In this document: positions 1 through 64,000 of the stretch, piece after piece
Numbering within the stretch: position 1 is the stretch's first letter
Layout of the letters: each line of letters begins with the position of its first letter
Assembly: GCA_019739225.1 (NCBI GenBank)
Contig: JAHHDT010000004.1
Coordinates: 168,334 to 232,333, forward strand
Length of the DNA stretch: 64,000 nucleotides
Direction: 5' to 3'
Source: Aquamicrobium sp.
GTDB taxonomy: Bacteria; Pseudomonadota; Alphaproteobacteria; Rhizobiales; Rhizobiaceae
Translations under genes and position numbers: made by a program
Notes under the pieces: model-generated
What the model saw: the letters and a program-made list of their open reading frames with translations, nothing else
Database searches by the model: none
Told to the model about the DNA's origin: nothing

Positions 1-1791
1 CTCCGAGCGCCCGCCCAGCGCGACGGCAAAGGCGTCTACGGCTTCCATTGGCCGGTTTGCATCCATCAGGCACCAACCACGCTGAAGTGCGGCCTCCGCC
101 GAAAGGTGGCGCGGGTCGGCATGTGTGGCACATGTGCGTCGCGAGGTGGCGGATCCCGTGGGTTGCACCGTGGTCTGCGGAGCTGATGCGGGCGCCGGCT
201 GTGCTGATGCGGGGGCCGACGGCGCAACGGTCTCGCTGCGCTGCTGCGTCGCTCGCGGCAGGGGCGCGATCGTGGGCGCCCGGGGCGCCGGTTCGGTCGC
301 ACCGGTGCCGACCGTCTGGATGCGGTCCGAACGTCCGGCCCAGATGCGCTTGATCTCGGCAAGGCCGGCCGTGTCGCCCAGAAGATGGCGGGTCAATGCG
401 AGCCCGTAGGCTGACGGCTCGTCGTCCGCATCCCAGCGCAGTGCCGTGGAGAACCATTGCCCGGCGGTCTGATGCTGCTCCCAGGCCCGCGCATACCAGC
501 CGAGCTGTCGTGCGCCCGGTACGTCGCGCGCCGCCGCCACCTCCGCCACGATGCGGCCGAGCACGTCTTGGGCAAGCGTGGGTCTCGGCTCCGCTCCCAG
601 AAGGTTGGCCGCGGCCGCAAGATACACGGCGCGGATTTCGTCGCTTTCATTGCGCCAGCGATAGGTAATCGCCTCAGCCTCCTCGTGCCGGCTGCGGGCC
701 ATCAGCGCAAGCGCCAGCCCTTGGGAGGCTTCGGCGGAATCCTCGCGTTCGCGCGCCATCCGGAACCATGTCTCGGCTTCGGCATGGTTTTCCCGCACCA
801 GATAGTACCAGCCGAGGAGCCTCGCGTCGGACGCCGCATCGCCCGCCCTGGCCAGTTGCTCGACCCGTGCCAGCTGCTCTGCCGGAACGGTCGCGGTGGC
901 ATCGTCGCCGCCGCGGGCGACTGCGTCGCGGGCGAGGTCGTTGCGGACCGGCTCGAATTCACCTGCGCCGCCGTCGGCCGTGCGCTCGAGCGCCAGCAAC
1001 TCGTCGAGCAGAGGCGGCGTGAGTTGCTGGCTCGCATTCTGGATCGTTGCCAGGCGCTCCTGCGGGGTGTCGCAACTGTCCAGAATATAGCGATAGGCGT
1101 CACGGGCGCGCGTTTGCCGGTCTGTCTGGGCGAAAGCTTCGGCGACGCGCCAAAGCACGTCGACCTCGCCGCAGGTCAGAAGCTGCGGGTTCTCGGATCC
1201 GACACGGATGACCGTTTCGTACTGGTCGATCTCGGATGCGTTGACCAGCCGTTCGCGCGCTTCGGCCAGCGCCAGCCGGTCGAGCAGATCCTGCGGCGGC
1301 TGCCAGTTCGCCTCGTCGCTCCGGCGCTCGGCGATGGCCTCGCGGGCGGCCGCAAGGCGACCTTCCGAATAAAGCTGCCACATGGCTTCCAGCCGCTCAT
1401 CGACGTTGACGGGCACTGCAAGCGGGTCGGCAGGCGGCGTCCATTGCGGATAGAGAGCCCGCAGGCGTGCGATTTCGATCTCGAGCCGCTTCGTGTCGCC
1501 CTGGCGGGCGAAATAGCGCAATGCGGACTCGTCCACCTCCTGCGGCGTGTCAGGCGCAGTGTTGGCCCCACTGGCCTGAGCCTGAATCAGCGCCGGCGGC
1601 ATCTGTTCGCCGGCGGTGGGAACCTCCTGCACCGGGAATGGCGCAGCCACGGTGTCTGTGGTTTCGCCGGAAATGTGGTCGTCGTTGATTGGCCAGTGGT
1701 GCTGCGCGTGCGCAATCGCCACGCCGCCAACCACGGCGGCGAAGAAGCCTGCGAGGCATGTCCTGCCAAGTACGAGAGCGGCTACAGGCAT
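1..1791 (-). CDS. TPR/Sel1-like repeat protein of the cellulose operon (partial, BcsK-like)
   Basis: An open frame of 597 codons runs from an ATG at 1791 to the window edge with no stop, so the C-terminus is missing. It begins with a hydrophobic signal segment ending in AHAQ, so it is probably exported. Helical repeat stretches follow, for example GWYYLVRENHAEAETWFRMA near residue 325 and ARQLGWYARAWEQHQTAGQW near 425. A Pro/Ala/Thr-rich linker covers about 493-565, then another TPR-like unit (RGWCLMDANRPMEAVDAFAV). The start overlaps the bcsZ stop by 10 bp and has GAGGGG upstream, so it is the last visible gene of the operon. Repeat proteins in this position (BcsC in enterics, BcsK in rhizobia) help carry cellulose across the periplasm; that role is inferred from context. 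Assignment to BcsK rather than BcsC is uncertain without the C-terminus. Confidence 0.75.
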   Translation of the reverse strand, partial: MPVAALVLGRTCLAGFFAAVVGGVAIAHAQHHWPINDDHISGETTDTVAAPFPVQEVPTAGEQMPPALIQAQASGANTAPDTPQEVDESALRYFARQGDTKRLEIEIARLRALYPQWTPPADPLAVPVNVDERLEAMWQLYSEGRLAAAREAIAERRSDEANWQPPQDLLDRLALAEARERLVNASEIDQYETVIRVGSENPQLLTCGEVDVLWRVAEAFAQTDRQTRARDAYRYILDSCDTPQERLATIQNASQQLTPPLLDELLALERTADGGAGEFEPVRNDLARDAVARGGDDATATVPAEQLARVEQLARAGDAASDARLLGWYYLVRENHAEAETWFRMAREREDSAEASQGLALALMARSRHEEAEAITYRWRNESDEIRAVYLAAAANLLGAEPRPTLAQDVLGRIVAEVAAARDVPGARQLGWYARAWEQHQTAGQWFSTALRWDADDEPSAYGLALTRHLLGDTAGLAEIKRIWAGRSDRIQTVGTGATEPAPRAPTIAPLPRATQQRSETVAPSAPASAQPAPASAPQTTVQPTGSATSRRTCATHADPRHLSAEAALQRGWCLMDANRPMEAVDAFAVALGGRSE

Positions 1792-2828
1792 TGCTGCTGT
1801 TCCCCTCTCGCATAGGACAGCCCGAGCAGATGCAATGTCGAGGGATAGTACGCAGTCGGCGCGAACCGCTGCAGCTCGGCGGGCAGGGGCGTGCCGTCGA
1901 GCACACAGTCGGCAAGGGCGGGGATGATCCGGTAGCCCGCGTCCATCAACTCTTCCTTAACTTCACCACTTCTCACATCAACGAGCGCGAGGCCCCCGTT
2001 GGCACCGGCAATTCCCTCCCGATAACGTCTCAGCAGCGCCGTGTCGTCCAGTCCTGCGCGCATGAGGTACAGTGGGATTCGCACTGCATTATAGCTGAAT
2101 TCGGCGGGGAATCCCTGGGCAGGTTGCGCCTCGTCTGCGATGGAAATCCAGTCCGAGGGTAGTTTGCGCGCGCCGAACCCGGCTTCCCTGGCGAGATCGA
2201 GCCCGCCACGCCCGAGCGCGGGCCAGTCGACGGCTGGCACCAGTTCGGCCAGCACCGGAAAGGCCTCGAAGACCCAGTAGGAGAGATTGACGACCGGCCC
2301 ATCCGGCCGATCATCGGCTCCGAACCCAACGACGCCGGGGCGCAACATGAGGCGGTCGTTTTGCTCGAAGATAGCTTCGTCGGCGAGCGCCGTCGCAATC
2401 TGTCTCGCAGCATCGGTGAACCGGGTATCGTTCCATTGGGTGCCCGCGCGCGCCAGTGCATATGCGATCAGCAGGTCTCCGTCGGACGCATTGTTGGGGT
2501 CGCTTACATGCGGCTCGGCATCGGGGTCCCATTTCCACACGGCAAGCCCGTCGTCGCGCAGCAGTAGCCTTGTATTGGTGAACGTCCATATCCGCGCAAA
2601 GTCGGCCCGGTCGTTCGCAAGCAACGCCAAAAGCAGCCCGTATCCCTGGCCCTCGCTATGCGAAATGCGGCCATTGGCGTCGTCGATGACGCGCCCGTTC
2701 TCGGCGACGAAACGCGCCTTGTACGCCACCCATTCCGATTCCTGGATGGTCGTGTTCGCTTCTTGTGCATTTGCCATGGCGGGCAGAGCTCCCAACAGCA
2801 AAAGCACTTGGAGGATTTGCCGGATCAT
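1782..2828 (-). CDS. bcsZ: BcsZ/CelC, periplasmic endo-1,4-beta-glucanase, GH8
   Basis: A 348-residue secreted glycoside hydrolase of family 8 that trims cellulose as it leaves the synthase. A signal peptide (MIRQILQVLLLLGALPAMANA) is followed by the GH8 signature GRVIDD...SEGQGYGLLLAL; the Glu of SEGQGYG corresponds to the general acid of E. coli BcsZ. Further on are WKWDPDA and SDGDLLIAYAL, typical of the alpha6/alpha6 barrel. Where I recall E. coli BcsZ having its general-base Asp (SYDAIR), this protein reads SYNAVR, so it may belong to another GH8 subfamily or use another base. The ATG at 2828 overlaps the bcsB stop (ATGA), meaning coupled translation. Length is normal for the family. Confidence 0.92.
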   Translation of the reverse strand: MIRQILQVLLLLGALPAMANAQEANTTIQESEWVAYKARFVAENGRVIDDANGRISHSEGQGYGLLLALLANDRADFARIWTFTNTRLLLRDDGLAVWKWDPDAEPHVSDPNNASDGDLLIAYALARAGTQWNDTRFTDAARQIATALADEAIFEQNDRLMLRPGVVGFGADDRPDGPVVNLSYWVFEAFPVLAELVPAVDWPALGRGGLDLAREAGFGARKLPSDWISIADEAQPAQGFPAEFSYNAVRIPLYLMRAGLDDTALLRRYREGIAGANGGLALVDVRSGEVKEELMDAGYRIIPALADCVLDGTPLPAELQRFAPTAYYPSTLHLLGLSYARGEQQQCL

Positions 2829-5173
2829 CGCCGTCTCCCGAGCCGCGATAGAAGGGCGGAGGTCGCAACTCCAAGCAGAATGCACGCAAGCACGAGCAGA
2901 AGGGAATACGACAATATGTTTGCCGACAGCCAGTTCGCGGCGATCAGCCGATAGTTCGTGAATGAGGCGGCCAGTGTCTGCTTGAAAGACGTCGAGGATG
3001 CCGGCTCGATGGCAACCGTTTCCATGTCCGTCTTCAAGGTTGCGATGCGGCCAGCCAGTTTTTCCCACATCCCGTGCTTGGAAAGAACTGCACTTCCCTT
3101 GGCCAATGTGCCGCCGTCCGGAGCGGTAAAGACCGTCCACACCCCGCTGTTTCCGGGGTTGGCACCCTGGACGGCAAGGAAAGCGTCGTCCTGCCGGGGA
3201 ACGAAGGCCGCCTGGCTTCTGGGCACGAAACGCAACATCTCGGGGGTGATGCCGAAGGTCTCGGAGAACCAGGTCTCGACATCCCTGATCCAGGCGATGA
3301 ACCGGCTGCCCTGGATCTGCTGGCTCCAGTCGTCGATGTCGACGCGGGTCTCGCCGCTGGCATTGGACCGGCCGGCCGCCGGCATCCATGCGGTTCGGCT
3401 TTCCTCCGTTACACCGACCTGGGCAATAACGCCGGCTGGAATTCCGTTTATCGCACCCACGAAGATGGCGTCCTGTTCGCGCGCGGCATCCGCCGAAGTC
3501 GTTAGCGTGAAGGCGACGGGCCGCCCCGACACGATCGCCACGCGGGCCAGAACGTTGGCGGCGGCCGAGAGGCTGGCCGGATCGTCGCGTTCGATCACGA
3601 GGGCGACGGGAGTGCTTCCGAGACCATAGGGGTAACCTGTCCCCCCGATCGCCCCCAGATTTGGCCACTGCGCGATACGCCCGAAATCGGGGACGACAAA
3701 GCGGGACGTGTCGAAGATCGCGAAACGCGGCGTGTCGCTTGCCGGCGCACCGGGCAGGCAGGCCTCGTCCTGTTCGGTCAGAAGTTCAGCTTCCAGCCTT
3801 ATCTGGTTCAGTCCCGGCCTGAAGTGCCTCATGGTCACCTTGACCGGAAGCTGGCGATATATGGCCCCGTTTCGGGACGTGAGGGGCAACGACGCGGCAA
3901 TGTTGTCGTTCACGTATACGTTGATGAGACTGCCCGGTTTGACGGTCGCGGCGAAGGCCGCATCCAGCAACAGCCGGGCTTCGCCGTATGAGCCGGCGTA
4001 GAAGTCCGGCGGGATGGCAAACTGGAAGTCGGCGGTGAAGCGGCGCCCCGAAAACTGTGTCGAGCGTATGCCCAGATCGCCAAAGGAAAGGCTGCGGCGG
4101 TCGTAGACCATCGGGGCGTTGGGCAAGCGCCATGGTTCGGTAATGAGGGCGTCGCGCCGTGTGCCCGGCGGCCGGTCGACAGGGCCAAGCATCTGTTCAA
4201 TGGCCGCTTGCCAGTCCTGACGATTGCGGCCGCTGACGACGAGCGTTGGAAAGCCGTCGCCATTTGCCGCCATGAAGGCAGCCACCGGCCCGAGGGTGGC
4301 GCCGGCCGGTAGCGCGCTTTCCGTCAAGCTGGACAGTTCGTCCGCCGAGCCAAGAAGCACGCGAAGCGCCTGCCGGTCAGGATTTTGGTCGAAGGTGGCT
4401 GCGACCGAAAATGCAAGATTCGGCTGAACGGAATGCAGGGCGATCGCCTGTGCAAGCCGCAGGATATCGGCGCCCATGTCATTGCGGTCCATCGCCGGCG
4501 CGACGATCGTGATGCGCGTCTGGCCCTGCGCATCGGCCGAAAGCGCGCGCAGGTCGCCGAAGCTCGAATATGTGGACGCGGCCGGATCGGCGAATGACAT
4601 GAATGTGCCGTCGGCTTCGATTTCCGTCCATAGCTCGTAGGTGGACTGGACCGTACAGTCGGTACGGTGGCGCTGGCGAATCCGCACCGTCATCTCGTTG
4701 CGGCCGGCCTGCAGAAGATCGTCGGGAATCTCGATATCCAGCGTTGCGAAATCGGCGGCCGATTGCGTCGATTCGTCGATGACGACGACATCGTTGAAAA
4801 GTACCTGAAGCCGCGATGCTTCCGGCGCGACCACTACCGCGTTGCGATAGCGCAGATGCAGCCGCGCGGGCGCCCTGGCCTGGGCCGCGGTCAGGTTGAC
4901 GGCCCAGCTTCGCATCGAGCTCTCTCCGAAAAGCTGGATGTTGCCATCGGGCAGCAGGTACCGTCGCACGTCGGATGGCGGCGTTGTCTCCTGCGGAACC
5001 GGATTCTGGGTTTGCTCCGTGGGCGCCGGGCGCGGATCGTCTTCGCTCATATCCGGCACGGGTGCCGCTTCCTCGACCGCAGGGCGTTCCGGCGTCATGT
5101 CGAACGGGGCCGGTTGCGCGGAGGCCGCGGCGAGGCCAAGCGCCGTCAGCAACGTTACGAGAACGACCCTCAT
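2825..5173 (-). CDS. bcsB: BcsB, periplasmic cellulose synthase subunit
   Basis: A 782-residue subunit that forms the inner-membrane synthase complex with BcsA and guides the nascent glucan through the periplasm. It starts with a signal peptide (MRVVLVTLLTALGLAAASA) and an acidic, Pro-rich spacer to about residue 60. Two beta-rich carbohydrate-binding/flavodoxin-like repeats fill most of the chain. It ends in one membrane helix (SYSLLLVLACILLGVATSAL) and a basic tail, the usual BcsB anchor that packs against BcsA. The open frame extends far upstream, but the ATG at 5173 is chosen because it overlaps the bcsA stop as ATGA and gives a clean signal peptide. The same ATGA overlap links its end to bcsZ. 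Confidence 0.93.
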   Translation of the reverse strand: MRVVLVTLLTALGLAAASAQPAPFDMTPERPAVEEAAPVPDMSEDDPRPAPTEQTQNPVPQETTPPSDVRRYLLPDGNIQLFGESSMRSWAVNLTAAQARAPARLHLRYRNAVVVAPEASRLQVLFNDVVVIDESTQSAADFATLDIEIPDDLLQAGRNEMTVRIRQRHRTDCTVQSTYELWTEIEADGTFMSFADPAASTYSSFGDLRALSADAQGQTRITIVAPAMDRNDMGADILRLAQAIALHSVQPNLAFSVAATFDQNPDRQALRVLLGSADELSSLTESALPAGATLGPVAAFMAANGDGFPTLVVSGRNRQDWQAAIEQMLGPVDRPPGTRRDALITEPWRLPNAPMVYDRRSLSFGDLGIRSTQFSGRRFTADFQFAIPPDFYAGSYGEARLLLDAAFAATVKPGSLINVYVNDNIAASLPLTSRNGAIYRQLPVKVTMRHFRPGLNQIRLEAELLTEQDEACLPGAPASDTPRFAIFDTSRFVVPDFGRIAQWPNLGAIGGTGYPYGLGSTPVALVIERDDPASLSAAANVLARVAIVSGRPVAFTLTTSADAAREQDAIFVGAINGIPAGVIAQVGVTEESRTAWMPAAGRSNASGETRVDIDDWSQQIQGSRFIAWIRDVETWFSETFGITPEMLRFVPRSQAAFVPRQDDAFLAVQGANPGNSGVWTVFTAPDGGTLAKGSAVLSKHGMWEKLAGRIATLKTDMETVAIEPASSTSFKQTLAASFTNYRLIAANWLSANILSYSLLLVLACILLGVATSALLSRLGRRR

Positions 5174-7365
5174 GCCCGCGCCCCGCTGGGCATGGAGCTT
5201 TGCGTCTTTTCCGGGGAGCGCCCGCTGCCCCGGACAAGATAGACGAGCCCGCGCCAGGTCTGGAACAAGGCGAGCCGCAGAAACCACAGCGTGCCGACGA
5301 CCACGCCCAGGTTGCGCCTGCGCGACTGCTGGAACTCCGTCCATTGATCGGCATTGGCGAAAATGAGATCGGCGACCGCGCGATGGTGTTCGGGTGCGGA
5401 CCGCGCGTACTGGCAGCCGACCGCGATCCCGTCGCCTTCCTTTTCGCTGTTGCGGATGTTGACGGGAAGCACGGCGGGCTCGCCACCGGACAAGGGTGCG
5501 AAACGGAGGCTCGCCTGACCCAGCGCGATCAGTTCCGATGCCTTGCGGCCATGCACCTTGATGCGGGCTCCGTTGACCGAGACGTCCTCGATCATCGCGG
5601 GCAGCCACAGCCCGTCGTGGCCGAATTCGCACCGCCGGTTGACCTTGACGCGCCGCGTCGCGGTACGCTGGCGGCGCTCGGAGACGACGCCAAGCGCGCA
5701 ACCGGCGAGGATCAGGTTGAGCAGGTTCCAGCCGCCGACCACCAGCGTCACGTCCGATTTCCATGGCTCGGCATAGATGCGCCAGGCGCTGACGGCGACG
5801 CCGACCAGAAGCACGGCGAAGATCACGAAGAACGGCCGGCTGAGCTCGGACAGCCGGCTGACCGTGATGGATTCGTCCTTGGCGGTCACCTTGAAGGTCG
5901 GCTTGCGCGGGTTGAGTATCACCGACACCACGGCGGGCAGCAGGTGCACCGTCTGGATGTATTCGTAGAGTTCGGAAATCCACGGCCAGCGGAACCGGCC
6001 ATAGAGATAGTTCTGCATCATCAGGTTCACGACCATGTAACTGAGCGTGTAGGCGAGAAACTCACCGCCCGAGGCCGTGAAGATCTGCAGGTCGAAGAAC
6101 AGGTAGAACAGGGGTGCGAACAGGAAGATGGTCCGCGGGAAGGGAAACAGCCAGAACAGCGTTGACGACATGTAGCATAGGCGCTGCGGCAGGCTGAGGC
6201 CGCGCTTGAGCGGGGGAAACCGGAAGCGCAGGATCTGCATCATGCCCTGCGCCCAGCGGCTGCGCTGGCCGATGAAGCTTGCGAAGGTGGCCGGCTGCAG
6301 GCCCGCAATCAGCGGCTTGTCGACATAGACGCTGTTCCAGCCGCGCGAGTGGAGTTCGACCGCCGTCTCGCAGTCTTCAGTGATGCTGATGCCGGAAAAG
6401 CCGTCGGTCTCCTCCAGCGCCTCGCGGCGCAAAACTGCGGCCGAGCCGCAGAAGAACGAGGCGTTCCACTTGTCGAGGCCCCGCTGGATGATGCCATAGA
6501 ACATCTCGTTCTCGGACGGCATCGTATCGAACGTCTTCAGGTTCCTTTCCAACGGGTCGGGATTGAGGAAGAAATGTGGCGTCTGCACCAGGAAGAGGCG
6601 CGGGTCCTCGGTGAAATAGCCGACCGTTTCGCGCAGGAAGCTGCGCGCCGGGGCATGGTCGGCATCGAACACGGCCACAAGCTGTCCCGTGGAATTTGCG
6701 AGCCCGTTGTTGAGATTGCCGGCCTTGGCATGCTCGTTGCGCTCGCGGGTCAGGTAGTTTGCGCCGAGATCCGCGCAGAGCTGCTTCAGTTCCTCGTGGC
6801 GTTCACCCGCCGCCTGGGCTTCGATGATGTTGACGGCATTGCGCTTCTGGACTGTTCCGCCGTCGTCGAGCAGCCATACGGTCAACCGGTCCTGCGGATA
6901 GTCCATCGCCTTGGCTGCCGCGATGGTGTCGGCCAGCAGCGCCGGCTCCTCGTTGTAGCTGGGTATGAAGACATCGACGAAGGGGAGGTCGGCGTCGTCT
7001 ATCGGGCTTGCCGCGCGCGAGGGAAGTGGCCTCGCGACGATGAACAGGCTGAGCGCCAGCATGAAGACGCTGTACATCTCGGCGAGATAAAGCAGCAGCC
7101 CCGGTATGAAGTTCTCGAGCTGGCTGACCGGTGGGATCGTGCTGGTTGTGCGCCAGTAGACGTAGCGCAGCACGATTGCCGTACCCAGCGCGAGCGCGAT
7201 CAGCCGCCATGTCCCGCCGGGCCGCAGAAGCTTCAGCGTCATCATCATCGTCAGGACGATCGCGCCGGCGATGAGGTGGGTCTGAAGGTTGATCGGCAAC
7301 GCGACGATGAAGATCACGCAGGCTGCCACGATTGCCCAGACCAGACCGAGGAGGAGTTTGCTCAT
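5170..7365 (-). CDS. bcsA: BcsA, cellulose synthase catalytic subunit (UDP-forming)
   Basis: A processive family-2 glycosyltransferase of 731 residues that polymerises UDP-glucose into beta-1,4-glucan and exports it through its own membrane channel. Visible order: two N-terminal membrane helices, more helices at 55-70 and 88-110, the GT-A domain with DDG (167-169), DAD (234-236), TED (329-331) and the QxxRW motif QRSRW (367-371), a second membrane block, then a C-terminal PilZ domain. The PilZ part has an arginine-rich RxxxR region (about 575-590) and DVSVNG near 605, so it should bind cyclic di-GMP, the known allosteric activator. The start has GAAGG upstream. It is separated from bcsN by 181 bp, where a second promoter could lie. 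Confidence 0.96.
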   Translation of the reverse strand: MSKLLLGLVWAIVAACVIFIVALPINLQTHLIAGAIVLTMMMTLKLLRPGGTWRLIALALGTAIVLRYVYWRTTSTIPPVSQLENFIPGLLLYLAEMYSVFMLALSLFIVARPLPSRAASPIDDADLPFVDVFIPSYNEEPALLADTIAAAKAMDYPQDRLTVWLLDDGGTVQKRNAVNIIEAQAAGERHEELKQLCADLGANYLTRERNEHAKAGNLNNGLANSTGQLVAVFDADHAPARSFLRETVGYFTEDPRLFLVQTPHFFLNPDPLERNLKTFDTMPSENEMFYGIIQRGLDKWNASFFCGSAAVLRREALEETDGFSGISITEDCETAVELHSRGWNSVYVDKPLIAGLQPATFASFIGQRSRWAQGMMQILRFRFPPLKRGLSLPQRLCYMSSTLFWLFPFPRTIFLFAPLFYLFFDLQIFTASGGEFLAYTLSYMVVNLMMQNYLYGRFRWPWISELYEYIQTVHLLPAVVSVILNPRKPTFKVTAKDESITVSRLSELSRPFFVIFAVLLVGVAVSAWRIYAEPWKSDVTLVVGGWNLLNLILAGCALGVVSERRQRTATRRVKVNRRCEFGHDGLWLPAMIEDVSVNGARIKVHGRKASELIALGQASLRFAPLSGGEPAVLPVNIRNSEKEGDGIAVGCQYARSAPEHHRAVADLIFANADQWTEFQQSRRRNLGVVVGTLWFLRLALFQTWRGLVYLVRGSGRSPEKTQSSMPSGARA

Positions 7366-7546
7366 GCCGTACGCCTTCGGTAACTCGAATTACTCAGGCG
7401 CGTCACCAGGTCCAGTGTCCAAGCAGACATGCCGCCTTTGCAGAACAAGGCGCGATTGTTCGGCATTTCCAGGATCGCGCGCCCTAAAGCTCTGATTCTG
7501 CTTAATCCTTCGTAAAGTGTCAGTCGCATTCAGGGTGCGGGGTCAC

Positions 7547-8470
7547 CTATTGGGCCGGTGGCGGCGGCACGATGGGCGACGCGCTTTGCTGGGCCTCGCC
7601 CGGAGGAGGCGGTACGACGGGCGCGCCCGGCGGAGGTGCGGGGATTTCCTGTCTTGCCGGCGCTGGCGCCCGACGCCGCACCGGTGGAGGCTGTGGGGCA
7701 GGCGGGGCTTCCAGCGTGGCCTCGAACCCGAAGGGCCCGTTCGGCTGGATCGGCTGGCCGGTGTTTCCGAGGCGCGGGTCTGCCGGGGGCGGCTTCCCAT
7801 AGGGGTTCCACGCCGTCGCGGCGAAAGAGGTGTTTACGGTGTAGCCGTACATGACCGCCAGCAGCGATTGCTCGCTCGCGCCGGCTCGACACAGACGCAG
7901 CCTGATCTGGACCGTGCCCATATTGGCAAACGGCGCGCCGCTCTTGCTGCCCGTAATGCGCTGCCAGGCATAGAGGCAAAGGTCGCGCGCGCCCCTGCTA
8001 CCGAGCGCGTAGCCGAAGGGCCCATAGCTGTTCTGCGTGTAGAGAGGCGAGCGCTGCATGGCGATGCCCGGCAAGGCCCGACGCATCTCGCGGCCGATGC
8101 CGGCCTCCGAAAGCGGTGTGTCCGGCAGTCGCGTGTTGCCACCCTCGGCGCCCACTGGACCGAATATCTGCACGCGCAGAAGATTCTGTCCGGGCACGGC
8201 CGAACTGGTGGCCAGGGCGATGTCCTGCTGGATTGCATTCGCGTAACGCCGCTCGATCACGCCGACGATTGCAGGGCCTCCCGGCGGCGGCAGAATAATG
8301 GCCTGCTGCGCCTCGACGTCGTTCGCCAACGAATAGCGATCGAGCCGGCTGTCGGTCTGCGAACAAGCCGCAAGGGCAAGGCCGAAAAGAGGGAGCAAAA
8401 TCCGGGCGACAGAAATTCGTTTGCCCAAGGATAAGTTGCCAGCCGGAGTGTGAGCTCTGGTTGCTGTCAT
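7547..8470 (-). CDS. bcsN: BcsN, rhizobial cellulose biosynthesis lipoprotein
   Basis: A 307-residue protein matching the BcsN family, found with cellulose operons of Rhizobiales and required there for cellulose production by an unclear mechanism. A lipobox (LFGLALAAC) ends at about residue 36, so it should be a lipoprotein after cleavage before Cys. A compact middle domain carries NMGTVQIRLRLCRAG and MYGYTVNTSFAATAWNPYG. The last 90 residues are extremely Pro/Ala-rich (PPPPGAPVVPPPP-like), suggesting a flexible periplasmic spacer. The annotated ATG lies 27 codons before the hydrophobic core; an in-frame TTG closer to the lipobox (giving MGKRISVARILL) would also work, and neither has a strong ribosome binding site. 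It leads the bcs gene group on the same strand. Confidence 0.85.
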   Translation of the reverse strand: MTATRAHTPAGNLSLGKRISVARILLPLFGLALAACSQTDSRLDRYSLANDVEAQQAIILPPPGGPAIVGVIERRYANAIQQDIALATSSAVPGQNLLRVQIFGPVGAEGGNTRLPDTPLSEAGIGREMRRALPGIAMQRSPLYTQNSYGPFGYALGSRGARDLCLYAWQRITGSKSGAPFANMGTVQIRLRLCRAGASEQSLLAVMYGYTVNTSFAATAWNPYGKPPPADPRLGNTGQPIQPNGPFGFEATLEAPPAPQPPPVRRRAPAPARQEIPAPPPGAPVVPPPPGEAQQSASPIVPPPPAQ

Positions 8471-8746
8471 AAAATCGAATCGCTCGGCCCGCCGCCGTGC
8501 CTAATCACTAACGCGTCGACGGGCCGGGCGGAAGGAGGATCGTTTGGCGGTGGAGGGAATCCACCGCAAATGCGGCCGCGCCCGTTGTCCCAGGAGATAG
8601 CTTTCGCGGAACCGGTTTAGCGGATCGAGAGGTTTAGTATTGTTTTAAAATTAGAAAGTTGCTTTTTGATACGAAGTGAGCTTTCATGCATCCGCCGGTT
8701 GCAGCGCAATGGTCGCGGGCAGCGCTATTCGAGGAAGGGATTGCAA
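8471..8746. promoter_or_regulatory. Divergent intergenic region between bcsN and the GST gene
   Basis: These 276 bp separate the minus-strand cellulose genes from the plus-strand GST gene, so both promoters must lie here. An AT-rich stretch at about 8630-8675 stands out from the GC-rich surroundings and is the likeliest promoter location. I could not assign -35/-10 boxes with confidence. Confidence 0.4.
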
Positions 8747-9355
8747 ATGAAGCTCTATTTCGCCGAGACGATGAATTCGTACAAAACCTGCGCTGTCGCA
8801 CGCTATGTCGGTCTCGATGTCGACTTCCGCCGCGTGGACCTCAAGAAGGGCGAGCAGCGCGCGCCGGAGTTTCTGGCCATCAACCCCAATGGAAAGGCGC
8901 CGGCCCTGGTGGATGGAGACCACAGCCTGTGGGAGTCCAACGCGATCATCTGCTATCTCGCGATGAAGGCGGATTCCGACATCTGGCCGCGTGACGAGCG
9001 TCAGGTTGAGATCGTCAAATGGTTCAACTGGAGCGCCGACCACTTCTCGCGTTTTGCTGGCCAGCTCTATTTCGAGAACATCATCCGCGCCGAATTCGGA
9101 ATCGGACAACCCGACCCCGATGCGGTCAACGAGGCGACGGGCTATGTCCGTCGCTACGCGGGTATATTGAACGACCACCTGGCGGATCGCCGCTACCTGC
9201 TCGACGACCAGCTTACCGTCGCCGACTTCGTGGTTGCGACCACGCTGCCTTATGCGAGCCGCGCAGGCATCCCAATCGACGAGTTTCCGGCCGTGGAAAG
9301 CTGGCACGATCGTCTGATGGAATTGCCGGCCTGGCGATCGCCGTTTAAGGGCTGA
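8747..9355 (+). CDS. Glutathione S-transferase family protein
   Basis: A cytosolic 202-residue GST. The N-terminal thioredoxin fold holds MKLYFAETMNSYKTCAV, the cis-Pro region INPNGKAPALVDG and the glutathione-contacting ES pair in LWESNAIICYLA. The C-terminal helical domain contains LLDDQLTVADFVVATTLPYA, the conserved N-capping box and hydrophobic staple of GSTs. The open frame extends 27 codons further upstream, but the ATG at 8747 matches the family's N-terminus and has GGAAGGG before it. It is monocistronic, and its substrate cannot be told from sequence. Confidence 0.92.
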   Translation: MKLYFAETMNSYKTCAVARYVGLDVDFRRVDLKKGEQRAPEFLAINPNGKAPALVDGDHSLWESNAIICYLAMKADSDIWPRDERQVEIVKWFNWSADHFSRFAGQLYFENIIRAEFGIGQPDPDAVNEATGYVRRYAGILNDHLADRRYLLDDQLTVADFVVATTLPYASRAGIPIDEFPAVESWHDRLMELPAWRSPFKG

Positions 9356-9384
9356 ATGGCACCGCCACGGAATTGACCGCGCTG

Positions 9385-9468
9385 CTAGACCGGCGCGGTC
9401 AACAAGTAAGCGCAAGCCAGCATCAGCACGATGATAAGGCCCGCGTGATTGGCATATCTACGTAACAT
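9385..9468 (-). CDS. Possible 27-residue membrane peptide
   Basis: A short frame reads MLRRYANHAGLIIVLMLACA followed by YLLTAPV: a basic N-terminus and one strong hydrophobic helix, the form of a single-pass small membrane protein. GGGTGGGAAACA precedes the ATG and could act as ribosome binding site. No homologue is recognised, and a hydrophobic frame of this length can arise by chance. Confidence 0.25.
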   Translation of the reverse strand: MLRRYANHAGLIIVLMLACAYLLTAPV

Positions 9469-9489
9469 TGTTTCCCACCCGTCCGGGGA

Positions 9490-9536
9490 GATACCTAGTT
9501 CGGTATCACCTGCGGTTGAAACTACCGTTCGGTAGT
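9490..9536. repeat. Pair of adjacent inverted repeats (possible operators)
   Basis: GATACC-N6-GGTATC (9490-9507) is followed 13 bp later by ACTACCG-TT-CGGTAGT (9521-9536). Both share the core GTTCGGTA. They sit in the spacer between the tiny minus-strand frame and the plus-strand small membrane gene. They could be repressor operators or RNA hairpins; no regulator gene is adjacent. Confidence 0.4.
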
Positions 9537-9649
9537 CGGGTTGCATTTCAGCAATACGACAGCGGAAATTTTGACGATTACGGACTTCTTGCGCGGGCAG
9601 TCGCACCCCATATTCCAGTCTGGAGCTTTCGCCGGAACGGAGTTGTTGG

Positions 9650-9826
9650 ATGTTGAGGATCGTCGTCGTGGTGTTTGCGCTGATCGCGGCGTCCTATCTT
9701 CTGCTGCGACTGGCGCGGGAACTCGGCAAGGCCGATATGGACTGGCGCGGCATCGTCTTCGTCGCCGGGTTCGTGGCGATCGCTTTCTATCTTCGACACG
9801 TCACCGAGATCGGCGGGCTCGGCTAG
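9650..9826 (+). CDS. Small membrane protein, 58 residues
   Basis: A frame of 58 codons with two hydrophobic helices: MLRIVVVVFALIAASYLLL and, after a short charged loop (ARELGKADMDW), GIVFVAGFVAIAFYL. GGAACGGAG lies upstream of the ATG. Its stop overlaps the stop of the convergent small membrane gene by 4 bp. The two-helix hairpin and the neat convergent packing argue that it is real; function is unknown. Confidence 0.6.
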   Translation: MLRIVVVVFALIAASYLLLRLARELGKADMDWRGIVFVAGFVAIAFYLRHVTEIGGLG

Positions 9827-10083
9827 GCGCCGTCGCGTCGAACCCGCAGGATGCCGCGTATGACTGTCACGCCGAAGAACAGCACGAAGCCGAAGATTGC
9901 GCCGAGCGTCAGGTTGATCCAGATGTCGAGCTGGCAGACGCCTGCACCACCCGGAGCGCACCTTGGGTCCCGGTAAAGCACCAGCAGCATGAGCGAATAG
10001 ACGGCAGCAGGGCCGACCAGCAGGCCGGCGAAACCCCAGCCAAGCGCGCGGGCAATGATTTCCTTCATGTCACGGCGCTCCAC
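9823..10083 (-). CDS. Hypothetical two-helix membrane protein
   Basis: An 86-residue protein with two clear membrane segments, ALGWGFAGLLVGPAAVYSLM and NLTLGAIFGFVLFFGVTVI, joined by a loop with two cysteines (CAPGGAGVC) that could form a disulphide if the loop is periplasmic. The C-terminus is basic (RVRRDGA). A second ATG at 10068 (MKEIIARALG) has GGAG upstream and may be the true start, giving 81 residues. It converges on the preceding gene with a 4-bp stop overlap. No family recognised. Confidence 0.6.
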   Translation of the reverse strand: MERRDMKEIIARALGWGFAGLLVGPAAVYSLMLLVLYRDPRCAPGGAGVCQLDIWINLTLGAIFGFVLFFGVTVIRGILRVRRDGA

Positions 10084-10198
10084 CCGGTCCCGGTATTTCC
10101 TTCTAGAAGCACAGCGACGTCGCGTCCACCGACGGATTGCCGTTGGATGCGCCGCGCCACCGTCCTATCGTGCGGCGCGACTCGAACAGGGGGCCGAC

Positions 10199-11008
10199 AT
10201 GCCGCGATTTTCAGCCAATCTGTCGATGCTGTTTCAGGAATACGATTTCCTCGAGCGGTTCGATGCGGCTGCTCGCGCTGGCTTTGATGCGGTCGAGTAT
10301 GTCTCGCCTTACGAATACCCGGCCGACGAGGTCGCCACGCGGCTCGAACGCGCCGGGCTGGAGCAGGCGCTTTTCAATCTGCCGGTGGGCGACTGGGCAG
10401 CTGGCGAGCGCGGACTTGCTATCTTGCCGGATCGGATCGAGGAGTTTCGTCGCAGCGTGGATACGGCCGCACACTATGCTCAGGCGCTCGGCTGCAAACA
10501 GGTCAACTGCCTCGCAGGCATCGCCCCTGCAGATGCTGTGGAGGCGGAGCTGGAAACGGTCTTTGTCGAAAACCTGCGTTATGCCACCGACAGGCTTGGC
10601 GAGGCTGGCATCCGGCTGCTGATCGAGCCGATCAACGACAGGATCGACATGCCTGGCTTTTTCCTGACCCACACGCGTCAGGCGCTCGACATCATCGACA
10701 AGGTCGGTTCGCCTAACCTGTTCCTGCAATACGACATCTACCACATGCAGATCATGGAAGGAGACATCGCCCGCACCATCGAGGCAAACCTGCCGCGCAT
10801 CGGGCACGTCCAGGTAGCAGGGCATCCGGGTCGCCACGAGCCGGACATCGGCGAGATTAACTATCCCTTCCTGTTCGATCATCTCGACCGGATCGGCTAT
10901 CGCGGCTGGGTCGGCGCCGAATACAGGCCGCGCAGCCGCACCGAGGACGGGCTGGCCTGGATGCCGGGCTTCAATGGTCGTGCAACCGGGAAGGCGGAAG
11001 CGGGGTAG
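10199..11008 (+). CDS. hyi: Hydroxypyruvate isomerase
   Basis: A 269-residue TIM-barrel protein that interconverts hydroxypyruvate and tartronate semialdehyde in glyoxylate/glycolate metabolism. It follows E. coli Hyi closely along its length: RFSANLSMLFQEYDFLERF at the N-terminus, FNLPVGDWAAGERG, LLIEPINDRIDMPGFFLT with the metal-binding Glu, and LQYDIYHMQIMEGDIART. The frame is open further upstream, but the ATG at 10199 matches the family and has AGGGGG in front. It stands alone and converges with rlmB 6 bp downstream. Confidence 0.88.
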   Translation: MPRFSANLSMLFQEYDFLERFDAAARAGFDAVEYVSPYEYPADEVATRLERAGLEQALFNLPVGDWAAGERGLAILPDRIEEFRRSVDTAAHYAQALGCKQVNCLAGIAPADAVEAELETVFVENLRYATDRLGEAGIRLLIEPINDRIDMPGFFLTHTRQALDIIDKVGSPNLFLQYDIYHMQIMEGDIARTIEANLPRIGHVQVAGHPGRHEPDIGEINYPFLFDHLDRIGYRGWVGAEYRPRSRTEDGLAWMPGFNGRATGKAEAG

Positions 11009-11014
11009 GGCGCG

Positions 11015-11830
11015 TCAGGCGCCCAGATGCTTGCGCGCCGCATACATGGCCACGGCCGCCGCGTTCGACACGTTGAGCGAGCGGATCGCGCCGGGCATGT
11101 CGAGCCGTGCCAGCGTCGAAACGGTCTCGCGCGTCTTCTGGCGCAGCCCTTTGCCTTCCGCGCCCAGCACCAGCGCGATCCTGGGTTCCGAAAAGCTTCT
11201 CTCGATCTCCGCCGGTCCTTCCGAATCGAGGCCGATCGTCTGGAACCCGGCCGCGTGCAGTTCGCCCAGCGCATCAGCAAGGTTGCGCACTTCGATATGA
11301 TCGATGTGTTCCAGCGCGCCTGATGCGGACTTGGCAAGCACACCCGTCTCGGTCGGGCTGTGACGGGCGGTGGTGATCAGCGCGCGGGCGCCGAAGGCCA
11401 CCGCCGAGCGCATGATCGCGCCGACATTGTGCGGGTCCGTGACCTGATCGAGGACCAGAACGAGGTTCGTGTCGCCAAGCGCGGAGAGCGGCTTCGGCCG
11501 CAACGGTTCGGCCTCCAGAAGCGCACCTTGATGCACGGCGTCGGGATCGGTCAGCCGGTCGATCTCGCGCGGCTCGACGATTTCGGCCGGAAAGGGCAGG
11601 GAGAGCGGTTCGGATAGATCAAGCCGGGCAAGCGCGTTGCGCGTCACCAGCAGCCGCCGCGACTTGCGGGCGGGATTGTCCAGCGCCGCACGCACCGTGT
11701 GCAGCCCGTAAAGCCGCACCAGCCCATCATCGGGGCGCTCGCCTTCCTCGCGCGTGCTGTCGCGATGCGCGCGGCGCAGGCGCGCATAGTGGCTGTCCTT
11801 GGGGGTTCCGGTCTTGCGGTCGCTGCTCAT
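11015..11830 (-). CDS. rlmB: 23S rRNA (guanosine-2'-O)-methyltransferase, RlmB/TrmH family
   Basis: A 271-residue SPOUT-class RNA methyltransferase. The N-terminal substrate-binding domain carries LYGLHTVRAALDNP. The trefoil-knot catalytic domain has the three SPOUT motifs: DPHNVGAIMRSA with the catalytic Arg, ALVLGAEGKGLR, and SLNVSNAAAVAMY, which bind S-adenosylmethionine. Length and N-terminal extension fit RlmB, which methylates G2251 of 23S rRNA; a TrmH-type tRNA target cannot be excluded. The start at 11830 is preferred over an upstream one because the extra residues are basic and unconserved-looking. Confidence 0.82.
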   Translation of the reverse strand: MSSDRKTGTPKDSHYARLRRAHRDSTREEGERPDDGLVRLYGLHTVRAALDNPARKSRRLLVTRNALARLDLSEPLSLPFPAEIVEPREIDRLTDPDAVHQGALLEAEPLRPKPLSALGDTNLVLVLDQVTDPHNVGAIMRSAVAFGARALITTARHSPTETGVLAKSASGALEHIDHIEVRNLADALGELHAAGFQTIGLDSEGPAEIERSFSEPRIALVLGAEGKGLRQKTRETVSTLARLDMPGAIRSLNVSNAAAVAMYAARKHLGA

Positions 11831-12026
11831 GCGGCCTCTATAGCGGCGCGAGAACCGCTTGGATATGGCAGCAAGCACCCGATGGGAAATTCGTCTGAAA
11901 TTGCTGCGCCACGCGGTTGACAGTCAACGGCCATGCCGCCATAAGGCGCTTCGCGGATTTCGGCGGCGGTCTCGACCACCAAAGATGATCCCGCATGTGC
12001 CACGTCGCATGGCTCCGGCGCAGAAC

Positions 12027-12111
12027 GGAGGGATGCCCGAGTGGTTAAAGGGGACGGACTGTAAATCCGTTGGCTATGCCTACGTTGGTTCAAATCCAAC
12101 TCCCTCCACCA
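12027..12111 (+). tRNA. tRNA-Tyr (GTA)
   Basis: Cloverleaf with acceptor GGAGGGA/TCCCTCC, discriminator A and encoded CCA. Anticodon GTA is at 12061-12063 in loop CTGTAAA with stem ACGGA/TCCGT. The long class II variable arm and the TTCAAATC T-loop are as expected for tRNA-Tyr. Confidence 0.97.
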
Positions 12112-12135
12112 CTGCGCATCGGACGCCATGATCAG

Positions 12136-12209
12136 GCGGGTATAGCTCAATGGTAGAGCAGCAGCCTTCCAAGCTGAATATGCGGGTTCGATTCCCGCTA
12201 CCCGCTCCA
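12136..12209 (+). tRNA. tRNA-Gly (TCC), island attachment gene
   Basis: Cloverleaf with acceptor GCGGGTA/TACCCGC, discriminator T and encoded CCA. Anticodon TCC is at 12168-12170 in loop CTTCCAA. Its last 14 bases (12196-12209) are repeated at 36318-36331, so this gene served as the insertion target of the island. The tRNA itself stays intact. Confidence 0.97.
12196..12209 (+). repeat. Left attachment core (att), 14 bp
   Basis: CGCTACCCGCTCCA, the 3' end of tRNA-Gly, repeated in direct orientation at 36318-36331. Tyrosine integrases commonly use tRNA 3' ends this way. Confidence 0.85.
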
Positions 12210-12301
12210 AATTTCACTCCTTGAATCACCACCAAATCCATTTACTGCAAGGACTTGCGGAGCACGGGCTGTTGGCTGATTGTTTGACTCGCTCCGAAAT
12301 T

Positions 12302-12332
12302 GTGATACAATACGGGATACTATCAGTGTTAC
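12302..12332 (+). repeat. Left arm-type integrase sites, 12-bp period
   Basis: Three related heptamers start exactly 12 bp apart: GTGATAC (12302), GGGATAC (12314) and GTGTTAC (12326). They lie 93 bp inside the left att core and just upstream of the integrase start. A matching 12-bp series sits at the other island end. The location also suggests integrase could autoregulate its own promoter. Confidence 0.65.
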
Positions 12333-12347
12333 CGGAGAGGCGGCGAG

Positions 12348-13703
12348 ATGCGGCATTACCGGAAGGTCGACCCAGACCGATACCTGCTGCAACGGCAGGG
12401 GATCTACTATTACTGGCGGCGCATTCCCGCCGTCGTCGCAGGGATCGATTCGCGTGGCCGTCTCGTTCGGATGTCGCTCAAGACCGACGACCTCGCCGAG
12501 GCCAGGGCCAAGCGGGATGCGCTGGAAGCGGCCGACAACGATTATTGGCAGGCCCTGATCTTGGATGAGGACGAGGCCAAGGCCCGCCTCCGATACAAGG
12601 CGGCGGCGCGGCGGGCGGAAGCGCTGGGGTTCTCGTACCGGACCAGTTCGGAATTGGCTTCGGGGTCTCTCGCCGAGCTCATCAAGCACGTACTTGCTAT
12701 CCCTCCGGCTGGCGCCCCGCCCGAGGTTGAGGCCGCAGTCTTGGGACGCGAAGACCGGCCGAGAGACAGCTGGTGGCAGGCTTACGAGATATACAAGAAC
12801 GAGATCAAGAAAGAGGAACTTGCAAAAAAGAGCCCCGGGCAGCTGAAACGCTGGGAGAACACTAGGAAGGCCGCGATATCGAATTTCCTTAAGCTGGTGG
12901 GCGAAAAGCCGATCGCGGACACGACGCGCAACGATGGAGTGGCTCTGCACAAGTACTGGCTCGGCAGGGTGGTCCCGGACGACAAGACAAAGAAGCGCTA
13001 CTCTCCAAATTCTGCCAACAAGCAGATTGGCATCCTGGGGAACATTTACTCGGAGTATTTCAAACGTCAGCAGGAGGACAGGAAGAACCCGTTCTCCGAC
13101 CTCAGCTTCAAGGAAAGAGGCGGGCAAAAGAGAAAGCCGTTTGCGTCAGAGTGGATCCAAAGCGCGATTCTCGCTCCTGGCGCTCTGGCCGGCATGAACG
13201 ACGAAGGACGCGGGATCACCTTGGCACAGGTGGAAACAGGCTGCCGCCCGGGAGAACTGTGCAACATCGTGCCGGAAGACATCCTCCTCGATGCGGAAGT
13301 CCCTCACATACACGTCAGGGCCAGAACCGATCCGGGCGACACCAGGGATATTAAGACCGAGCAGTCCGACCGTCGGATCCCTCTGGTCGGCGTTGCCCTC
13401 GAGGTGTTCAAGCGGCACCCGAAGGGATTTCCGCGATACAAGGACAAGGAAGATTCCTACTCGGCTATGGCCAACAAATACCTGAAGGAGAACGGCCTGC
13501 GGCCCAGCCGGCAGCACACCGTGTACTCGTTCAGGCATTCCTTCGAGGACCGCATGCTGGAAGGCGGAATCGACCTGGAGTTGAGGGAGGTTCTGATGGG
13601 GCACAAGCTTGAAAGACCGCTTTACGGCGAGAAGGGCACGCTGCAGTTCCGCCAGAAGGTTCTCAGTGCGATAGCGCTGGAATTCGATCCGGCGATCGTT
13701 TGA
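12348..13703 (+). CDS. Tyrosine site-specific integrase of the island
   Basis: A 451-residue phage-type integrase, first gene after tRNA-Gly, that would catalyse integration and excision at the tRNA 3' end. The N-terminal region (YYYWRRIPAVVAGIDSRG..VRMSLKTDD) resembles the DUF6538 DNA-binding domain. A SAM-like core-binding domain follows, then the catalytic domain: Arg in ETGCRPGELCN (about 299), RRIPLVG, box II in VYSFRHSFEDRM (about 390-400), and the histidine and nucleophile Tyr in GHKLERPLYG (about 418 and 425). All appear intact, so it may be active. GGAGAGGCGG precedes the ATG. Confidence 0.93.
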   Translation: MRHYRKVDPDRYLLQRQGIYYYWRRIPAVVAGIDSRGRLVRMSLKTDDLAEARAKRDALEAADNDYWQALILDEDEAKARLRYKAAARRAEALGFSYRTSSELASGSLAELIKHVLAIPPAGAPPEVEAAVLGREDRPRDSWWQAYEIYKNEIKKEELAKKSPGQLKRWENTRKAAISNFLKLVGEKPIADTTRNDGVALHKYWLGRVVPDDKTKKRYSPNSANKQIGILGNIYSEYFKRQQEDRKNPFSDLSFKERGGQKRKPFASEWIQSAILAPGALAGMNDEGRGITLAQVETGCRPGELCNIVPEDILLDAEVPHIHVRARTDPGDTRDIKTEQSDRRIPLVGVALEVFKRHPKGFPRYKDKEDSYSAMANKYLKENGLRPSRQHTVYSFRHSFEDRMLEGGIDLELREVLMGHKLERPLYGEKGTLQFRQKVLSAIALEFDPAIV

Positions 13704-13789
13704 TGCCGTTCCCCGGACCTTGTCCTCTGACTGTCGCCGGCCGCCTTGCCGAAGAGTCGGCCTGGGGTTCCAGATCAGCGAACGAGGCG

Positions 13790-14358
13790 CAGATGAGAAG
13801 AGTGGGCCACAACAGACTGGATCCAGGCGCGGATCCTAGCCCCGACGCTTTGACTGCCCTCAACGGCGAGGCCCCCGGGGGGGCACTCTGGCGCTGTTTG
13901 AAACAGGTTGCCGCGCCTCTGAGTTCTGCGGCCTCGAGTCGACGGACATTTTTCCCGTCGGGAAGATCCCCGATATCGACATTTCGCCACGAGATGTCAG
14001 CCAAAGGGAGCGATGGCACCATCGGCGCATTCCCCTTGTCGGTGTCGCCAGAGAGGTGTTCAGGTGATACCCGAACGGGTTTCCGCAGTACAGGAACCGG
14101 GCCGCCTCCTAACTGAGGGCGGTGAACAGGCACCTGAGGAAGAACGCCGGCTGGCCCTGCCCAGGGCATTCTATCTACTCGTTGAGGCGCTCCTTCTTGA
14201 TGCTGCGCATGCAGCACCGCGGCATCGACGAGGAATCAGGGCAGCCTTGATGGGGCAAAGGTCCGGGTGGCAACCGCCGTTCTTTATGAGAAGTGCCGCT
14301 GAATCTGCGCCAGCAGGTGCTCGGTGCTATGGCTTTCGGGTACGATCCAGCGATCGCG
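13790..14358 (+). pseudogene. Decayed C-terminal half of a second, related integrase
   Basis: Immediately after the intact integrase, translated pieces align collinearly with its catalytic half: WIQARILAP (intact WIQSAILAP), ETGCRASEFCGLESTDIFPV, RRIPLVGVAREVF (intact RRIPLVGVALEVF), YPNGFPQYR, HSIYSLRRSF (intact HTVYSFRHSF) and FGYDPAIA (intact FDPAIV). The frame carries at least four in-frame stops and one frameshift near a run of seven G at about 13877. Divergence from the intact copy is large, so it is a remnant of a different, earlier element at the same tRNA and not a recent duplication. The N-terminal half is absent. Confidence 0.85.
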
Positions 14359-14575
14359 CAACGCGCGCCCGGATCTCCGTCAGCGTCGCGGCCCGTTGCC
14401 TCATAGCCGCCAGTTCCACGCTCAGCCGGTCGTAGATCGGCAAGTAGGCGGCGCCGCGCTTTTCATCTCTGACGATGGCGCGGGCAACCCGATCCATGCA
14501 CAGTTCGATCAGTTCCGGAGTGATCGCTGGCTCGGAGCCGGCGTCCGGCGGTTCGGGAGAAGGCTTTCCTTCCAT
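14327..14575 (-). CDS. Small hypothetical protein of the island
   Basis: An 82-residue protein, MEGKPSPEPPDAGSEPAITP onward, with an amphipathic, probably all-helical remainder (ELIELCMDRVARAIVRDEKR and LPIYDRLSVELAAMRQRAAT). The ATG at 14575 has GAGGGG 6 bp upstream; a GTG ten codons earlier is also open. It overlaps the end of the decayed integrase on the other strand. Small helical proteins of this kind are frequent beside integrases, but I recognise no family. Confidence 0.5.
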   Translation of the reverse strand: MEGKPSPEPPDAGSEPAITPELIELCMDRVARAIVRDEKRGAAYLPIYDRLSVELAAMRQRAATLTEIRARVARSLDRTRKP

Positions 14576-15388
14576 GGCCCCTCGCTGCCTATGACCATCT
14601 GCCACCGCCGCTCAAGGCGCGGTGGTTTTCTCCCTCGCAATGAATCTCATGTCGCCGCGACCGCGCCCTCCGGCAAACGCACATTATAGCGTTTGTCGGC
14701 TCCATAGTCAAATTGTTGGAGCAAAGATAAGCCAGTCAAAAGAGTTGCTTGCATTGAATCCTTCAGAAGGAAGATTAGGAATCCTTATGGCTCTGAAGGA
14801 CTCCTGATTCCAGTTTTTGTCTGCCAAAGGATTCGCCAATTTTGGCTTGAGATCGGGCTCGCGCCTGGCAGCTGGTGAACGGAAGAATCCTATGGATGGC
14901 TACCGGACTGGAAAAATCCTCACTGCCTGCCATCTCTCTTGCTAGCTGTTGGCCCCCGTCGGATTTTGTCGGATCCTGTTCCTCACTGGCCGCGCAAGCC
15001 TCTTTCGAGAGACCCGAGACAAATTTCTGTCCTCCTTCCACCGGCATCGGCCGCGCGGTCTCCCAGCTTTACAGCCGCCAGAATCTGGGCGCGAACGAAC
15101 AGTAGCTAGTTCTGCCAGAACGTCATTAAGCCGCCGGATATCGCTCATAGCTGTATCCGGCGAATCCGGTCAGCGCTCAGAAGATGCCACCGATCTGATG
15201 TCCGAACAGATCTGCACGTCCCGCGCCGAGGACTTTAACTGTAGGTAGTTGAGGGAAAACTCAGGACCATCCGTCGATTCTTTGCGGTGCACTGGGCGAA
15301 ATCAAGATTGAGTAAACCTTGTCAGGTTATCAGTCATCGTCCAAGTTGCGATTCAGAATAGCAATCGGAAGCAGCATCTCGGGGGGAA
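14576..15388. other. 813-bp region without a recognisable gene, upstream of the DISARM-like operon
   Basis: No frame here reads as a plausible protein. The stretch at about 14690-14830 is AT-rich and contains imperfect repeats around CTTCAGAAGG and CTGAAGGA. It must hold the promoter of the operon that begins at 15389; I could not place boxes reliably. Confidence 0.4.
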
Positions 15389-17032
15389 ATGAGGCTAATT
15401 CCTGCGCAAATCCTGAACTGCGACTCCGCCGCGGAGAGAAGGGTATTCGGATATCTGGCCGAAGTAGGGTTCAGTTCCTACGACGTGGCCCTCCATTCCC
15501 TCAATATCGGCCACCATGAGTACAAGCGATGGGGCGAGGCCGATTTCTTCCTAATTGGACGGCGCGGGATACTCCTCCTCGAGGTCAAGGGGGGGCGAGT
15601 TGCATGCAAAAATGGGATTTGGGAGTTCACGAACCGGAAGAGCGAGATTAACCGGAAGAAAGAAGGTCCGGCAGAGCAAGCCAAATCCGCCTACTTTTCT
15701 CTGGAGAAGAACTATCTATACCCAAAGTTCTACCAGGAGTTGAATGGCGTCCCCAGGGGCTGGGCGGTTGTTTTCACTGATATCCCGCGACTTGCCAGCG
15801 ACGGTTCGACGCTGTTACCCGAGCATCCCGACGAGATCACCGCCTACGAAGAAGATTGCAAAGGTCACAACACCTTCAAAAATTTCTTGGCGAGAGCCTA
15901 CGATCACTGGGCGACAAAGCAGAAAAGATCGATTGATCTTTCGCCTGAGCTTGTAAAATCAATATCAGATTCCCTGCGTCCGAACTTCGAACGCGTTCCC
16001 TCGCTGAATAGTCAGCTCCGCGACATCGAGCATAGACTCTACCAGTTCACCACCGAGCAGTACGAGAAACTCGATGCGATTGCCGAGAATAATCGAATAC
16101 TTATTGCGGGTGGCGCTGGGACTGGAAAGACCTTCGTTGCCGCTGCATGCGCTCGTTACGAAGCAGCCGAAGGGCGTTCCGTCCTTTTCGTAACCAGAAG
16201 TCATTATCTTGCTAGCTTCTTGGCTAACCAGGGATTGCCCGTGGGAGTTACGATCGCAGCGTTCGACGAAATTCCCAAGTATGTTGAGGAAAAGTCAGTC
16301 TGGGATGTCTTGATCGTGGACGAGGGCCAAGACCTCTGTTCCCTCGAATGCATCGACCTGATCGACAAGGTGGTGGTGGGAGGATGGGAGAATGGACGTT
16401 GGAGGTGGTTCGGCGACCCCAACCATCAGGTATCGCCGAGCTTTCCATTGGAACAAGAGTGCCTCGACTACGTGAAGTCCCAGGGCGTGGTGTCGAATCT
16501 AAAAAACAACATTCGCAACGCCGGAAAGATCGTCGAGGCCATCAAGATCCTGGCGGGCGCAGACGTCGGTAAGCCAAGTAGCAAGCCCGATAGCGGCACC
16601 GTCGATATCCAGCTGGTCGACGTGGAAAGCGAAGTTCTTCCCCGCGCGGCAGCAGTGGTGCGAAAGTGGTTGAGCGACGATACACAACTGCCGCGCAATT
16701 CGATCGCAATGCTGGTGCCGAACGAAAGCGATGTTTCGAGAGCCGTCGAGCTTCTCTCCACCAGGAACGTGAGGTCAGAAGCATTGAGCAAGCGTGCCTT
16801 GGGCGGCAAGCCCCGGGACTGTGTTCTCGTCGCGACGATCGAGGATTTCAAGGGTTTGGAGCGACCACTCATCTGCGTGGCCGGATTGGGGCAAGAGCAC
16901 GGGTTTGCGTCTAGCGCTTACAAGGCAATCTCACGAGCTAACCATGCTTTGGCGCTCGTGGCAATGCGTCGGTGCGTGGCTGAGCTGAAGGAAAACGCCG
17001 CTCTGCAAATCACGGGGCATAGGGAGAATTGA
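15389..17032 (+). CDS. NERD nuclease-domain fused to SF1 (UvrD-like) helicase
   Basis: A 547-residue two-domain protein and first gene of the defence operon. Residues 14-120 form a NERD domain, a nuclease-related fold: Glu16 in AAERRVFGYL, then EADFFLI (50-56) and LLLEVKGG (62-69) give the acidic/Lys pattern of PD-(D/E)XK-like enzymes. From 225 on is a superfamily 1 helicase: Walker A GGAGTGKT (241-248), motif II VDEGQD (310-315), FGDPNHQ, motif IV-like NNIRNA and a C-terminal AISRANHAL (motif VI region). DNA unwinding coupled to cleavage is the likely activity. GGGGGGAA precedes the ATG. The stop abuts the ATG of the drmA-like gene. NERD helicases are not components of described DISARM. Confidence 0.85.
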   Translation: MRLIPAQILNCDSAAERRVFGYLAEVGFSSYDVALHSLNIGHHEYKRWGEADFFLIGRRGILLLEVKGGRVACKNGIWEFTNRKSEINRKKEGPAEQAKSAYFSLEKNYLYPKFYQELNGVPRGWAVVFTDIPRLASDGSTLLPEHPDEITAYEEDCKGHNTFKNFLARAYDHWATKQKRSIDLSPELVKSISDSLRPNFERVPSLNSQLRDIEHRLYQFTTEQYEKLDAIAENNRILIAGGAGTGKTFVAAACARYEAAEGRSVLFVTRSHYLASFLANQGLPVGVTIAAFDEIPKYVEEKSVWDVLIVDEGQDLCSLECIDLIDKVVVGGWENGRWRWFGDPNHQVSPSFPLEQECLDYVKSQGVVSNLKNNIRNAGKIVEAIKILAGADVGKPSSKPDSGTVDIQLVDVESEVLPRAAAVVRKWLSDDTQLPRNSIAMLVPNESDVSRAVELLSTRNVRSEALSKRALGGKPRDCVLVATIEDFKGLERPLICVAGLGQEHGFASSAYKAISRANHALALVAMRRCVAELKENAALQITGHREN

Positions 17033-20000
17033 ATGCTTGGCAGAGAGAAGATCCTCCAGGAAACGCGAGATAGGTTGATCGGTCCTGGTCTAGGAAAACC
17101 GGGCCCAAGTGGAACGCATGCCGACGAGATCATCGAGGGTCGCATGAGCTTGGCCTACATGCAGGGAATGCTCTTTCCCCGCGCCGAACGGGCCACTCCA
17201 GACCTCGGTGGGGACGATGCCGAGGATGCTTCAGACGAAGACGCCGACGACCCGCTCAGCATGTCCAACGCCATGCTTCCTGCCTCCATGGGGCTGTCGC
17301 TCTGCATTTCATCCGGCAGCACGGTAAAAATCACCGTTGAGGCGGCTGTCTATGCCTCGGTCGAGGCTCGAGAAGTTGTTGAAGAGCGCGATCTAGGCGA
17401 TGAAGATGTTTTGAAATCTGGCGAAGCGGAAAGAACGGCTAGCAGTGCCGATATCCAGCCGGATCCAGCGAGGGGGACTAAAGCGGCGAAGGGGAGAACG
17501 AGGGCAATGGGCCGATGGCAGCGACGCCAGCTGGAGGCTTCGACTGCGGAAATTGGCGCTGAAGGACTGAATGCGACCCTCGTGCTCGAGAAGAACGCGA
17601 TATTGGAGGTGCTTTCTCGAACGCTAGCGAGCGGCGACATCCTCTTGACGGTGAGCTTGTCCAACATTCACGAGGCGAAAAACGCGAGATCGAGCGAGCG
17701 TACTCTTTATCAGGTGTCGATATGCGCCGAGCCTGTTGATGGGCAGATCCTCAAATATCCTGCTGCACGGTATGTCCCCCCCTCCGAAGAAGAGCGCGAA
17801 CTTCGCGTCATCTACGGAGAGCAACGTCCTTACGCCGTCGGCCATGGTGTCGCCACCGACTGGAAACTCCAGAACGGTCGCTGCGAATGGGTAAAAACCG
17901 AGGCTCTCCCCACGGCCCACGTATGGCGTCCGGTCTTCGATAATCTTTCGATCACGCGAGACGGCGAACAGATCACCTTTGACGACGACGAGTTGTTCAA
18001 GATCGCGCCCTTGGCTCGTGGAGACGTGAGCGGTTCCGAGTTAATCAACCGCCTCACCGGCTTAGTGGAGTTCTACGAGGAGTGGATAGGTTCCCTATCC
18101 GCGCTGCCGATCGATGGCTACCTGAAGGGCGACGCCTCTAGGATGATAGGACGCTGCGAGCGCAGTGCAGCACGAATGAAGCACGGTATCCGCATACTGG
18201 AACGCGATCCGGATATCGCCCGCTGCTTCATGCTCGCCAACCGCGCTATGCTCATCTCTATGTCACACGCCGCGCGTGCCTCGGGCATCGGCCGCGATGA
18301 CGGGCTGCAAGGGCCTTTTGAGCTTGGATGGGCAGAGTCTGCCCCGATCGATTACTTTGCTAACCCCGCTCAATGGCGTCCGTTCCAGCTTGCCTTCTTC
18401 CTTCTCGTGCTTCCTTCGCTTGCGGGCGAGGAGCTCACAGATCGGGAACTGGTGGATGTTATATGGTTCGCGACGGGTGGTGGTAAAACCGAGGCATATC
18501 TGTTCGTATCCGCGTTCGAGCTTTTCAGGAGGCGCATCGTAGATGGTAAATCTGGTGGCGGGACCGGGGTCATCAACCGGTACACTTACCGGTTCCTGAC
18601 CGCAGACCAGTTCCAGCGCACTGCAGGCGTGATATGCGCCATGGAAATGGTAAGGCGGGAACTGGAGAAGGTGGGCGATCACTCCGTCGGCGAGGAGGAG
18701 TTCTCGATCGGCTTGTTCGTGGGAGGCGACGTTAGCCCGAATTCATTCGCGGGCGACAGGGACGGAGCGCTCACGCCGACCCAGGAGCTATTTGATTCAA
18801 GCCAACCCCGGGATGCCAATCCGTTTCCCATCGAGAGCTGCCCATCGTGTGGAACGCTACTTGTCCCTGCGGAGAAAAAGACGAAGCCAGACGGAAGCCC
18901 AGACGAGTCATTCTACGGGTTCCTAGCAACAGCAAATAATTTTACGACGCGGTGCCCGGAGGAAGACTGCGCATTTCACGAACACCTTCCCGTCTATTTC
19001 ATTGACGAACAGTTGTTGCGTGCGCCGCCATCGTTCCTGCTGGGAACCATCGACAAGTTCGCAATGATCCCCTGGAAGGAAAACGGTGGGACTTTGCTCG
19101 GATTCGGGACGGGTAGGTCGTCACCCTCGCTCGTTATCCAAGACGAACTGCACCTGATCTCCGGTCCGCTGGGTACCTTGGCAGGCATATACGAGGCCGC
19201 TTTCGAAACGCTCATGGCGACGAGTGGAAAACCTCCGAAAGTAATTGCTTCCACGGCAACCATCCGGAATGCGTCGGTCCAGTGCCGCAGGATTTATGGC
19301 AGAGCCTCCATGGTATTTCCATCGCCTGGGTTGCGCGCGGAGGATTCCTTTTTCTCTAAGCTCGATACAGGTAACAAGGAGAGATCGAGGTTATACGCGG
19401 GCGTCATGGCGCAAGGGCTACGATCGACGGTCGCTGCCTCATGGACCATGGCAACACTTCTCCAGTCTTCGTTCGAGCTCGTTCAAGCAGGTGCGCTCAC
19501 TTCAAACGAAGCAGATGCTTACTGGACGCTCGTTGCCTACCACAACAGTAAACGAGAACTCGGTCGGATAGTTAACGCGACGCGCGACGAGATCCCGACC
19601 CGCATGAAAGTCTACGCGTCGGATGAGACGCTGGAGCGGCCGTCCAACTTCCAAGTCCTCGAGTTGAAAGCGCATGCAGAAACACCCGTTCCGAGAGCGA
19701 GGCAACTGCTAGCGCGGCGCCATAGGTCGGACTATCCCGCCATCGACGTGGTTCCCTGCACCAATATCATCTCCGTTGGCGTCGACATCGACCGTCTTGG
19801 CTTGATGATGGTGAACGGTCAGCCCAAGCTAAGCGCCGAATATATCCAGGCAACGAGCCGTGTCGGACGCGGCGTGGTCCCCGGCCTGGTAGTGGCTGCC
19901 TATTCTCCAAGCAAGCCGCGGGACCGTTCACACTACGAGTCCTTTCGTGATTACCACGAGCGCTTCTACAGCTTTGTCGAGCCGACGAGCGTCACACCTG

Positions 20001-20425
20001 GCGCCTTACCCGCAATCGAGAGGGGGCTGCACGCCGCGCTAGTGACGGTAGTGCGACATGGAACGACGCTGAAGCGAAATTCGGACGCTAGGCAATTTAA
20101 TCCGGACGAGCCCTTCGTCGCGTTGGCTATCGAGCGTCTCGAACAGCGCCTGTTGAAAGCCTACGATCGACCAAACGAATCGGAAGAGCGAGCACGCATT
20201 TCGGCGAAGCTTGCCGAGAAGGTTTCCGAGTGGGCGGGATGGGCCCGCACCGTCGAAGGCCTCCAGTACACCTTCGCGAGCAAACAACAGCGACCACACT
20301 TACTCGTGCGTTACGGGAACAAAAAAATCGACGGCGCAGGATGGCATACGCTCCAGTCCATGCGCCACGTCGACAAGGAAATCACGCTGGAGGACATGGG
20401 AATTGCCCAAGCCAACAATCCGTAG
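17033..20425 (+). CDS. drmA: DrmA-like SF2 helicase (DISARM core)
   Basis: An 1130-residue helicase. The N-terminal 460 residues have no motif I recognise apart from an acidic tract (DDAEDASDEDADD). Helicase motifs then follow: ATGGGKTEAY (motif I, about 479-488), QDELHLI (motif II, about 702), ASTATI (motif III), and SVGVDIDRLG and QATSRVGRG (motifs V and VI, about 939). Between motifs I and II is a zinc-binding insert with SCPSCG (about 601) and CPEEDC (about 641). This layout, together with a DUF1998 partner directly downstream, matches DrmA of DISARM, which loads with DrmB onto unmethylated invading DNA. The ATG has GGGAGA upstream. Other DUF1998-linked helicases, such as Druantia E, are larger single proteins. 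Confidence 0.82.
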   Translation: MLGREKILQETRDRLIGPGLGKPGPSGTHADEIIEGRMSLAYMQGMLFPRAERATPDLGGDDAEDASDEDADDPLSMSNAMLPASMGLSLCISSGSTVKITVEAAVYASVEAREVVEERDLGDEDVLKSGEAERTASSADIQPDPARGTKAAKGRTRAMGRWQRRQLEASTAEIGAEGLNATLVLEKNAILEVLSRTLASGDILLTVSLSNIHEAKNARSSERTLYQVSICAEPVDGQILKYPAARYVPPSEEERELRVIYGEQRPYAVGHGVATDWKLQNGRCEWVKTEALPTAHVWRPVFDNLSITRDGEQITFDDDELFKIAPLARGDVSGSELINRLTGLVEFYEEWIGSLSALPIDGYLKGDASRMIGRCERSAARMKHGIRILERDPDIARCFMLANRAMLISMSHAARASGIGRDDGLQGPFELGWAESAPIDYFANPAQWRPFQLAFFLLVLPSLAGEELTDRELVDVIWFATGGGKTEAYLFVSAFELFRRRIVDGKSGGGTGVINRYTYRFLTADQFQRTAGVICAMEMVRRELEKVGDHSVGEEEFSIGLFVGGDVSPNSFAGDRDGALTPTQELFDSSQPRDANPFPIESCPSCGTLLVPAEKKTKPDGSPDESFYGFLATANNFTTRCPEEDCAFHEHLPVYFIDEQLLRAPPSFLLGTIDKFAMIPWKENGGTLLGFGTGRSSPSLVIQDELHLISGPLGTLAGIYEAAFETLMATSGKPPKVIASTATIRNASVQCRRIYGRASMVFPSPGLRAEDSFFSKLDTGNKERSRLYAGVMAQGLRSTVAASWTMATLLQSSFELVQAGALTSNEADAYWTLVAYHNSKRELGRIVNATRDEIPTRMKVYASDETLERPSNFQVLELKAHAETPVPRARQLLARRHRSDYPAIDVVPCTNIISVGVDIDRLGLMMVNGQPKLSAEYIQATSRVGRGVVPGLVVAAYSPSKPRDRSHYESFRDYHERFYSFVEPTSVTPGALPAIERGLHAALVTVVRHGTTLKRNSDARQFNPDEPFVALAIERLEQRLLKAYDRPNESEERARISAKLAEKVSEWAGWARTVEGLQYTFASKQQRPHLLVRYGNKKIDGAGWHTLQSMRHVDKEITLEDMGIAQANNP

Positions 20426-22265
20426 CGCCCAGCTCATAAGCCCCTTTGGCATTGGATCGCTGTGCGAGATCGATGGGCAGTCATTCTTTGTCCGTGGCAC
20501 CGGCAGTTGGGCGAAGGGTTACAACCTCGAGAAGATCGAGGTTGGTTCGCTCACCGACTGGCTTCGGCCACGCCAGCTGAAGACGCCGACGGAATCTGTC
20601 GCGATCTTGCGTTTCCCGCATTGGCACTTCTGCCCCGAGTGCCGAAAGATGATTAGGTGGACGCCGGATAAGGACCGGGAACTGGTCAGAGACGACGGCA
20701 GCCTCCCCCGGCCGACTTGTGATGGTGCCAAGTGCAAGAACGCACGTTTGGTGCCCATGCGGTTCGTGGCGGCCTGCGACAACGGACACATCGACGAGAT
20801 TGATTGGTACTGGTGGGCTCATAAAGGTCACGAACCTGCGCAACACGGAGCTTGTAGTCGCAATACTTCACGACTGCATTTCGAAGTGACAGGCAAGAGC
20901 GGCGGCGACTTCTCTAGCATGGTAATCCGATGCAGTTGCGGAGCCTCGGGAAACTTGGAGGGCATAGCGGACGGTCCCCTTCCGCAGAAATGCCGTGGAT
21001 ACCAGCCGGGGGAGCCCTCCTCGACCTGCGTCGACCCGGAAAACAAGAAGAATCCCGGAGCACCCAAGCCTCTCTTCATGGAGCCACGGGGATCCAGCTC
21101 GCTCCACTACGCCTCCGTGATTTCCGCACTCGATATCGACGGCGACACGGAGAAGGACGGCTGGGAAAAGCTCCGCGCCGACGCGATTTACCAGAGTACC
21201 CTGCAAATGGCGGCTAGCTTGGTCCGATTACAAGCAGGCGACACGTCGCTGGCAATCGAGTCAAGCCGCGCAGTCCTCGAGACCCGCGCGGACGAAGTCA
21301 GTATCAGCATTGATGATGCCCTTAGTTGCTTCGAAGCGGATTTGGGCGCTAGTCCCGCAAACGTGTCACCCGCCCCTCCAGCGGTCGAGATCAGCCAGCA
21401 GCGAATCCTTGCCCAAGAGTTCCCGGTTCTCGCGAATCCAAAGGGGCAAAATTCTCGCTGGCTAATCGCGCGCCCCACTAAACCGACGGCTCGTTTTGCT
21501 CTCGATGAGCTCTTCGAACGGTTCGTAAGGGTGGAGCGTCTTCGTGAGGTTCGCGCTTTTCGTGGTTTCCAAAGGCGGAACGTTTCCGAAAACCACGCAA
21601 TGATAACCCCCTCTCTGGGGCGACAACAGCCGGACTGGCTGCCTGCCATGATGGTCCTTGGTGAGGGAGTATTTTTGGAGTTCTCCAACTCGTCAATAGC
21701 GGCCTGGAGGCAAGCAAATGAACCCGCAATCGAGGAATTTACGCATTCTCACCTCGTGAGCGCTGAAGCCCTTGGGTTACCTAACCGGATGGGGTTTAAT
21801 GCAAACCCGACCTTCATCATGGTTCATAGCTTTGCCCACCTATTGCTGAACCAGTTGTCCTTTGACTGCGGTTACTCCTCTACCTCACTTAGGGAGCGAA
21901 TATATTGTGGCACTGACTCGCAGCCATACGCCGGCCTGTTGATCTACACGGCAGATTCGGATGCCGAGGGGTCGATGGGCGGGCTGAGCGAGATGGGAGC
22001 GCCGGAAAGACTTGAAGATGTCATATATCGCGCCGTTTCTCGCAGCCAATGGTGTTCAGGGGACCCAGTTTGCCGTGAACTCGACGCGCAGGGGGTGGAC
22101 GGACTGAACCGCGCAGCGTGCCACGCTTGCTCTTTGGTAGCTGAGACGAGCTGCACCTACTCAAACGTTCTCTTGGATCGGGTTCTCGTGTCCGGAGACG
22201 GGCGAAGGAATGGTCGAGGCAACCGCGAACCCATCGGATATTTCAACAAGATGCTCGAGCCCTAG
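20403..22265 (+). CDS. drmB: DrmB-like DUF1998 protein (DISARM core)
   Basis: A 620-residue partner of the DrmA-like helicase. The N-terminus RSAQLISPFGIGSLCEIDG is the DrmB hallmark. Zinc motifs follow (HFCPECRKM about 74-82; CDGAKC), then FVAACDNGHIDEIDW near 123. The C-terminal DUF1998 domain begins near HSFAHLL (about 473), with GYSSTSLRERIYCG, SMGGL and clustered cysteines (CHACS about 572). The only start that fits these homologies is TTG at 20403, inside the end of drmA, with GGAGG nine bases before it. The 23-bp overlap and rare start imply translational coupling and a fixed ratio to DrmA. The open frame continues upstream, but that part is the shadow of drmA. Confidence 0.82.
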   Translation: MPKPTIRSAQLISPFGIGSLCEIDGQSFFVRGTGSWAKGYNLEKIEVGSLTDWLRPRQLKTPTESVAILRFPHWHFCPECRKMIRWTPDKDRELVRDDGSLPRPTCDGAKCKNARLVPMRFVAACDNGHIDEIDWYWWAHKGHEPAQHGACSRNTSRLHFEVTGKSGGDFSSMVIRCSCGASGNLEGIADGPLPQKCRGYQPGEPSSTCVDPENKKNPGAPKPLFMEPRGSSSLHYASVISALDIDGDTEKDGWEKLRADAIYQSTLQMAASLVRLQAGDTSLAIESSRAVLETRADEVSISIDDALSCFEADLGASPANVSPAPPAVEISQQRILAQEFPVLANPKGQNSRWLIARPTKPTARFALDELFERFVRVERLREVRAFRGFQRRNVSENHAMITPSLGRQQPDWLPAMMVLGEGVFLEFSNSSIAAWRQANEPAIEEFTHSHLVSAEALGLPNRMGFNANPTFIMVHSFAHLLLNQLSFDCGYSSTSLRERIYCGTDSQPYAGLLIYTADSDAEGSMGGLSEMGAPERLEDVIYRAVSRSQWCSGDPVCRELDAQGVDGLNRAACHACSLVAETSCTYSNVLLDRVLVSGDGRRNGRGNREPIGYFNKMLEP

Positions 22266-22267
22266 GA

Positions 22268-23557
22268 ATGCGCTTTCCGTCTCTTAGCGACTTGGACCGG
22301 GAGCAGCGGCGCATCTATGGAAATGCGCCCGCTGATGGCGCGATCCTGGTCGTCGGACCTCCGGGGACCGGCAAAACAGTCATGGCCTTTCATCGCGCAC
22401 AGAAGCTTGAGAAACTTGGCCAAGCGCCCCACGTCATCATGTTCAACAAGGTGCTCGCCAAGTACACGTCCAACCGATCGGGCATCGCGCCCACAATCGA
22501 CGTGAGCACTATGCATTCCTGGGCAGGGAAATGGTGGAAACGAGCGACGGGCTCTCGGCCGCCAATGCTCGCCGGCGATAGATGGACCCACGACTGGGGG
22601 GAGATTTGCGCGAAGGCGCTCAACGCCTTTCACAATGGTGCAAGTCGTCGCTTCACATGGGGGCATCTGATCATCGATGAAGGGCAAGACTTCCCTCCGC
22701 AGATGTATATGGCTCTCGGGATGATGCTGAAGCGGATGGCGGCCGACGGAGTCTCAGTGCAGGTAACGATCTTTGCAGATGACAACCAACGCTTGCAGGC
22801 GGACCGCAACAGCCGAATCAAAGACATCAAGAACTACCTATTCGTCGGTGGTGCGCGTGATCGGGTCTTCGGCTTGAAGAAGAATTTTAGAAACACTCGT
22901 CCCATCGCCGAGTTTGCTAGGCATTTCCAAGTCGGCAACGAAAGCGGCATTGCCGAAGTCCCCGACACTGACGGCGAGAACCCCCACGTGGTATTCGCCG
23001 CGAATGATAGGGACATTGCCGAATTCATTGCTCGCAAGGCTAAGATAAATCCTGGCAAGCAGGTGGGTGTTATCGTTTACGGCGGCAGCTCCGCGGTAAA
23101 ACGCGCATACAATCAGGTAAAAATGAGGATTAGCGAAATATCTAAGCCACCTCGCTTACAGATGTATCTAAGCGGCCACGCTACCCACACCGATCAGGCC
23201 TTAGACTTTGAGAGCGGGAACACGATCACCTTCTTGCATGCGCAATCCGCCAAGGGACTTGAATTTGACGTTGTGTTTTTCCTTGGAATGGAAGGGATGA
23301 ATGTCGACACATCGGGATTTTTCAACGAGAGGATGGCTCTTTACGTCATGAGTTCCCGCGCGCGCTCCGAACTCTACATTGCCTTCAAAGATATTGATCC
23401 AGCAGTAGGCTTGCCCGCTTCCTACAGACTTCTACCCCGACCGAGTTCTAAGCTGTGTCGGTATGTTGGACTGGGGACCCTGGAACAATGCGTCCCGGTG
23501 TTCGAAGCATCCATTGAGGCAAATGACGATTTCGAAGAATTGGAGGCTGCCGAGTGA
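22268..23557 (+). CDS. Second SF1 (UvrD/Rep-like) helicase
   Basis: A 429-residue compact superfamily 1 helicase. Visible motifs: Walker A GPPGTGKT (30-37), Ia-like FNKVLAKY, IIDEGQDF (motif II, about 135), FADDNQRLQ (motif III), NFRNTRPIAEFA (motif IV, about 206), SAKGLEFDVVFFLG (motif V, about 328-341) and SRARSELYIAF (motif VI, about 362). There is no nuclease domain and little room for the 1B/2B insertions of full UvrD. The ATG lies 2 bp after the drmB stop; the end overlaps the next gene as GTGA. It belongs to the same operon as the NERD-helicase, so two SF1 motors flank the DrmAB pair. Confidence 0.87.
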   Translation: MRFPSLSDLDREQRRIYGNAPADGAILVVGPPGTGKTVMAFHRAQKLEKLGQAPHVIMFNKVLAKYTSNRSGIAPTIDVSTMHSWAGKWWKRATGSRPPMLAGDRWTHDWGEICAKALNAFHNGASRRFTWGHLIIDEGQDFPPQMYMALGMMLKRMAADGVSVQVTIFADDNQRLQADRNSRIKDIKNYLFVGGARDRVFGLKKNFRNTRPIAEFARHFQVGNESGIAEVPDTDGENPHVVFAANDRDIAEFIARKAKINPGKQVGVIVYGGSSAVKRAYNQVKMRISEISKPPRLQMYLSGHATHTDQALDFESGNTITFLHAQSAKGLEFDVVFFLGMEGMNVDTSGFFNERMALYVMSSRARSELYIAFKDIDPAVGLPASYRLLPRPSSKLCRYVGLGTLEQCVPVFEASIEANDDFEELEAAE

Positions 23558-25215
23558 CCGAAGGTAGCGGGGAACTCGAACTGGATCTTGGACCGAGGAA
23601 AAATGTCGACGGCTCTGTCCTGAAGCTCCTTGTGCCAATGCACGCTGACAATTTCGCCCTTGCGTTGGCCGCGGGCTACGTTGGTGGCTCTTTGAAAGTC
23701 GATGCTGCGCAGGATCTCCAGACGCATGCAGGCGATGGCCTGATCGGATTCAGAGGAGAGGTTCCATCTTGGGCTATCTTGGAAGGGGAGCCGGGGGACA
23801 GGGTGCTTCTTTGCATCGAACAAAATGGTGAAGAGGTGTCCAAGCCTGGAAGAATGGAGACGCTCGACGGACCATTGAGAGTGACCAGTTTTCAGGCAGC
23901 ATATTTTAAGGACGAAGCCTCGCTCGTGAATTTCAATGCGTCCTACGACGCGTTTCCGGACGTTGCTATCGGTATAGTAAAGTGCCGGACAAACTGGCCG
24001 GTTTACGCCGAGAATGACCGTCCTGAAGGTATGCAGATCGAGCGAATAGGCGTTCCCAACCGGCGCCAAGACCTCGACTTTCACGGTGGGTTTGGGGCAG
24101 GTGTCGTCGAGCTGTTGACCCAAGGCACGTTCGATGAGGCGATTCGCAAGTTTCTTCAAACGCCGGGCAGTGACCTGTCGGGGACTGCGCGAAACCTCCT
24201 GATGTCGCTTGAGCCGCGGTCCTCGCAAGTCGACATCGCGATATGGTGCGCCACGACCGAAGCGCTGCGTGCCCGCTTTGGCAAGAGGGGCTTCGATCGA
24301 CGAGATTTTCTTCACGATGTGGAGGATCGTCTAGTAAGTCGGGGGGAGGAGGTGGATTCATGGATTCGCGGATGCCAAAAAGTAATCGATGCCGAGATCG
24401 ATATACCTAGCTTGGCCGACGGCGAGAAAATCGGGCGGCGTGCCGCGCTTGCCATTATCCTGTCCCACGAGCCATCGGGATTGGAGGAATTGGAAAGCAA
24501 TCTAGAAGCTGGCCCGCATGTGCGCGCGTTGGTGACGACTTCCGTCTATGCCTTCTCGGGACTTGCTCGGATTGATGAAGCGCTCAAGTCGCCTGCGTCG
24601 AGGATGGACGCGGTACTCGATATAGGAGAGTGCGTGGCCGCAGGCGTTCCGGTTCAGATTGATATCGAGACATTGCGTACGGCGAATGACCTTACCCGCC
24701 ACCAAGCCGTAAAGGTGGCAGGAAATGCGGTGCTCCACAGGGAGACTGAGCCGCCGGCCTATATGGTCATGCTCAAGGCTCGAATTCAGGAGGCCGGGTA
24801 TAAGGTGGAAGTCGACGGTTCTTCTGGGAAAATAGGGTTACGGCGGGGAGTCGCTACGGGCGAGTTTATCATGGTGGAAGACTGCCCCCGCTCGACGCCA
24901 GGTGACCCAATAATAAACCTCGTACTACCGATCACTGTTCTGGGCGCCCGCCCGTCTCTCGCATCCCTAAAGAAATTGATGGCCGCTGCGTGGAAGCACG
25001 CAACAACCGTGGCTCTGAGGGAAGTCGGTGAGAATGAAGAAGTGGTCGCCATGGCAAGCTTGCCGCTCGCCACGCTGGATCGCGATGAACTCAATTTCCA
25101 TGTTGAGCGTCTGCTTCAGGTTTCCGCTGAGTTGAGTGGGCATACGCGCAGCGGGCGACGAATTAGAAAGCCGGAGTATAAATCATTGGGAATAAAGCCA
25201 GATCGTGGCAGATAA
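23554..25215 (+). CDS. Unrecognised 553-residue protein, last gene of the defence operon
   Basis: I recognise no family. The start is GTG overlapping the previous stop (GTGA), so it is cotranslated with the helicase. The N-terminal third reads like a beta-rich fold (KLLVPMHADNFALALAAGYV; GLIGFRGEVPSWAILEGE). The middle is mostly helical (GFGAGVVELLTQGTFDEAIR; DRRDFLHDVEDRL). The C-terminal part is alpha/beta with FIMVEDCPRSTPGDP and a last basic stretch (SGRRIRKPEYKS). I find no Walker motif, no HxK(x4)D phospholipase motif, no obvious nuclease signature and no membrane helix. Its position is where DISARM would carry DrmC, but it is not DrmC by motif. A role as sensor, effector or specificity subunit is inference only. 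Confidence 0.7.
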   Translation: MTEGSGELELDLGPRKNVDGSVLKLLVPMHADNFALALAAGYVGGSLKVDAAQDLQTHAGDGLIGFRGEVPSWAILEGEPGDRVLLCIEQNGEEVSKPGRMETLDGPLRVTSFQAAYFKDEASLVNFNASYDAFPDVAIGIVKCRTNWPVYAENDRPEGMQIERIGVPNRRQDLDFHGGFGAGVVELLTQGTFDEAIRKFLQTPGSDLSGTARNLLMSLEPRSSQVDIAIWCATTEALRARFGKRGFDRRDFLHDVEDRLVSRGEEVDSWIRGCQKVIDAEIDIPSLADGEKIGRRAALAIILSHEPSGLEELESNLEAGPHVRALVTTSVYAFSGLARIDEALKSPASRMDAVLDIGECVAAGVPVQIDIETLRTANDLTRHQAVKVAGNAVLHRETEPPAYMVMLKARIQEAGYKVEVDGSSGKIGLRRGVATGEFIMVEDCPRSTPGDPIINLVLPITVLGARPSLASLKKLMAAAWKHATTVALREVGENEEVVAMASLPLATLDRDELNFHVERLLQVSAELSGHTRSGRRIRKPEYKSLGIKPDRGR

Positions 25216-25309
25216 AATCCAGTTGTGGTAATGGCGGCCTGACCTGTGGCAGCGCGATTAGATCAGCAACTATTGGCTGGAAGCGCGCTGGATGTGATTC
25301 CATCGCGCC

Positions 25310-26121
25310 ATGTCCGCCACTGAATCGCTCCCTTCCGATCTCGCCGCCGCCCACGCGATGATCCTCGCGGAGCGCGCCGCGCGCATCGAGGCCGAAGCGC
25401 TTGCCGCCCGCGCGGCGGCCGTCAGCTCCGGGACGGAGGCGCTGATTGCGCGGCTGAAGCTGGAGATCGAGAAGCTCCGGCGCGAACTCTACGGCAGCCG
25501 CTCGGAGCGGAAGGCACGGCTGCTCGATCAGCTTGAGATGCAGTTGGAGGATCTGGAGGCGAACGCAACCGAGGACGAACTGGCGGCGGAGCGCACGTCG
25601 CGCGCCACGACGGTGCAGTCGTTCGAGCGTCGCCATCCATCGCGCAAGCCGTTCCCGGAGCACCTACCGCGCGCGCGCATCGTGATCGCCGCTCCCGAGA
25701 ACTGCGCTTGCTGCGGCTCGCGCCGCTGGTCGCCGAGTCGGAAGGGTGGATACGTGACGAGCGGGCCAAGCTGTCGCGTCACGCGCCCACCGCACAGGCT
25801 ATAGACTACATGCTCAGGCGCTGGGAGGGGTTCAGCCGTTTCCTCGCAGACGGGCGCATCTGCCTGACCAACAATGCAGCCGAGCGGGCGCTGCGCGGTC
25901 TCGCCCTCGGCAGAAAGTCCTGGCTCTTCGCCGGCTCCGAACGAGGTGCCGAGCGTGCGGCCGTCATGTATACCCTCATCGGCACGGCAAAGCTCAACGA
26001 TGTCGACCCGCAGGCTTGGCTCGCCGATGTGCTCGCCCGCATCGCCGATACGCCGCAGGGCCGGCTGAGTGATCTCTTGCCGTGGAACTGGACGGCGCAA
26101 TCTGCAAGACTGGTGGCATGA
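25310..26121 (+). pseudogene. IS66 transposase (TnpC) with large internal deletion
   Basis: The 5' part encodes the IS66 N-terminus: a leucine-rich coiled region (ALIARLKLEIEKLRRELYGS) and the zinc-finger half CACCGSRR. At about 25712-25730 the homology jumps, in another frame, to the C-terminal part of the same protein: PLVAESEGW, RWEGFSRFLADGR, TNNAAERALRGLALGRKSW and LLPWNW. The middle, including the first two catalytic Asp of the DDE triad, is gone; the Glu in NNAAERAL remains. Frame change and deletion coincide, so no functional transposase can be made. Neither tnpA nor tnpB is present. Confidence 0.88.
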
Positions 26122-26735
26122 GCCACGCCGATCGCATCGCCCGCATCATGATCCAACTCGATGACTGGCAACCCGTCATATGGCGGCGCGCCGAGGTGCC
26201 GCTGACGGCAACGCTCAAGGCCTTGCACGACGTCATCCAGGCGGCAATGCCGTTCGACGACTATCACCTGTTCGAGTTCCGTGCCGACGGCAAGCGCTAC
26301 GCCATTCCAGAGCCCGAATGGGACAGCCTGCGCGACAGAACCTACTCGGCGAAGACGACGCGGCTCGGAACGCTGGTCGATCGCGGCATCACGCAACTGG
26401 CCTACACTTACGACTTCGGTGACGACTGGCGGCACACGATCACCATCGAGGCAATCGCCGACGCCGATCCCGCTGTCGAGTATCCCCACTACATCGACGG
26501 TGCCGGCCGCGCGCCACCCGAAAATGTCGGCGGCATCCCCGGCTTCGAATTGTTCCTCGACGCGATCACCGATCCCAAACACGAGCAGCATCGCGAACTC
26601 AAACGCTGGCACAGCCGCCCGTTCGCTCCCGCACATCCTGCTGTAGACGAAATCCAGACCCGGATCAAAAAGCTCGCCAGACGCCGCGCTCTCGGCAAGG
26701 CCGGCTTCGAGAAAAGCCGCAGTCAGGCACGCTGA
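26118..26735 (+). CDS. Plasmid pRiA4b ORF-3-like protein
   Basis: A 205-residue protein of the pRiA4b ORF-3 family, named from an Agrobacterium plasmid and of unknown biochemical function. Family hallmarks are QLDDWQPVIWRRAEVPLTAT, LHDVIQAAMPFDDYHLFEF, YTYDFGDDWRHTITIE and AGRAPPENVGGIPGFE. The ATG overlaps the IS66 transposase stop (ATGA), so it was cotranslated with the transposase. This family is often found as passenger next to IS66 transposases, which suggests it came with the insertion and is not part of the defence cluster. Confidence 0.85.
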   Translation: MSHADRIARIMIQLDDWQPVIWRRAEVPLTATLKALHDVIQAAMPFDDYHLFEFRADGKRYAIPEPEWDSLRDRTYSAKTTRLGTLVDRGITQLAYTYDFGDDWRHTITIEAIADADPAVEYPHYIDGAGRAPPENVGGIPGFELFLDAITDPKHEQHRELKRWHSRPFAPAHPAVDEIQTRIKKLARRRALGKAGFEKSRSQAR

Positions 26736-26965
26736 TGATCCCAGGCGGCCGCGGTCCTCGCCGGAGGCTTACAGCTCAGCGGGGCATCGGCGTGTGCCAC
26801 ATAAGCCACAGCCGACAATGTGTTCCCGATCCTCCTGACTCTGTCGGGGAGCCTAGGCACTATCTCGTATTCGGGGTTGGACATGAAGGAATCGTGGACA
26901 TTCTCGGTTTTGTCCACGAACGGATGCTCCTTGGCCGCGCGCTGGGCCGGATCGTGCGGGAGCAT
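26723..26965 (-). CDS. Possible gene fragment abutting the IS66 right end
   Basis: An 80-codon frame whose first 60 residues (HPFVDKTENVHDSFMSNPEY, VPRLPDRVRRIGNTLSAVAY) read like natural protein, while the rest runs into the insertion-sequence end. It could be a gene truncated by IS66 insertion. There is no good ribosome binding site and no family recognised. The remaining sequence to 27122 shows nothing further. Confidence 0.25.
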   Translation of the reverse strand: MLPHDPAQRAAKEHPFVDKTENVHDSFMSNPEYEIVPRLPDRVRRIGNTLSAVAYVAHADAPLSCKPPARTAAAWDHQRA

Positions 26966-27122
26966 TCGGACAACATTTAGGTCTTGCCGATCAGACCCTC
27001 TCCCTTTCGACGGGTAGACATCTGGGCAGCGACCCTAGCCCTTTAGTTTTTCTGAACCGCCATTTCTCGAACTCTTCAACCACGTTGATCCTTCGATTCC
27101 ACGGATAAGCGGGCGGCATGGC

Positions 27123-27590
27123 TTAACCTCGGCTGCGGCGGATATCTGGGCTTGCCACCTTTGTTTGGGGGATAGGCGCGATGTCGGCGGCTAGTTCAGC
27201 ACTTTTACAACCTACCTTCACAGGACTGCCCAGTTCGCACTCCCAAACGACTATGACGCGCCAACCCGCCGCGGCAAGTGCCTCTCTGTTCCTAACGTCT
27301 CGCGACTGGTTGCGATCGAACTTGTTAATCCAAAAATCGGTGTTGGTTTTCGGAGTGGTCGCGACTTTGCATCCAGGGTGACGATGCCAAAAGCAGCCGT
27401 GTACAAAGATGACAGTTCTATGCTTCGCCAGAACGATATCAGGCTTGCCCGGCAGGTGACGGCTGTGCAGGCGGAAGCGAAAACCAAGCCGGTGCAAAGC
27501 CTTCCTAAGAGCTATCTCAGGCTTGGTGTTGCTGGAGCGAATCCTCGACATCCGCTCCGAGCGCTCGGCGGGTGTTAACGTGTCTGCCAC
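27123..27590 (-). CDS. vsr: Very short patch repair endonuclease Vsr
   Basis: A 155-residue Vsr endonuclease that nicks DNA 5' of T in T:G mismatches created when 5-methylcytosine deaminates. Visible: the N-terminal RMSRIRSSNTKPEIALRKAL, the catalytic region LPGKPDIVLAKHRTVIFVHG with the metal-binding Asp, and CFWHRHPGC with the conserved His/Cys zinc ligands. WRVIVVWECEL follows. The start is GTG at 27590 with GGGAG upstream. It lies 163 bp downstream of, and on the same strand as, the C5-methyltransferase whose mutagenic effect it would counter. Confidence 0.94.
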   Translation of the reverse strand: MADTLTPAERSERMSRIRSSNTKPEIALRKALHRLGFRFRLHSRHLPGKPDIVLAKHRTVIFVHGCFWHRHPGCKVATTPKTNTDFWINKFDRNQSRDVRNREALAAAGWRVIVVWECELGSPVKVGCKSAELAADIAPIPQTKVASPDIRRSRG

Positions 27591-27753
27591 AGTTCGTCAG
27601 CTCCCAAGACCTTTCTGTTTGGCGAGGAATCGTCGGCCTCCTTGCCGCTCATATATCACGTCAGAGAGGCGCTGTACTCTGCTAGATGGTTGCCAACCCA
27701 ACTCAGCAGTTACGCGGGAAAGGGCACCATGAGGGTCAAGCGATCTGTTGCCC

Positions 27754-29094
27754 TTACGCGCTTGCCACGACAGGAAGAGTTCGAGCGCTTGCCGCAAGGG
27801 ATCGAGCACCCGCAACCTCTTCGAGCAGCTTGCATACGGCAACACCGATCGCCCTGCCGAGTAATGGAGGCACAGCGTTGCCGACCTGAGTATAACGCGG
27901 ACACTCCTTCGCGCGCCGGTGACCACCCGTAGTGAACTTGCCCTCGAATTTGAACCAGTCAGGAAACGACTGGAGCCGAGCGGATTCGCGAACCGTTAGG
28001 ATCCGCGGTTCGGAGTAGTGCAGAATATCGTCAGGTAGGGTCGTGACCGTGGGTGCCGGCTTGTTGCCATCCATTGGATAGATGCGGTGCTTCTTAAGGC
28101 CGTACCGACTGCGGTCTTTGTCGTTCATCCTGACGCCCTGCGCGCACTCTTTAATGATAAGAGCGAACCTCTTCTCAACATGTTCACGGTGGCGAGCGAG
28201 CCGCATGCTATTCATCGCTCCATCGTAGCCGTCCCGCATCAGATCCTGATAGCGCGTGAGCTTAGAGGGCCTGACATACCTAAGCTCCTGAAAGCCAGGA
28301 CCTGAATCTGGATCAGAACAATTGATCCTCTCTCGGTTGGCCCCATTGTGGTCATTGGTCTCCAGATCGGACAGGGCATTTCTGGCCGAAACTTGTTCTG
28401 ACAACCCGAAAAGACGAAGCTGCTCGCTTCGTGCGATTTCCAGCAATTCAAAAACCCTGCCCGGGTTGTCGGTCAGCTCCCTACGAACTCCGATGGCAAT
28501 CAGCCGAGAGCGCTTCTGTGGTATGCCAAAGCGCGATGAATCTATTCGCTCTGCTCTGACGCAGTAGCCCGCTATGGCGAGACTATCCACGAGCTTATCA
28601 AAGTAGGATTTTCGTTTTGTTTTGGGCGCACCCGAAACTGGCATTTCTACGACGTTGCTACGCAAATGGGCAACTTGCATACCAGGCACGTTCTCAATAA
28701 TCACACACTTCGGTTGGAGGGCCTCCACCACCTCAACGTATTTCTCAAACATGAGATTTCGTGGGTCATCCTCTATGCGCCTGCCAGCAAAACTAAAACC
28801 CTGGCAAGGAGGGCCTCCAGCAAGAACATCGATCTTGCCCCGCAGGTTTTCTACCAAATTCCTCTTATGGATGGCCAAGAGAGTTTCAATATCCCAATGC
28901 GTTTTTTCAAGCCATTCCGGCCAGTCTAGTTTATAGCGTGAATGGCGCTCAATAAGATTGGAACTAAAGGTCTTAAACGCCATACTGTCGCGCTCAATCG
29001 CGAAAATCCCCTTCAGTCCGGCTTGCGACAGGCCAAGCGATAGCCCGCCACAACCTGCGAACAAATCCGCGAAAGTATAAAGTTTCTGATTCAA
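27754..29094 (-). CDS. DNA (cytosine-5)-methyltransferase
   Basis: A 446-residue C5 methyltransferase. Motif I is FADLFAGCGGLSLGL (8-22). Motif IV is GGPPCQGFSFAG with catalytic Cys97, motif VI is ENVPG (about 134-138), motif VIII is QKRSRLIAIGVR and motif X is YTQVGNAVPP near the C-terminus. The target-recognition region between VIII and X does not reveal specificity. The start is TTG at 29094, supported by GAGGTG six bases upstream. With vsr it forms a modification pair lacking an obvious own restriction enzyme. DISARM class 2 uses a C5-methylase (DrmMII) to mark host DNA, so this gene may serve the DrmAB operon on the far side of the IS66; that link is inferred. Confidence 0.93.
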   Translation of the reverse strand: MNQKLYTFADLFAGCGGLSLGLSQAGLKGIFAIERDSMAFKTFSSNLIERHSRYKLDWPEWLEKTHWDIETLLAIHKRNLVENLRGKIDVLAGGPPCQGFSFAGRRIEDDPRNLMFEKYVEVVEALQPKCVIIENVPGMQVAHLRSNVVEMPVSGAPKTKRKSYFDKLVDSLAIAGYCVRAERIDSSRFGIPQKRSRLIAIGVRRELTDNPGRVFELLEIARSEQLRLFGLSEQVSARNALSDLETNDHNGANRERINCSDPDSGPGFQELRYVRPSKLTRYQDLMRDGYDGAMNSMRLARHREHVEKRFALIIKECAQGVRMNDKDRSRYGLKKHRIYPMDGNKPAPTVTTLPDDILHYSEPRILTVRESARLQSFPDWFKFEGKFTTGGHRRAKECPRYTQVGNAVPPLLGRAIGVAVCKLLEEVAGARSLAASARTLPVVASA

Positions 29095-29434
29095 TAGGCA
29101 CCTCGATGATCGGCAGGCTATCAGTCAGGCAAGCTCCAGACAGCACCCGTCCGAATACGGCGCCCTCCCACCCAGTGAAGTAGTTTCGACTTCTCCAAAT
29201 TTACAGATGCATAGCAAGATCTCGCAGTGTCCGCACCAGAATTAGGTCGCTCTATGCCAAATCCGGTCTGCTCTCCGTGTTGCCATTTTCGAAATGGGCT
29301 CGCAAGGCGGTCTCTTGGTTGAATCGGCCTCAACGTCCGCTTTGGGGCGAGGGCACAGTTCGCCAGAATGTTTGACACCTACTCGTCCCATCCACAGCCC
29401 AGCATCATGGCTCGTACAAAGACTCGTTCGATGC
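29095..29434. other. 340 bp without recognisable gene
   Basis: The region between the methyltransferase start and the end of the metallophosphoesterase gene, both on the minus strand, must contain the methyltransferase promoter and the end of the upstream transcript. I see no convincing hairpin or coding frame in it. Confidence 0.4.
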
Positions 29435-30208
29435 TTAATTCACCCGCGTGGGAACATCCACCACCAGCCGCCGATCGAACCTACTGTTTTCGTCGTCATA
29501 TCCGCGAGGATTGCAAACGATGCGGGTGTCCCCGACGCGGTAGTCGCAGCTGTCATGGGTGTGGCCGTGGACCCACAATGCGGGTCGTCCTTGCTCGATG
29601 GTCTGCGACAGGTCCGACGCATAGGCGGCGTTGAGGAGGTCTCCGGCGACACGCTTCGGGATCGATTGTGGATGCGGCAGGTGATGGGTGACCACCACGG
29701 TAGGAATCCTTGTCGCCCGCAAGGATCCTTCGATGAACTGACGCGAGACGTGGTGCATCCGCGCCGCCGCTTCGGGCACGAAGCGCTGCCAGGGATTTCG
29801 CTGCAGGGCGATCTGGCGATGGTCGTTCATGCGTTCGCGCGCATGCGACATCGCAAGGCGATGGTGACCCTCGATCCGGTAGTCGGTCCATAGCGTGGCG
29901 CCGACGAAGCTGACGCCGCCGATCGTGACGGCCTCGTTCTCAAGGAAGTGGATGTTCGGGAATCCTGTGGCGGCAGCGTGGCCGTCTTCCAGTCCCTCCC
30001 GGATCGAGCCTTTGTAGAACTCGTGGTTGCCGGCGACGTAGACGCAGGGCATGGCATGCGCGACATGCTCGGCCAGCCAGTGAACACCGTTGGCGGGTGC
30101 CCGGCAAAGGTCGCCGGCGACGACGCAGATGTCGGCGTCTGGAATCGCGAGTGGTGCCGGCAGGTCGGCATATTCGAGATGGAGGTCCGAGAAGATCCAG
30201 ATCTTCAT
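29435..30208 (-). CDS. Calcineurin-like metallophosphoesterase
   Basis: A 257-residue binuclear metallophosphoesterase. Signature blocks: FSDLHLEY (D-x-H), VVAGDLCR (GD), VAGNHEFYKG (GNH[DE]), VVVTHHLPHP and LWVHGHTHD (GHxH), all metal ligands present. It would hydrolyse phosphodiesters or nucleotides; the substrate is unknown. Its ATG overlaps the stop of the M41 peptidase gene by 4 bp, so it is translated with the peptidase and belongs to the same module. Confidence 0.9.
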   Translation of the reverse strand: MKIWIFSDLHLEYADLPAPLAIPDADICVVAGDLCRAPANGVHWLAEHVAHAMPCVYVAGNHEFYKGSIREGLEDGHAAATGFPNIHFLENEAVTIGGVSFVGATLWTDYRIEGHHRLAMSHARERMNDHRQIALQRNPWQRFVPEAAARMHHVSRQFIEGSLRATRIPTVVVTHHLPHPQSIPKRVAGDLLNAAYASDLSQTIEQGRPALWVHGHTHDSCDYRVGDTRIVCNPRGYDDENSRFDRRLVVDVPTRVN

Positions 30209-30927
30209 TCCCGGATCAGCTTTCTGGTCCGGTCGAGCACCTGCTCCAGATTGGTTCCTTCCAGCGTGCCGTGAACGAGCAAGGCTTCGACGAGGTGGCC
30301 GATCGCGGCGCGCTGCTTAGCCACCATTTTGCGGGCCGCCACGTAGGCCGCATCGAGCCGCGCGTTGACGTGATGGGCGAGTTCGGGATCGATGGCGAGT
30401 AAGAACTGCGGATCGGTCGATCCACGATGCAGCAACGGCCATTTCTGGCCGAACCCCATCGCAGTCTCCATGTCGAAGGCGATCCTGGTCGCGACGGCAT
30501 GATCGCTGGCTTGCCGGTCGTCTCCGCCGCTTGCCCCGACCGAGCCGATGATCACCGCCTCTCCGGCTCGACCAGCCAGGGTGGCGGCAAGGACTGCGGT
30601 GAAGAACTCCTCGGTCTGCTCGTGCAGCTCGTCGGTCCTCCAGGCGATGTAGCCGCCTTCGGGGGCGTCGATGGTGATCCTGGTGATGGTGCCGAGACCG
30701 AGGTAGAGCCGGATGACGGCATGGCTTGCCTCATGAACCGCGAGCCGGAACAGCAGGTGCTCCGTCCGCCTGGGGCCCGGCGAGGCGGCGTCTCGCTCCT
30801 TTTCCTCGGAGACATTGAGCTCATTGTGAGCCTTCTCGGCAGGCTCGGTCCTCGTCATCTTGCTGTAGAGGTATTCCCGGACGACGTTCCGGGCCGGATG
30901 ATCCGGTGCAGGTGATATCGCAGGCAT
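30205..30927 (-). CDS. Stand-alone M41 (FtsH-type) zinc metallopeptidase
   Basis: A 240-residue protein that matches only the protease half of FtsH. The zinc motif is HEASHAV (65-71). LAGRAGEAVIIG followed by GGDDRQASDHA (134-144) matches FtsH's third-ligand Asp region. The C-terminal helices (AAYVAARKMVAKQRAAIGHL..EALLVHGTLEG) follow the FtsH end. There is no AAA+ domain and no membrane helix. The ATG has GGAAGGGA upstream. The Lon-type ATPase gene ends upstream of it on the same strand with a 120-bp gap, and the metallophosphoesterase overlaps downstream. A peptidase served in trans by the neighbouring ATPase is the obvious hypothesis. Confidence 0.85.
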   Translation of the reverse strand: MPAISPAPDHPARNVVREYLYSKMTRTEPAEKAHNELNVSEEKERDAASPGPRRTEHLLFRLAVHEASHAVIRLYLGLGTITRITIDAPEGGYIAWRTDELHEQTEEFFTAVLAATLAGRAGEAVIIGSVGASGGDDRQASDHAVATRIAFDMETAMGFGQKWPLLHRGSTDPQFLLAIDPELAHHVNARLDAAYVAARKMVAKQRAAIGHLVEALLVHGTLEGTNLEQVLDRTRKLIRE

Positions 30928-31047
30928 GAGCGTCCCTTCCTCCGATTGTGGGTTGAGATGATCGAGTGGATGGTGGCCAACGGGCCGGTCCCAAGGTGCC
31001 GAAGGCCTCGGTCCAAGGATTCGCTGAGGTGGATGGTGCCCGAGCGA

Positions 31048-32592
31048 TCATTGCGGTGGCCGCTCCCATTCGCGCACTTCGACCAGCTGCTCGATGATGC
31101 GTTCCAGTCTGCGGATCGAACCGCCACCCCAAGTGGAGGCGATGGCGTCGAGTTCGAATCCTTCGAGCGGCGTCGCCCAACGGGGGTCGTGCCCGAGCTC
31201 GACATAGAGCCGTTCCATGATGCGCACAGCCAGGATCGGCAGATGCTCCACGCCCGGTGCGGGGAATCGCAGGATGCGGCAGCGATCGCGCAGCACCGTG
31301 GGAACGGGACCTATGTCGTTCGCCGTCATCAGCCAGGACAGATGCGACAGGTCGCAGTTCGCCTGGATGTAGGGATCATGCCAGCGGCTCGAGGTCTCCG
31401 CCTCGAAGAGGCCCACCAGGACATCGTGCGGATTGCCATTGTGCCGGCTGGTGCCGACCTTCTCGATCTCGTCGAGGATGATGACGGGTCCGGCGCATTC
31501 GTGCCGGCGCACCGACAGGATCGGCAGGCTGGGCTCCCCGGAACTCCACCGCCGCGGCGTGCCACCGAGGTAGCTGTCACTCATGCCCCCGCAGGGTATG
31601 AGTTCGTAAGGTGTGCCGAGTTCCTCGGCGAGCCTGCGGGCAAAGCGCGACTTGCCGCAGCCGGGCGTCCCCAGAAGGATGGTCGGCCGGATGCGCAGAT
31701 GCTGGCGACCCTGAAGTCCCCTGAGCACCTGGTCGACGATCGAGCCGGCATGCGGGAATTCCTCGAGCAGTCTGGTGCGGACGGCGGCGAGGTCGGGCGT
31801 GGCCGGCACGGGCAGCGCACGCCCGACGATCGACTCGAATTCCTTGCCGACCTGCTTGCCCTGCGAGATCGATACATTGCCGACCTCGCGCAGGACGATC
31901 ACCGTTCCAGGCGCCGGTTCCTCGGCAGGTGCGGATCGCTGCTTGCCCGCGACCTCGACAGGCGCATCGCTCTGGGGATCGTCCACCGTCTCTTCCACCA
32001 CCGGCTTCGGGGGGCGGATGGCCTTCCTGAAGTGGTAGATATAGGAGCGAAGGTCGTACTCACTCCCCAGACTGTTGGCGGGACCGCGTTCGACGCCGGA
32101 CCTGCGCCACTCCGCAAGGTCGCGCGAAAACGCGGCCCAGCTCAGCGCACACCACAACATTCTCTTCTCGCCCGAATCCTTCAGATCCTTCAGCGCCACC
32201 AACGCCATCTCTGCCGCCACGGCGGCCGCCGCCTCCGGATCGCCGAAGCCGGCCCGGTAGACGAGGCACCTGATGCGGGTTGATTCCACCGAGAAGCCGG
32301 GAACGTCAGGGACCTCGTCGAGCGCGGCCTGAAGGGCGGCGACGCTGTCGCAGCTGCGCTCGACCGTCAGTTCCTCGAAGTGCGAGACGAGCAGGGCAAG
32401 ATCCGTACGCTGGCGCTTGCGAAGGCGGCGCGCCAGCCGTTCGCCGAACTCCCGTACGTCCTCGGCGAGATCCTCGCGGAAGAACGACATGCCGCGCAGG
32501 AGTTCCTCCTCGGTCGGCAGCCTTTGCCCGGCCTTGGTGATCCGTTCCCGCCGCTTGAACAGCCGCTGTTCGTGAGTGAACTCGTCCGTCAC
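31048..32592 (-). CDS. Lon-type AAA+ ATPase without protease domain
   Basis: A 514-residue ATPase. The N-terminal 270 residues are helical and not recognised (FKRRERITKAGQRLPTEEEL at the start). The AAA+ core has Walker A LLGTPGCGKS (about 302-311), Walker B VIILDEIEKVG (about 371), sensor-1 WLMTAND and the arginine finger in VLRDRCRIL (about 432). YIQANCDLSHLSWLMTAND resembles the Lon family best, but there is no S16 Ser/Lys protease domain. The start is GTG at 32592 with GAGG upstream, 7 bp after the DUF6634-like gene. Together with the M41 protein downstream it would form a two-component protease. Confidence 0.86.
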   Translation of the reverse strand: MTDEFTHEQRLFKRRERITKAGQRLPTEEELLRGMSFFREDLAEDVREFGERLARRLRKRQRTDLALLVSHFEELTVERSCDSVAALQAALDEVPDVPGFSVESTRIRCLVYRAGFGDPEAAAAVAAEMALVALKDLKDSGEKRMLWCALSWAAFSRDLAEWRRSGVERGPANSLGSEYDLRSYIYHFRKAIRPPKPVVEETVDDPQSDAPVEVAGKQRSAPAEEPAPGTVIVLREVGNVSISQGKQVGKEFESIVGRALPVPATPDLAAVRTRLLEEFPHAGSIVDQVLRGLQGRQHLRIRPTILLGTPGCGKSRFARRLAEELGTPYELIPCGGMSDSYLGGTPRRWSSGEPSLPILSVRRHECAGPVIILDEIEKVGTSRHNGNPHDVLVGLFEAETSSRWHDPYIQANCDLSHLSWLMTANDIGPVPTVLRDRCRILRFPAPGVEHLPILAVRIMERLYVELGHDPRWATPLEGFELDAIASTWGGGSIRRLERIIEQLVEVREWERPPQ

Positions 32593-32599
32593 CGCAGCC

Positions 32600-32950
32600 T
32601 CACGAATGATCTGCCGGATGCCCGGCCGGGCGACCCAGCCGATACCAGCGCGACAGGGTGCGGGCCCAACTCCTGTCGTCCGACAGCAGCCAGAGATCGG
32701 AGGTGGCGATCATTCGTTGCTCACCTGCCAGCCTCGGATGCCCCGAAGACAATCCGGCAAGACAGGGGATCGCGCGCTGGGCAATGATCCATCGGTCGAG
32801 GACGGGTGCCGGACCGTCACCCAGGCTCTCCGGAGGGACACCTCCCTTGATCGCCTCCATGTCGGTCACCAACGCCGACAGACGCGCCAGCTCGGCTTCG
32901 AACAGATCGCCCTGTTGTTGCTTGCGCAGGTTGAACGTCACCATCGCCAT
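32600..32950 (-). CDS. DUF6634-like hypothetical protein
   Basis: A 116-residue protein (QQQGDLFEAELARLSALVTD; VLDRWIIAQRAIPCLAGLSS; HPRLAGEQRMIATSDLWLLS; RTLSRWYRLG) that I associate with DUF6634, an uncharacterised family in alphaproteobacterial islands; this family name is from memory. The second ATG (32944) has GGAAGG at good spacing and is probably the real start. It ends 7 bp before the AAA+ gene, so both are in one operon. The C-terminal WYRLGRPA region is basic and might bind nucleic acid. Confidence 0.6.
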   Translation of the reverse strand: MAMVTFNLRKQQQGDLFEAELARLSALVTDMEAIKGGVPPESLGDGPAPVLDRWIIAQRAIPCLAGLSSGHPRLAGEQRMIATSDLWLLSDDRSWARTLSRWYRLGRPAGHPADHS

Positions 32951-33142
32951 GCCTTCCGCCTGTCCCGTCGGGGCCGTCTACGAATCCTTGCGATTCGCCT
33001 GTCGACCAGGCGAAGACATACGGCGTCCGCACCGTGGGCGTCGAGGCGCCCACTGACATTTTTATGCGGATCCTGGGGCGCGGTGGTTCTTCGCTGACGC
33101 AAAGGACTGGAACCGACAAGGCCAGCTGGCTAGACAGATGGC

Positions 33143-33451
33143 ATGAAAGCTCCCTACCAACTCCTGCGCGCGGCAAGAGCGGCCCTCGGCATCGAGCATG
33201 TCGTTCTTGCCAAGGAGGCCGGGGTCAGCAAGCGCACGCTGGTTCGCATCGAGACCCTTCGCAACGTCTCGGAGGAATCGCGCGGTGCGGTACAGGCCGC
33301 ACTCGAGGCGCGAGGCGTGCAGTTCCTCGAGCCGGGCGAAGGGAGCGGGCCGGGCATACGCGTGCCGGACGATCTCGCCCCGCCTGCGATCCGTCGGCAT
33401 GAGCCTGGCAGGCCCAAGCCGAAGTTCGGAAGAAAACGGTCCGAGGATTGA
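33143..33451 (+). CDS. XRE-type helix-turn-helix regulator
   Basis: A 102-residue protein with an N-terminal helix-turn-helix (LLRAARAALGIEHVVLAKEA, GVSKRTLVRIETLRNVS) of the Cro/CI type and a proline-rich basic tail (RRHEPGRPKPKFGRKRSED). It is transcribed away from the DUF6634-AAA+-M41-phosphoesterase operon, with 192 bp between the two starts. A repressor of that operon is the natural guess. No strong ribosome binding site is visible. Confidence 0.78.
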   Translation: MKAPYQLLRAARAALGIEHVVLAKEAGVSKRTLVRIETLRNVSEESRGAVQAALEARGVQFLEPGEGSGPGIRVPDDLAPPAIRRHEPGRPKPKFGRKRSED

Positions 33452-33496
33452 ACCGAGGACCGGGTCGCGCCGCGGACCGCGAACTGGATCCTGGGA

Positions 33497-35935
33497 TCAG
33501 GCAGCGTCCCAGACCTGATTGAGGATGCGCGCGGCCAGCGCTGCCTTGTCCTGCGGCAGGAAGCGACCGTAGTGCTTGGCGACCATGTCGGGCGTGTCCT
33601 GGATCGCGTAACTGGCCTGCTCGTAGGAGCCTGTCTTCTTCAGGATGTGCGTTGCCAGCACGTCGCGGACGTTGTGCGGACCGTGCGGCAGCAGCCCCTT
33701 GATCACGCCGCGCCCCGTATAGGGATTGTAGATGCCATAGCGCTGGATGATCAGCCGCCAGGCCTCGAAGAAGGTGTTCTGGTCATAAGCCGCGGTGACG
33801 CTGTTCTCCTTCATCGTCTTGACGAAGAAGGTTCCCGGATCGTCCGCTCCCTTCAGGAGGCGCGCGCGGTGGCGGCCGACATAGGCGTCGATGTGACGGT
33901 AGAGGTCGCCGATGTCCGGCAGGACCAGCCGGAACGGCTTGTCGCCGAAGTATGACGAATTGGCGTTCTTGAAGGCGACGGAGGGGATGAACACCTCCCA
34001 TCCCTGGTCCCGTTCGCTCCAGCGCAGTTCGCCAACCTTCATGTCCTCGAGCTGACGCTCGGAGGTCGGCGTCCGCCCCTTGGGACACAGCAGCAGTTGG
34101 CGCAGGTTCTTCTGGCGAAGGCCTGTGTGCAGCCCGAAGCGGATGATGAGGAAGGATCGTGTCGCCTCCGCGGCAGCGACCGGGTAGCGCCGTTCGTCTG
34201 GCATTGTCCTCACGATCTCGTCGGCGATCTTCCTGTACTCGCCTACCGGGCTTTCTGCCTCCAGGATCGGCATGATCGCCTCGAACGGATTGCGGTGGAC
34301 CTTCGCGACGCGCTGGATCTCCTTCACGCGCCCGGCGCAGTGTTTCTGGCAGGCATCGCATGCAGCGTCCCAGTCGGCCCGGGCAGCCGCAACCTGTGCC
34401 TCGGACACCATGCCGGGGATGGCCTGGAGATGTGCGGCAAGGTCGGGGCGCTGGCGAAGCCAACCCGTCTCTGCACGTGTCAGGGCAAGTGCGATGCGCA
34501 GCATGTCGACTTCCCAGGCCGTATAGAAGCCGCGACGCTTCTCGCGCCACGTCAGGTACCAGTCCCACACCGAAGGAAAGACCAGCATCGCGAAGGTGAG
34601 TGCCTCGAGCGGAATGCCAAGGCCACGCACGGCACTGCGCTTCGGCGCGGCGAGCGCGCCGAACAGTAGGCCGAAATGCTCGACCTTCTGGGCAGCCGTC
34701 TCTTCACCCCACACGCCGATCCGCTGGAAGCCGAACGTCGTGAGGGTGGCCGTCTTGAACTGCAGCAGTTCCGACATCTCGGTCCAGAGGCGGTATGGAG
34801 CGTCGACGGCGACGTTGGTGGCACCCTCGAGGTCGTCATCGTCCGGATCGAGCTCCAGTCCCTGCCGATCGCGCGTGAGATCGTTGATCGGACCTGATCC
34901 ACCTTCCAGAACACCCGGGAATCGCACGCCGTAGCGATTGCGCAGGGCGAGCGCCTGGAAGCGACGATAGTCTGTCCCACCAGAAATGATGTTGTCCTGC
35001 ACCCACTGAAGGATCTCTTCGCGCTCCTGGTGCGGCCGTCGATCGAAATCGTCCGGCAGGTGCCAGGCGATGCGACGCAGCTGCGACGGCGTGATGTCGG
35101 TCGGCCGATGCCCGGACGCGGCCCGCGCGGGATGGGCAAGCTTTGCCTTGAAGTAGCCTTCGGAAAGTCGATACCGCCGCTCGATGCGGTTGAGGATCTC
35201 GAAGCTCGACACCGACCGAGGCGCTCTGGTTCCCTGGATCCACGTGACGAAGGTCTTGTGGTCGAAGCCCCCGGTGGCCCGCACGACGGCGCGGCGCAGC
35301 TGCCAGGCGCTGTCACCGTGGCGGTCCATATGGAGCTTGAAAGCTTCCGAAAACGTCTCAGGCTCCTCCCATTCCGTCCACAGCGGTTCGGGAAACTCGA
35401 TGATCGGCTTCGGCGGGCTTCCCCGCCTGCGCCGAGGAGGAGATGCAGGACGCTGATCAGCCGCGCCATCGTCTGTCGCCGAGGGAACCGAAGCGGTCTT
35501 GCGCGGCCGGCCTCGCTTGCGAGGCGTATCGGTGGACCGTCTCTCGGTTGTGGTCGCATCGACGCCACCCTTCCGCTTGGCAGCATCCGGTGCGGGTTCG
35601 CGAGCCTTGACCCGTGTCCCCAGGAACCGCGTGATGGCGTCGATACCCGGTTCAAGCACGCTACCGGCCGCGGCCAGCGCATCCCCACCCACGCCGCATG
35701 CGGCCGCGATGGCCGCCCAATCGGGATTGCCTGCTGTGCGAGGAGGCAGGGTCGCCTCGTTGATAAGGGTTAGAAGGTAGTTGCTCAGGCGCTCAAGGTC
35801 GCGAGGAGGAAGTGCGGAAGCGCCGCGCTGGCGCAGGAACTGTTCGATCATGCGGGGGAAGGCCGCCCGCCGTGCATTGGTCGTCATCGTCATCTCGTTT
35901 GAAAACAACGACCCCGTGCCGTTGCCGGCCCGCAT
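33497..35935 (-). CDS. Large tyrosine recombinase-like protein (812 residues)
   Basis: About twice the size of a normal integrase. The N-terminal 200 residues include a basic linker (RKRGRPRKTAS, PPRRRRGSPPKP). Residues around 190-260 resemble a helix-turn-helix (LHMDRHGDSAWQLRRAVVRA, TFVTWIQGTRAPRSVSSFE). The C-terminal 250 residues hold the recombinase set: HTGLRQKNLRQL (Arg, about 603), a Lys in AFKNANSSYF, PHNVRDVLATHIL (HxxR, about 746-749) and AKHYGRF (Tyr, about 788). The start is ambiguous between 35935 and 35893. It is the island's last gene, pointing inward, 267 bp from the right arm sites. It may act with the left integrase in excision or serve another recombination role. Confidence 0.75.
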   Translation of the reverse strand: MRAGNGTGSLFSNEMTMTTNARRAAFPRMIEQFLRQRGASALPPRDLERLSNYLLTLINEATLPPRTAGNPDWAAIAAACGVGGDALAAAGSVLEPGIDAITRFLGTRVKAREPAPDAAKRKGGVDATTTERRSTDTPRKRGRPRKTASVPSATDDGAADQRPASPPRRRRGSPPKPIIEFPEPLWTEWEEPETFSEAFKLHMDRHGDSAWQLRRAVVRATGGFDHKTFVTWIQGTRAPRSVSSFEILNRIERRYRLSEGYFKAKLAHPARAASGHRPTDITPSQLRRIAWHLPDDFDRRPHQEREEILQWVQDNIISGGTDYRRFQALALRNRYGVRFPGVLEGGSGPINDLTRDRQGLELDPDDDDLEGATNVAVDAPYRLWTEMSELLQFKTATLTTFGFQRIGVWGEETAAQKVEHFGLLFGALAAPKRSAVRGLGIPLEALTFAMLVFPSVWDWYLTWREKRRGFYTAWEVDMLRIALALTRAETGWLRQRPDLAAHLQAIPGMVSEAQVAAARADWDAACDACQKHCAGRVKEIQRVAKVHRNPFEAIMPILEAESPVGEYRKIADEIVRTMPDERRYPVAAAEATRSFLIIRFGLHTGLRQKNLRQLLLCPKGRTPTSERQLEDMKVGELRWSERDQGWEVFIPSVAFKNANSSYFGDKPFRLVLPDIGDLYRHIDAYVGRHRARLLKGADDPGTFFVKTMKENSVTAAYDQNTFFEAWRLIIQRYGIYNPYTGRGVIKGLLPHGPHNVRDVLATHILKKTGSYEQASYAIQDTPDMVAKHYGRFLPQDKAALAARILNQVWDAA

Positions 35936-36317
35936 CCCTAGCCGGCGGATGGCGCGGCGTCACCGGCCGATCGACAGGTGATGCGGGCGGGAATGAACTG
36001 CGACTGCTGCAGGCTCTTACGCGCCTGCGGTGGGCCGACGGAGCCCTGCATCAGCGTGGGCCCTCCGCCGCCAGCAAACCGCAGTGCAGTCGCTGTTCGC
36101 GGCGGCTTCTGCGCCATTTGAGGAGGACGTCGCAACCCAAAATGCGCTGGAGTTGATAGCCTCCAGCGCCAGATAGTAGTACGCTGAAAATCGCGGAATC
36201 CGGGATACAGTTTGGGACCGCTTTTGGGATACGTCGCCACGGGTCTGTGTAGTCGCGGATAAGGAAAAACAAAGGGTTAGATTAGGTTTGGCCCCCTTCG
36301 CCGGCGCCATCGACTCA
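35936..36317. other. Right-end non-coding region of the island
   Basis: About 380 bp without a plausible gene between the large recombinase and the right att core. It carries the right arm-site series at 36202-36232. Short frames here have no ribosome binding site and read as random sequence. Confidence 0.5.
36202..36232 (+). repeat. Right arm-type integrase sites, 12-bp period
   Basis: GGGATAC (36202), GGGACCG (36214) and GGGATAC (36226) start exactly 12 bp apart, matching in sequence and spacing the series at 12302-12332. The series ends 85 bp before the right att core, mirroring the left side. Confidence 0.65.
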
Positions 36318-36331
36318 CGCTACCCGCTCCA
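36318..36331 (+). repeat. Right attachment core (att), 14 bp
   Basis: CGCTACCCGCTCCA, an exact direct repeat of the tRNA-Gly 3' end at 12196-12209. It marks the right boundary of the island. Confidence 0.85.
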
Positions 36332-36386
36332 GACAAGCCGCAAAGATTTGGTGAGAGCGAACGGCGGCACGCGCCGTCCGCAATGG

Positions 36387-36623
36387 TCAGTCCCTGACTT
36401 CCGTATCCGGACGATCCTGGCCTGAGGCGAGTTCCTCGTGCCAGGTCCCGTCGGAGGTTTCATACTGAATGCCACGGGTTTCGCCGGCAACTCGCTGTTC
36501 GCCGGCGGCTCGCCGCGCCGCCGCCAGGGCGGCGTCGTGCGACGGAAAAGTCTCTGAGAACACGTCGCCGACTTTGTAGGCCCAGCCGCCGTCGTGCTCG
36601 ACAACCCGATAGATGACCTTCAT
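36387..36623 (-). CDS. DUF2188-like small protein
   Basis: A 78-residue protein with the DUF2188 pattern: MKVIYRVVEHDGGWAYKVGD, then ETFPSHDAALAAARRAAGEQ, a compact beta-beta-alpha unit found in many small uncharacterised bacterial proteins. The frame is open upstream, but the ATG at 36623 overlaps the stop of the upstream membrane protein as ATGA and gives the family N-terminus. Function is unknown; with its neighbour it forms a two-gene operon between two att-like repeats. Confidence 0.75.
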   Translation of the reverse strand: MKVIYRVVEHDGGWAYKVGDVFSETFPSHDAALAAARRAAGEQRVAGETRGIQYETSDGTWHEELASGQDRPDTEVRD

Positions 36624-36784
36624 CAGAAGACCGCCAGGTAGCGCAGCAGCGACACGACGCCGATGATGATCACGACAATCCGCGCAATCTGTTTTGCCCG
36701 ACCGTCGATCGGCAGCATGCCGATCAGGTAAAGCACCAGCACGATAACGAGAAAAGTGATCAAAAGACTGATCAGTACGCTCAT
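36623..36784 (-). CDS. Small membrane protein, Thivi_2564-like
   Basis: A 53-residue protein with two membrane helices, LISLLITFLVIVLVLYLIGM and ARIVVIIIGVVSLLRYLAVF, joined by LPIDGRAKQI. The LP.D.RAKQI linker is what I associate with the Thivi_2564 family of small membrane proteins. The stop overlaps the DUF2188 start by 3 bp, so the two are cotranslated. Confidence 0.7.
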   Translation of the reverse strand: MSVLISLLITFLVIVLVLYLIGMLPIDGRAKQIARIVVIIIGVVSLLRYLAVF

Positions 36785-36909
36785 GGCAATAGCCCCTCAG
36801 TTGCAATCAGCTATTAACTCGCGGGGTCTTTCAAAGGTTCCATGAGCCAACTGCAACGAGCGTTGGCGCGACCGCGCTGAGACCTTCAGGGTGGGGCGGT
36901 TCTGGCTGA

Positions 36910-36921
36910 CTACCCGCTCCA
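36910..36921 (+). repeat. Third copy of the tRNA-Gly tail (att-like)
   Basis: CTACCCGCTCCA repeats the last 12 bases of tRNA-Gly and shares CTACCCGCTCCAGA with the copy at 36318 region. No 12-bp arm series lies near it. It may mark a second, small or decayed insertion covering 36332-36921. Confidence 0.55.
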
Positions 36922-36925
36922 GATC

Positions 36926-37927
36926 TCAGAGCGCGGCAATGACGCCATTCTGGCGTGGCGGGGCCGATGAGCGGGCTTTGCCGGGCGGCTGGCCCATCAT
37001 TCGCTTGTAGGCCCTGCTGAACGCCGCCTGCGAGCCGTAGCCGAGCCGGCGGGCGACCGCGTCGATCGGCATCCGGTCCCGTCCAAGCCATTGCGCGGCG
37101 AGCCGCATGCGCAGGGCGGCCAGATAGCGTTGCGGCGTCGTGCCCGTCACCGTTGTGAACCTTTCGGCGAAGACCGAGCGCGAGCTCCCCATTTCGGCCG
37201 CCATCTCTGCGATGGTCCAGTCGCGGCACGGTTCGCGGTGCAGGGCGGCGATGACGCGGCCGAGGCGCGGATCCCGCAGCGCCTCGATCCAGCCGGAGGC
37301 CTCGCCGCAGCCGCATTCCACCCATCCGCGCACGATGGTTGCCGCGACCACGTCGGCCAGCCGCGCAAGTATGCCGGCGGTGCCGGCGCGCTCCGCAGCC
37401 ATCTCGCGCTCCATGGCTTCCAGCAACGGAACGATCTCCGGCTGTCGGCCCATCAGGCTGCCGACCGACATCACCTTCGGCATCAGCCCGACCAGCGGGT
37501 GCAGCGTGTCGAGCTCGAACTCCATGCGGCCCGTGAAGACCAGCACGTCCTTCGTTCGGCAGCTTCCTTCTTCCAGCGCCGTCACCGCGCAGACGTTGGA
37601 GCAGAGCGGCATCCTGTCGAAGCTTTCCACCGGCCTTGGCCGCACGCCCGGCGCGGAGACAAGCGCATGCGCGTCGCCCCGCGGCAGCAGCACGGCATCG
37701 CCGCAGGCAAGGGTGAAGGTTTCGCCGGTACCCGATTCGAGGTGGAGGTTGCCGGCGGCCACGAAATGGAAACGGGCGTCGTCCGTCGCCTCGAAGCTGA
37801 CGCCGCAAGGCGGCGATAGCCGCAGCTTCCCGTAGCTCGCGCCGCGCAGGCGCATGCCCATCAGAAGTTCGCTGACGACATCGCCGCCGGGAGCGTTTTC
37901 TTGCATTTCGGTGTTTCGATCAAACAT
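36926..37927 (-). CDS. AraC-family transcriptional regulator
   Basis: A 333-residue regulator with an N-terminal cupin-type ligand domain (FHFVAAGNLHLESG, FTLACGDAVLLPRGDAHALV). The C-terminal pair of helix-turn-helix motifs is WTIAEMAAEMGSSRSVFAER and DAVARRLGYGSQAAFSRAYK, followed by the AraC signature. Layout fits AraC proteins with a 'Cupin_6' sensor. The frame is open to 38011, but the ATG at 37927 is preferred; no clear ribosome binding site is seen for any start. It is divergent from the NepI-like exporter, 78 bp apart, and probably regulates it. Confidence 0.87.
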   Translation of the reverse strand: MFDRNTEMQENAPGGDVVSELLMGMRLRGASYGKLRLSPPCGVSFEATDDARFHFVAAGNLHLESGTGETFTLACGDAVLLPRGDAHALVSAPGVRPRPVESFDRMPLCSNVCAVTALEEGSCRTKDVLVFTGRMEFELDTLHPLVGLMPKVMSVGSLMGRQPEIVPLLEAMEREMAAERAGTAGILARLADVVAATIVRGWVECGCGEASGWIEALRDPRLGRVIAALHREPCRDWTIAEMAAEMGSSRSVFAERFTTVTGTTPQRYLAALRMRLAAQWLGRDRMPIDAVARRLGYGSQAAFSRAYKRMMGQPPGKARSSAPPRQNGVIAAL

Positions 37928-38005
37928 TCCGGAGAATATGGCACGGATCATCCGGCCGTTCCACCCATCTGCAGGGAACTTTCTTTTTAAGCGAGAGGTC
38001 TGCAG

Positions 38006-39208
38006 ATGCACGAGTCGACTGTTGTGGGGGAAACGGGAGAGAGCGAGGGAAAGCCGGCTTGGCTGGCAGTGGTGTCCATGAGCCTGGGCGTGTTCGGGTT
38101 GGTGGGCGCGGAGTTCCTGCCGGCAAGCCTGCTGACGCCGATGGCCGCCGAACTGGGGGTGACCGAGGGCATGGCGGGCCAGGCCGTCACCATCACCGCC
38201 GCCGTCGCGTTGCTCACCAGCCTCTGCATAACCACGGTGGTGCGCAGCTTCGACAGGCGCAGGGTCCTGCTCGCCTTTTCGTTCCTGCTGATCCTCTCCA
38301 ATCTGCTGGTCGCGGCCGCGCCGAACCTGCCGCTGCTGCTTGCCGGACGTATCCTGCTGGGCGTCGCGCTCGGCGGGTTCTGGACGCTGTCGGCGGCAAC
38401 CATGATGCGGCTGGTGCCCGAGCGGTACGTCGCGAGAGCCCTCTCGATCATGTTTTCAGGCGTTTCGGCGGCGACGATCTTCGCGGCCCCCGTCGGCAGC
38501 TATGTCGGCGACCTCGCCGGCTGGCGTGCGGTCTTTGTCGGCGCTGCCGGATTGGGTGTGCTGGCGCTCGTCATACAGTTCGCCGCGCTGCCGTCGCTGC
38601 CGCCGCGCGGCACCACCCGCTTCGGCACGATGCTGGAGGTGCTGTCGCGGCGCAGGGTAGGGCTTGCCATGGCGGCGATCCTGATGGTCTTCACCGGCCA
38701 TTTCGCCTTCTTCACCTATATCCGGCCGTTCCTCGAAACGGTTACCGGCGTCGGGGTGACGGGCGTCTCGACCGTCCTGCTCGGCTTCGGCATCGCCAAC
38801 TTCCTTGGCAACTACCTTGGCGCCTTCCTGCTGGAGCGCTCCATGCGGCTGACACTCGTCATCATGCCGCTCACAATGGGCACGCTCGCCGTGGCGCTGG
38901 CGGTCGTTGGCGGCAATCTCGCTGCCGACGCTGCGATGGTCGCGCTCTGGGGGCTTGCCTTCGGCGCGGTGCCCGTCGCCTGGTCGACATGGATCACGCG
39001 GGCCGTGCCGGACGAGGCCGAAAGTGCGGGCGGGCTTTTTGTCGCCGCAATCAACTTCGCAATCGCGACGGGTGCGGCGGCAGGCGGGCTGATCTTCGAC
39101 GTCAGCGGCGTCGGCACGGTCTTCCTGCTTAGCGGTGCGGTGCTGGTCGTGGCCGCGATGACGATATTGACAGGTGTCGAGACGCGTCCGGCGGCCAAAG
39201 CTGCCTGA
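38006..39208 (+). CDS. nepI: MFS exporter, NepI-like (purine ribonucleoside efflux)
   Basis: A 400-residue major facilitator with 12 predicted helices. It tracks E. coli NepI closely: [18 protein letters not shown] near helix 1, [36 protein letters not shown] (motif C region), [12 protein letters not shown] and [20 protein letters not shown]. NepI exports inosine and related nucleosides; substrate identity here is inferred from similarity only. The ATG at 38006 starts inside the intergenic region shared with the AraC regulator. A GC-rich hairpin follows the gene. Confidence 0.8.
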
Positions 39209-39231
39209 CCGTATTGATACATTGAACGTGC

Positions 39232-39262
39232 CACCGGTGCCGCCCGCGCGGCGGTACCGGTG
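39232..39262 (+). terminator. Hairpin after the NepI-like gene
   Basis: CACCGGTGCCGCC pairs with GGCGGTACCGGTG with one mismatch around a 5-base loop. It lacks a T run, so it may be a weak or Rho-assisted terminator separating the exporter from tuf. Confidence 0.5.
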
Positions 39263-39359
39263 CACCGCTTCCGACAAAAGACTTGTGTTTTGCGGCGTCA
39301 GTCGCTAATCGCCCGCCATCCGAAACTGACACGCATCCACGCGCCAAAGGGAAGTTACA

Positions 39360-40535
39360 ATGGCCAAAGGTAAATTTGAGCGTAATAAGCCGCATGTGAA
39401 CATTGGCACGATTGGTCACGTTGACCATGGCAAGACGTCCCTGACGGCGGCGATCACGAAGTTTTTCGGCGAGTTCCGTGCTTATGACCAGATTGACGCT
39501 GCTCCTGAGGAGAAGGCGCGCGGCATCACGATCTCGACGGCTCACGTTGAGTACGAGACGGAGAACCGTCACTACGCGCACGTCGACTGCCCCGGCCACG
39601 CCGACTATGTGAAGAACATGATCACGGGTGCCGCGCAGATGGACGGCGCGATCCTGGTTGTGTCGGCTGCCGACGGCCCGATGCCGCAGACGCGCGAGCA
39701 CATCCTGCTGGCCCGTCAGGTTGGCGTTCCGGCGATCGTGGTGTTCCTGAACAAGGTCGACCAGGTTGACGACGCTGAGCTTCTCGAGCTTGTCGAGCTC
39801 GAGGTTCGCGAGCTTCTGTCGGTCTACGAGTTCCCGGGCGACGACATTCCGATCATCCCGGGTTCGGCGCTTGCCGCGCTTGAGGATTCGAACAAGGAGA
39901 TCGGCGAGGACGCGGTCCGCAAGCTGATGGCCGAGGTGGACAGCTACATCCCGACGCCTGAGCGTCCGATCGACCAGCCGTTCCTGATGCCGATCGAGGA
40001 CGTGTTCTCGATTTCGGGTCGCGGCACGGTGGTGACGGGTCGCGTCGAGCGCGGCGTGGTCAAGGTCGGCGAGGAAGTCGAGATCGTCGGCATCCGTCCG
40101 ACCTCGAAGACGACGGTTACGGGCGTCGAGATGTTCCGCAAGCTGCTCGACCAGGGCCAGGCCGGCGACAACATCGGCGCGCTGATCCGCGGCGTTGGCC
40201 GTGAGGACGTCGAGCGTGGCCAGATCCTGTGCAAGCCGGGTTCTGTGAAGCCGCACACGAAGTTCAAGGCCGAGGCCTACATCCTGACGAAGGAGGAGGG
40301 TGGCCGTCACACGCCGTTCTTCACCAACTACCGTCCGCAGTTCTATTTCCGCACGACGGACGTGACGGGCATCGTGACGCTGCCGGAAGGCACGGAGATG
40401 GTTATGCCTGGCGACAACGTGACGGTCGACGTGACGCTGATCGTGCCGATCGCGATGGAAGAGAAGCTGCGCTTCGCCATCCGCGAAGGCGGCCGCACGG
40501 TTGGTGCAGGAATTGTCGCTGCGATCACTGAGTGA
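39360..40535 (+). CDS. tuf: Elongation factor Tu, copy 1
   Basis: A 391-residue EF-Tu that delivers aminoacyl-tRNA to the ribosome. GTPase motifs [16 protein letters not shown] and NKVDQ are all present, as are the three domains at normal length. It differs from copy 2 at 58732 by one residue only (Ser in AEVDSYIPT versus Ala) and by few bases, so the two are kept alike by gene conversion. Its last codons are written differently (GGA ATT ... GAG TGA) from copy 2, and a second tuf-type 3' end follows 108 bp downstream. GGGAAG lies upstream of the ATG. Confidence 0.98.
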
Positions 40536-40581
40536 TCGCGGTAGCCAATTCCGTCCGCGACCAACCGGTCTTTGAAAGTTA

Positions 40582-40606
40582 GCAGAATGCGCTTAGCGCA
40601 TTCTGC
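40582..40606. repeat. Perfect palindrome between tuf and its duplicated tail
   Basis: GCAGAATGCGC and GCGCATTCTGC form 11-bp perfect arms with a 3-base loop (TTA). It resembles the short palindromic repeat units of alphaproteobacterial genomes and sits exactly between the tuf stop and a second copy of the tuf 3' end. Confidence 0.8.
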
Positions 40607-40610
40607 GGCG

Positions 40611-40643
40611 GGTGCCGGCATCGTCGCCGCTATCACGGAATAA
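40611..40643 (+). pseudogene. Orphan 3' end of a tuf gene
   Basis: Eleven codons read [10 protein letters not shown] and stop, the exact C-terminus of EF-Tu, but lie 75 bp beyond the real tuf stop. Codons are GGC ATC GTC GCC GCT ATC ACG GAA TAA, closer to copy 2 than the functional end of copy 1. It is left over from an insertion into, or replacement of, the tuf 3' end. Confidence 0.8.
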
Positions 40644-40664
40644 GGCTCTCTGGAGCCGAAGGGG

Positions 40665-40689
40665 AAGGGCGGCTTCGGCCGCCCTTTTT
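40665..40689 (+). terminator. Rho-independent terminator after tuf
   Basis: GGGCGGC-TTCG-GCCGCCC stem with a UUCG tetraloop, followed by five T. It ends the tuf transcript before tRNA-Trp. Confidence 0.9.
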
Positions 40690-40847
40690 CGTTGTGCCGG
40701 CGTTGCGTGATTCCGGGCGACTGGTCTTGGTCGCGGCGTGAAGTGACATTGATCGCCTATGGCCTGTCGAAGCCGTGCGAAATCTCTTTACAGGCGTCGC
40801 CGAAGCCCTTAGGAAGCGCCTGCCCGGCATGCACAGCATCCGGATTT

Positions 40848-40923
<76 letters not shown>

Positions 40924-41179
40924 GCGCCCAGGCGTTTTCCGACATCAGCCAGGAACAACCCACTTGCAAGCGCGGGCAATCGGTTCTATATCGAGCCGAC
41001 AGACGCGAGGCGCGTGGAGCTGGGATTCGGCTCAACGCGCCTGAATTGCATGGCCGAAGATATGTCTTGAAGCTTGGTGATTCGTGCGTGGCGGCGGGCG
41101 GGCGACCTCGGTTGCCTCGGCTCGGCGAGGTCAGATTTCATGCCCCGGATGACAAGGGGCAACGATAAAAGAGCGGCAG

Positions 41180-41383
41180 ATGGCGTCCAAGACCACCAAT
41201 CCCTTTGTGTTTCTGCAGCAGGTTCGCACCGAGACCGCCAAGGTCACGTGGCCCTCGCGGCGTGAGACGATGATCTCCACGATCATGGTGATGGGATTTG
41301 CGTGTCTGGCCGCGATCTTCTTCTTTGCCTCCGATCAGGTCATCGCCTTCGCGGTCGAGCTGATCCTGGGCATTGGACGCTAA
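41180..41383 (+). CDS. secE: SecE, preprotein translocase subunit
   Basis: A 67-residue single-helix SecE, the clamp of the SecYEG channel. The conserved cytosolic part reads FLQQVRTETAKVTWPSRRET and the membrane helix STIMVMGFACLAAIFFFASD. The short form with one helix is normal for alphaproteobacteria. GAGCGG lies upstream. nusG follows after 27 bp in the same transcript. Confidence 0.96.
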   Translation: MASKTTNPFVFLQQVRTETAKVTWPSRRETMISTIMVMGFACLAAIFFFASDQVIAFAVELILGIGR

Positions 41384-41410
41384 CACCGGCGACTACGGAG
41401 AATTCAGAAC

Positions 41411-41950
41411 ATGGCAGCGCGGTGGTACATCGTCCACGCTTATTCGAATTTCGAGAAGAAGGTCGCCGAGGATATCGAGAACAAGGCCAAGCAGAAGGGC
41501 CTGAGCGATCAGATCGAGCAGATCGTGGTGCCGACCGAAAAGGTGGTCGAGATACGCCGCGGCAAGAAGGTCGATGCCGAGCGCAAGTTCTTCCCCGGCT
41601 ACGTGCTGATGAAGGCCAACCTGACCGATCAGGTCATCAGCCTCGTCAAGAACACGCCCCGGGTTACCGGTTTCCTCGGAGAGGATCCGCGCACGGCCAA
41701 GCCGGTGCCGATCTCCGAAAAGGAAGCTGAGCACATCCTGCACCAGGTGCAGGAGGGCGTAGAGCGGCCGAAGCCGTCGGTCACCTTCGAGATCGGCGAA
41801 TCGGTGCGTGTCGCCGACGGTCCGTTCGCCTCGTTCAACGGCTTCGTTCAGGAAGTCGACGAGGAGCGTTCGCGACTCAAGGTCGAGGTCTCGATCTTCG
41901 GGCGCGCCGTGCCGGTCGATCTGGAATTCGGTCAGGTCGAAAAGGGCTGA
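41411..41950 (+). CDS. nusG: NusG, transcription elongation/antitermination factor
   Basis: A 179-residue NusG that binds RNA polymerase and couples it to the ribosome or Rho. The NGN domain begins RWYIVHAYSNFEKKVAEDIE and includes FFPGYVLMK; the C-terminal KOW domain has GESVRVADGPFASFNGFVQE. Full length. Cotranscribed with secE. Confidence 0.97.
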   Translation: MAARWYIVHAYSNFEKKVAEDIENKAKQKGLSDQIEQIVVPTEKVVEIRRGKKVDAERKFFPGYVLMKANLTDQVISLVKNTPRVTGFLGEDPRTAKPVPISEKEAEHILHQVQEGVERPKPSVTFEIGESVRVADGPFASFNGFVQEVDEERSRLKVEVSIFGRAVPVDLEFGQVEKG

Positions 41951-42114
41951 CCGGAAAATCCCGTCCGGCGATATGCCGGCGCGGGCGCGGGATGGCTTCG
42001 GTCTTTCCCGCGGAACTGGTGGAAGGAGGAGGCGGCTCAAGCCGGCCGCAACGTCTCCGCACCACCGACTGCAACCGCCGGATGTTTCCGGCATGATGAA
42101 AAGGCAGACGAGCA

Positions 42115-42543
42115 ATGGCTAAGAAGATTGCAGGCCAGCTCAAGCTTCAGGTTCCCGCGGGTTCGGCGACGCCGTCGCCCCCGATCGGCCCTGCGCTTGG
42201 TCAGCGTGGCATCAACATCATGGAATTCTGCAAGGCGTTCAACGCCTCCACGCAGGAGATGGAGAAGGGGCAGCCCATCCCCGTCGTGATTACCTACTAT
42301 CAGGACAAGTCGTTCACCTTCGCGATGAAGACGCCGCCGGTGAGCTATTTCCTGAAGAAGGCGGCCAACCTGAAGTCGGGCTCCAAGGAGCCGGGCAAGG
42401 TGTCGGCCGGCACGATCGCTCGCGACAAGGTGCGCGAGATCGCCGAAGCGAAGATGAAGGACCTGAACGCGAACGACGTGGATGCCGCCATGCGCATGGT
42501 TGAAGGCTCCGCCCGTTCGATGGGCCTGGAAGTGGTGGGCTGA
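42115..42543 (+). CDS. rplK: 50S ribosomal protein L11
   Basis: A 142-residue L11 of the ribosomal GTPase-associated centre. The N-terminal [20 protein letters not shown] contains the flexible proline hinge. The C-terminal RNA-binding domain includes [20 protein letters not shown]. rplA follows after only 4 bp, the classical L11 operon whose translation is repressed by L1. Confidence 0.98.
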
Positions 42544-42547
42544 ACCG

Positions 42548-43246
42548 ATGGCTAAGATTGCAAAGCGCATTGCCAAGGCGCGTGAAGGCATCGACCCGAA
42601 TAAGCAGTACGAGCTGGCCGAGGCCATCAAGATGCTGAAGGATCGCGCCACGGCCAAGTTCGACGAAACCATCGAAGTCGCGATGAACCTCGGCGTCGAT
42701 CCGCGTCACGCCGACCAGATGGTTCGTGGCGTCGTCAACCTGCCGAACGGCACGGGCCGTACGGTGCGTGTCGCCGTGTTCGCCCGTGGCGACAAGGCTG
42801 ACGAGGCGAAGGCCGCCGGCGCCGACATCGTCGGCGCGGAAGAGCTGGTCGAGACCGTGCAGAAGGGCGAGATCAACTTCGACCGCTGCATCGCGACCCC
42901 GGACATGATGCCGCTCGTCGGCCGTCTGGGTAAGGTGCTCGGCCCGCGTGGCATGATGCCGAACCCGAAGGTTGGCACCGTCACCGCCGACGTTGCTGCG
43001 GCCGTGAAGGCCTCCAAGGGCGGCGCCGTCGAGTTCCGCGTCGAGAAGGCTGGCATCGTGCATGCCGGTGTCGGCAAGGTTTCCTTCGATGCCAAGGCGC
43101 TCGAAGAGAACGTCAAGGCGTTTGCCGACGCGGTCATCAAGGCGAAGCCGACCGGCGCCAAGGGCAACTACGTCAAGAAGGTGGCGATCACCTCGACGAT
43201 GGGCCCGGGCCTCAAGCTTGACCCGGCGACCCTCACGGTCGCCTGA
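42548..43246 (+). CDS. rplA: 50S ribosomal protein L1
   Basis: A 232-residue L1 of the ribosomal stalk. [20 protein letters not shown] opens the protein; the signature [20 protein letters not shown] lies in the middle. The ATG at 42548 is 4 bp after the rplK stop; longer open sequence upstream is the rplK shadow. Followed by the rplJ leader. Confidence 0.98.
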
Positions 43247-43617
43247 GTTGGCTGGGCGGTGACCTCGGTGTCGCCGCATTGAAGAATTCCGGACCCCGCT
43301 TGCGGGGTTCGGGTGCCGGAAGCGGGAAACCGTTTCCGGTTATCCTGTCCGAGATTGCAGGCGGTTGGGTTCGTCTCGACCTTAATTCGGATGAGCCTGC
43401 ATGAGACGGGTAAGAGCGGACAAAGGGATTTGTGTCCCGATGAAAGTTCTAACCGTGTTGGCCTTTTGTCTGCGCGCCCGAGGTTATCCGAAGGCGTGGC
43501 GAAGGGGGACAGGATCCTCGAGCGTCGCTCGGGCGGTCCCTGCAAAGGAAGCGCTCCGCGCGGCAAAAGGCAACCGATGACCGTCCGGAAACGGCGGTTG
43601 TCAACTGGAGATAGGCA
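43247..43617 (+). promoter_or_regulatory. rplJL leader region
   Basis: A 371-bp space with no gene, directly before rplJ. In other bacteria this leader binds L10-(L12)4 and feedback-controls rplJL translation. A compact hairpin ACCCCG-CTTG-CGGGGT at 43293-43308 follows rplA. I cannot point to the exact L10 site. Confidence 0.55.
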
Positions 43618-44136
43618 GTGGATAGAGCGGAAAAGCGCGAATTCGTCACGGGCCTGAACGGGGTGTTCTCGAACACCGGTTCTGTCGTCGTGGCGCACTA
43701 TGCCGGCCTCACCGTCGCGAACATGAACGAGCTTCGCTCGAAAATGCGCGCCGCGGGCGGGACCGTCAAAGTCGCGAAGAACCGCCTCGCCATCATCGCT
43801 CTTCAGGGCACGGAATCCGAAGGCATGAAGGATCTGTTCAAAGGACAGACCCTGATCGCCTACGCGGATGATCCGGTCGCGGCTCCCAAGGTCGCAGCCG
43901 ATTTCGCCAAGGCGAATGACAAGCTTGTCATTCTCGGTGGCGCGATGGGCTCGACTGCGCTCGACGCCGACGGTGTGAAGGCTCTCGCCACCATGCCGTC
44001 GCTGGACGAGCTCAGGGCCAAGATCGTCGGCATGATTCAGACGCCGGCAACCAGGATCGCCGCGGTCGTCAATGCGCCGGCAGGCAATCTTGCCCGCGTG
44101 TTTGGCGCCTATGCCCGGAAGGACGAGGCGGCGTGA
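43618..44136 (+). CDS. rplJ: 50S ribosomal protein L10
   Basis: A 172-residue L10, the base of the L7/L12 stalk. [20 protein letters not shown] and [12 protein letters not shown] are typical. The start is GTG at 43618 with CTGGAGA upstream. The C-terminal helices that hold L12 dimers are present ([16 protein letters not shown]). Confidence 0.97.
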
Positions 44137-44192
44137 GGCCGTTCCTCAACAACCATCACAACACGTGTTTGAACTTTAAAGGAAACTGAAAA

Positions 44193-44576
<384 letters not shown>

Positions 44577-44590
44577 GACCGTTTGCGGTT

Positions 44591-44620
44591 CGGCAGGCGG
44601 GGCGTTCGCTCCGCCTGCCG
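44591..44620 (+). promoter_or_regulatory. Hairpin between rplL and rpoB
   Basis: CGGCAGGCGG and CCGCCTGCCG form a perfect 10-bp stem around a 10-base loop, with no T run. It matches the position of the known attenuator/RNase III site between rplL and rpoB that lowers rpoBC expression relative to ribosomal proteins. Confidence 0.65.
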
Positions 44621-44778
44621 GTCCCTCGCGGGACGCGTACGAAAACCTCTTTCCTGTGGGCCGGCGGCGGCCTTCAGGAAACGGGTTTTTACCCGTTTTT
44701 GATGGACCGCTTATCGGTGGCGGTCGGTAAGTTTGGCGCTAAGCCAACACGAAGCCAAGAAGGCAGCAAGGAGCGACG

Positions 44779-48915
<4,137 letters not shown>

Positions 48916-49038
48916 CGGCTGTCAAGCGCCGCGGGGGCAGGGCTCCCGCGGTGCGCCCTAGATAATTACGGCGGCGATGCGGCCCATCAAGTCGCCACGA
49001 TCAAGATGAGGGGTTTCGACCCCGACAAGGAGAACGGC

Positions 49039-53238
<4,200 letters not shown>

Positions 53239-53272
53239 GTCGCTCCGACGGAAAACTTCCGAAACTGAGAAA

Positions 53273-53299
53273 GCCGCCGGCCCGCGCCGGCGGCTTTTT
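53273..53299 (+). terminator. Rho-independent terminator of rpoBC
   Basis: GCCGCCGG-CCCGCG-CCGGCGGC stem followed by five T, 35 bp after the rpoC stop. Confidence 0.93.
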
Positions 53300-53516
53300 C
53301 TATGTTCGAAGGAATGACAGGTCTTGCCGAAGTCGCATGGCGAAAAACACTGTGCCATTGCGCAACGTTCAAGCAGTCAGGGTGTAGTCGACTACCTCTT
53401 TCGGGTTATGGCGACGGCCGGACGAAGTGCCCGATTGCACTTTTTCCAACACGACCACGGATTTATTCAAGCCCAGGTAGCGGGAACATGTTTGGGCTGC
53501 TAGGGTTTGCTGGGGT

Positions 53517-54677
53517 TTGTGGGAGAGACGTGTCATTCAAGGTGACGACTTTGTAAAGCGCGCAGTTGCGGAGCTGTCTGAGCGTTTGCGACATGCTGCA
53601 TGGGGGCGAGCCGATTGGGCGGAAATTTGCCGCCACCTGGAGGAATTGCTTCCTGGTTCGGCCCCGGCAATTACAAACTACGATCTGCCGCGCGGGATCA
53701 TCAACGCAACCTTCGTGGAAGGCGTCGAGCAGGAATATGTCGATGCCTATCTCACGCACTATGCGGCGTTGAACCCCTGGCTCGATTTCTGGGCCGCCGC
53801 CCCGTCAGGGCAGGTCCGCATATCGGAGCGCGACAGCCCGTCTTCGGCATTCCAAAAAAGCGAGTTCTATAATGACTGGCTCGCCCCACAAGGAAACATG
53901 ACCGCGGCCGTCGGGCTGCGACTGGACGTCGATAGTCACAATCTGATCCATGTGGCTTGGCATTACAGCGCCGCCGATGCGGCGAAATATGATGGACCGG
54001 CTGCGGCGATCTTCGAGCACATCAAGGGCAACTTTGCCGATGCCGTTCGCGCCGCCGCGCTGCTGCGTGACGGCGTCGAGCACCGTTTGCGTTTCGGGGC
54101 GCTGATAGAGCGGATCGATGGCGCGGCGCTGCTGGTCGAACGCGACAGGCGCATCCGTGAGGCCAACACAGAAGCGCTGGCCTCGCTGCAGGTTGGCGAC
54201 GTGCTGAACGGGGCAGGGGGCGTTCTGTCCCTCCGGGACTCTGCCGGCCAGCGCTGGCTGGAGGAAAACATATCCCGGTTGATTGGTGGACTGCCGGTGG
54301 CGGCCCCCAGCACGGTCATCCGCAACGAAGAGCGAATTGTGCGCGTGAGCCTGACGGCGGCGCCGGACCATGCGGAGCAGGGGTTCCCCGCCCTGGTGCG
54401 TCCGAGGCCGGTCGTTCTGGTTGTGATGCGCGTACTTGCAGGAGGCAAATCCCGAATCGACGAGACCAGCCTGCGCTTTGCCTTCGGGCTATCGACGGCC
54501 GAGGTTCGTTTGTGCGAGGTGCTTGCCAATGGTCATTCGCTCGCCGCGGCCGCCGAGATGCTCGGCATCTCCGAAGGGACGGTGCGGCAGCGCGTGAAAG
54601 TCGTCTTTCAGAAGACCGGAACCCATCGCCAGGGCGAGTTGATCGCCATGCTCGGGCGGTTTCGCCTTTCAGATTAA
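53517..54677 (+). CDS. LuxR-type (GerE HTH) transcriptional regulator
   Basis: A 386-residue protein with a long unrecognised N-terminal region that could be a PAS/GAF-like sensor (LLVERDRRIREANTEALASL resembles a PAS start at about 205). The C-terminal GerE helix-turn-helix is FGLSTAEVRLCEVLANGHSL and AAAAEMLGISEGTVRQRVKV. The frame begins at a TTG with GGGG just upstream; no ATG is available near, so the start is uncertain. It lies alone between the rpoC terminator and the str operon, its own terminator 150 bp behind. Low similarity in base use to the ribosomal genes around it. Confidence 0.82.
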   Translation: MWERRVIQGDDFVKRAVAELSERLRHAAWGRADWAEICRHLEELLPGSAPAITNYDLPRGIINATFVEGVEQEYVDAYLTHYAALNPWLDFWAAAPSGQVRISERDSPSSAFQKSEFYNDWLAPQGNMTAAVGLRLDVDSHNLIHVAWHYSAADAAKYDGPAAAIFEHIKGNFADAVRAAALLRDGVEHRLRFGALIERIDGAALLVERDRRIREANTEALASLQVGDVLNGAGGVLSLRDSAGQRWLEENISRLIGGLPVAAPSTVIRNEERIVRVSLTAAPDHAEQGFPALVRPRPVVLVVMRVLAGGKSRIDETSLRFAFGLSTAEVRLCEVLANGHSLAAAAEMLGISEGTVRQRVKVVFQKTGTHRQGELIAMLGRFRLSD

Positions 54678-54830
54678 GAGCTTGCTGATGGACTAGGCGG
54701 CTTTGACCCCCAAATGGGAGTAGGTGACGAGCCCCAAATCGCGTTAACTAAAGTGGCCGCTACGTAATCCGATATTCGGACGTCGAATCGGCACGACGGT
54801 TGTGGTTCAAATTCGGGATCGCATACCATT

Positions 54831-54869
54831 GACCGCCTGGTCGGAGGCCCCTGGCCAGGCGGTCTTTTT
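54831..54869 (+). terminator. Rho-independent terminator
   Basis: GACCGCCTGG pairs with CCAGGCGGTC, then five T. It lies 153 bp after the LuxR-type gene and may end its transcript. Confidence 0.88.
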
Positions 54870-54889
54870 CAGCTCATCGCACAGTGTGT

Positions 54890-55171
54890 TCAGAGGATCT
54901 CGTCGAAGGTGACGATCGATACCTCGCCTTCGAGAGCGCCCTGATAGGCCGACATGTGCGGCTCGTCGTCCGGCGCGCCTTCCATGTCGCCGATCTGGTC
55001 GAGTTCCGCTTCCGCGTATCCCTCGCGCGCCAGGGCTTCCAGAGCCATCCGCACGGCCGAATCGTCGTCCGGTGCAACCAGCATCACATGAACGCCTTCC
55101 GACTCGGCACCCTTCTTGCGCCAGACTCGGCCGACGATGATCGTCACCGGCTTCTGCTCGTTGTCATTCAT
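54890..55171 (-). CDS. Small acidic hypothetical protein
   Basis: A 93-residue soluble protein rich in Asp/Glu (GDMEGAPDDEPHMSAYQGAL). It starts MNDNEQKPVTIIVGRVWRKK and continues VHVMLVAPDDDSAVRMALEA, a likely alpha/beta fold. The frame is open far upstream, but that part is the shadow of rpsL; the ATG at 55171 is the sensible start. Transcribed toward the LuxR-type gene and convergent with it. No family recognised. Confidence 0.6.
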   Translation of the reverse strand: MNDNEQKPVTIIVGRVWRKKGAESEGVHVMLVAPDDDSAVRMALEALAREGYAEAELDQIGDMEGAPDDEPHMSAYQGALEGEVSIVTFDEIL

Positions 55172-55636
55172 GACGTGATTCCCTATCTTTGGCGACGAGA
55201 CGGACGGCCAGCGCCTCCTTCGCATATTTCGCCCCGCCGAAACAGGCCGGGCCGGCTTACGAAATGCCGGAGTGCCGCGCCATTGCGCAATTTTCTTGCT
55301 TGCGGGGCGTGTCGATGCCCGCAAGCGCCGAAACGGCGCAATTTGCGGGCATGCGGGGTTGACGATCCTTGGCGTTGGGAGTAGAAGCCGCCTCGTCTGA
55401 GCCGATGTGAGGCTTTCTTTTTCGGGACGTCGCGTCCTGGAGCAGGTCTCAAACAGGGTTCGTTTTACGAGCGACTTTACATTTCCGGCTTGCATGAAGC
55501 GGCTTCCGCTTCCTCTGCGTTTGTTCGGGCAAGACCGCCCTAAGCGGTTGTTGCTCGAATTGCTGTATGGAAACGCCGCTCCAGACGGCCCTGTGAGGGG
55601 CTTGAGACACCGGTTTTGAGATAGAAGGAAGGTTTG
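55172..55636. promoter_or_regulatory. Upstream region of the str operon with repeat and hairpin
   Basis: 465 bp without a gene, divergent between the small acidic protein and rpsL, so it should hold the str promoter. It contains two 23-bp related copies of GCGCAATTTnnnnGCnTGCGGGG (55285-55307 and 55336-55358). A strong hairpin lies at 55316-55351: TGCCCGCAA/TTGCGGGCA outside, GCGCCG/CGGCGC inside. Neither a start box nor a known regulatory RNA could be assigned. Confidence 0.5.
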
Positions 55637-56008
55637 ATGCCTACCGTCAACCAGCTGATCCGCAAGCCGCGCATAGCGCCGGTGAAGCGCAACAAGGTTC
55701 CGGCCATGCAGGCCAACCCGCAGAAGCGGGGCGTATGCACGCGCGTCTACACCACGACGCCGAAGAAGCCGAACTCGGCACTGCGCAAGGTTGCGAAGAT
55801 CCGTCTCGTCAACGGCTTCGAGGTGATTGGCTACATTCCTGGCGAGGGTCACAACCTCCAGGAGCACTCTGTGGTCATGATCCGAGGCGGCCGCGTGAAA
55901 GACCTTCCGGGTGTGCGCTACCACATCATTCGTGGCGTGCTCGACACCCAGGGTGTGAAGAACCGCAAGCAGCGCCGCTCCAAGTACGGCGCAAAGCGTC
56001 CGAAGTAA
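55637..56008 (+). CDS. rpsL: 30S ribosomal protein S12
   Basis: A 123-residue S12 of the decoding centre. [18 protein letters not shown] and [17 protein letters not shown] carry the lysines that are altered in streptomycin resistance; both are the sensitive form. GAAGGAAGG precedes the ATG at 55637. First gene of the str operon. Confidence 0.98.
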
Positions 56009-56060
56009 GGGTTTCCCCGGCTTCGGCGCTTTTGTTTTAAGCCCTGGCCGACGATCGTGA

Positions 56061-56543
<483 letters not shown>

Positions 56544-56574
56544 TCCGGCGAGCAGGGATACAAGAGGCACCACC

Positions 56575-58665
<2,091 letters not shown>

Positions 58666-58731
58666 CCGGAAGCCGGACGCGAGAAGCAGAACTAGCAGCC
58701 TGAACAGGCGCACAGGAAATGGAGAAGTCAC

Positions 58732-59907
58732 ATGGCCAAAGGTAAATTTGAGCGTAATAAGCCGCATGTGAACATTGGCACGATTGGTCACGTTGACCAT
58801 GGCAAGACGTCCCTGACGGCGGCGATCACGAAGTTCTTCGGCGAGTTCCGGGCGTATGACCAGATTGACGCTGCTCCTGAGGAGAAGGCGCGCGGCATCA
58901 CGATCTCGACGGCTCACGTTGAGTACGAGACGGAGAACCGTCACTACGCGCACGTCGACTGCCCCGGCCACGCCGACTATGTGAAGAACATGATCACGGG
59001 TGCCGCACAGATGGACGGCGCGATCCTGGTTGTGTCGGCTGCCGACGGCCCGATGCCGCAGACCCGCGAGCACATTCTGCTGGCCCGTCAGGTTGGCGTT
59101 CCGGCGATCGTGGTGTTCCTGAACAAGGTCGACCAGGTTGACGACGCTGAGCTTCTCGAGCTTGTCGAGCTCGAGGTTCGCGAGCTTCTGTCGGTCTACG
59201 AGTTCCCGGGCGACGACATTCCGATCATCCCGGGTTCGGCGCTTGCCGCGCTTGAGGATTCGAACAAGGAGATCGGCGAGGACGCGGTCCGCAAGCTGAT
59301 GGCCGAGGTCGACGCCTACATCCCGACGCCTGAGCGTCCGATCGACCAGCCGTTCCTGATGCCGATCGAGGACGTGTTCTCGATTTCGGGTCGCGGCACG
59401 GTCGTGACGGGCCGCGTGGAGCGCGGCGTGGTCAAGGTTGGCGAGGAAGTCGAGATCGTCGGCATCCGTCCGACCTCGAAGACGACGGTTACGGGCGTCG
59501 AGATGTTCCGCAAGCTGCTCGACCAGGGCCAGGCCGGCGACAACATCGGCGCGCTGATCCGCGGCGTTGGCCGTGAGGACGTCGAGCGCGGCCAGATCCT
59601 GTGCAAGCCGGGTTCTGTGAAGCCACACACGAAGTTCAAGGCCGAGGCCTACATCCTGACGAAGGAGGAGGGTGGCCGTCACACGCCGTTCTTCACCAAC
59701 TACCGTCCGCAGTTCTATTTCCGCACGACGGACGTGACGGGCATCGTGACGCTGCCGGAAGGCACGGAGATGGTTATGCCTGGCGACAACGTGACGGTCG
59801 ACGTGACGCTGATCGTGCCGATCGCGATGGAAGAGAAGCTGCGCTTCGCCATCCGCGAAGGCGGCCGCACGGTTGGTGCAGGCATCGTCGCTGCGATCAC
59901 GGAATAA
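58732..59907 (+). CDS. tuf: Elongation factor Tu, copy 2
   Basis: A second 391-residue EF-Tu in the usual str-operon position, 66 bp after fusA. It is nearly identical at base level to copy 1 at 39360, with one amino-acid difference (Ala in AEVDAYIPT). Its 3' end is intact (GCA GGC ATC GTC GCT GCG ATC ACG GAA TAA) and serves as reference for the disturbed end of copy 1. Confidence 0.98.
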
Positions 59908-59978
59908 GAAGATCAACAGGGTCTGTCGCGGGCGCGGTTGTTGCCCGCGCCCGCGGAAGACTTGAAGGAATTGACTAG

Positions 59979-60287
59979 ATGAACGGGCAAAACATCCGCA
60001 TCCGCCTCAAAGCGTTTGACCATCGCGTACTTGATGCGTCGACGCGTGAGATCGTATCGACGGCGAAACGCACCGGGGCCAACGTTCGCGGGCCCATCCC
60101 GCTGCCGACGCGGATCGAGAAATTCACGGTTAACCGCTCGCCGCACATCGACAAGAAGAGCCGCGAGCAGTTCGAGATGCGCACGCACAAGCGCCTCCTG
60201 GACATCGTAGACCCGACCCCGCAGACCGTCGACGCGCTGATGAAGCTCGACCTGGCCGCCGGCGTCGACGTCGAGATCAAGCTCTAG
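59979..60287 (+). CDS. rpsJ: 30S ribosomal protein S10 / NusE
   Basis: A 102-residue S10, which also acts as NusE in antitermination. [40 protein letters not shown] and [20 protein letters not shown] are conserved. It opens the S10 ribosomal operon, 71 bp after tuf. Confidence 0.98.
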
Positions 60288-60390
60288 GGGCTTAAACATG
60301 AGCCGGCCGGGTTCGCCCGAAAGGCTCCTCTGAGAAACAAGAGGCTGGAGGGGCTGGTCCCCGACAGGGAACTCTGAAGGAAGACAACCG

Positions 60391-61122
60391 ATGCGTTCAG
60401 GTGTTATCGCACAGAAAATCGGGATGACGCGCGTCTACAATGACGCTGGTGAGCATGTGCCGGTCACGGTTCTCCGCATGGAGAACTGCCAGGTCGTTGC
60501 TCAGCGTACCCAGGAAAAGAACGGCTATACGGCGCTGCAGCTCGGCGTCGGGCTTGCCAAGGTGAAGAATACGACGAAGGCGATGCGCGGCCATTTCGCG
60601 ACTGCTTCCGTCGAGCCGAAGGCCAAGCTCGCGGAATTTCGCGTGTCGCCGGACAACCTGATCGACGTCGGTTCGGAGATCACCGTCGAGCATTTCGTCG
60701 CCGGCCAGAAGGTCGACGTGACGGGCACCTCGATCGGTAAGGGTTTCCAGGGCGTCATGAAGCGCCACAACTTTGGCGGCGGCCGCGCGACCCACGGTAA
60801 CTCGGTCTCGCACCGCTCGCACGGTTCGACCGGTCAGCGCCAGGACCCGGGCAAGGTGTTCAAGGGCAAGAAGATGGCCGGTCACATGGGTGCCACCCGC
60901 GTGACGACGCAGAACGTCGAAGTCGTTTCGACCGATGCCGATCGCGGCCTGATCCTGATCCGCGGCGCGGTTCCGGGTTCCAAGGGCGCCTGGATCATGG
61001 TTCGCGACGCCGTGAAGGCACCGCTTCCGGACAATGCTCCGAAGCCGGGCGCCGTCCGCGCCGCCAAGAAGGTAGATGCTCCGGCGGCGGAAGCTGCTCC
61101 GGCGGCTGAGGGAGCCGAATGA
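60391..61122 (+). CDS. rplC: 50S ribosomal protein L3
   Basis: A 243-residue L3 near the peptidyl-transferase centre. [20 protein letters not shown] begins it; [20 protein letters not shown] is the conserved loop with the glutamine methylated in other species. It has an Ala-rich C-terminal tail ([14 protein letters not shown]). GAAGGA precedes the ATG. Confidence 0.98.
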
Positions 61123-61742
61123 TGGATATCAAGATCACCACCCTTTCCGGCAAGGCTGCCGGCGAGGTGAAGCTCTCCGACGAGATCTTCGGCCTCGATC
61201 CGCGTGAGGACATCCTCCAGCGCGTCATTCGCTGGCAGCTCGCCAAGAAGCAGCAGGGTACGCACAAGGCCAAGGGCCGCGCGGAAATCTCGCGCACCGG
61301 CGCCAAGATGTACAAGCAGAAGGGTACGGGCCGCGCCCGTCACCATTCGGCTCGCGCTCCGCAGTTCCGCGGCGGTGGCAAGGCACACGGCCCGGTCGTG
61401 CGCAGCCACGAGCACGATCTGCCCAAGAAGGTCCGCGCGCTCGGTCTGCGCCATGCGCTCTCGGCCAAGGCGAAGGCTTCGAACCTGATCGTCGTCGACG
61501 AGCTGGCGCTGAAGGATCCCAAGACGAAGGCTCTGGTGGCGGATTTCGCCAAGCTGGGGCTGACCAACGCGCTGGTGATCGGCGGTGCCGAACTCGACCA
61601 GAACTTCAAGCGCGCTGCGTCGAACATTCCCAACATCGACGTGCTGCCGATCCAGGGCATCAACGTTTACGACATTCTGCGCCGCGGCACGCTCGTGCTG
61701 TCGAAGGCCGCAGTCGAGGCTCTGGAGGAGCGGTTCAAATGA
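61122..61742 (+). CDS. rplD: 50S ribosomal protein L4
   Basis: A 206-residue L4. [20 protein letters not shown] is the usual start; two ATGs stand in tandem at 61119 and 61122, overlapping the rplC stop. [20 protein letters not shown] is the exit-tunnel loop. Overlaps rplW by 4 bp. Confidence 0.98.
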
Positions 61743-62032
61743 CTGATCTTCGCCACTATGACGTGATCGTCTCGCCGGCGATCACCGAGAAGTCGACCAT
61801 GGCTTCCGAGTACAACCAGGTGGTCTTCAACGTTGCCCGCAAGGCGACGAAGCCGGAGATCAAGGCGGCTGTCGAGGCGCTGTTCGGCGTCAAGGTGACC
61901 GCTGTCAATACGCTCCTGCGCAAGGGCAAGGTGAAGCGGTTCCGCGGCACCATCGGGCGCCAGAGCGACGTCAAGAAAGCCGTCGTGACGCTGGCTGAAG
62001 GCCAGTCGATCGACGTCGCGACCGGACTGTAA
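61739..62032 (+). CDS. rplW: 50S ribosomal protein L23
   Basis: A 97-residue L23 at the exit tunnel, docking site for trigger factor and [23 protein letters not shown] and [20 protein letters not shown] are typical. Start overlaps the rplD stop (ATGA). Confidence 0.98.
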
Positions 62033-62042
62033 GGACGGAACG

Positions 62043-62876
62043 ATGGCACTGAAGAAATTCAATCCGATTACGCCGAGCACGCGCCAGCTCGTGATCGTCG
62101 ACCGTTCGGGTCTCTACAAGGGCAAGCCGGTGAAGGGTCTGACTGAAGGTCTGACCAAGAACGGCGGTCGCAACAATACCGGTCGCGTCACCAGCCGCTT
62201 CATCGGCGGCGGTCACAAGCGCACCTACCGCATCATCGACTTCAAGCGTCGCAAGTTCGACGTCGGCGGTACGGTGGAGCGGCTGGAGTACGATCCGAAC
62301 CGCACCGCCTTCATCGCGCTGATCAAGTACGATGACGGTGAGCTCGCCTACATCCTGGCGCCGCAGCGTCTGGCTGCCGGCGACCGCGTGGTTGCCGGTG
62401 AGAGCGTCGACGTGAAGCCGGGCAACGCGATGCCGCTGGGTGCGATGCCGGTCGGCACGATCGTTCACAACGTCGAGCTGAAGCCCGGCAAGGGCGGCCA
62501 GATCGCCCGTTCGGCCGGTGCTTACGTCCAGCTCGTCGGTCGCGACCAGGGCATGGCGATCCTGCGCCTCAACTCGGGCGAGCAGCGCATCGTGTCCGGT
62601 GCGTGCCTGGCCACCGTCGGTGCCGTGTCCAACCCGGACCACGGCAACATCAACGACGGCAAGGCAGGCCGCACGCGCTGGCGCGGCAAGCGTCCGCACA
62701 ATCGCGGCGTGACCATGAACCCGGTCGACCACCCGCACGGTGGTGGTGAAGGCCGCACATCCGGTGGTCGCCACCCGGTTTCGCCGTGGGGCAAGCCGAC
62801 CAAGGGCAAGAGAACGCGGTCCAACAAGGCGACCGACAAGTTCATCATGCGCTCGCGCCACCAGCGCAAGAGCTAA
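62043..62876 (+). CDS. rplB: 50S ribosomal protein L2
   Basis: A 277-residue L2. [20 protein letters not shown] is in the N-terminal extension; [20 protein letters not shown] contains the essential His for peptidyl transfer. 10 bp after rplW. Confidence 0.98.
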
Positions 62877-62892
62877 GGAAAGGTAGTCAGAC

Positions 62893-63171
62893 GTGACCCG
62901 TTCAGTTTGGAAAGGCCCGTTCGTCGACGGCTATCTGCTCAAGAAGGCGGATAAGGTTCGCGAGGGTGGCCGTAACGAGGTGATCAAGATGTGGAGCCGT
63001 CGCTCCACGATCCTGCCGCAGTTCGTCGGCCTCACCTTCGGTGTTTACAACGGCCAGAAGCACGTCCCGGTCTCCGTGACCGAGGAGATGGTTGGCCACA
63101 AGTTCGGTGAGTTCTCGCCCACCCGTACCTATTACGGTCACGGCGCGGACAAGAAGGCAAAGAGGAAGTAA
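62893..63171 (+). CDS. rpsS: 30S ribosomal protein S19
   Basis: A 92-residue S19. [20 protein letters not shown] and [20 protein letters not shown] are conserved. The start is GTG at 62893, with GGAAAGG upstream. Confidence 0.98.
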
Positions 63172-63173
63172 CG

Positions 63174-63563
63174 ATGGGCAAGGCCAAAGCTCCGCGCAGG
63201 CTCGCCGACAACGAGGCGCGCGCCGTACTGCGCACGATCCGCGTCAGCCCGCAGAAGCTGAACCTCGTTGCCGCGCTGATCCGTGGCAAGAAGGTCGGCA
63301 CTGCGCTCGCCGATCTCGAGTTCTCCCGCAAGCGCATCGCCGGCACCGTCAAGAAGACGCTGGAGTCCGCGATCGCCAACGCCGAGAACAATCATGATCT
63401 CGATGTCGACGCACTGGTCGTCGCCGAGGCCTATGTCGGCAAGTCGATCACCATGAAGCGCTTCCATGCCCGCGGGCGTGGCCGTGCGAGCCGGATCGAA
63501 AAGCCGTTCTCGCACCTCACCATCGTGGTGCGCGAAGTTGAAGAGAAAGTGGAGGCCGCCTGA
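63174..63563 (+). CDS. rplV: 50S ribosomal protein L22
   Basis: A 129-residue L22. [20 protein letters not shown] and [20 protein letters not shown] (the tunnel beta-hairpin) are present. Two bases after rpsS; overlaps rpsC by 1 bp. Confidence 0.98.
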
Positions 63564-64000
63564 TGGGCCAGAAAATCAACCCGATCGGTCTGCGTCTCGG
63601 CATCAACCGCACCTGGGATTCGCGCTGGTACGCGAACACCGGCGAATACGGCAAGCTGCTGCATGAGGATCTGAAGATCCGCGAGTACCTCGAGAAGGAA
63701 CTCAAGCAGGCCGCAGTGTCGAAGATCGTGATCGAGCGCCCGCACAAGAAGTGCCGCGTGACCATTCATGCCGCGCGTCCGGGCCTCATCATCGGCAAGA
63801 AGGGCGCCGACATCGAGAAGCTGCGCCGCAAGCTGACCGAGATGACGAAGGCTGAAACGCACCTCAACATCGTCGAGGTTCGCAAGCCGGAGATCGACGC
63901 CAAGCTGGTCGCTCAGTCGATTGCCCAGCAGCTCGAGCGCCGCGTCGCGTTCCGCCGTGCCATGAAGCGCGCCGTTCAGTCGGCCATGCGCCTTGGCGCC
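63563..64000 (+). CDS. rpsC: 30S ribosomal protein S3 (partial)
   Basis: The first 146 residues of S3; the gene runs off the window. [20 protein letters not shown] opens it and the KH domain shows [20 protein letters not shown]. The ATG overlaps the rplV stop (TGATG). Confidence 0.98.

Follow-up and report, generated by a model that had tools for sequence, protein, structure and literature searches.

DISARM systems have DrmA and DrmB encoded by adjacent separate genes, and are divided by the company these keep: class 1 comprises DrmD, an MmeI-type methyltransferase (DrmMI), DrmA, DrmB, and DrmC, and class 2 comprises DrmE, the methyltransferase DrmMII, DrmA, DrmB, and DrmC. In PADLOC, as set out in the available part of its description, type I needs DrmA, B, C, D, and MI, and type II needs DrmA, B, C, E, and MII (PMC9252829). 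The DrmAB complex of DISARM is described as autoinhibited, opened by DNA with a 5' overhang, and apparently subject to repression through methylation; DISARM can do without DrmC, which is often missing, and the available part of the same report gives the nuclease of DISARM as unknown (PMC9142583). Two other systems come close. TALON consists of a YprA-like helicase, a NERD nuclease, TPR-CSD, and TBP, and ARMADA of a YprA helicase, BrxHII, and a PglX-like methyltransferase, to which type II adds the UvrD-family ArmD. According to the available text of a preprint on the YprA family, the helicase of TALON is ARMADA-like and adjoins the NERD nuclease, and the DISARM-like clade contains many uncharacterised classes; this text mentions a NERD nuclease for TALON alone, and an architecture such as the one described below may be drawn in the figures or supplements (PMC12458937). 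The available part of a review gives NERD for other systems only (PMC10952713), and that of the Shield paper describes DISARM-like operons in Pseudomonas whose non-standard partner is a different one, a protein with an RmuC domain (PMC10270631).

A 9.8-kb operon carrying the DrmA-DrmB pair with other partners is located at positions 15389–25215 of the window, that is, the whole analysed stretch of 64,000 nucleotides of an Aquamicrobium sp. contig (Table 1). By the list of open reading frames and their translations, its five tightly packed ORFs lie just where the earlier note had placed them; with DrmB read from its TTG start, the DrmA and DrmB genes overlap by 23 bp, and gene 5 overlaps gene 4 by 4 bp. 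The product of gene 1 matches NERD (PF08378, 5.2e-7) and AAA_30 (7.9e-8) in Pfam and RTasNERD-Hel (8.7e-30) in PADLOC. Gene 2 matches PADLOC DrmA at 1.2e-178, and its score of 785.9 bits against the NCBIfam model DrmAS (NF038325) is below the DISARM equivalog cut-off of 950; the stretches GGGKTE, DELH, and QATSRVGRG are taken by us to be its helicase motifs. Gene 3 scores 374 bits with DrmB_fam (NF038324), above the cut-off of 240, and matches MZB/DUF1998 (3.7e-8), while gene 4 matches UvrD_C (2.9e-9). The fifth protein has no match in Pfam, PADLOC, or NCBIfam. Compared with PDB sequences at E 1e-3, both DrmA (8.5e-123) and DrmB (3.2e-57) hit nothing but the DISARM DrmAB structure (7s9v/7s9w); the profiles do not place either protein outside the family to which it had been assigned.

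Table 1. Features of the window discussed in the text.
Feature	Position	Strand	Basis
tRNA-Gly (TCC), target of integration; left repeat formed by its final 14 bases (12196-12209)	12136..12209	+	
Island tyrosine recombinase/integrase (Phage_integrase, DUF6538)	12348..13703	+	Pfam
Gene 1 (547 aa), NERD domain fused to SF1 helicase	15389..17032	+	translation, profiles
Gene 2 (1130 aa), DrmA-family SF2 helicase	17033..20425	+	profiles, PDB sequence match
Gene 3 (620 aa), DrmB (DUF1998/MZB), TTG start at 20403	20403..22265	+	profiles, PDB sequence match
Gene 4 (429 aa), stand-alone SF1 (UvrD-like) helicase	22268..23557	+	profiles
Gene 5 (553 aa), fifth protein, GTG start	23554..25215	+	no family match
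Gene 5 residues 18-152, DarT/ADP-ribosyltransferase-like domain (predicted)	23605..24009	+	model and relatives
Gene 5 residues 172-365, helical domain closest to, but shorter than, ADP-ribosylglycohydrolase ARH3 (predicted)	24067..24648	+	
Gene 5 residues 400-531, YbjN/secretion-chaperone-like fold (predicted)	24751..25146	+	
Vsr-type nicking endonuclease, beside the C5 methyltransferase	27123..27590	-	
C5 cytosine DNA methyltransferase, proposed as a sixth component of the system	27754..29094	-	PF00145, 3.5e-52
Second copy of the 14-bp tRNA-Gly 3' end (right repeat), where the island ends	36318..36331	+	

The operon resides on an island inserted at a tRNA gene, as proposed earlier. The 14-bp 3' end of the tRNA-Gly gene recurs exactly at the right border; 0.02 such matches, with at most one mismatch, would be expected by chance. 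The site is empty in G004, a genome from the same genus, where the match to window positions 9500-12209 (92.7% identity) is directly continued by the match to 36310-37831 (94.2%) and the repeat lies where the two meet. Because the flanking matches join at the repeat, the island can be delimited as a 24.1-kb element. Its GC content is 52–60% over 12–25 kb of the window, and the flanks are mostly above 60%. The fifth gene is present in one of the 40 searched genomes, which is the source genome itself.

None of DrmC, DrmD, DrmE, and DrmMI was among the PADLOC matches listed for 13 island proteins (the five operon proteins, the integrase, and seven further ORFs, with the best 25 of 26 matches for gene 4 and the best 25 of 61 for the C5 methyltransferase), in keeping with the earlier view that these components are missing from the five operon proteins. 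A DrmC search of the source genome, run without a positive control, was empty, and an HMM built on one DrmC sequence gave no hit in the SF1-clade loci described below, its limited sensitivity being evident from hits in only 6 of 11 class 1 loci, one of them the source of the HMM. As PADLOC defines DISARM types I and II by the sets given above, the operon falls into neither. In comparison with class 1, a NERD-helicase, an SF1 helicase, and the fifth protein are present instead of DrmC, DrmD, and DrmMI, and DrmA belongs to a separate, fully supported clade. Class 2 shares with the window DrmAB and a C5 methyltransferase, but neither DrmE nor DrmC is matched, and the C5 enzyme fits general type II models better than DrmMII (MTase_II 1.3e-77 and DrmMII 1.8e-46 among the best 25 of 61 PADLOC matches). 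A YprA-family helicase adjoins a NERD nuclease here as in TALON, but Pfam scans of the five operon proteins found neither TPR-CSD nor TBP. YprA-family and UvrD-family helicases within one operon are likewise reminiscent of ARMADA, but matches to BrxHII and PglX are missing from the five proteins; from both systems the operon differs by its DISARM-type split of DrmA and DrmB. PADLOC and Pfam showed no Snf2 or N6 methylase match for the operon proteins. In the searched literature and among the PADLOC, Pfam, and NCBIfam models, no named system with this composition was found.

The gene set recurs in other bacteria. A search with the fifth-protein alignment yielded five loci, one of which (L002) is ended by a contig edge; the other four, found by gene 5 alone, have upstream sequence and all show the same five-gene order: Novosphingobium (L003), Paracoccus (L004), Sphingomonas (L005, with genes split over several frames), and Porphyrobacter (L006). 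Both the 23-bp and the 4-bp overlap are also present in the Paracoccus and Porphyrobacter loci, and the tblastn starts in Novosphingobium are compatible with them. Identity to the window in L003–L006, short pieces excluded, is approximately 76–87% for gene 1, 67–85% for DrmA, 77–89% for DrmB, and 78–85% for gene 4; gene 5, with 56–72% (L002 included), is the fastest-changing part. DrmA matches at E 1e-20 or better occur in 9 of 385 surveyed genomes of the same class, 13 of 398 genomes of the phylum, and 11 of 369 genomes of another class of the phylum. Locus L088, from genome G913 of another class, has the identical order, with DrmA 48% identical over residues 160–1119 and gene 5 picked up by the fifth-protein HMM at 108 bits. 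The order, noted earlier in the source genome, thus extends to other genera and to a genome of another class.

Plasmid P4 of Deinococcus gobiensis (L011) also has this order, its genes 1–4 being 30–35% identical to those of the window and its fifth protein showing no detectable similarity to that of the window. A permuted order, DrmA-DrmB-SF1-fifth protein-NERD-helicase, occurs in L049, L089, and L093. Two Photobacterium plasmids (L007 and L010) and the genome locus L058 contain DrmA-DrmB-SF1-fifth protein, and Streptomyces L008 contains DrmA-DrmB-SF1 with no fifth protein in the fetched stretch; no NERD-helicase was found in the stretches fetched for these four loci, that of L010 reaching only 2.7 kb upstream. 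Additionally, DrmA relatives are present on 85 plasmid records. Four clade members lie on annotated plasmids, where three are labelled 'helicase-related protein' and the fourth is a 'DEAD/DEAH box helicase family protein'; because of such generic names, and because DrmA scores below the NCBI DISARM cut-off, systems of this kind are probably under-counted.

A maximum-likelihood tree was built from 40 DrmA proteins (5 of the 45 loci being excluded). In it, the 13 proteins whose DrmB is followed by an SF1 helicase form one clade (100/100), and hence share common descent. The DrmA proteins of 11 class 1 DISARM loci form a separate clade (100/99), and four UvrD-DrmA-DrmB-NERD loci a third group (100/100). 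As the tree contains no locus identifiable as class 2, the separateness of the SF1 clade refers to class 1. The arrangement in which a NERD-helicase precedes DrmA and the SF1 helicase is lacking, seen in eight loci, requires three changes on the tree. NERD-helicase hits above 150 bits were obtained in 23 of the 45 loci, on the opposite strand in L095, and in none of the 11 class 1 loci; within the SF1 clade, the NERD-helicase is missing from the fetched stretch in 4 of 13 loci. Since it occurs in other DrmAB branches too, the NERD-helicase is more widespread than this lineage, which is marked by the SF1 helicase and the ADP-ribosyltransferase-like fifth protein rather than by NERD. The operon is a distinct DISARM-like lineage. 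What the earlier note had proposed, a distinct DrmAB-based defence type, is thus supported in part; a replacement of the methyltransferase by other genes is not supported.

A C5 methyltransferase is in fact encoded on the island, with a Vsr nuclease beside it; neither appeared in the earlier note. It lies on the opposite strand, 2.5 kb past gene 5, and is not co-transcribed with the operon. A C5 gene is present in the fetched stretch at all six loci of the window's type (in two frames in L005) and at 1 of 11 class 1 loci, all 11 of which have MmeI-type enzymes; Fisher's test gives p = 0.0006 for 6/6 against 1/11, a significance that is overstated owing to the close relationship of four of the six. 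C5 genes also accompany two of the three loci of the Photobacterium type, the single Deinococcus locus, two of four UvrD-type loci and the one related to them, and seven of eight NERD-first loci, and were found in none of the stretches fetched for the three permuted loci, the Streptomyces locus, and three others. In L003–L006 the gene is divergent, just upstream of the operon, and orthologous among the four (58–89%). The C5 gene of the window belongs to another subgroup, with 31% identity to that of L003 and 42% to that of L088.

In the structural model, the fifth protein has DarT-like, ADP-ribosylglycohydrolase-like, and YbjN-like domains at middling scores (Z of 7.8 and 9.1); the predicted fold of the first two resembles DarT/2CompART ADP-ribosyltransferases and ARH3 hydrolases. 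The protein of the window has no Pfam match to DarT (PF14487) or 2CompART (PF22546), and neither do any of the 22 rows of family A1, up to E 10, whereas 10 of 34 rows of the distant relatives in A3 match 2CompART, up to E 0.1. The families A1, A2, and A3 of three branches are homologous by profile comparison: A1 with L088 matches A3 at E 2.1e-5 (reversed control 0.35) and A2 with L058 at E 1e-6. From fold similarity at middling Z, our guess is that the fifth protein may be a non-catalytic sensor or adaptor.

Starting from the gene families, their recurring order, the common descent of DrmA, and the C5 linkage, we infer every functional step of the following reading, to which we give about even chances: the operon would restrict invading phage or plasmid DNA, with sensing by DrmAB, self-marking by the C5 enzyme, cutting by NERD, and licensing by the fifth protein. 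Like the solved DISARM complex, DrmA-DrmB would be loaded onto foreign DNA at single-stranded 5' ends, and host DNA, which is double-stranded and carries the methylation of the linked C5 enzyme, would be spared. Both SF1 helicases would lengthen the single-stranded track, and the NERD domain of one of them, a PD-(D/E)xK nuclease, would cut this track in the place of DrmC; the ADP-ribosyltransferase-like domain of the fifth protein, binding DNA or NAD, would license the helicases. The putative nuclease residues are well kept: the E65-x-K67 pair (each in 21 of 23 rows), E50 (20), and D52 (22), together with the Walker A lysine K247 (23 of 23) and the Walker A/B motifs, two of the rows (L005 and L090) being incomplete. 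Against this reading stand the DrmA score under the NCBI DISARM cut-off, a C5 gene that is not co-transcribed with the operon, is of another subgroup than that of L003–L006, and was not found in the stretches fetched for the permuted and Streptomyces loci, the dissimilar Deinococcus fifth protein, and the distribution of the NERD-helicase. As the latter was not found in 4 of 13 clade loci (L007, L008, L010, and L058), it can hardly be assumed to cut throughout the lineage, and the earlier statement that a NERD nuclease supplies the cutting is an inference.

The same distribution leads to another reading, possible but rather doubtful, in which phage DNA is stopped by a core of DrmA, DrmB, SF1 helicase, and fifth protein that loads on, unwinds, or blocks it, the NERD-helicase is an exchangeable accessory, and host nucleases degrade the DNA. 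In the stretches fetched, L007, L010, and L058 have just this core, NERD-helicases also accompany DrmAB where the SF1 helicase and the fifth protein are absent, and DrmC is reported to be dispensable in DISARM (PMC9142583). Yet all four loci that a search with gene 5 alone uncovered and that include the upstream region have the NERD-helicase, which is kept in two gene orders with its nuclease residues conserved. A further possibility, distinctly unlikely, is that the fifth protein acts as effector: an active ADP-ribosyltransferase, it would modify DNA or some target in the host once DrmAB senses phage, and would be held or reversed by its ARH-like domain. However, the residue hand-aligned with the catalytic glutamate of DarT is missing in 7 of 22 A1 rows, no conserved glutamate occupies this position in A3, and the histidine position is asparagine in most A3 rows; the ARH-like part is short (approximately 195 residues against 330) and presumably lacks the second acidic motif of ADP-ribosylglycohydrolases. 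That the genes form a DNA repair cassette, with an MrfAB-like pair of YprA helicase and nuclease, is very improbable: YprA-family helicases do include repair proteins (PMC12458937), but DrmA and DrmB are split, the operon is sporadic and on a mobile island, and DrmA relatives are found on many plasmids. Hardly credible is that unrelated cargo came to lie side by side by chance; genomic islands do gather defence genes, but here the order and overlaps are conserved and the DrmA proteins form a single clade.

To return to restriction by DrmAB with a licensing fifth protein, how DISARM destroys DNA is unsolved, and a lineage that keeps DrmAB with other partners amounts to a natural experiment: the sensor is constant and the effector is changed, with a NERD nuclease-helicase, a second SF1 helicase, and an ADP-ribosyltransferase-like protein for DrmC. 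It also joins DISARM-type restriction with ADP-ribose signalling folds, a pairing not found in the searched literature. In an unlikely, more far-reaching version, it would be a third class of DISARM, in which a subunit combining writer and eraser folds from ADP-ribose signalling (DarT-like and ADP-ribosylglycohydrolase-like) switches DrmAB from idling to helicase-nuclease attack, the signal being NAD+, ADP-ribose, or ADP-ribosylated single-stranded DNA; such a class would span Proteobacteria and, with the fifth protein changed or missing, Deinococcota and Actinomycetota.

It is also worth recording that the C5 gene after the operon in L058 scores as PADLOC DrmMII (1.4e-96), and that the source genome, of 5.35 Mb, has two C5 genes, the second appearing as two partial matches within a single open frame.

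The DrmA-DrmB pair seems to be a platform with numerous exchangeable partners. Upstream (5') of DrmA, four of the loci from other genomes, L049, L051, L054 and L059, carry large proteins of 1107–1792 aa, and a NERD-helicase lies between the large protein and DrmA in L051, L054 and L059 but not in L049. Profile scans cover two of these four proteins: the sole match in L051 is to DUF1232, and the L059 protein gives a weak match to the mad8 model. The L049 protein, read by eye, appears to join a PLD and an SF2 helicase. In operons of the Photobacterium type (plasmid locus L007), the SF1 helicase contains a DUF5710-like insert at 3.7e-5, under the cut-off; the Pfam scan gave no DUF5710 match in the SF1 helicase of the window. 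In Sphingomonas sediminicola KACC 15039 (L005) the operon genes are broken across several frames, owing either to decay or to sequencing error.

In Azospirillum (L009), a UvrD-DrmA-DrmB-NERD operon is followed immediately by a gene annotated as DarT family, which is a stand-alone relative of the fold predicted for the window's fifth protein. The neighbours of the L088 operon, with the same gene order as the window, and of the L058 operon are listed in the table.

Features on the window's island and at other DrmA-DrmB loci
Locus	Position	Strand	Feature	Remark
Window	13880–14330	+	Decayed tyrosine recombinase-like piece	C-terminal half-like; read by eye
Window	26082–26735	+	pRiA4b ORF-3-like protein	PF07929, 6.9e-56
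Window	29435–35935	-	Metallophosphoesterase, M41-peptidase-like protein, AAA ATPase, 812-aa protein	
L005	1828–11625		Broken operon	
L007	14977–16350		SF1 helicase, Photobacterium type	
L009	15069–15671		DarT family gene	By annotation
L058	12598–17870		HEPN protein, vWA-MoxR pair, sigma-54 activator	Before DrmA
L088	15671–16348		HhH-GPD base-excision glycosylase	After gene 5

On the window's island, the four-gene block may be an additional defence module, since its metallophosphoesterase matches the PADLOC candidate PDC-S10 (1.7e-16); its 812-aa protein had no Pfam match. The operon lies to one side of the pRiA4b ORF-3-like gene and the C5 cytosine methyltransferase to the other. Immediately 3' of the intact integrase lies a decayed piece that looks like the C-terminal half of another tyrosine recombinase, and this remnant, as read by eye, suggests a previous insertion into the same tRNA.
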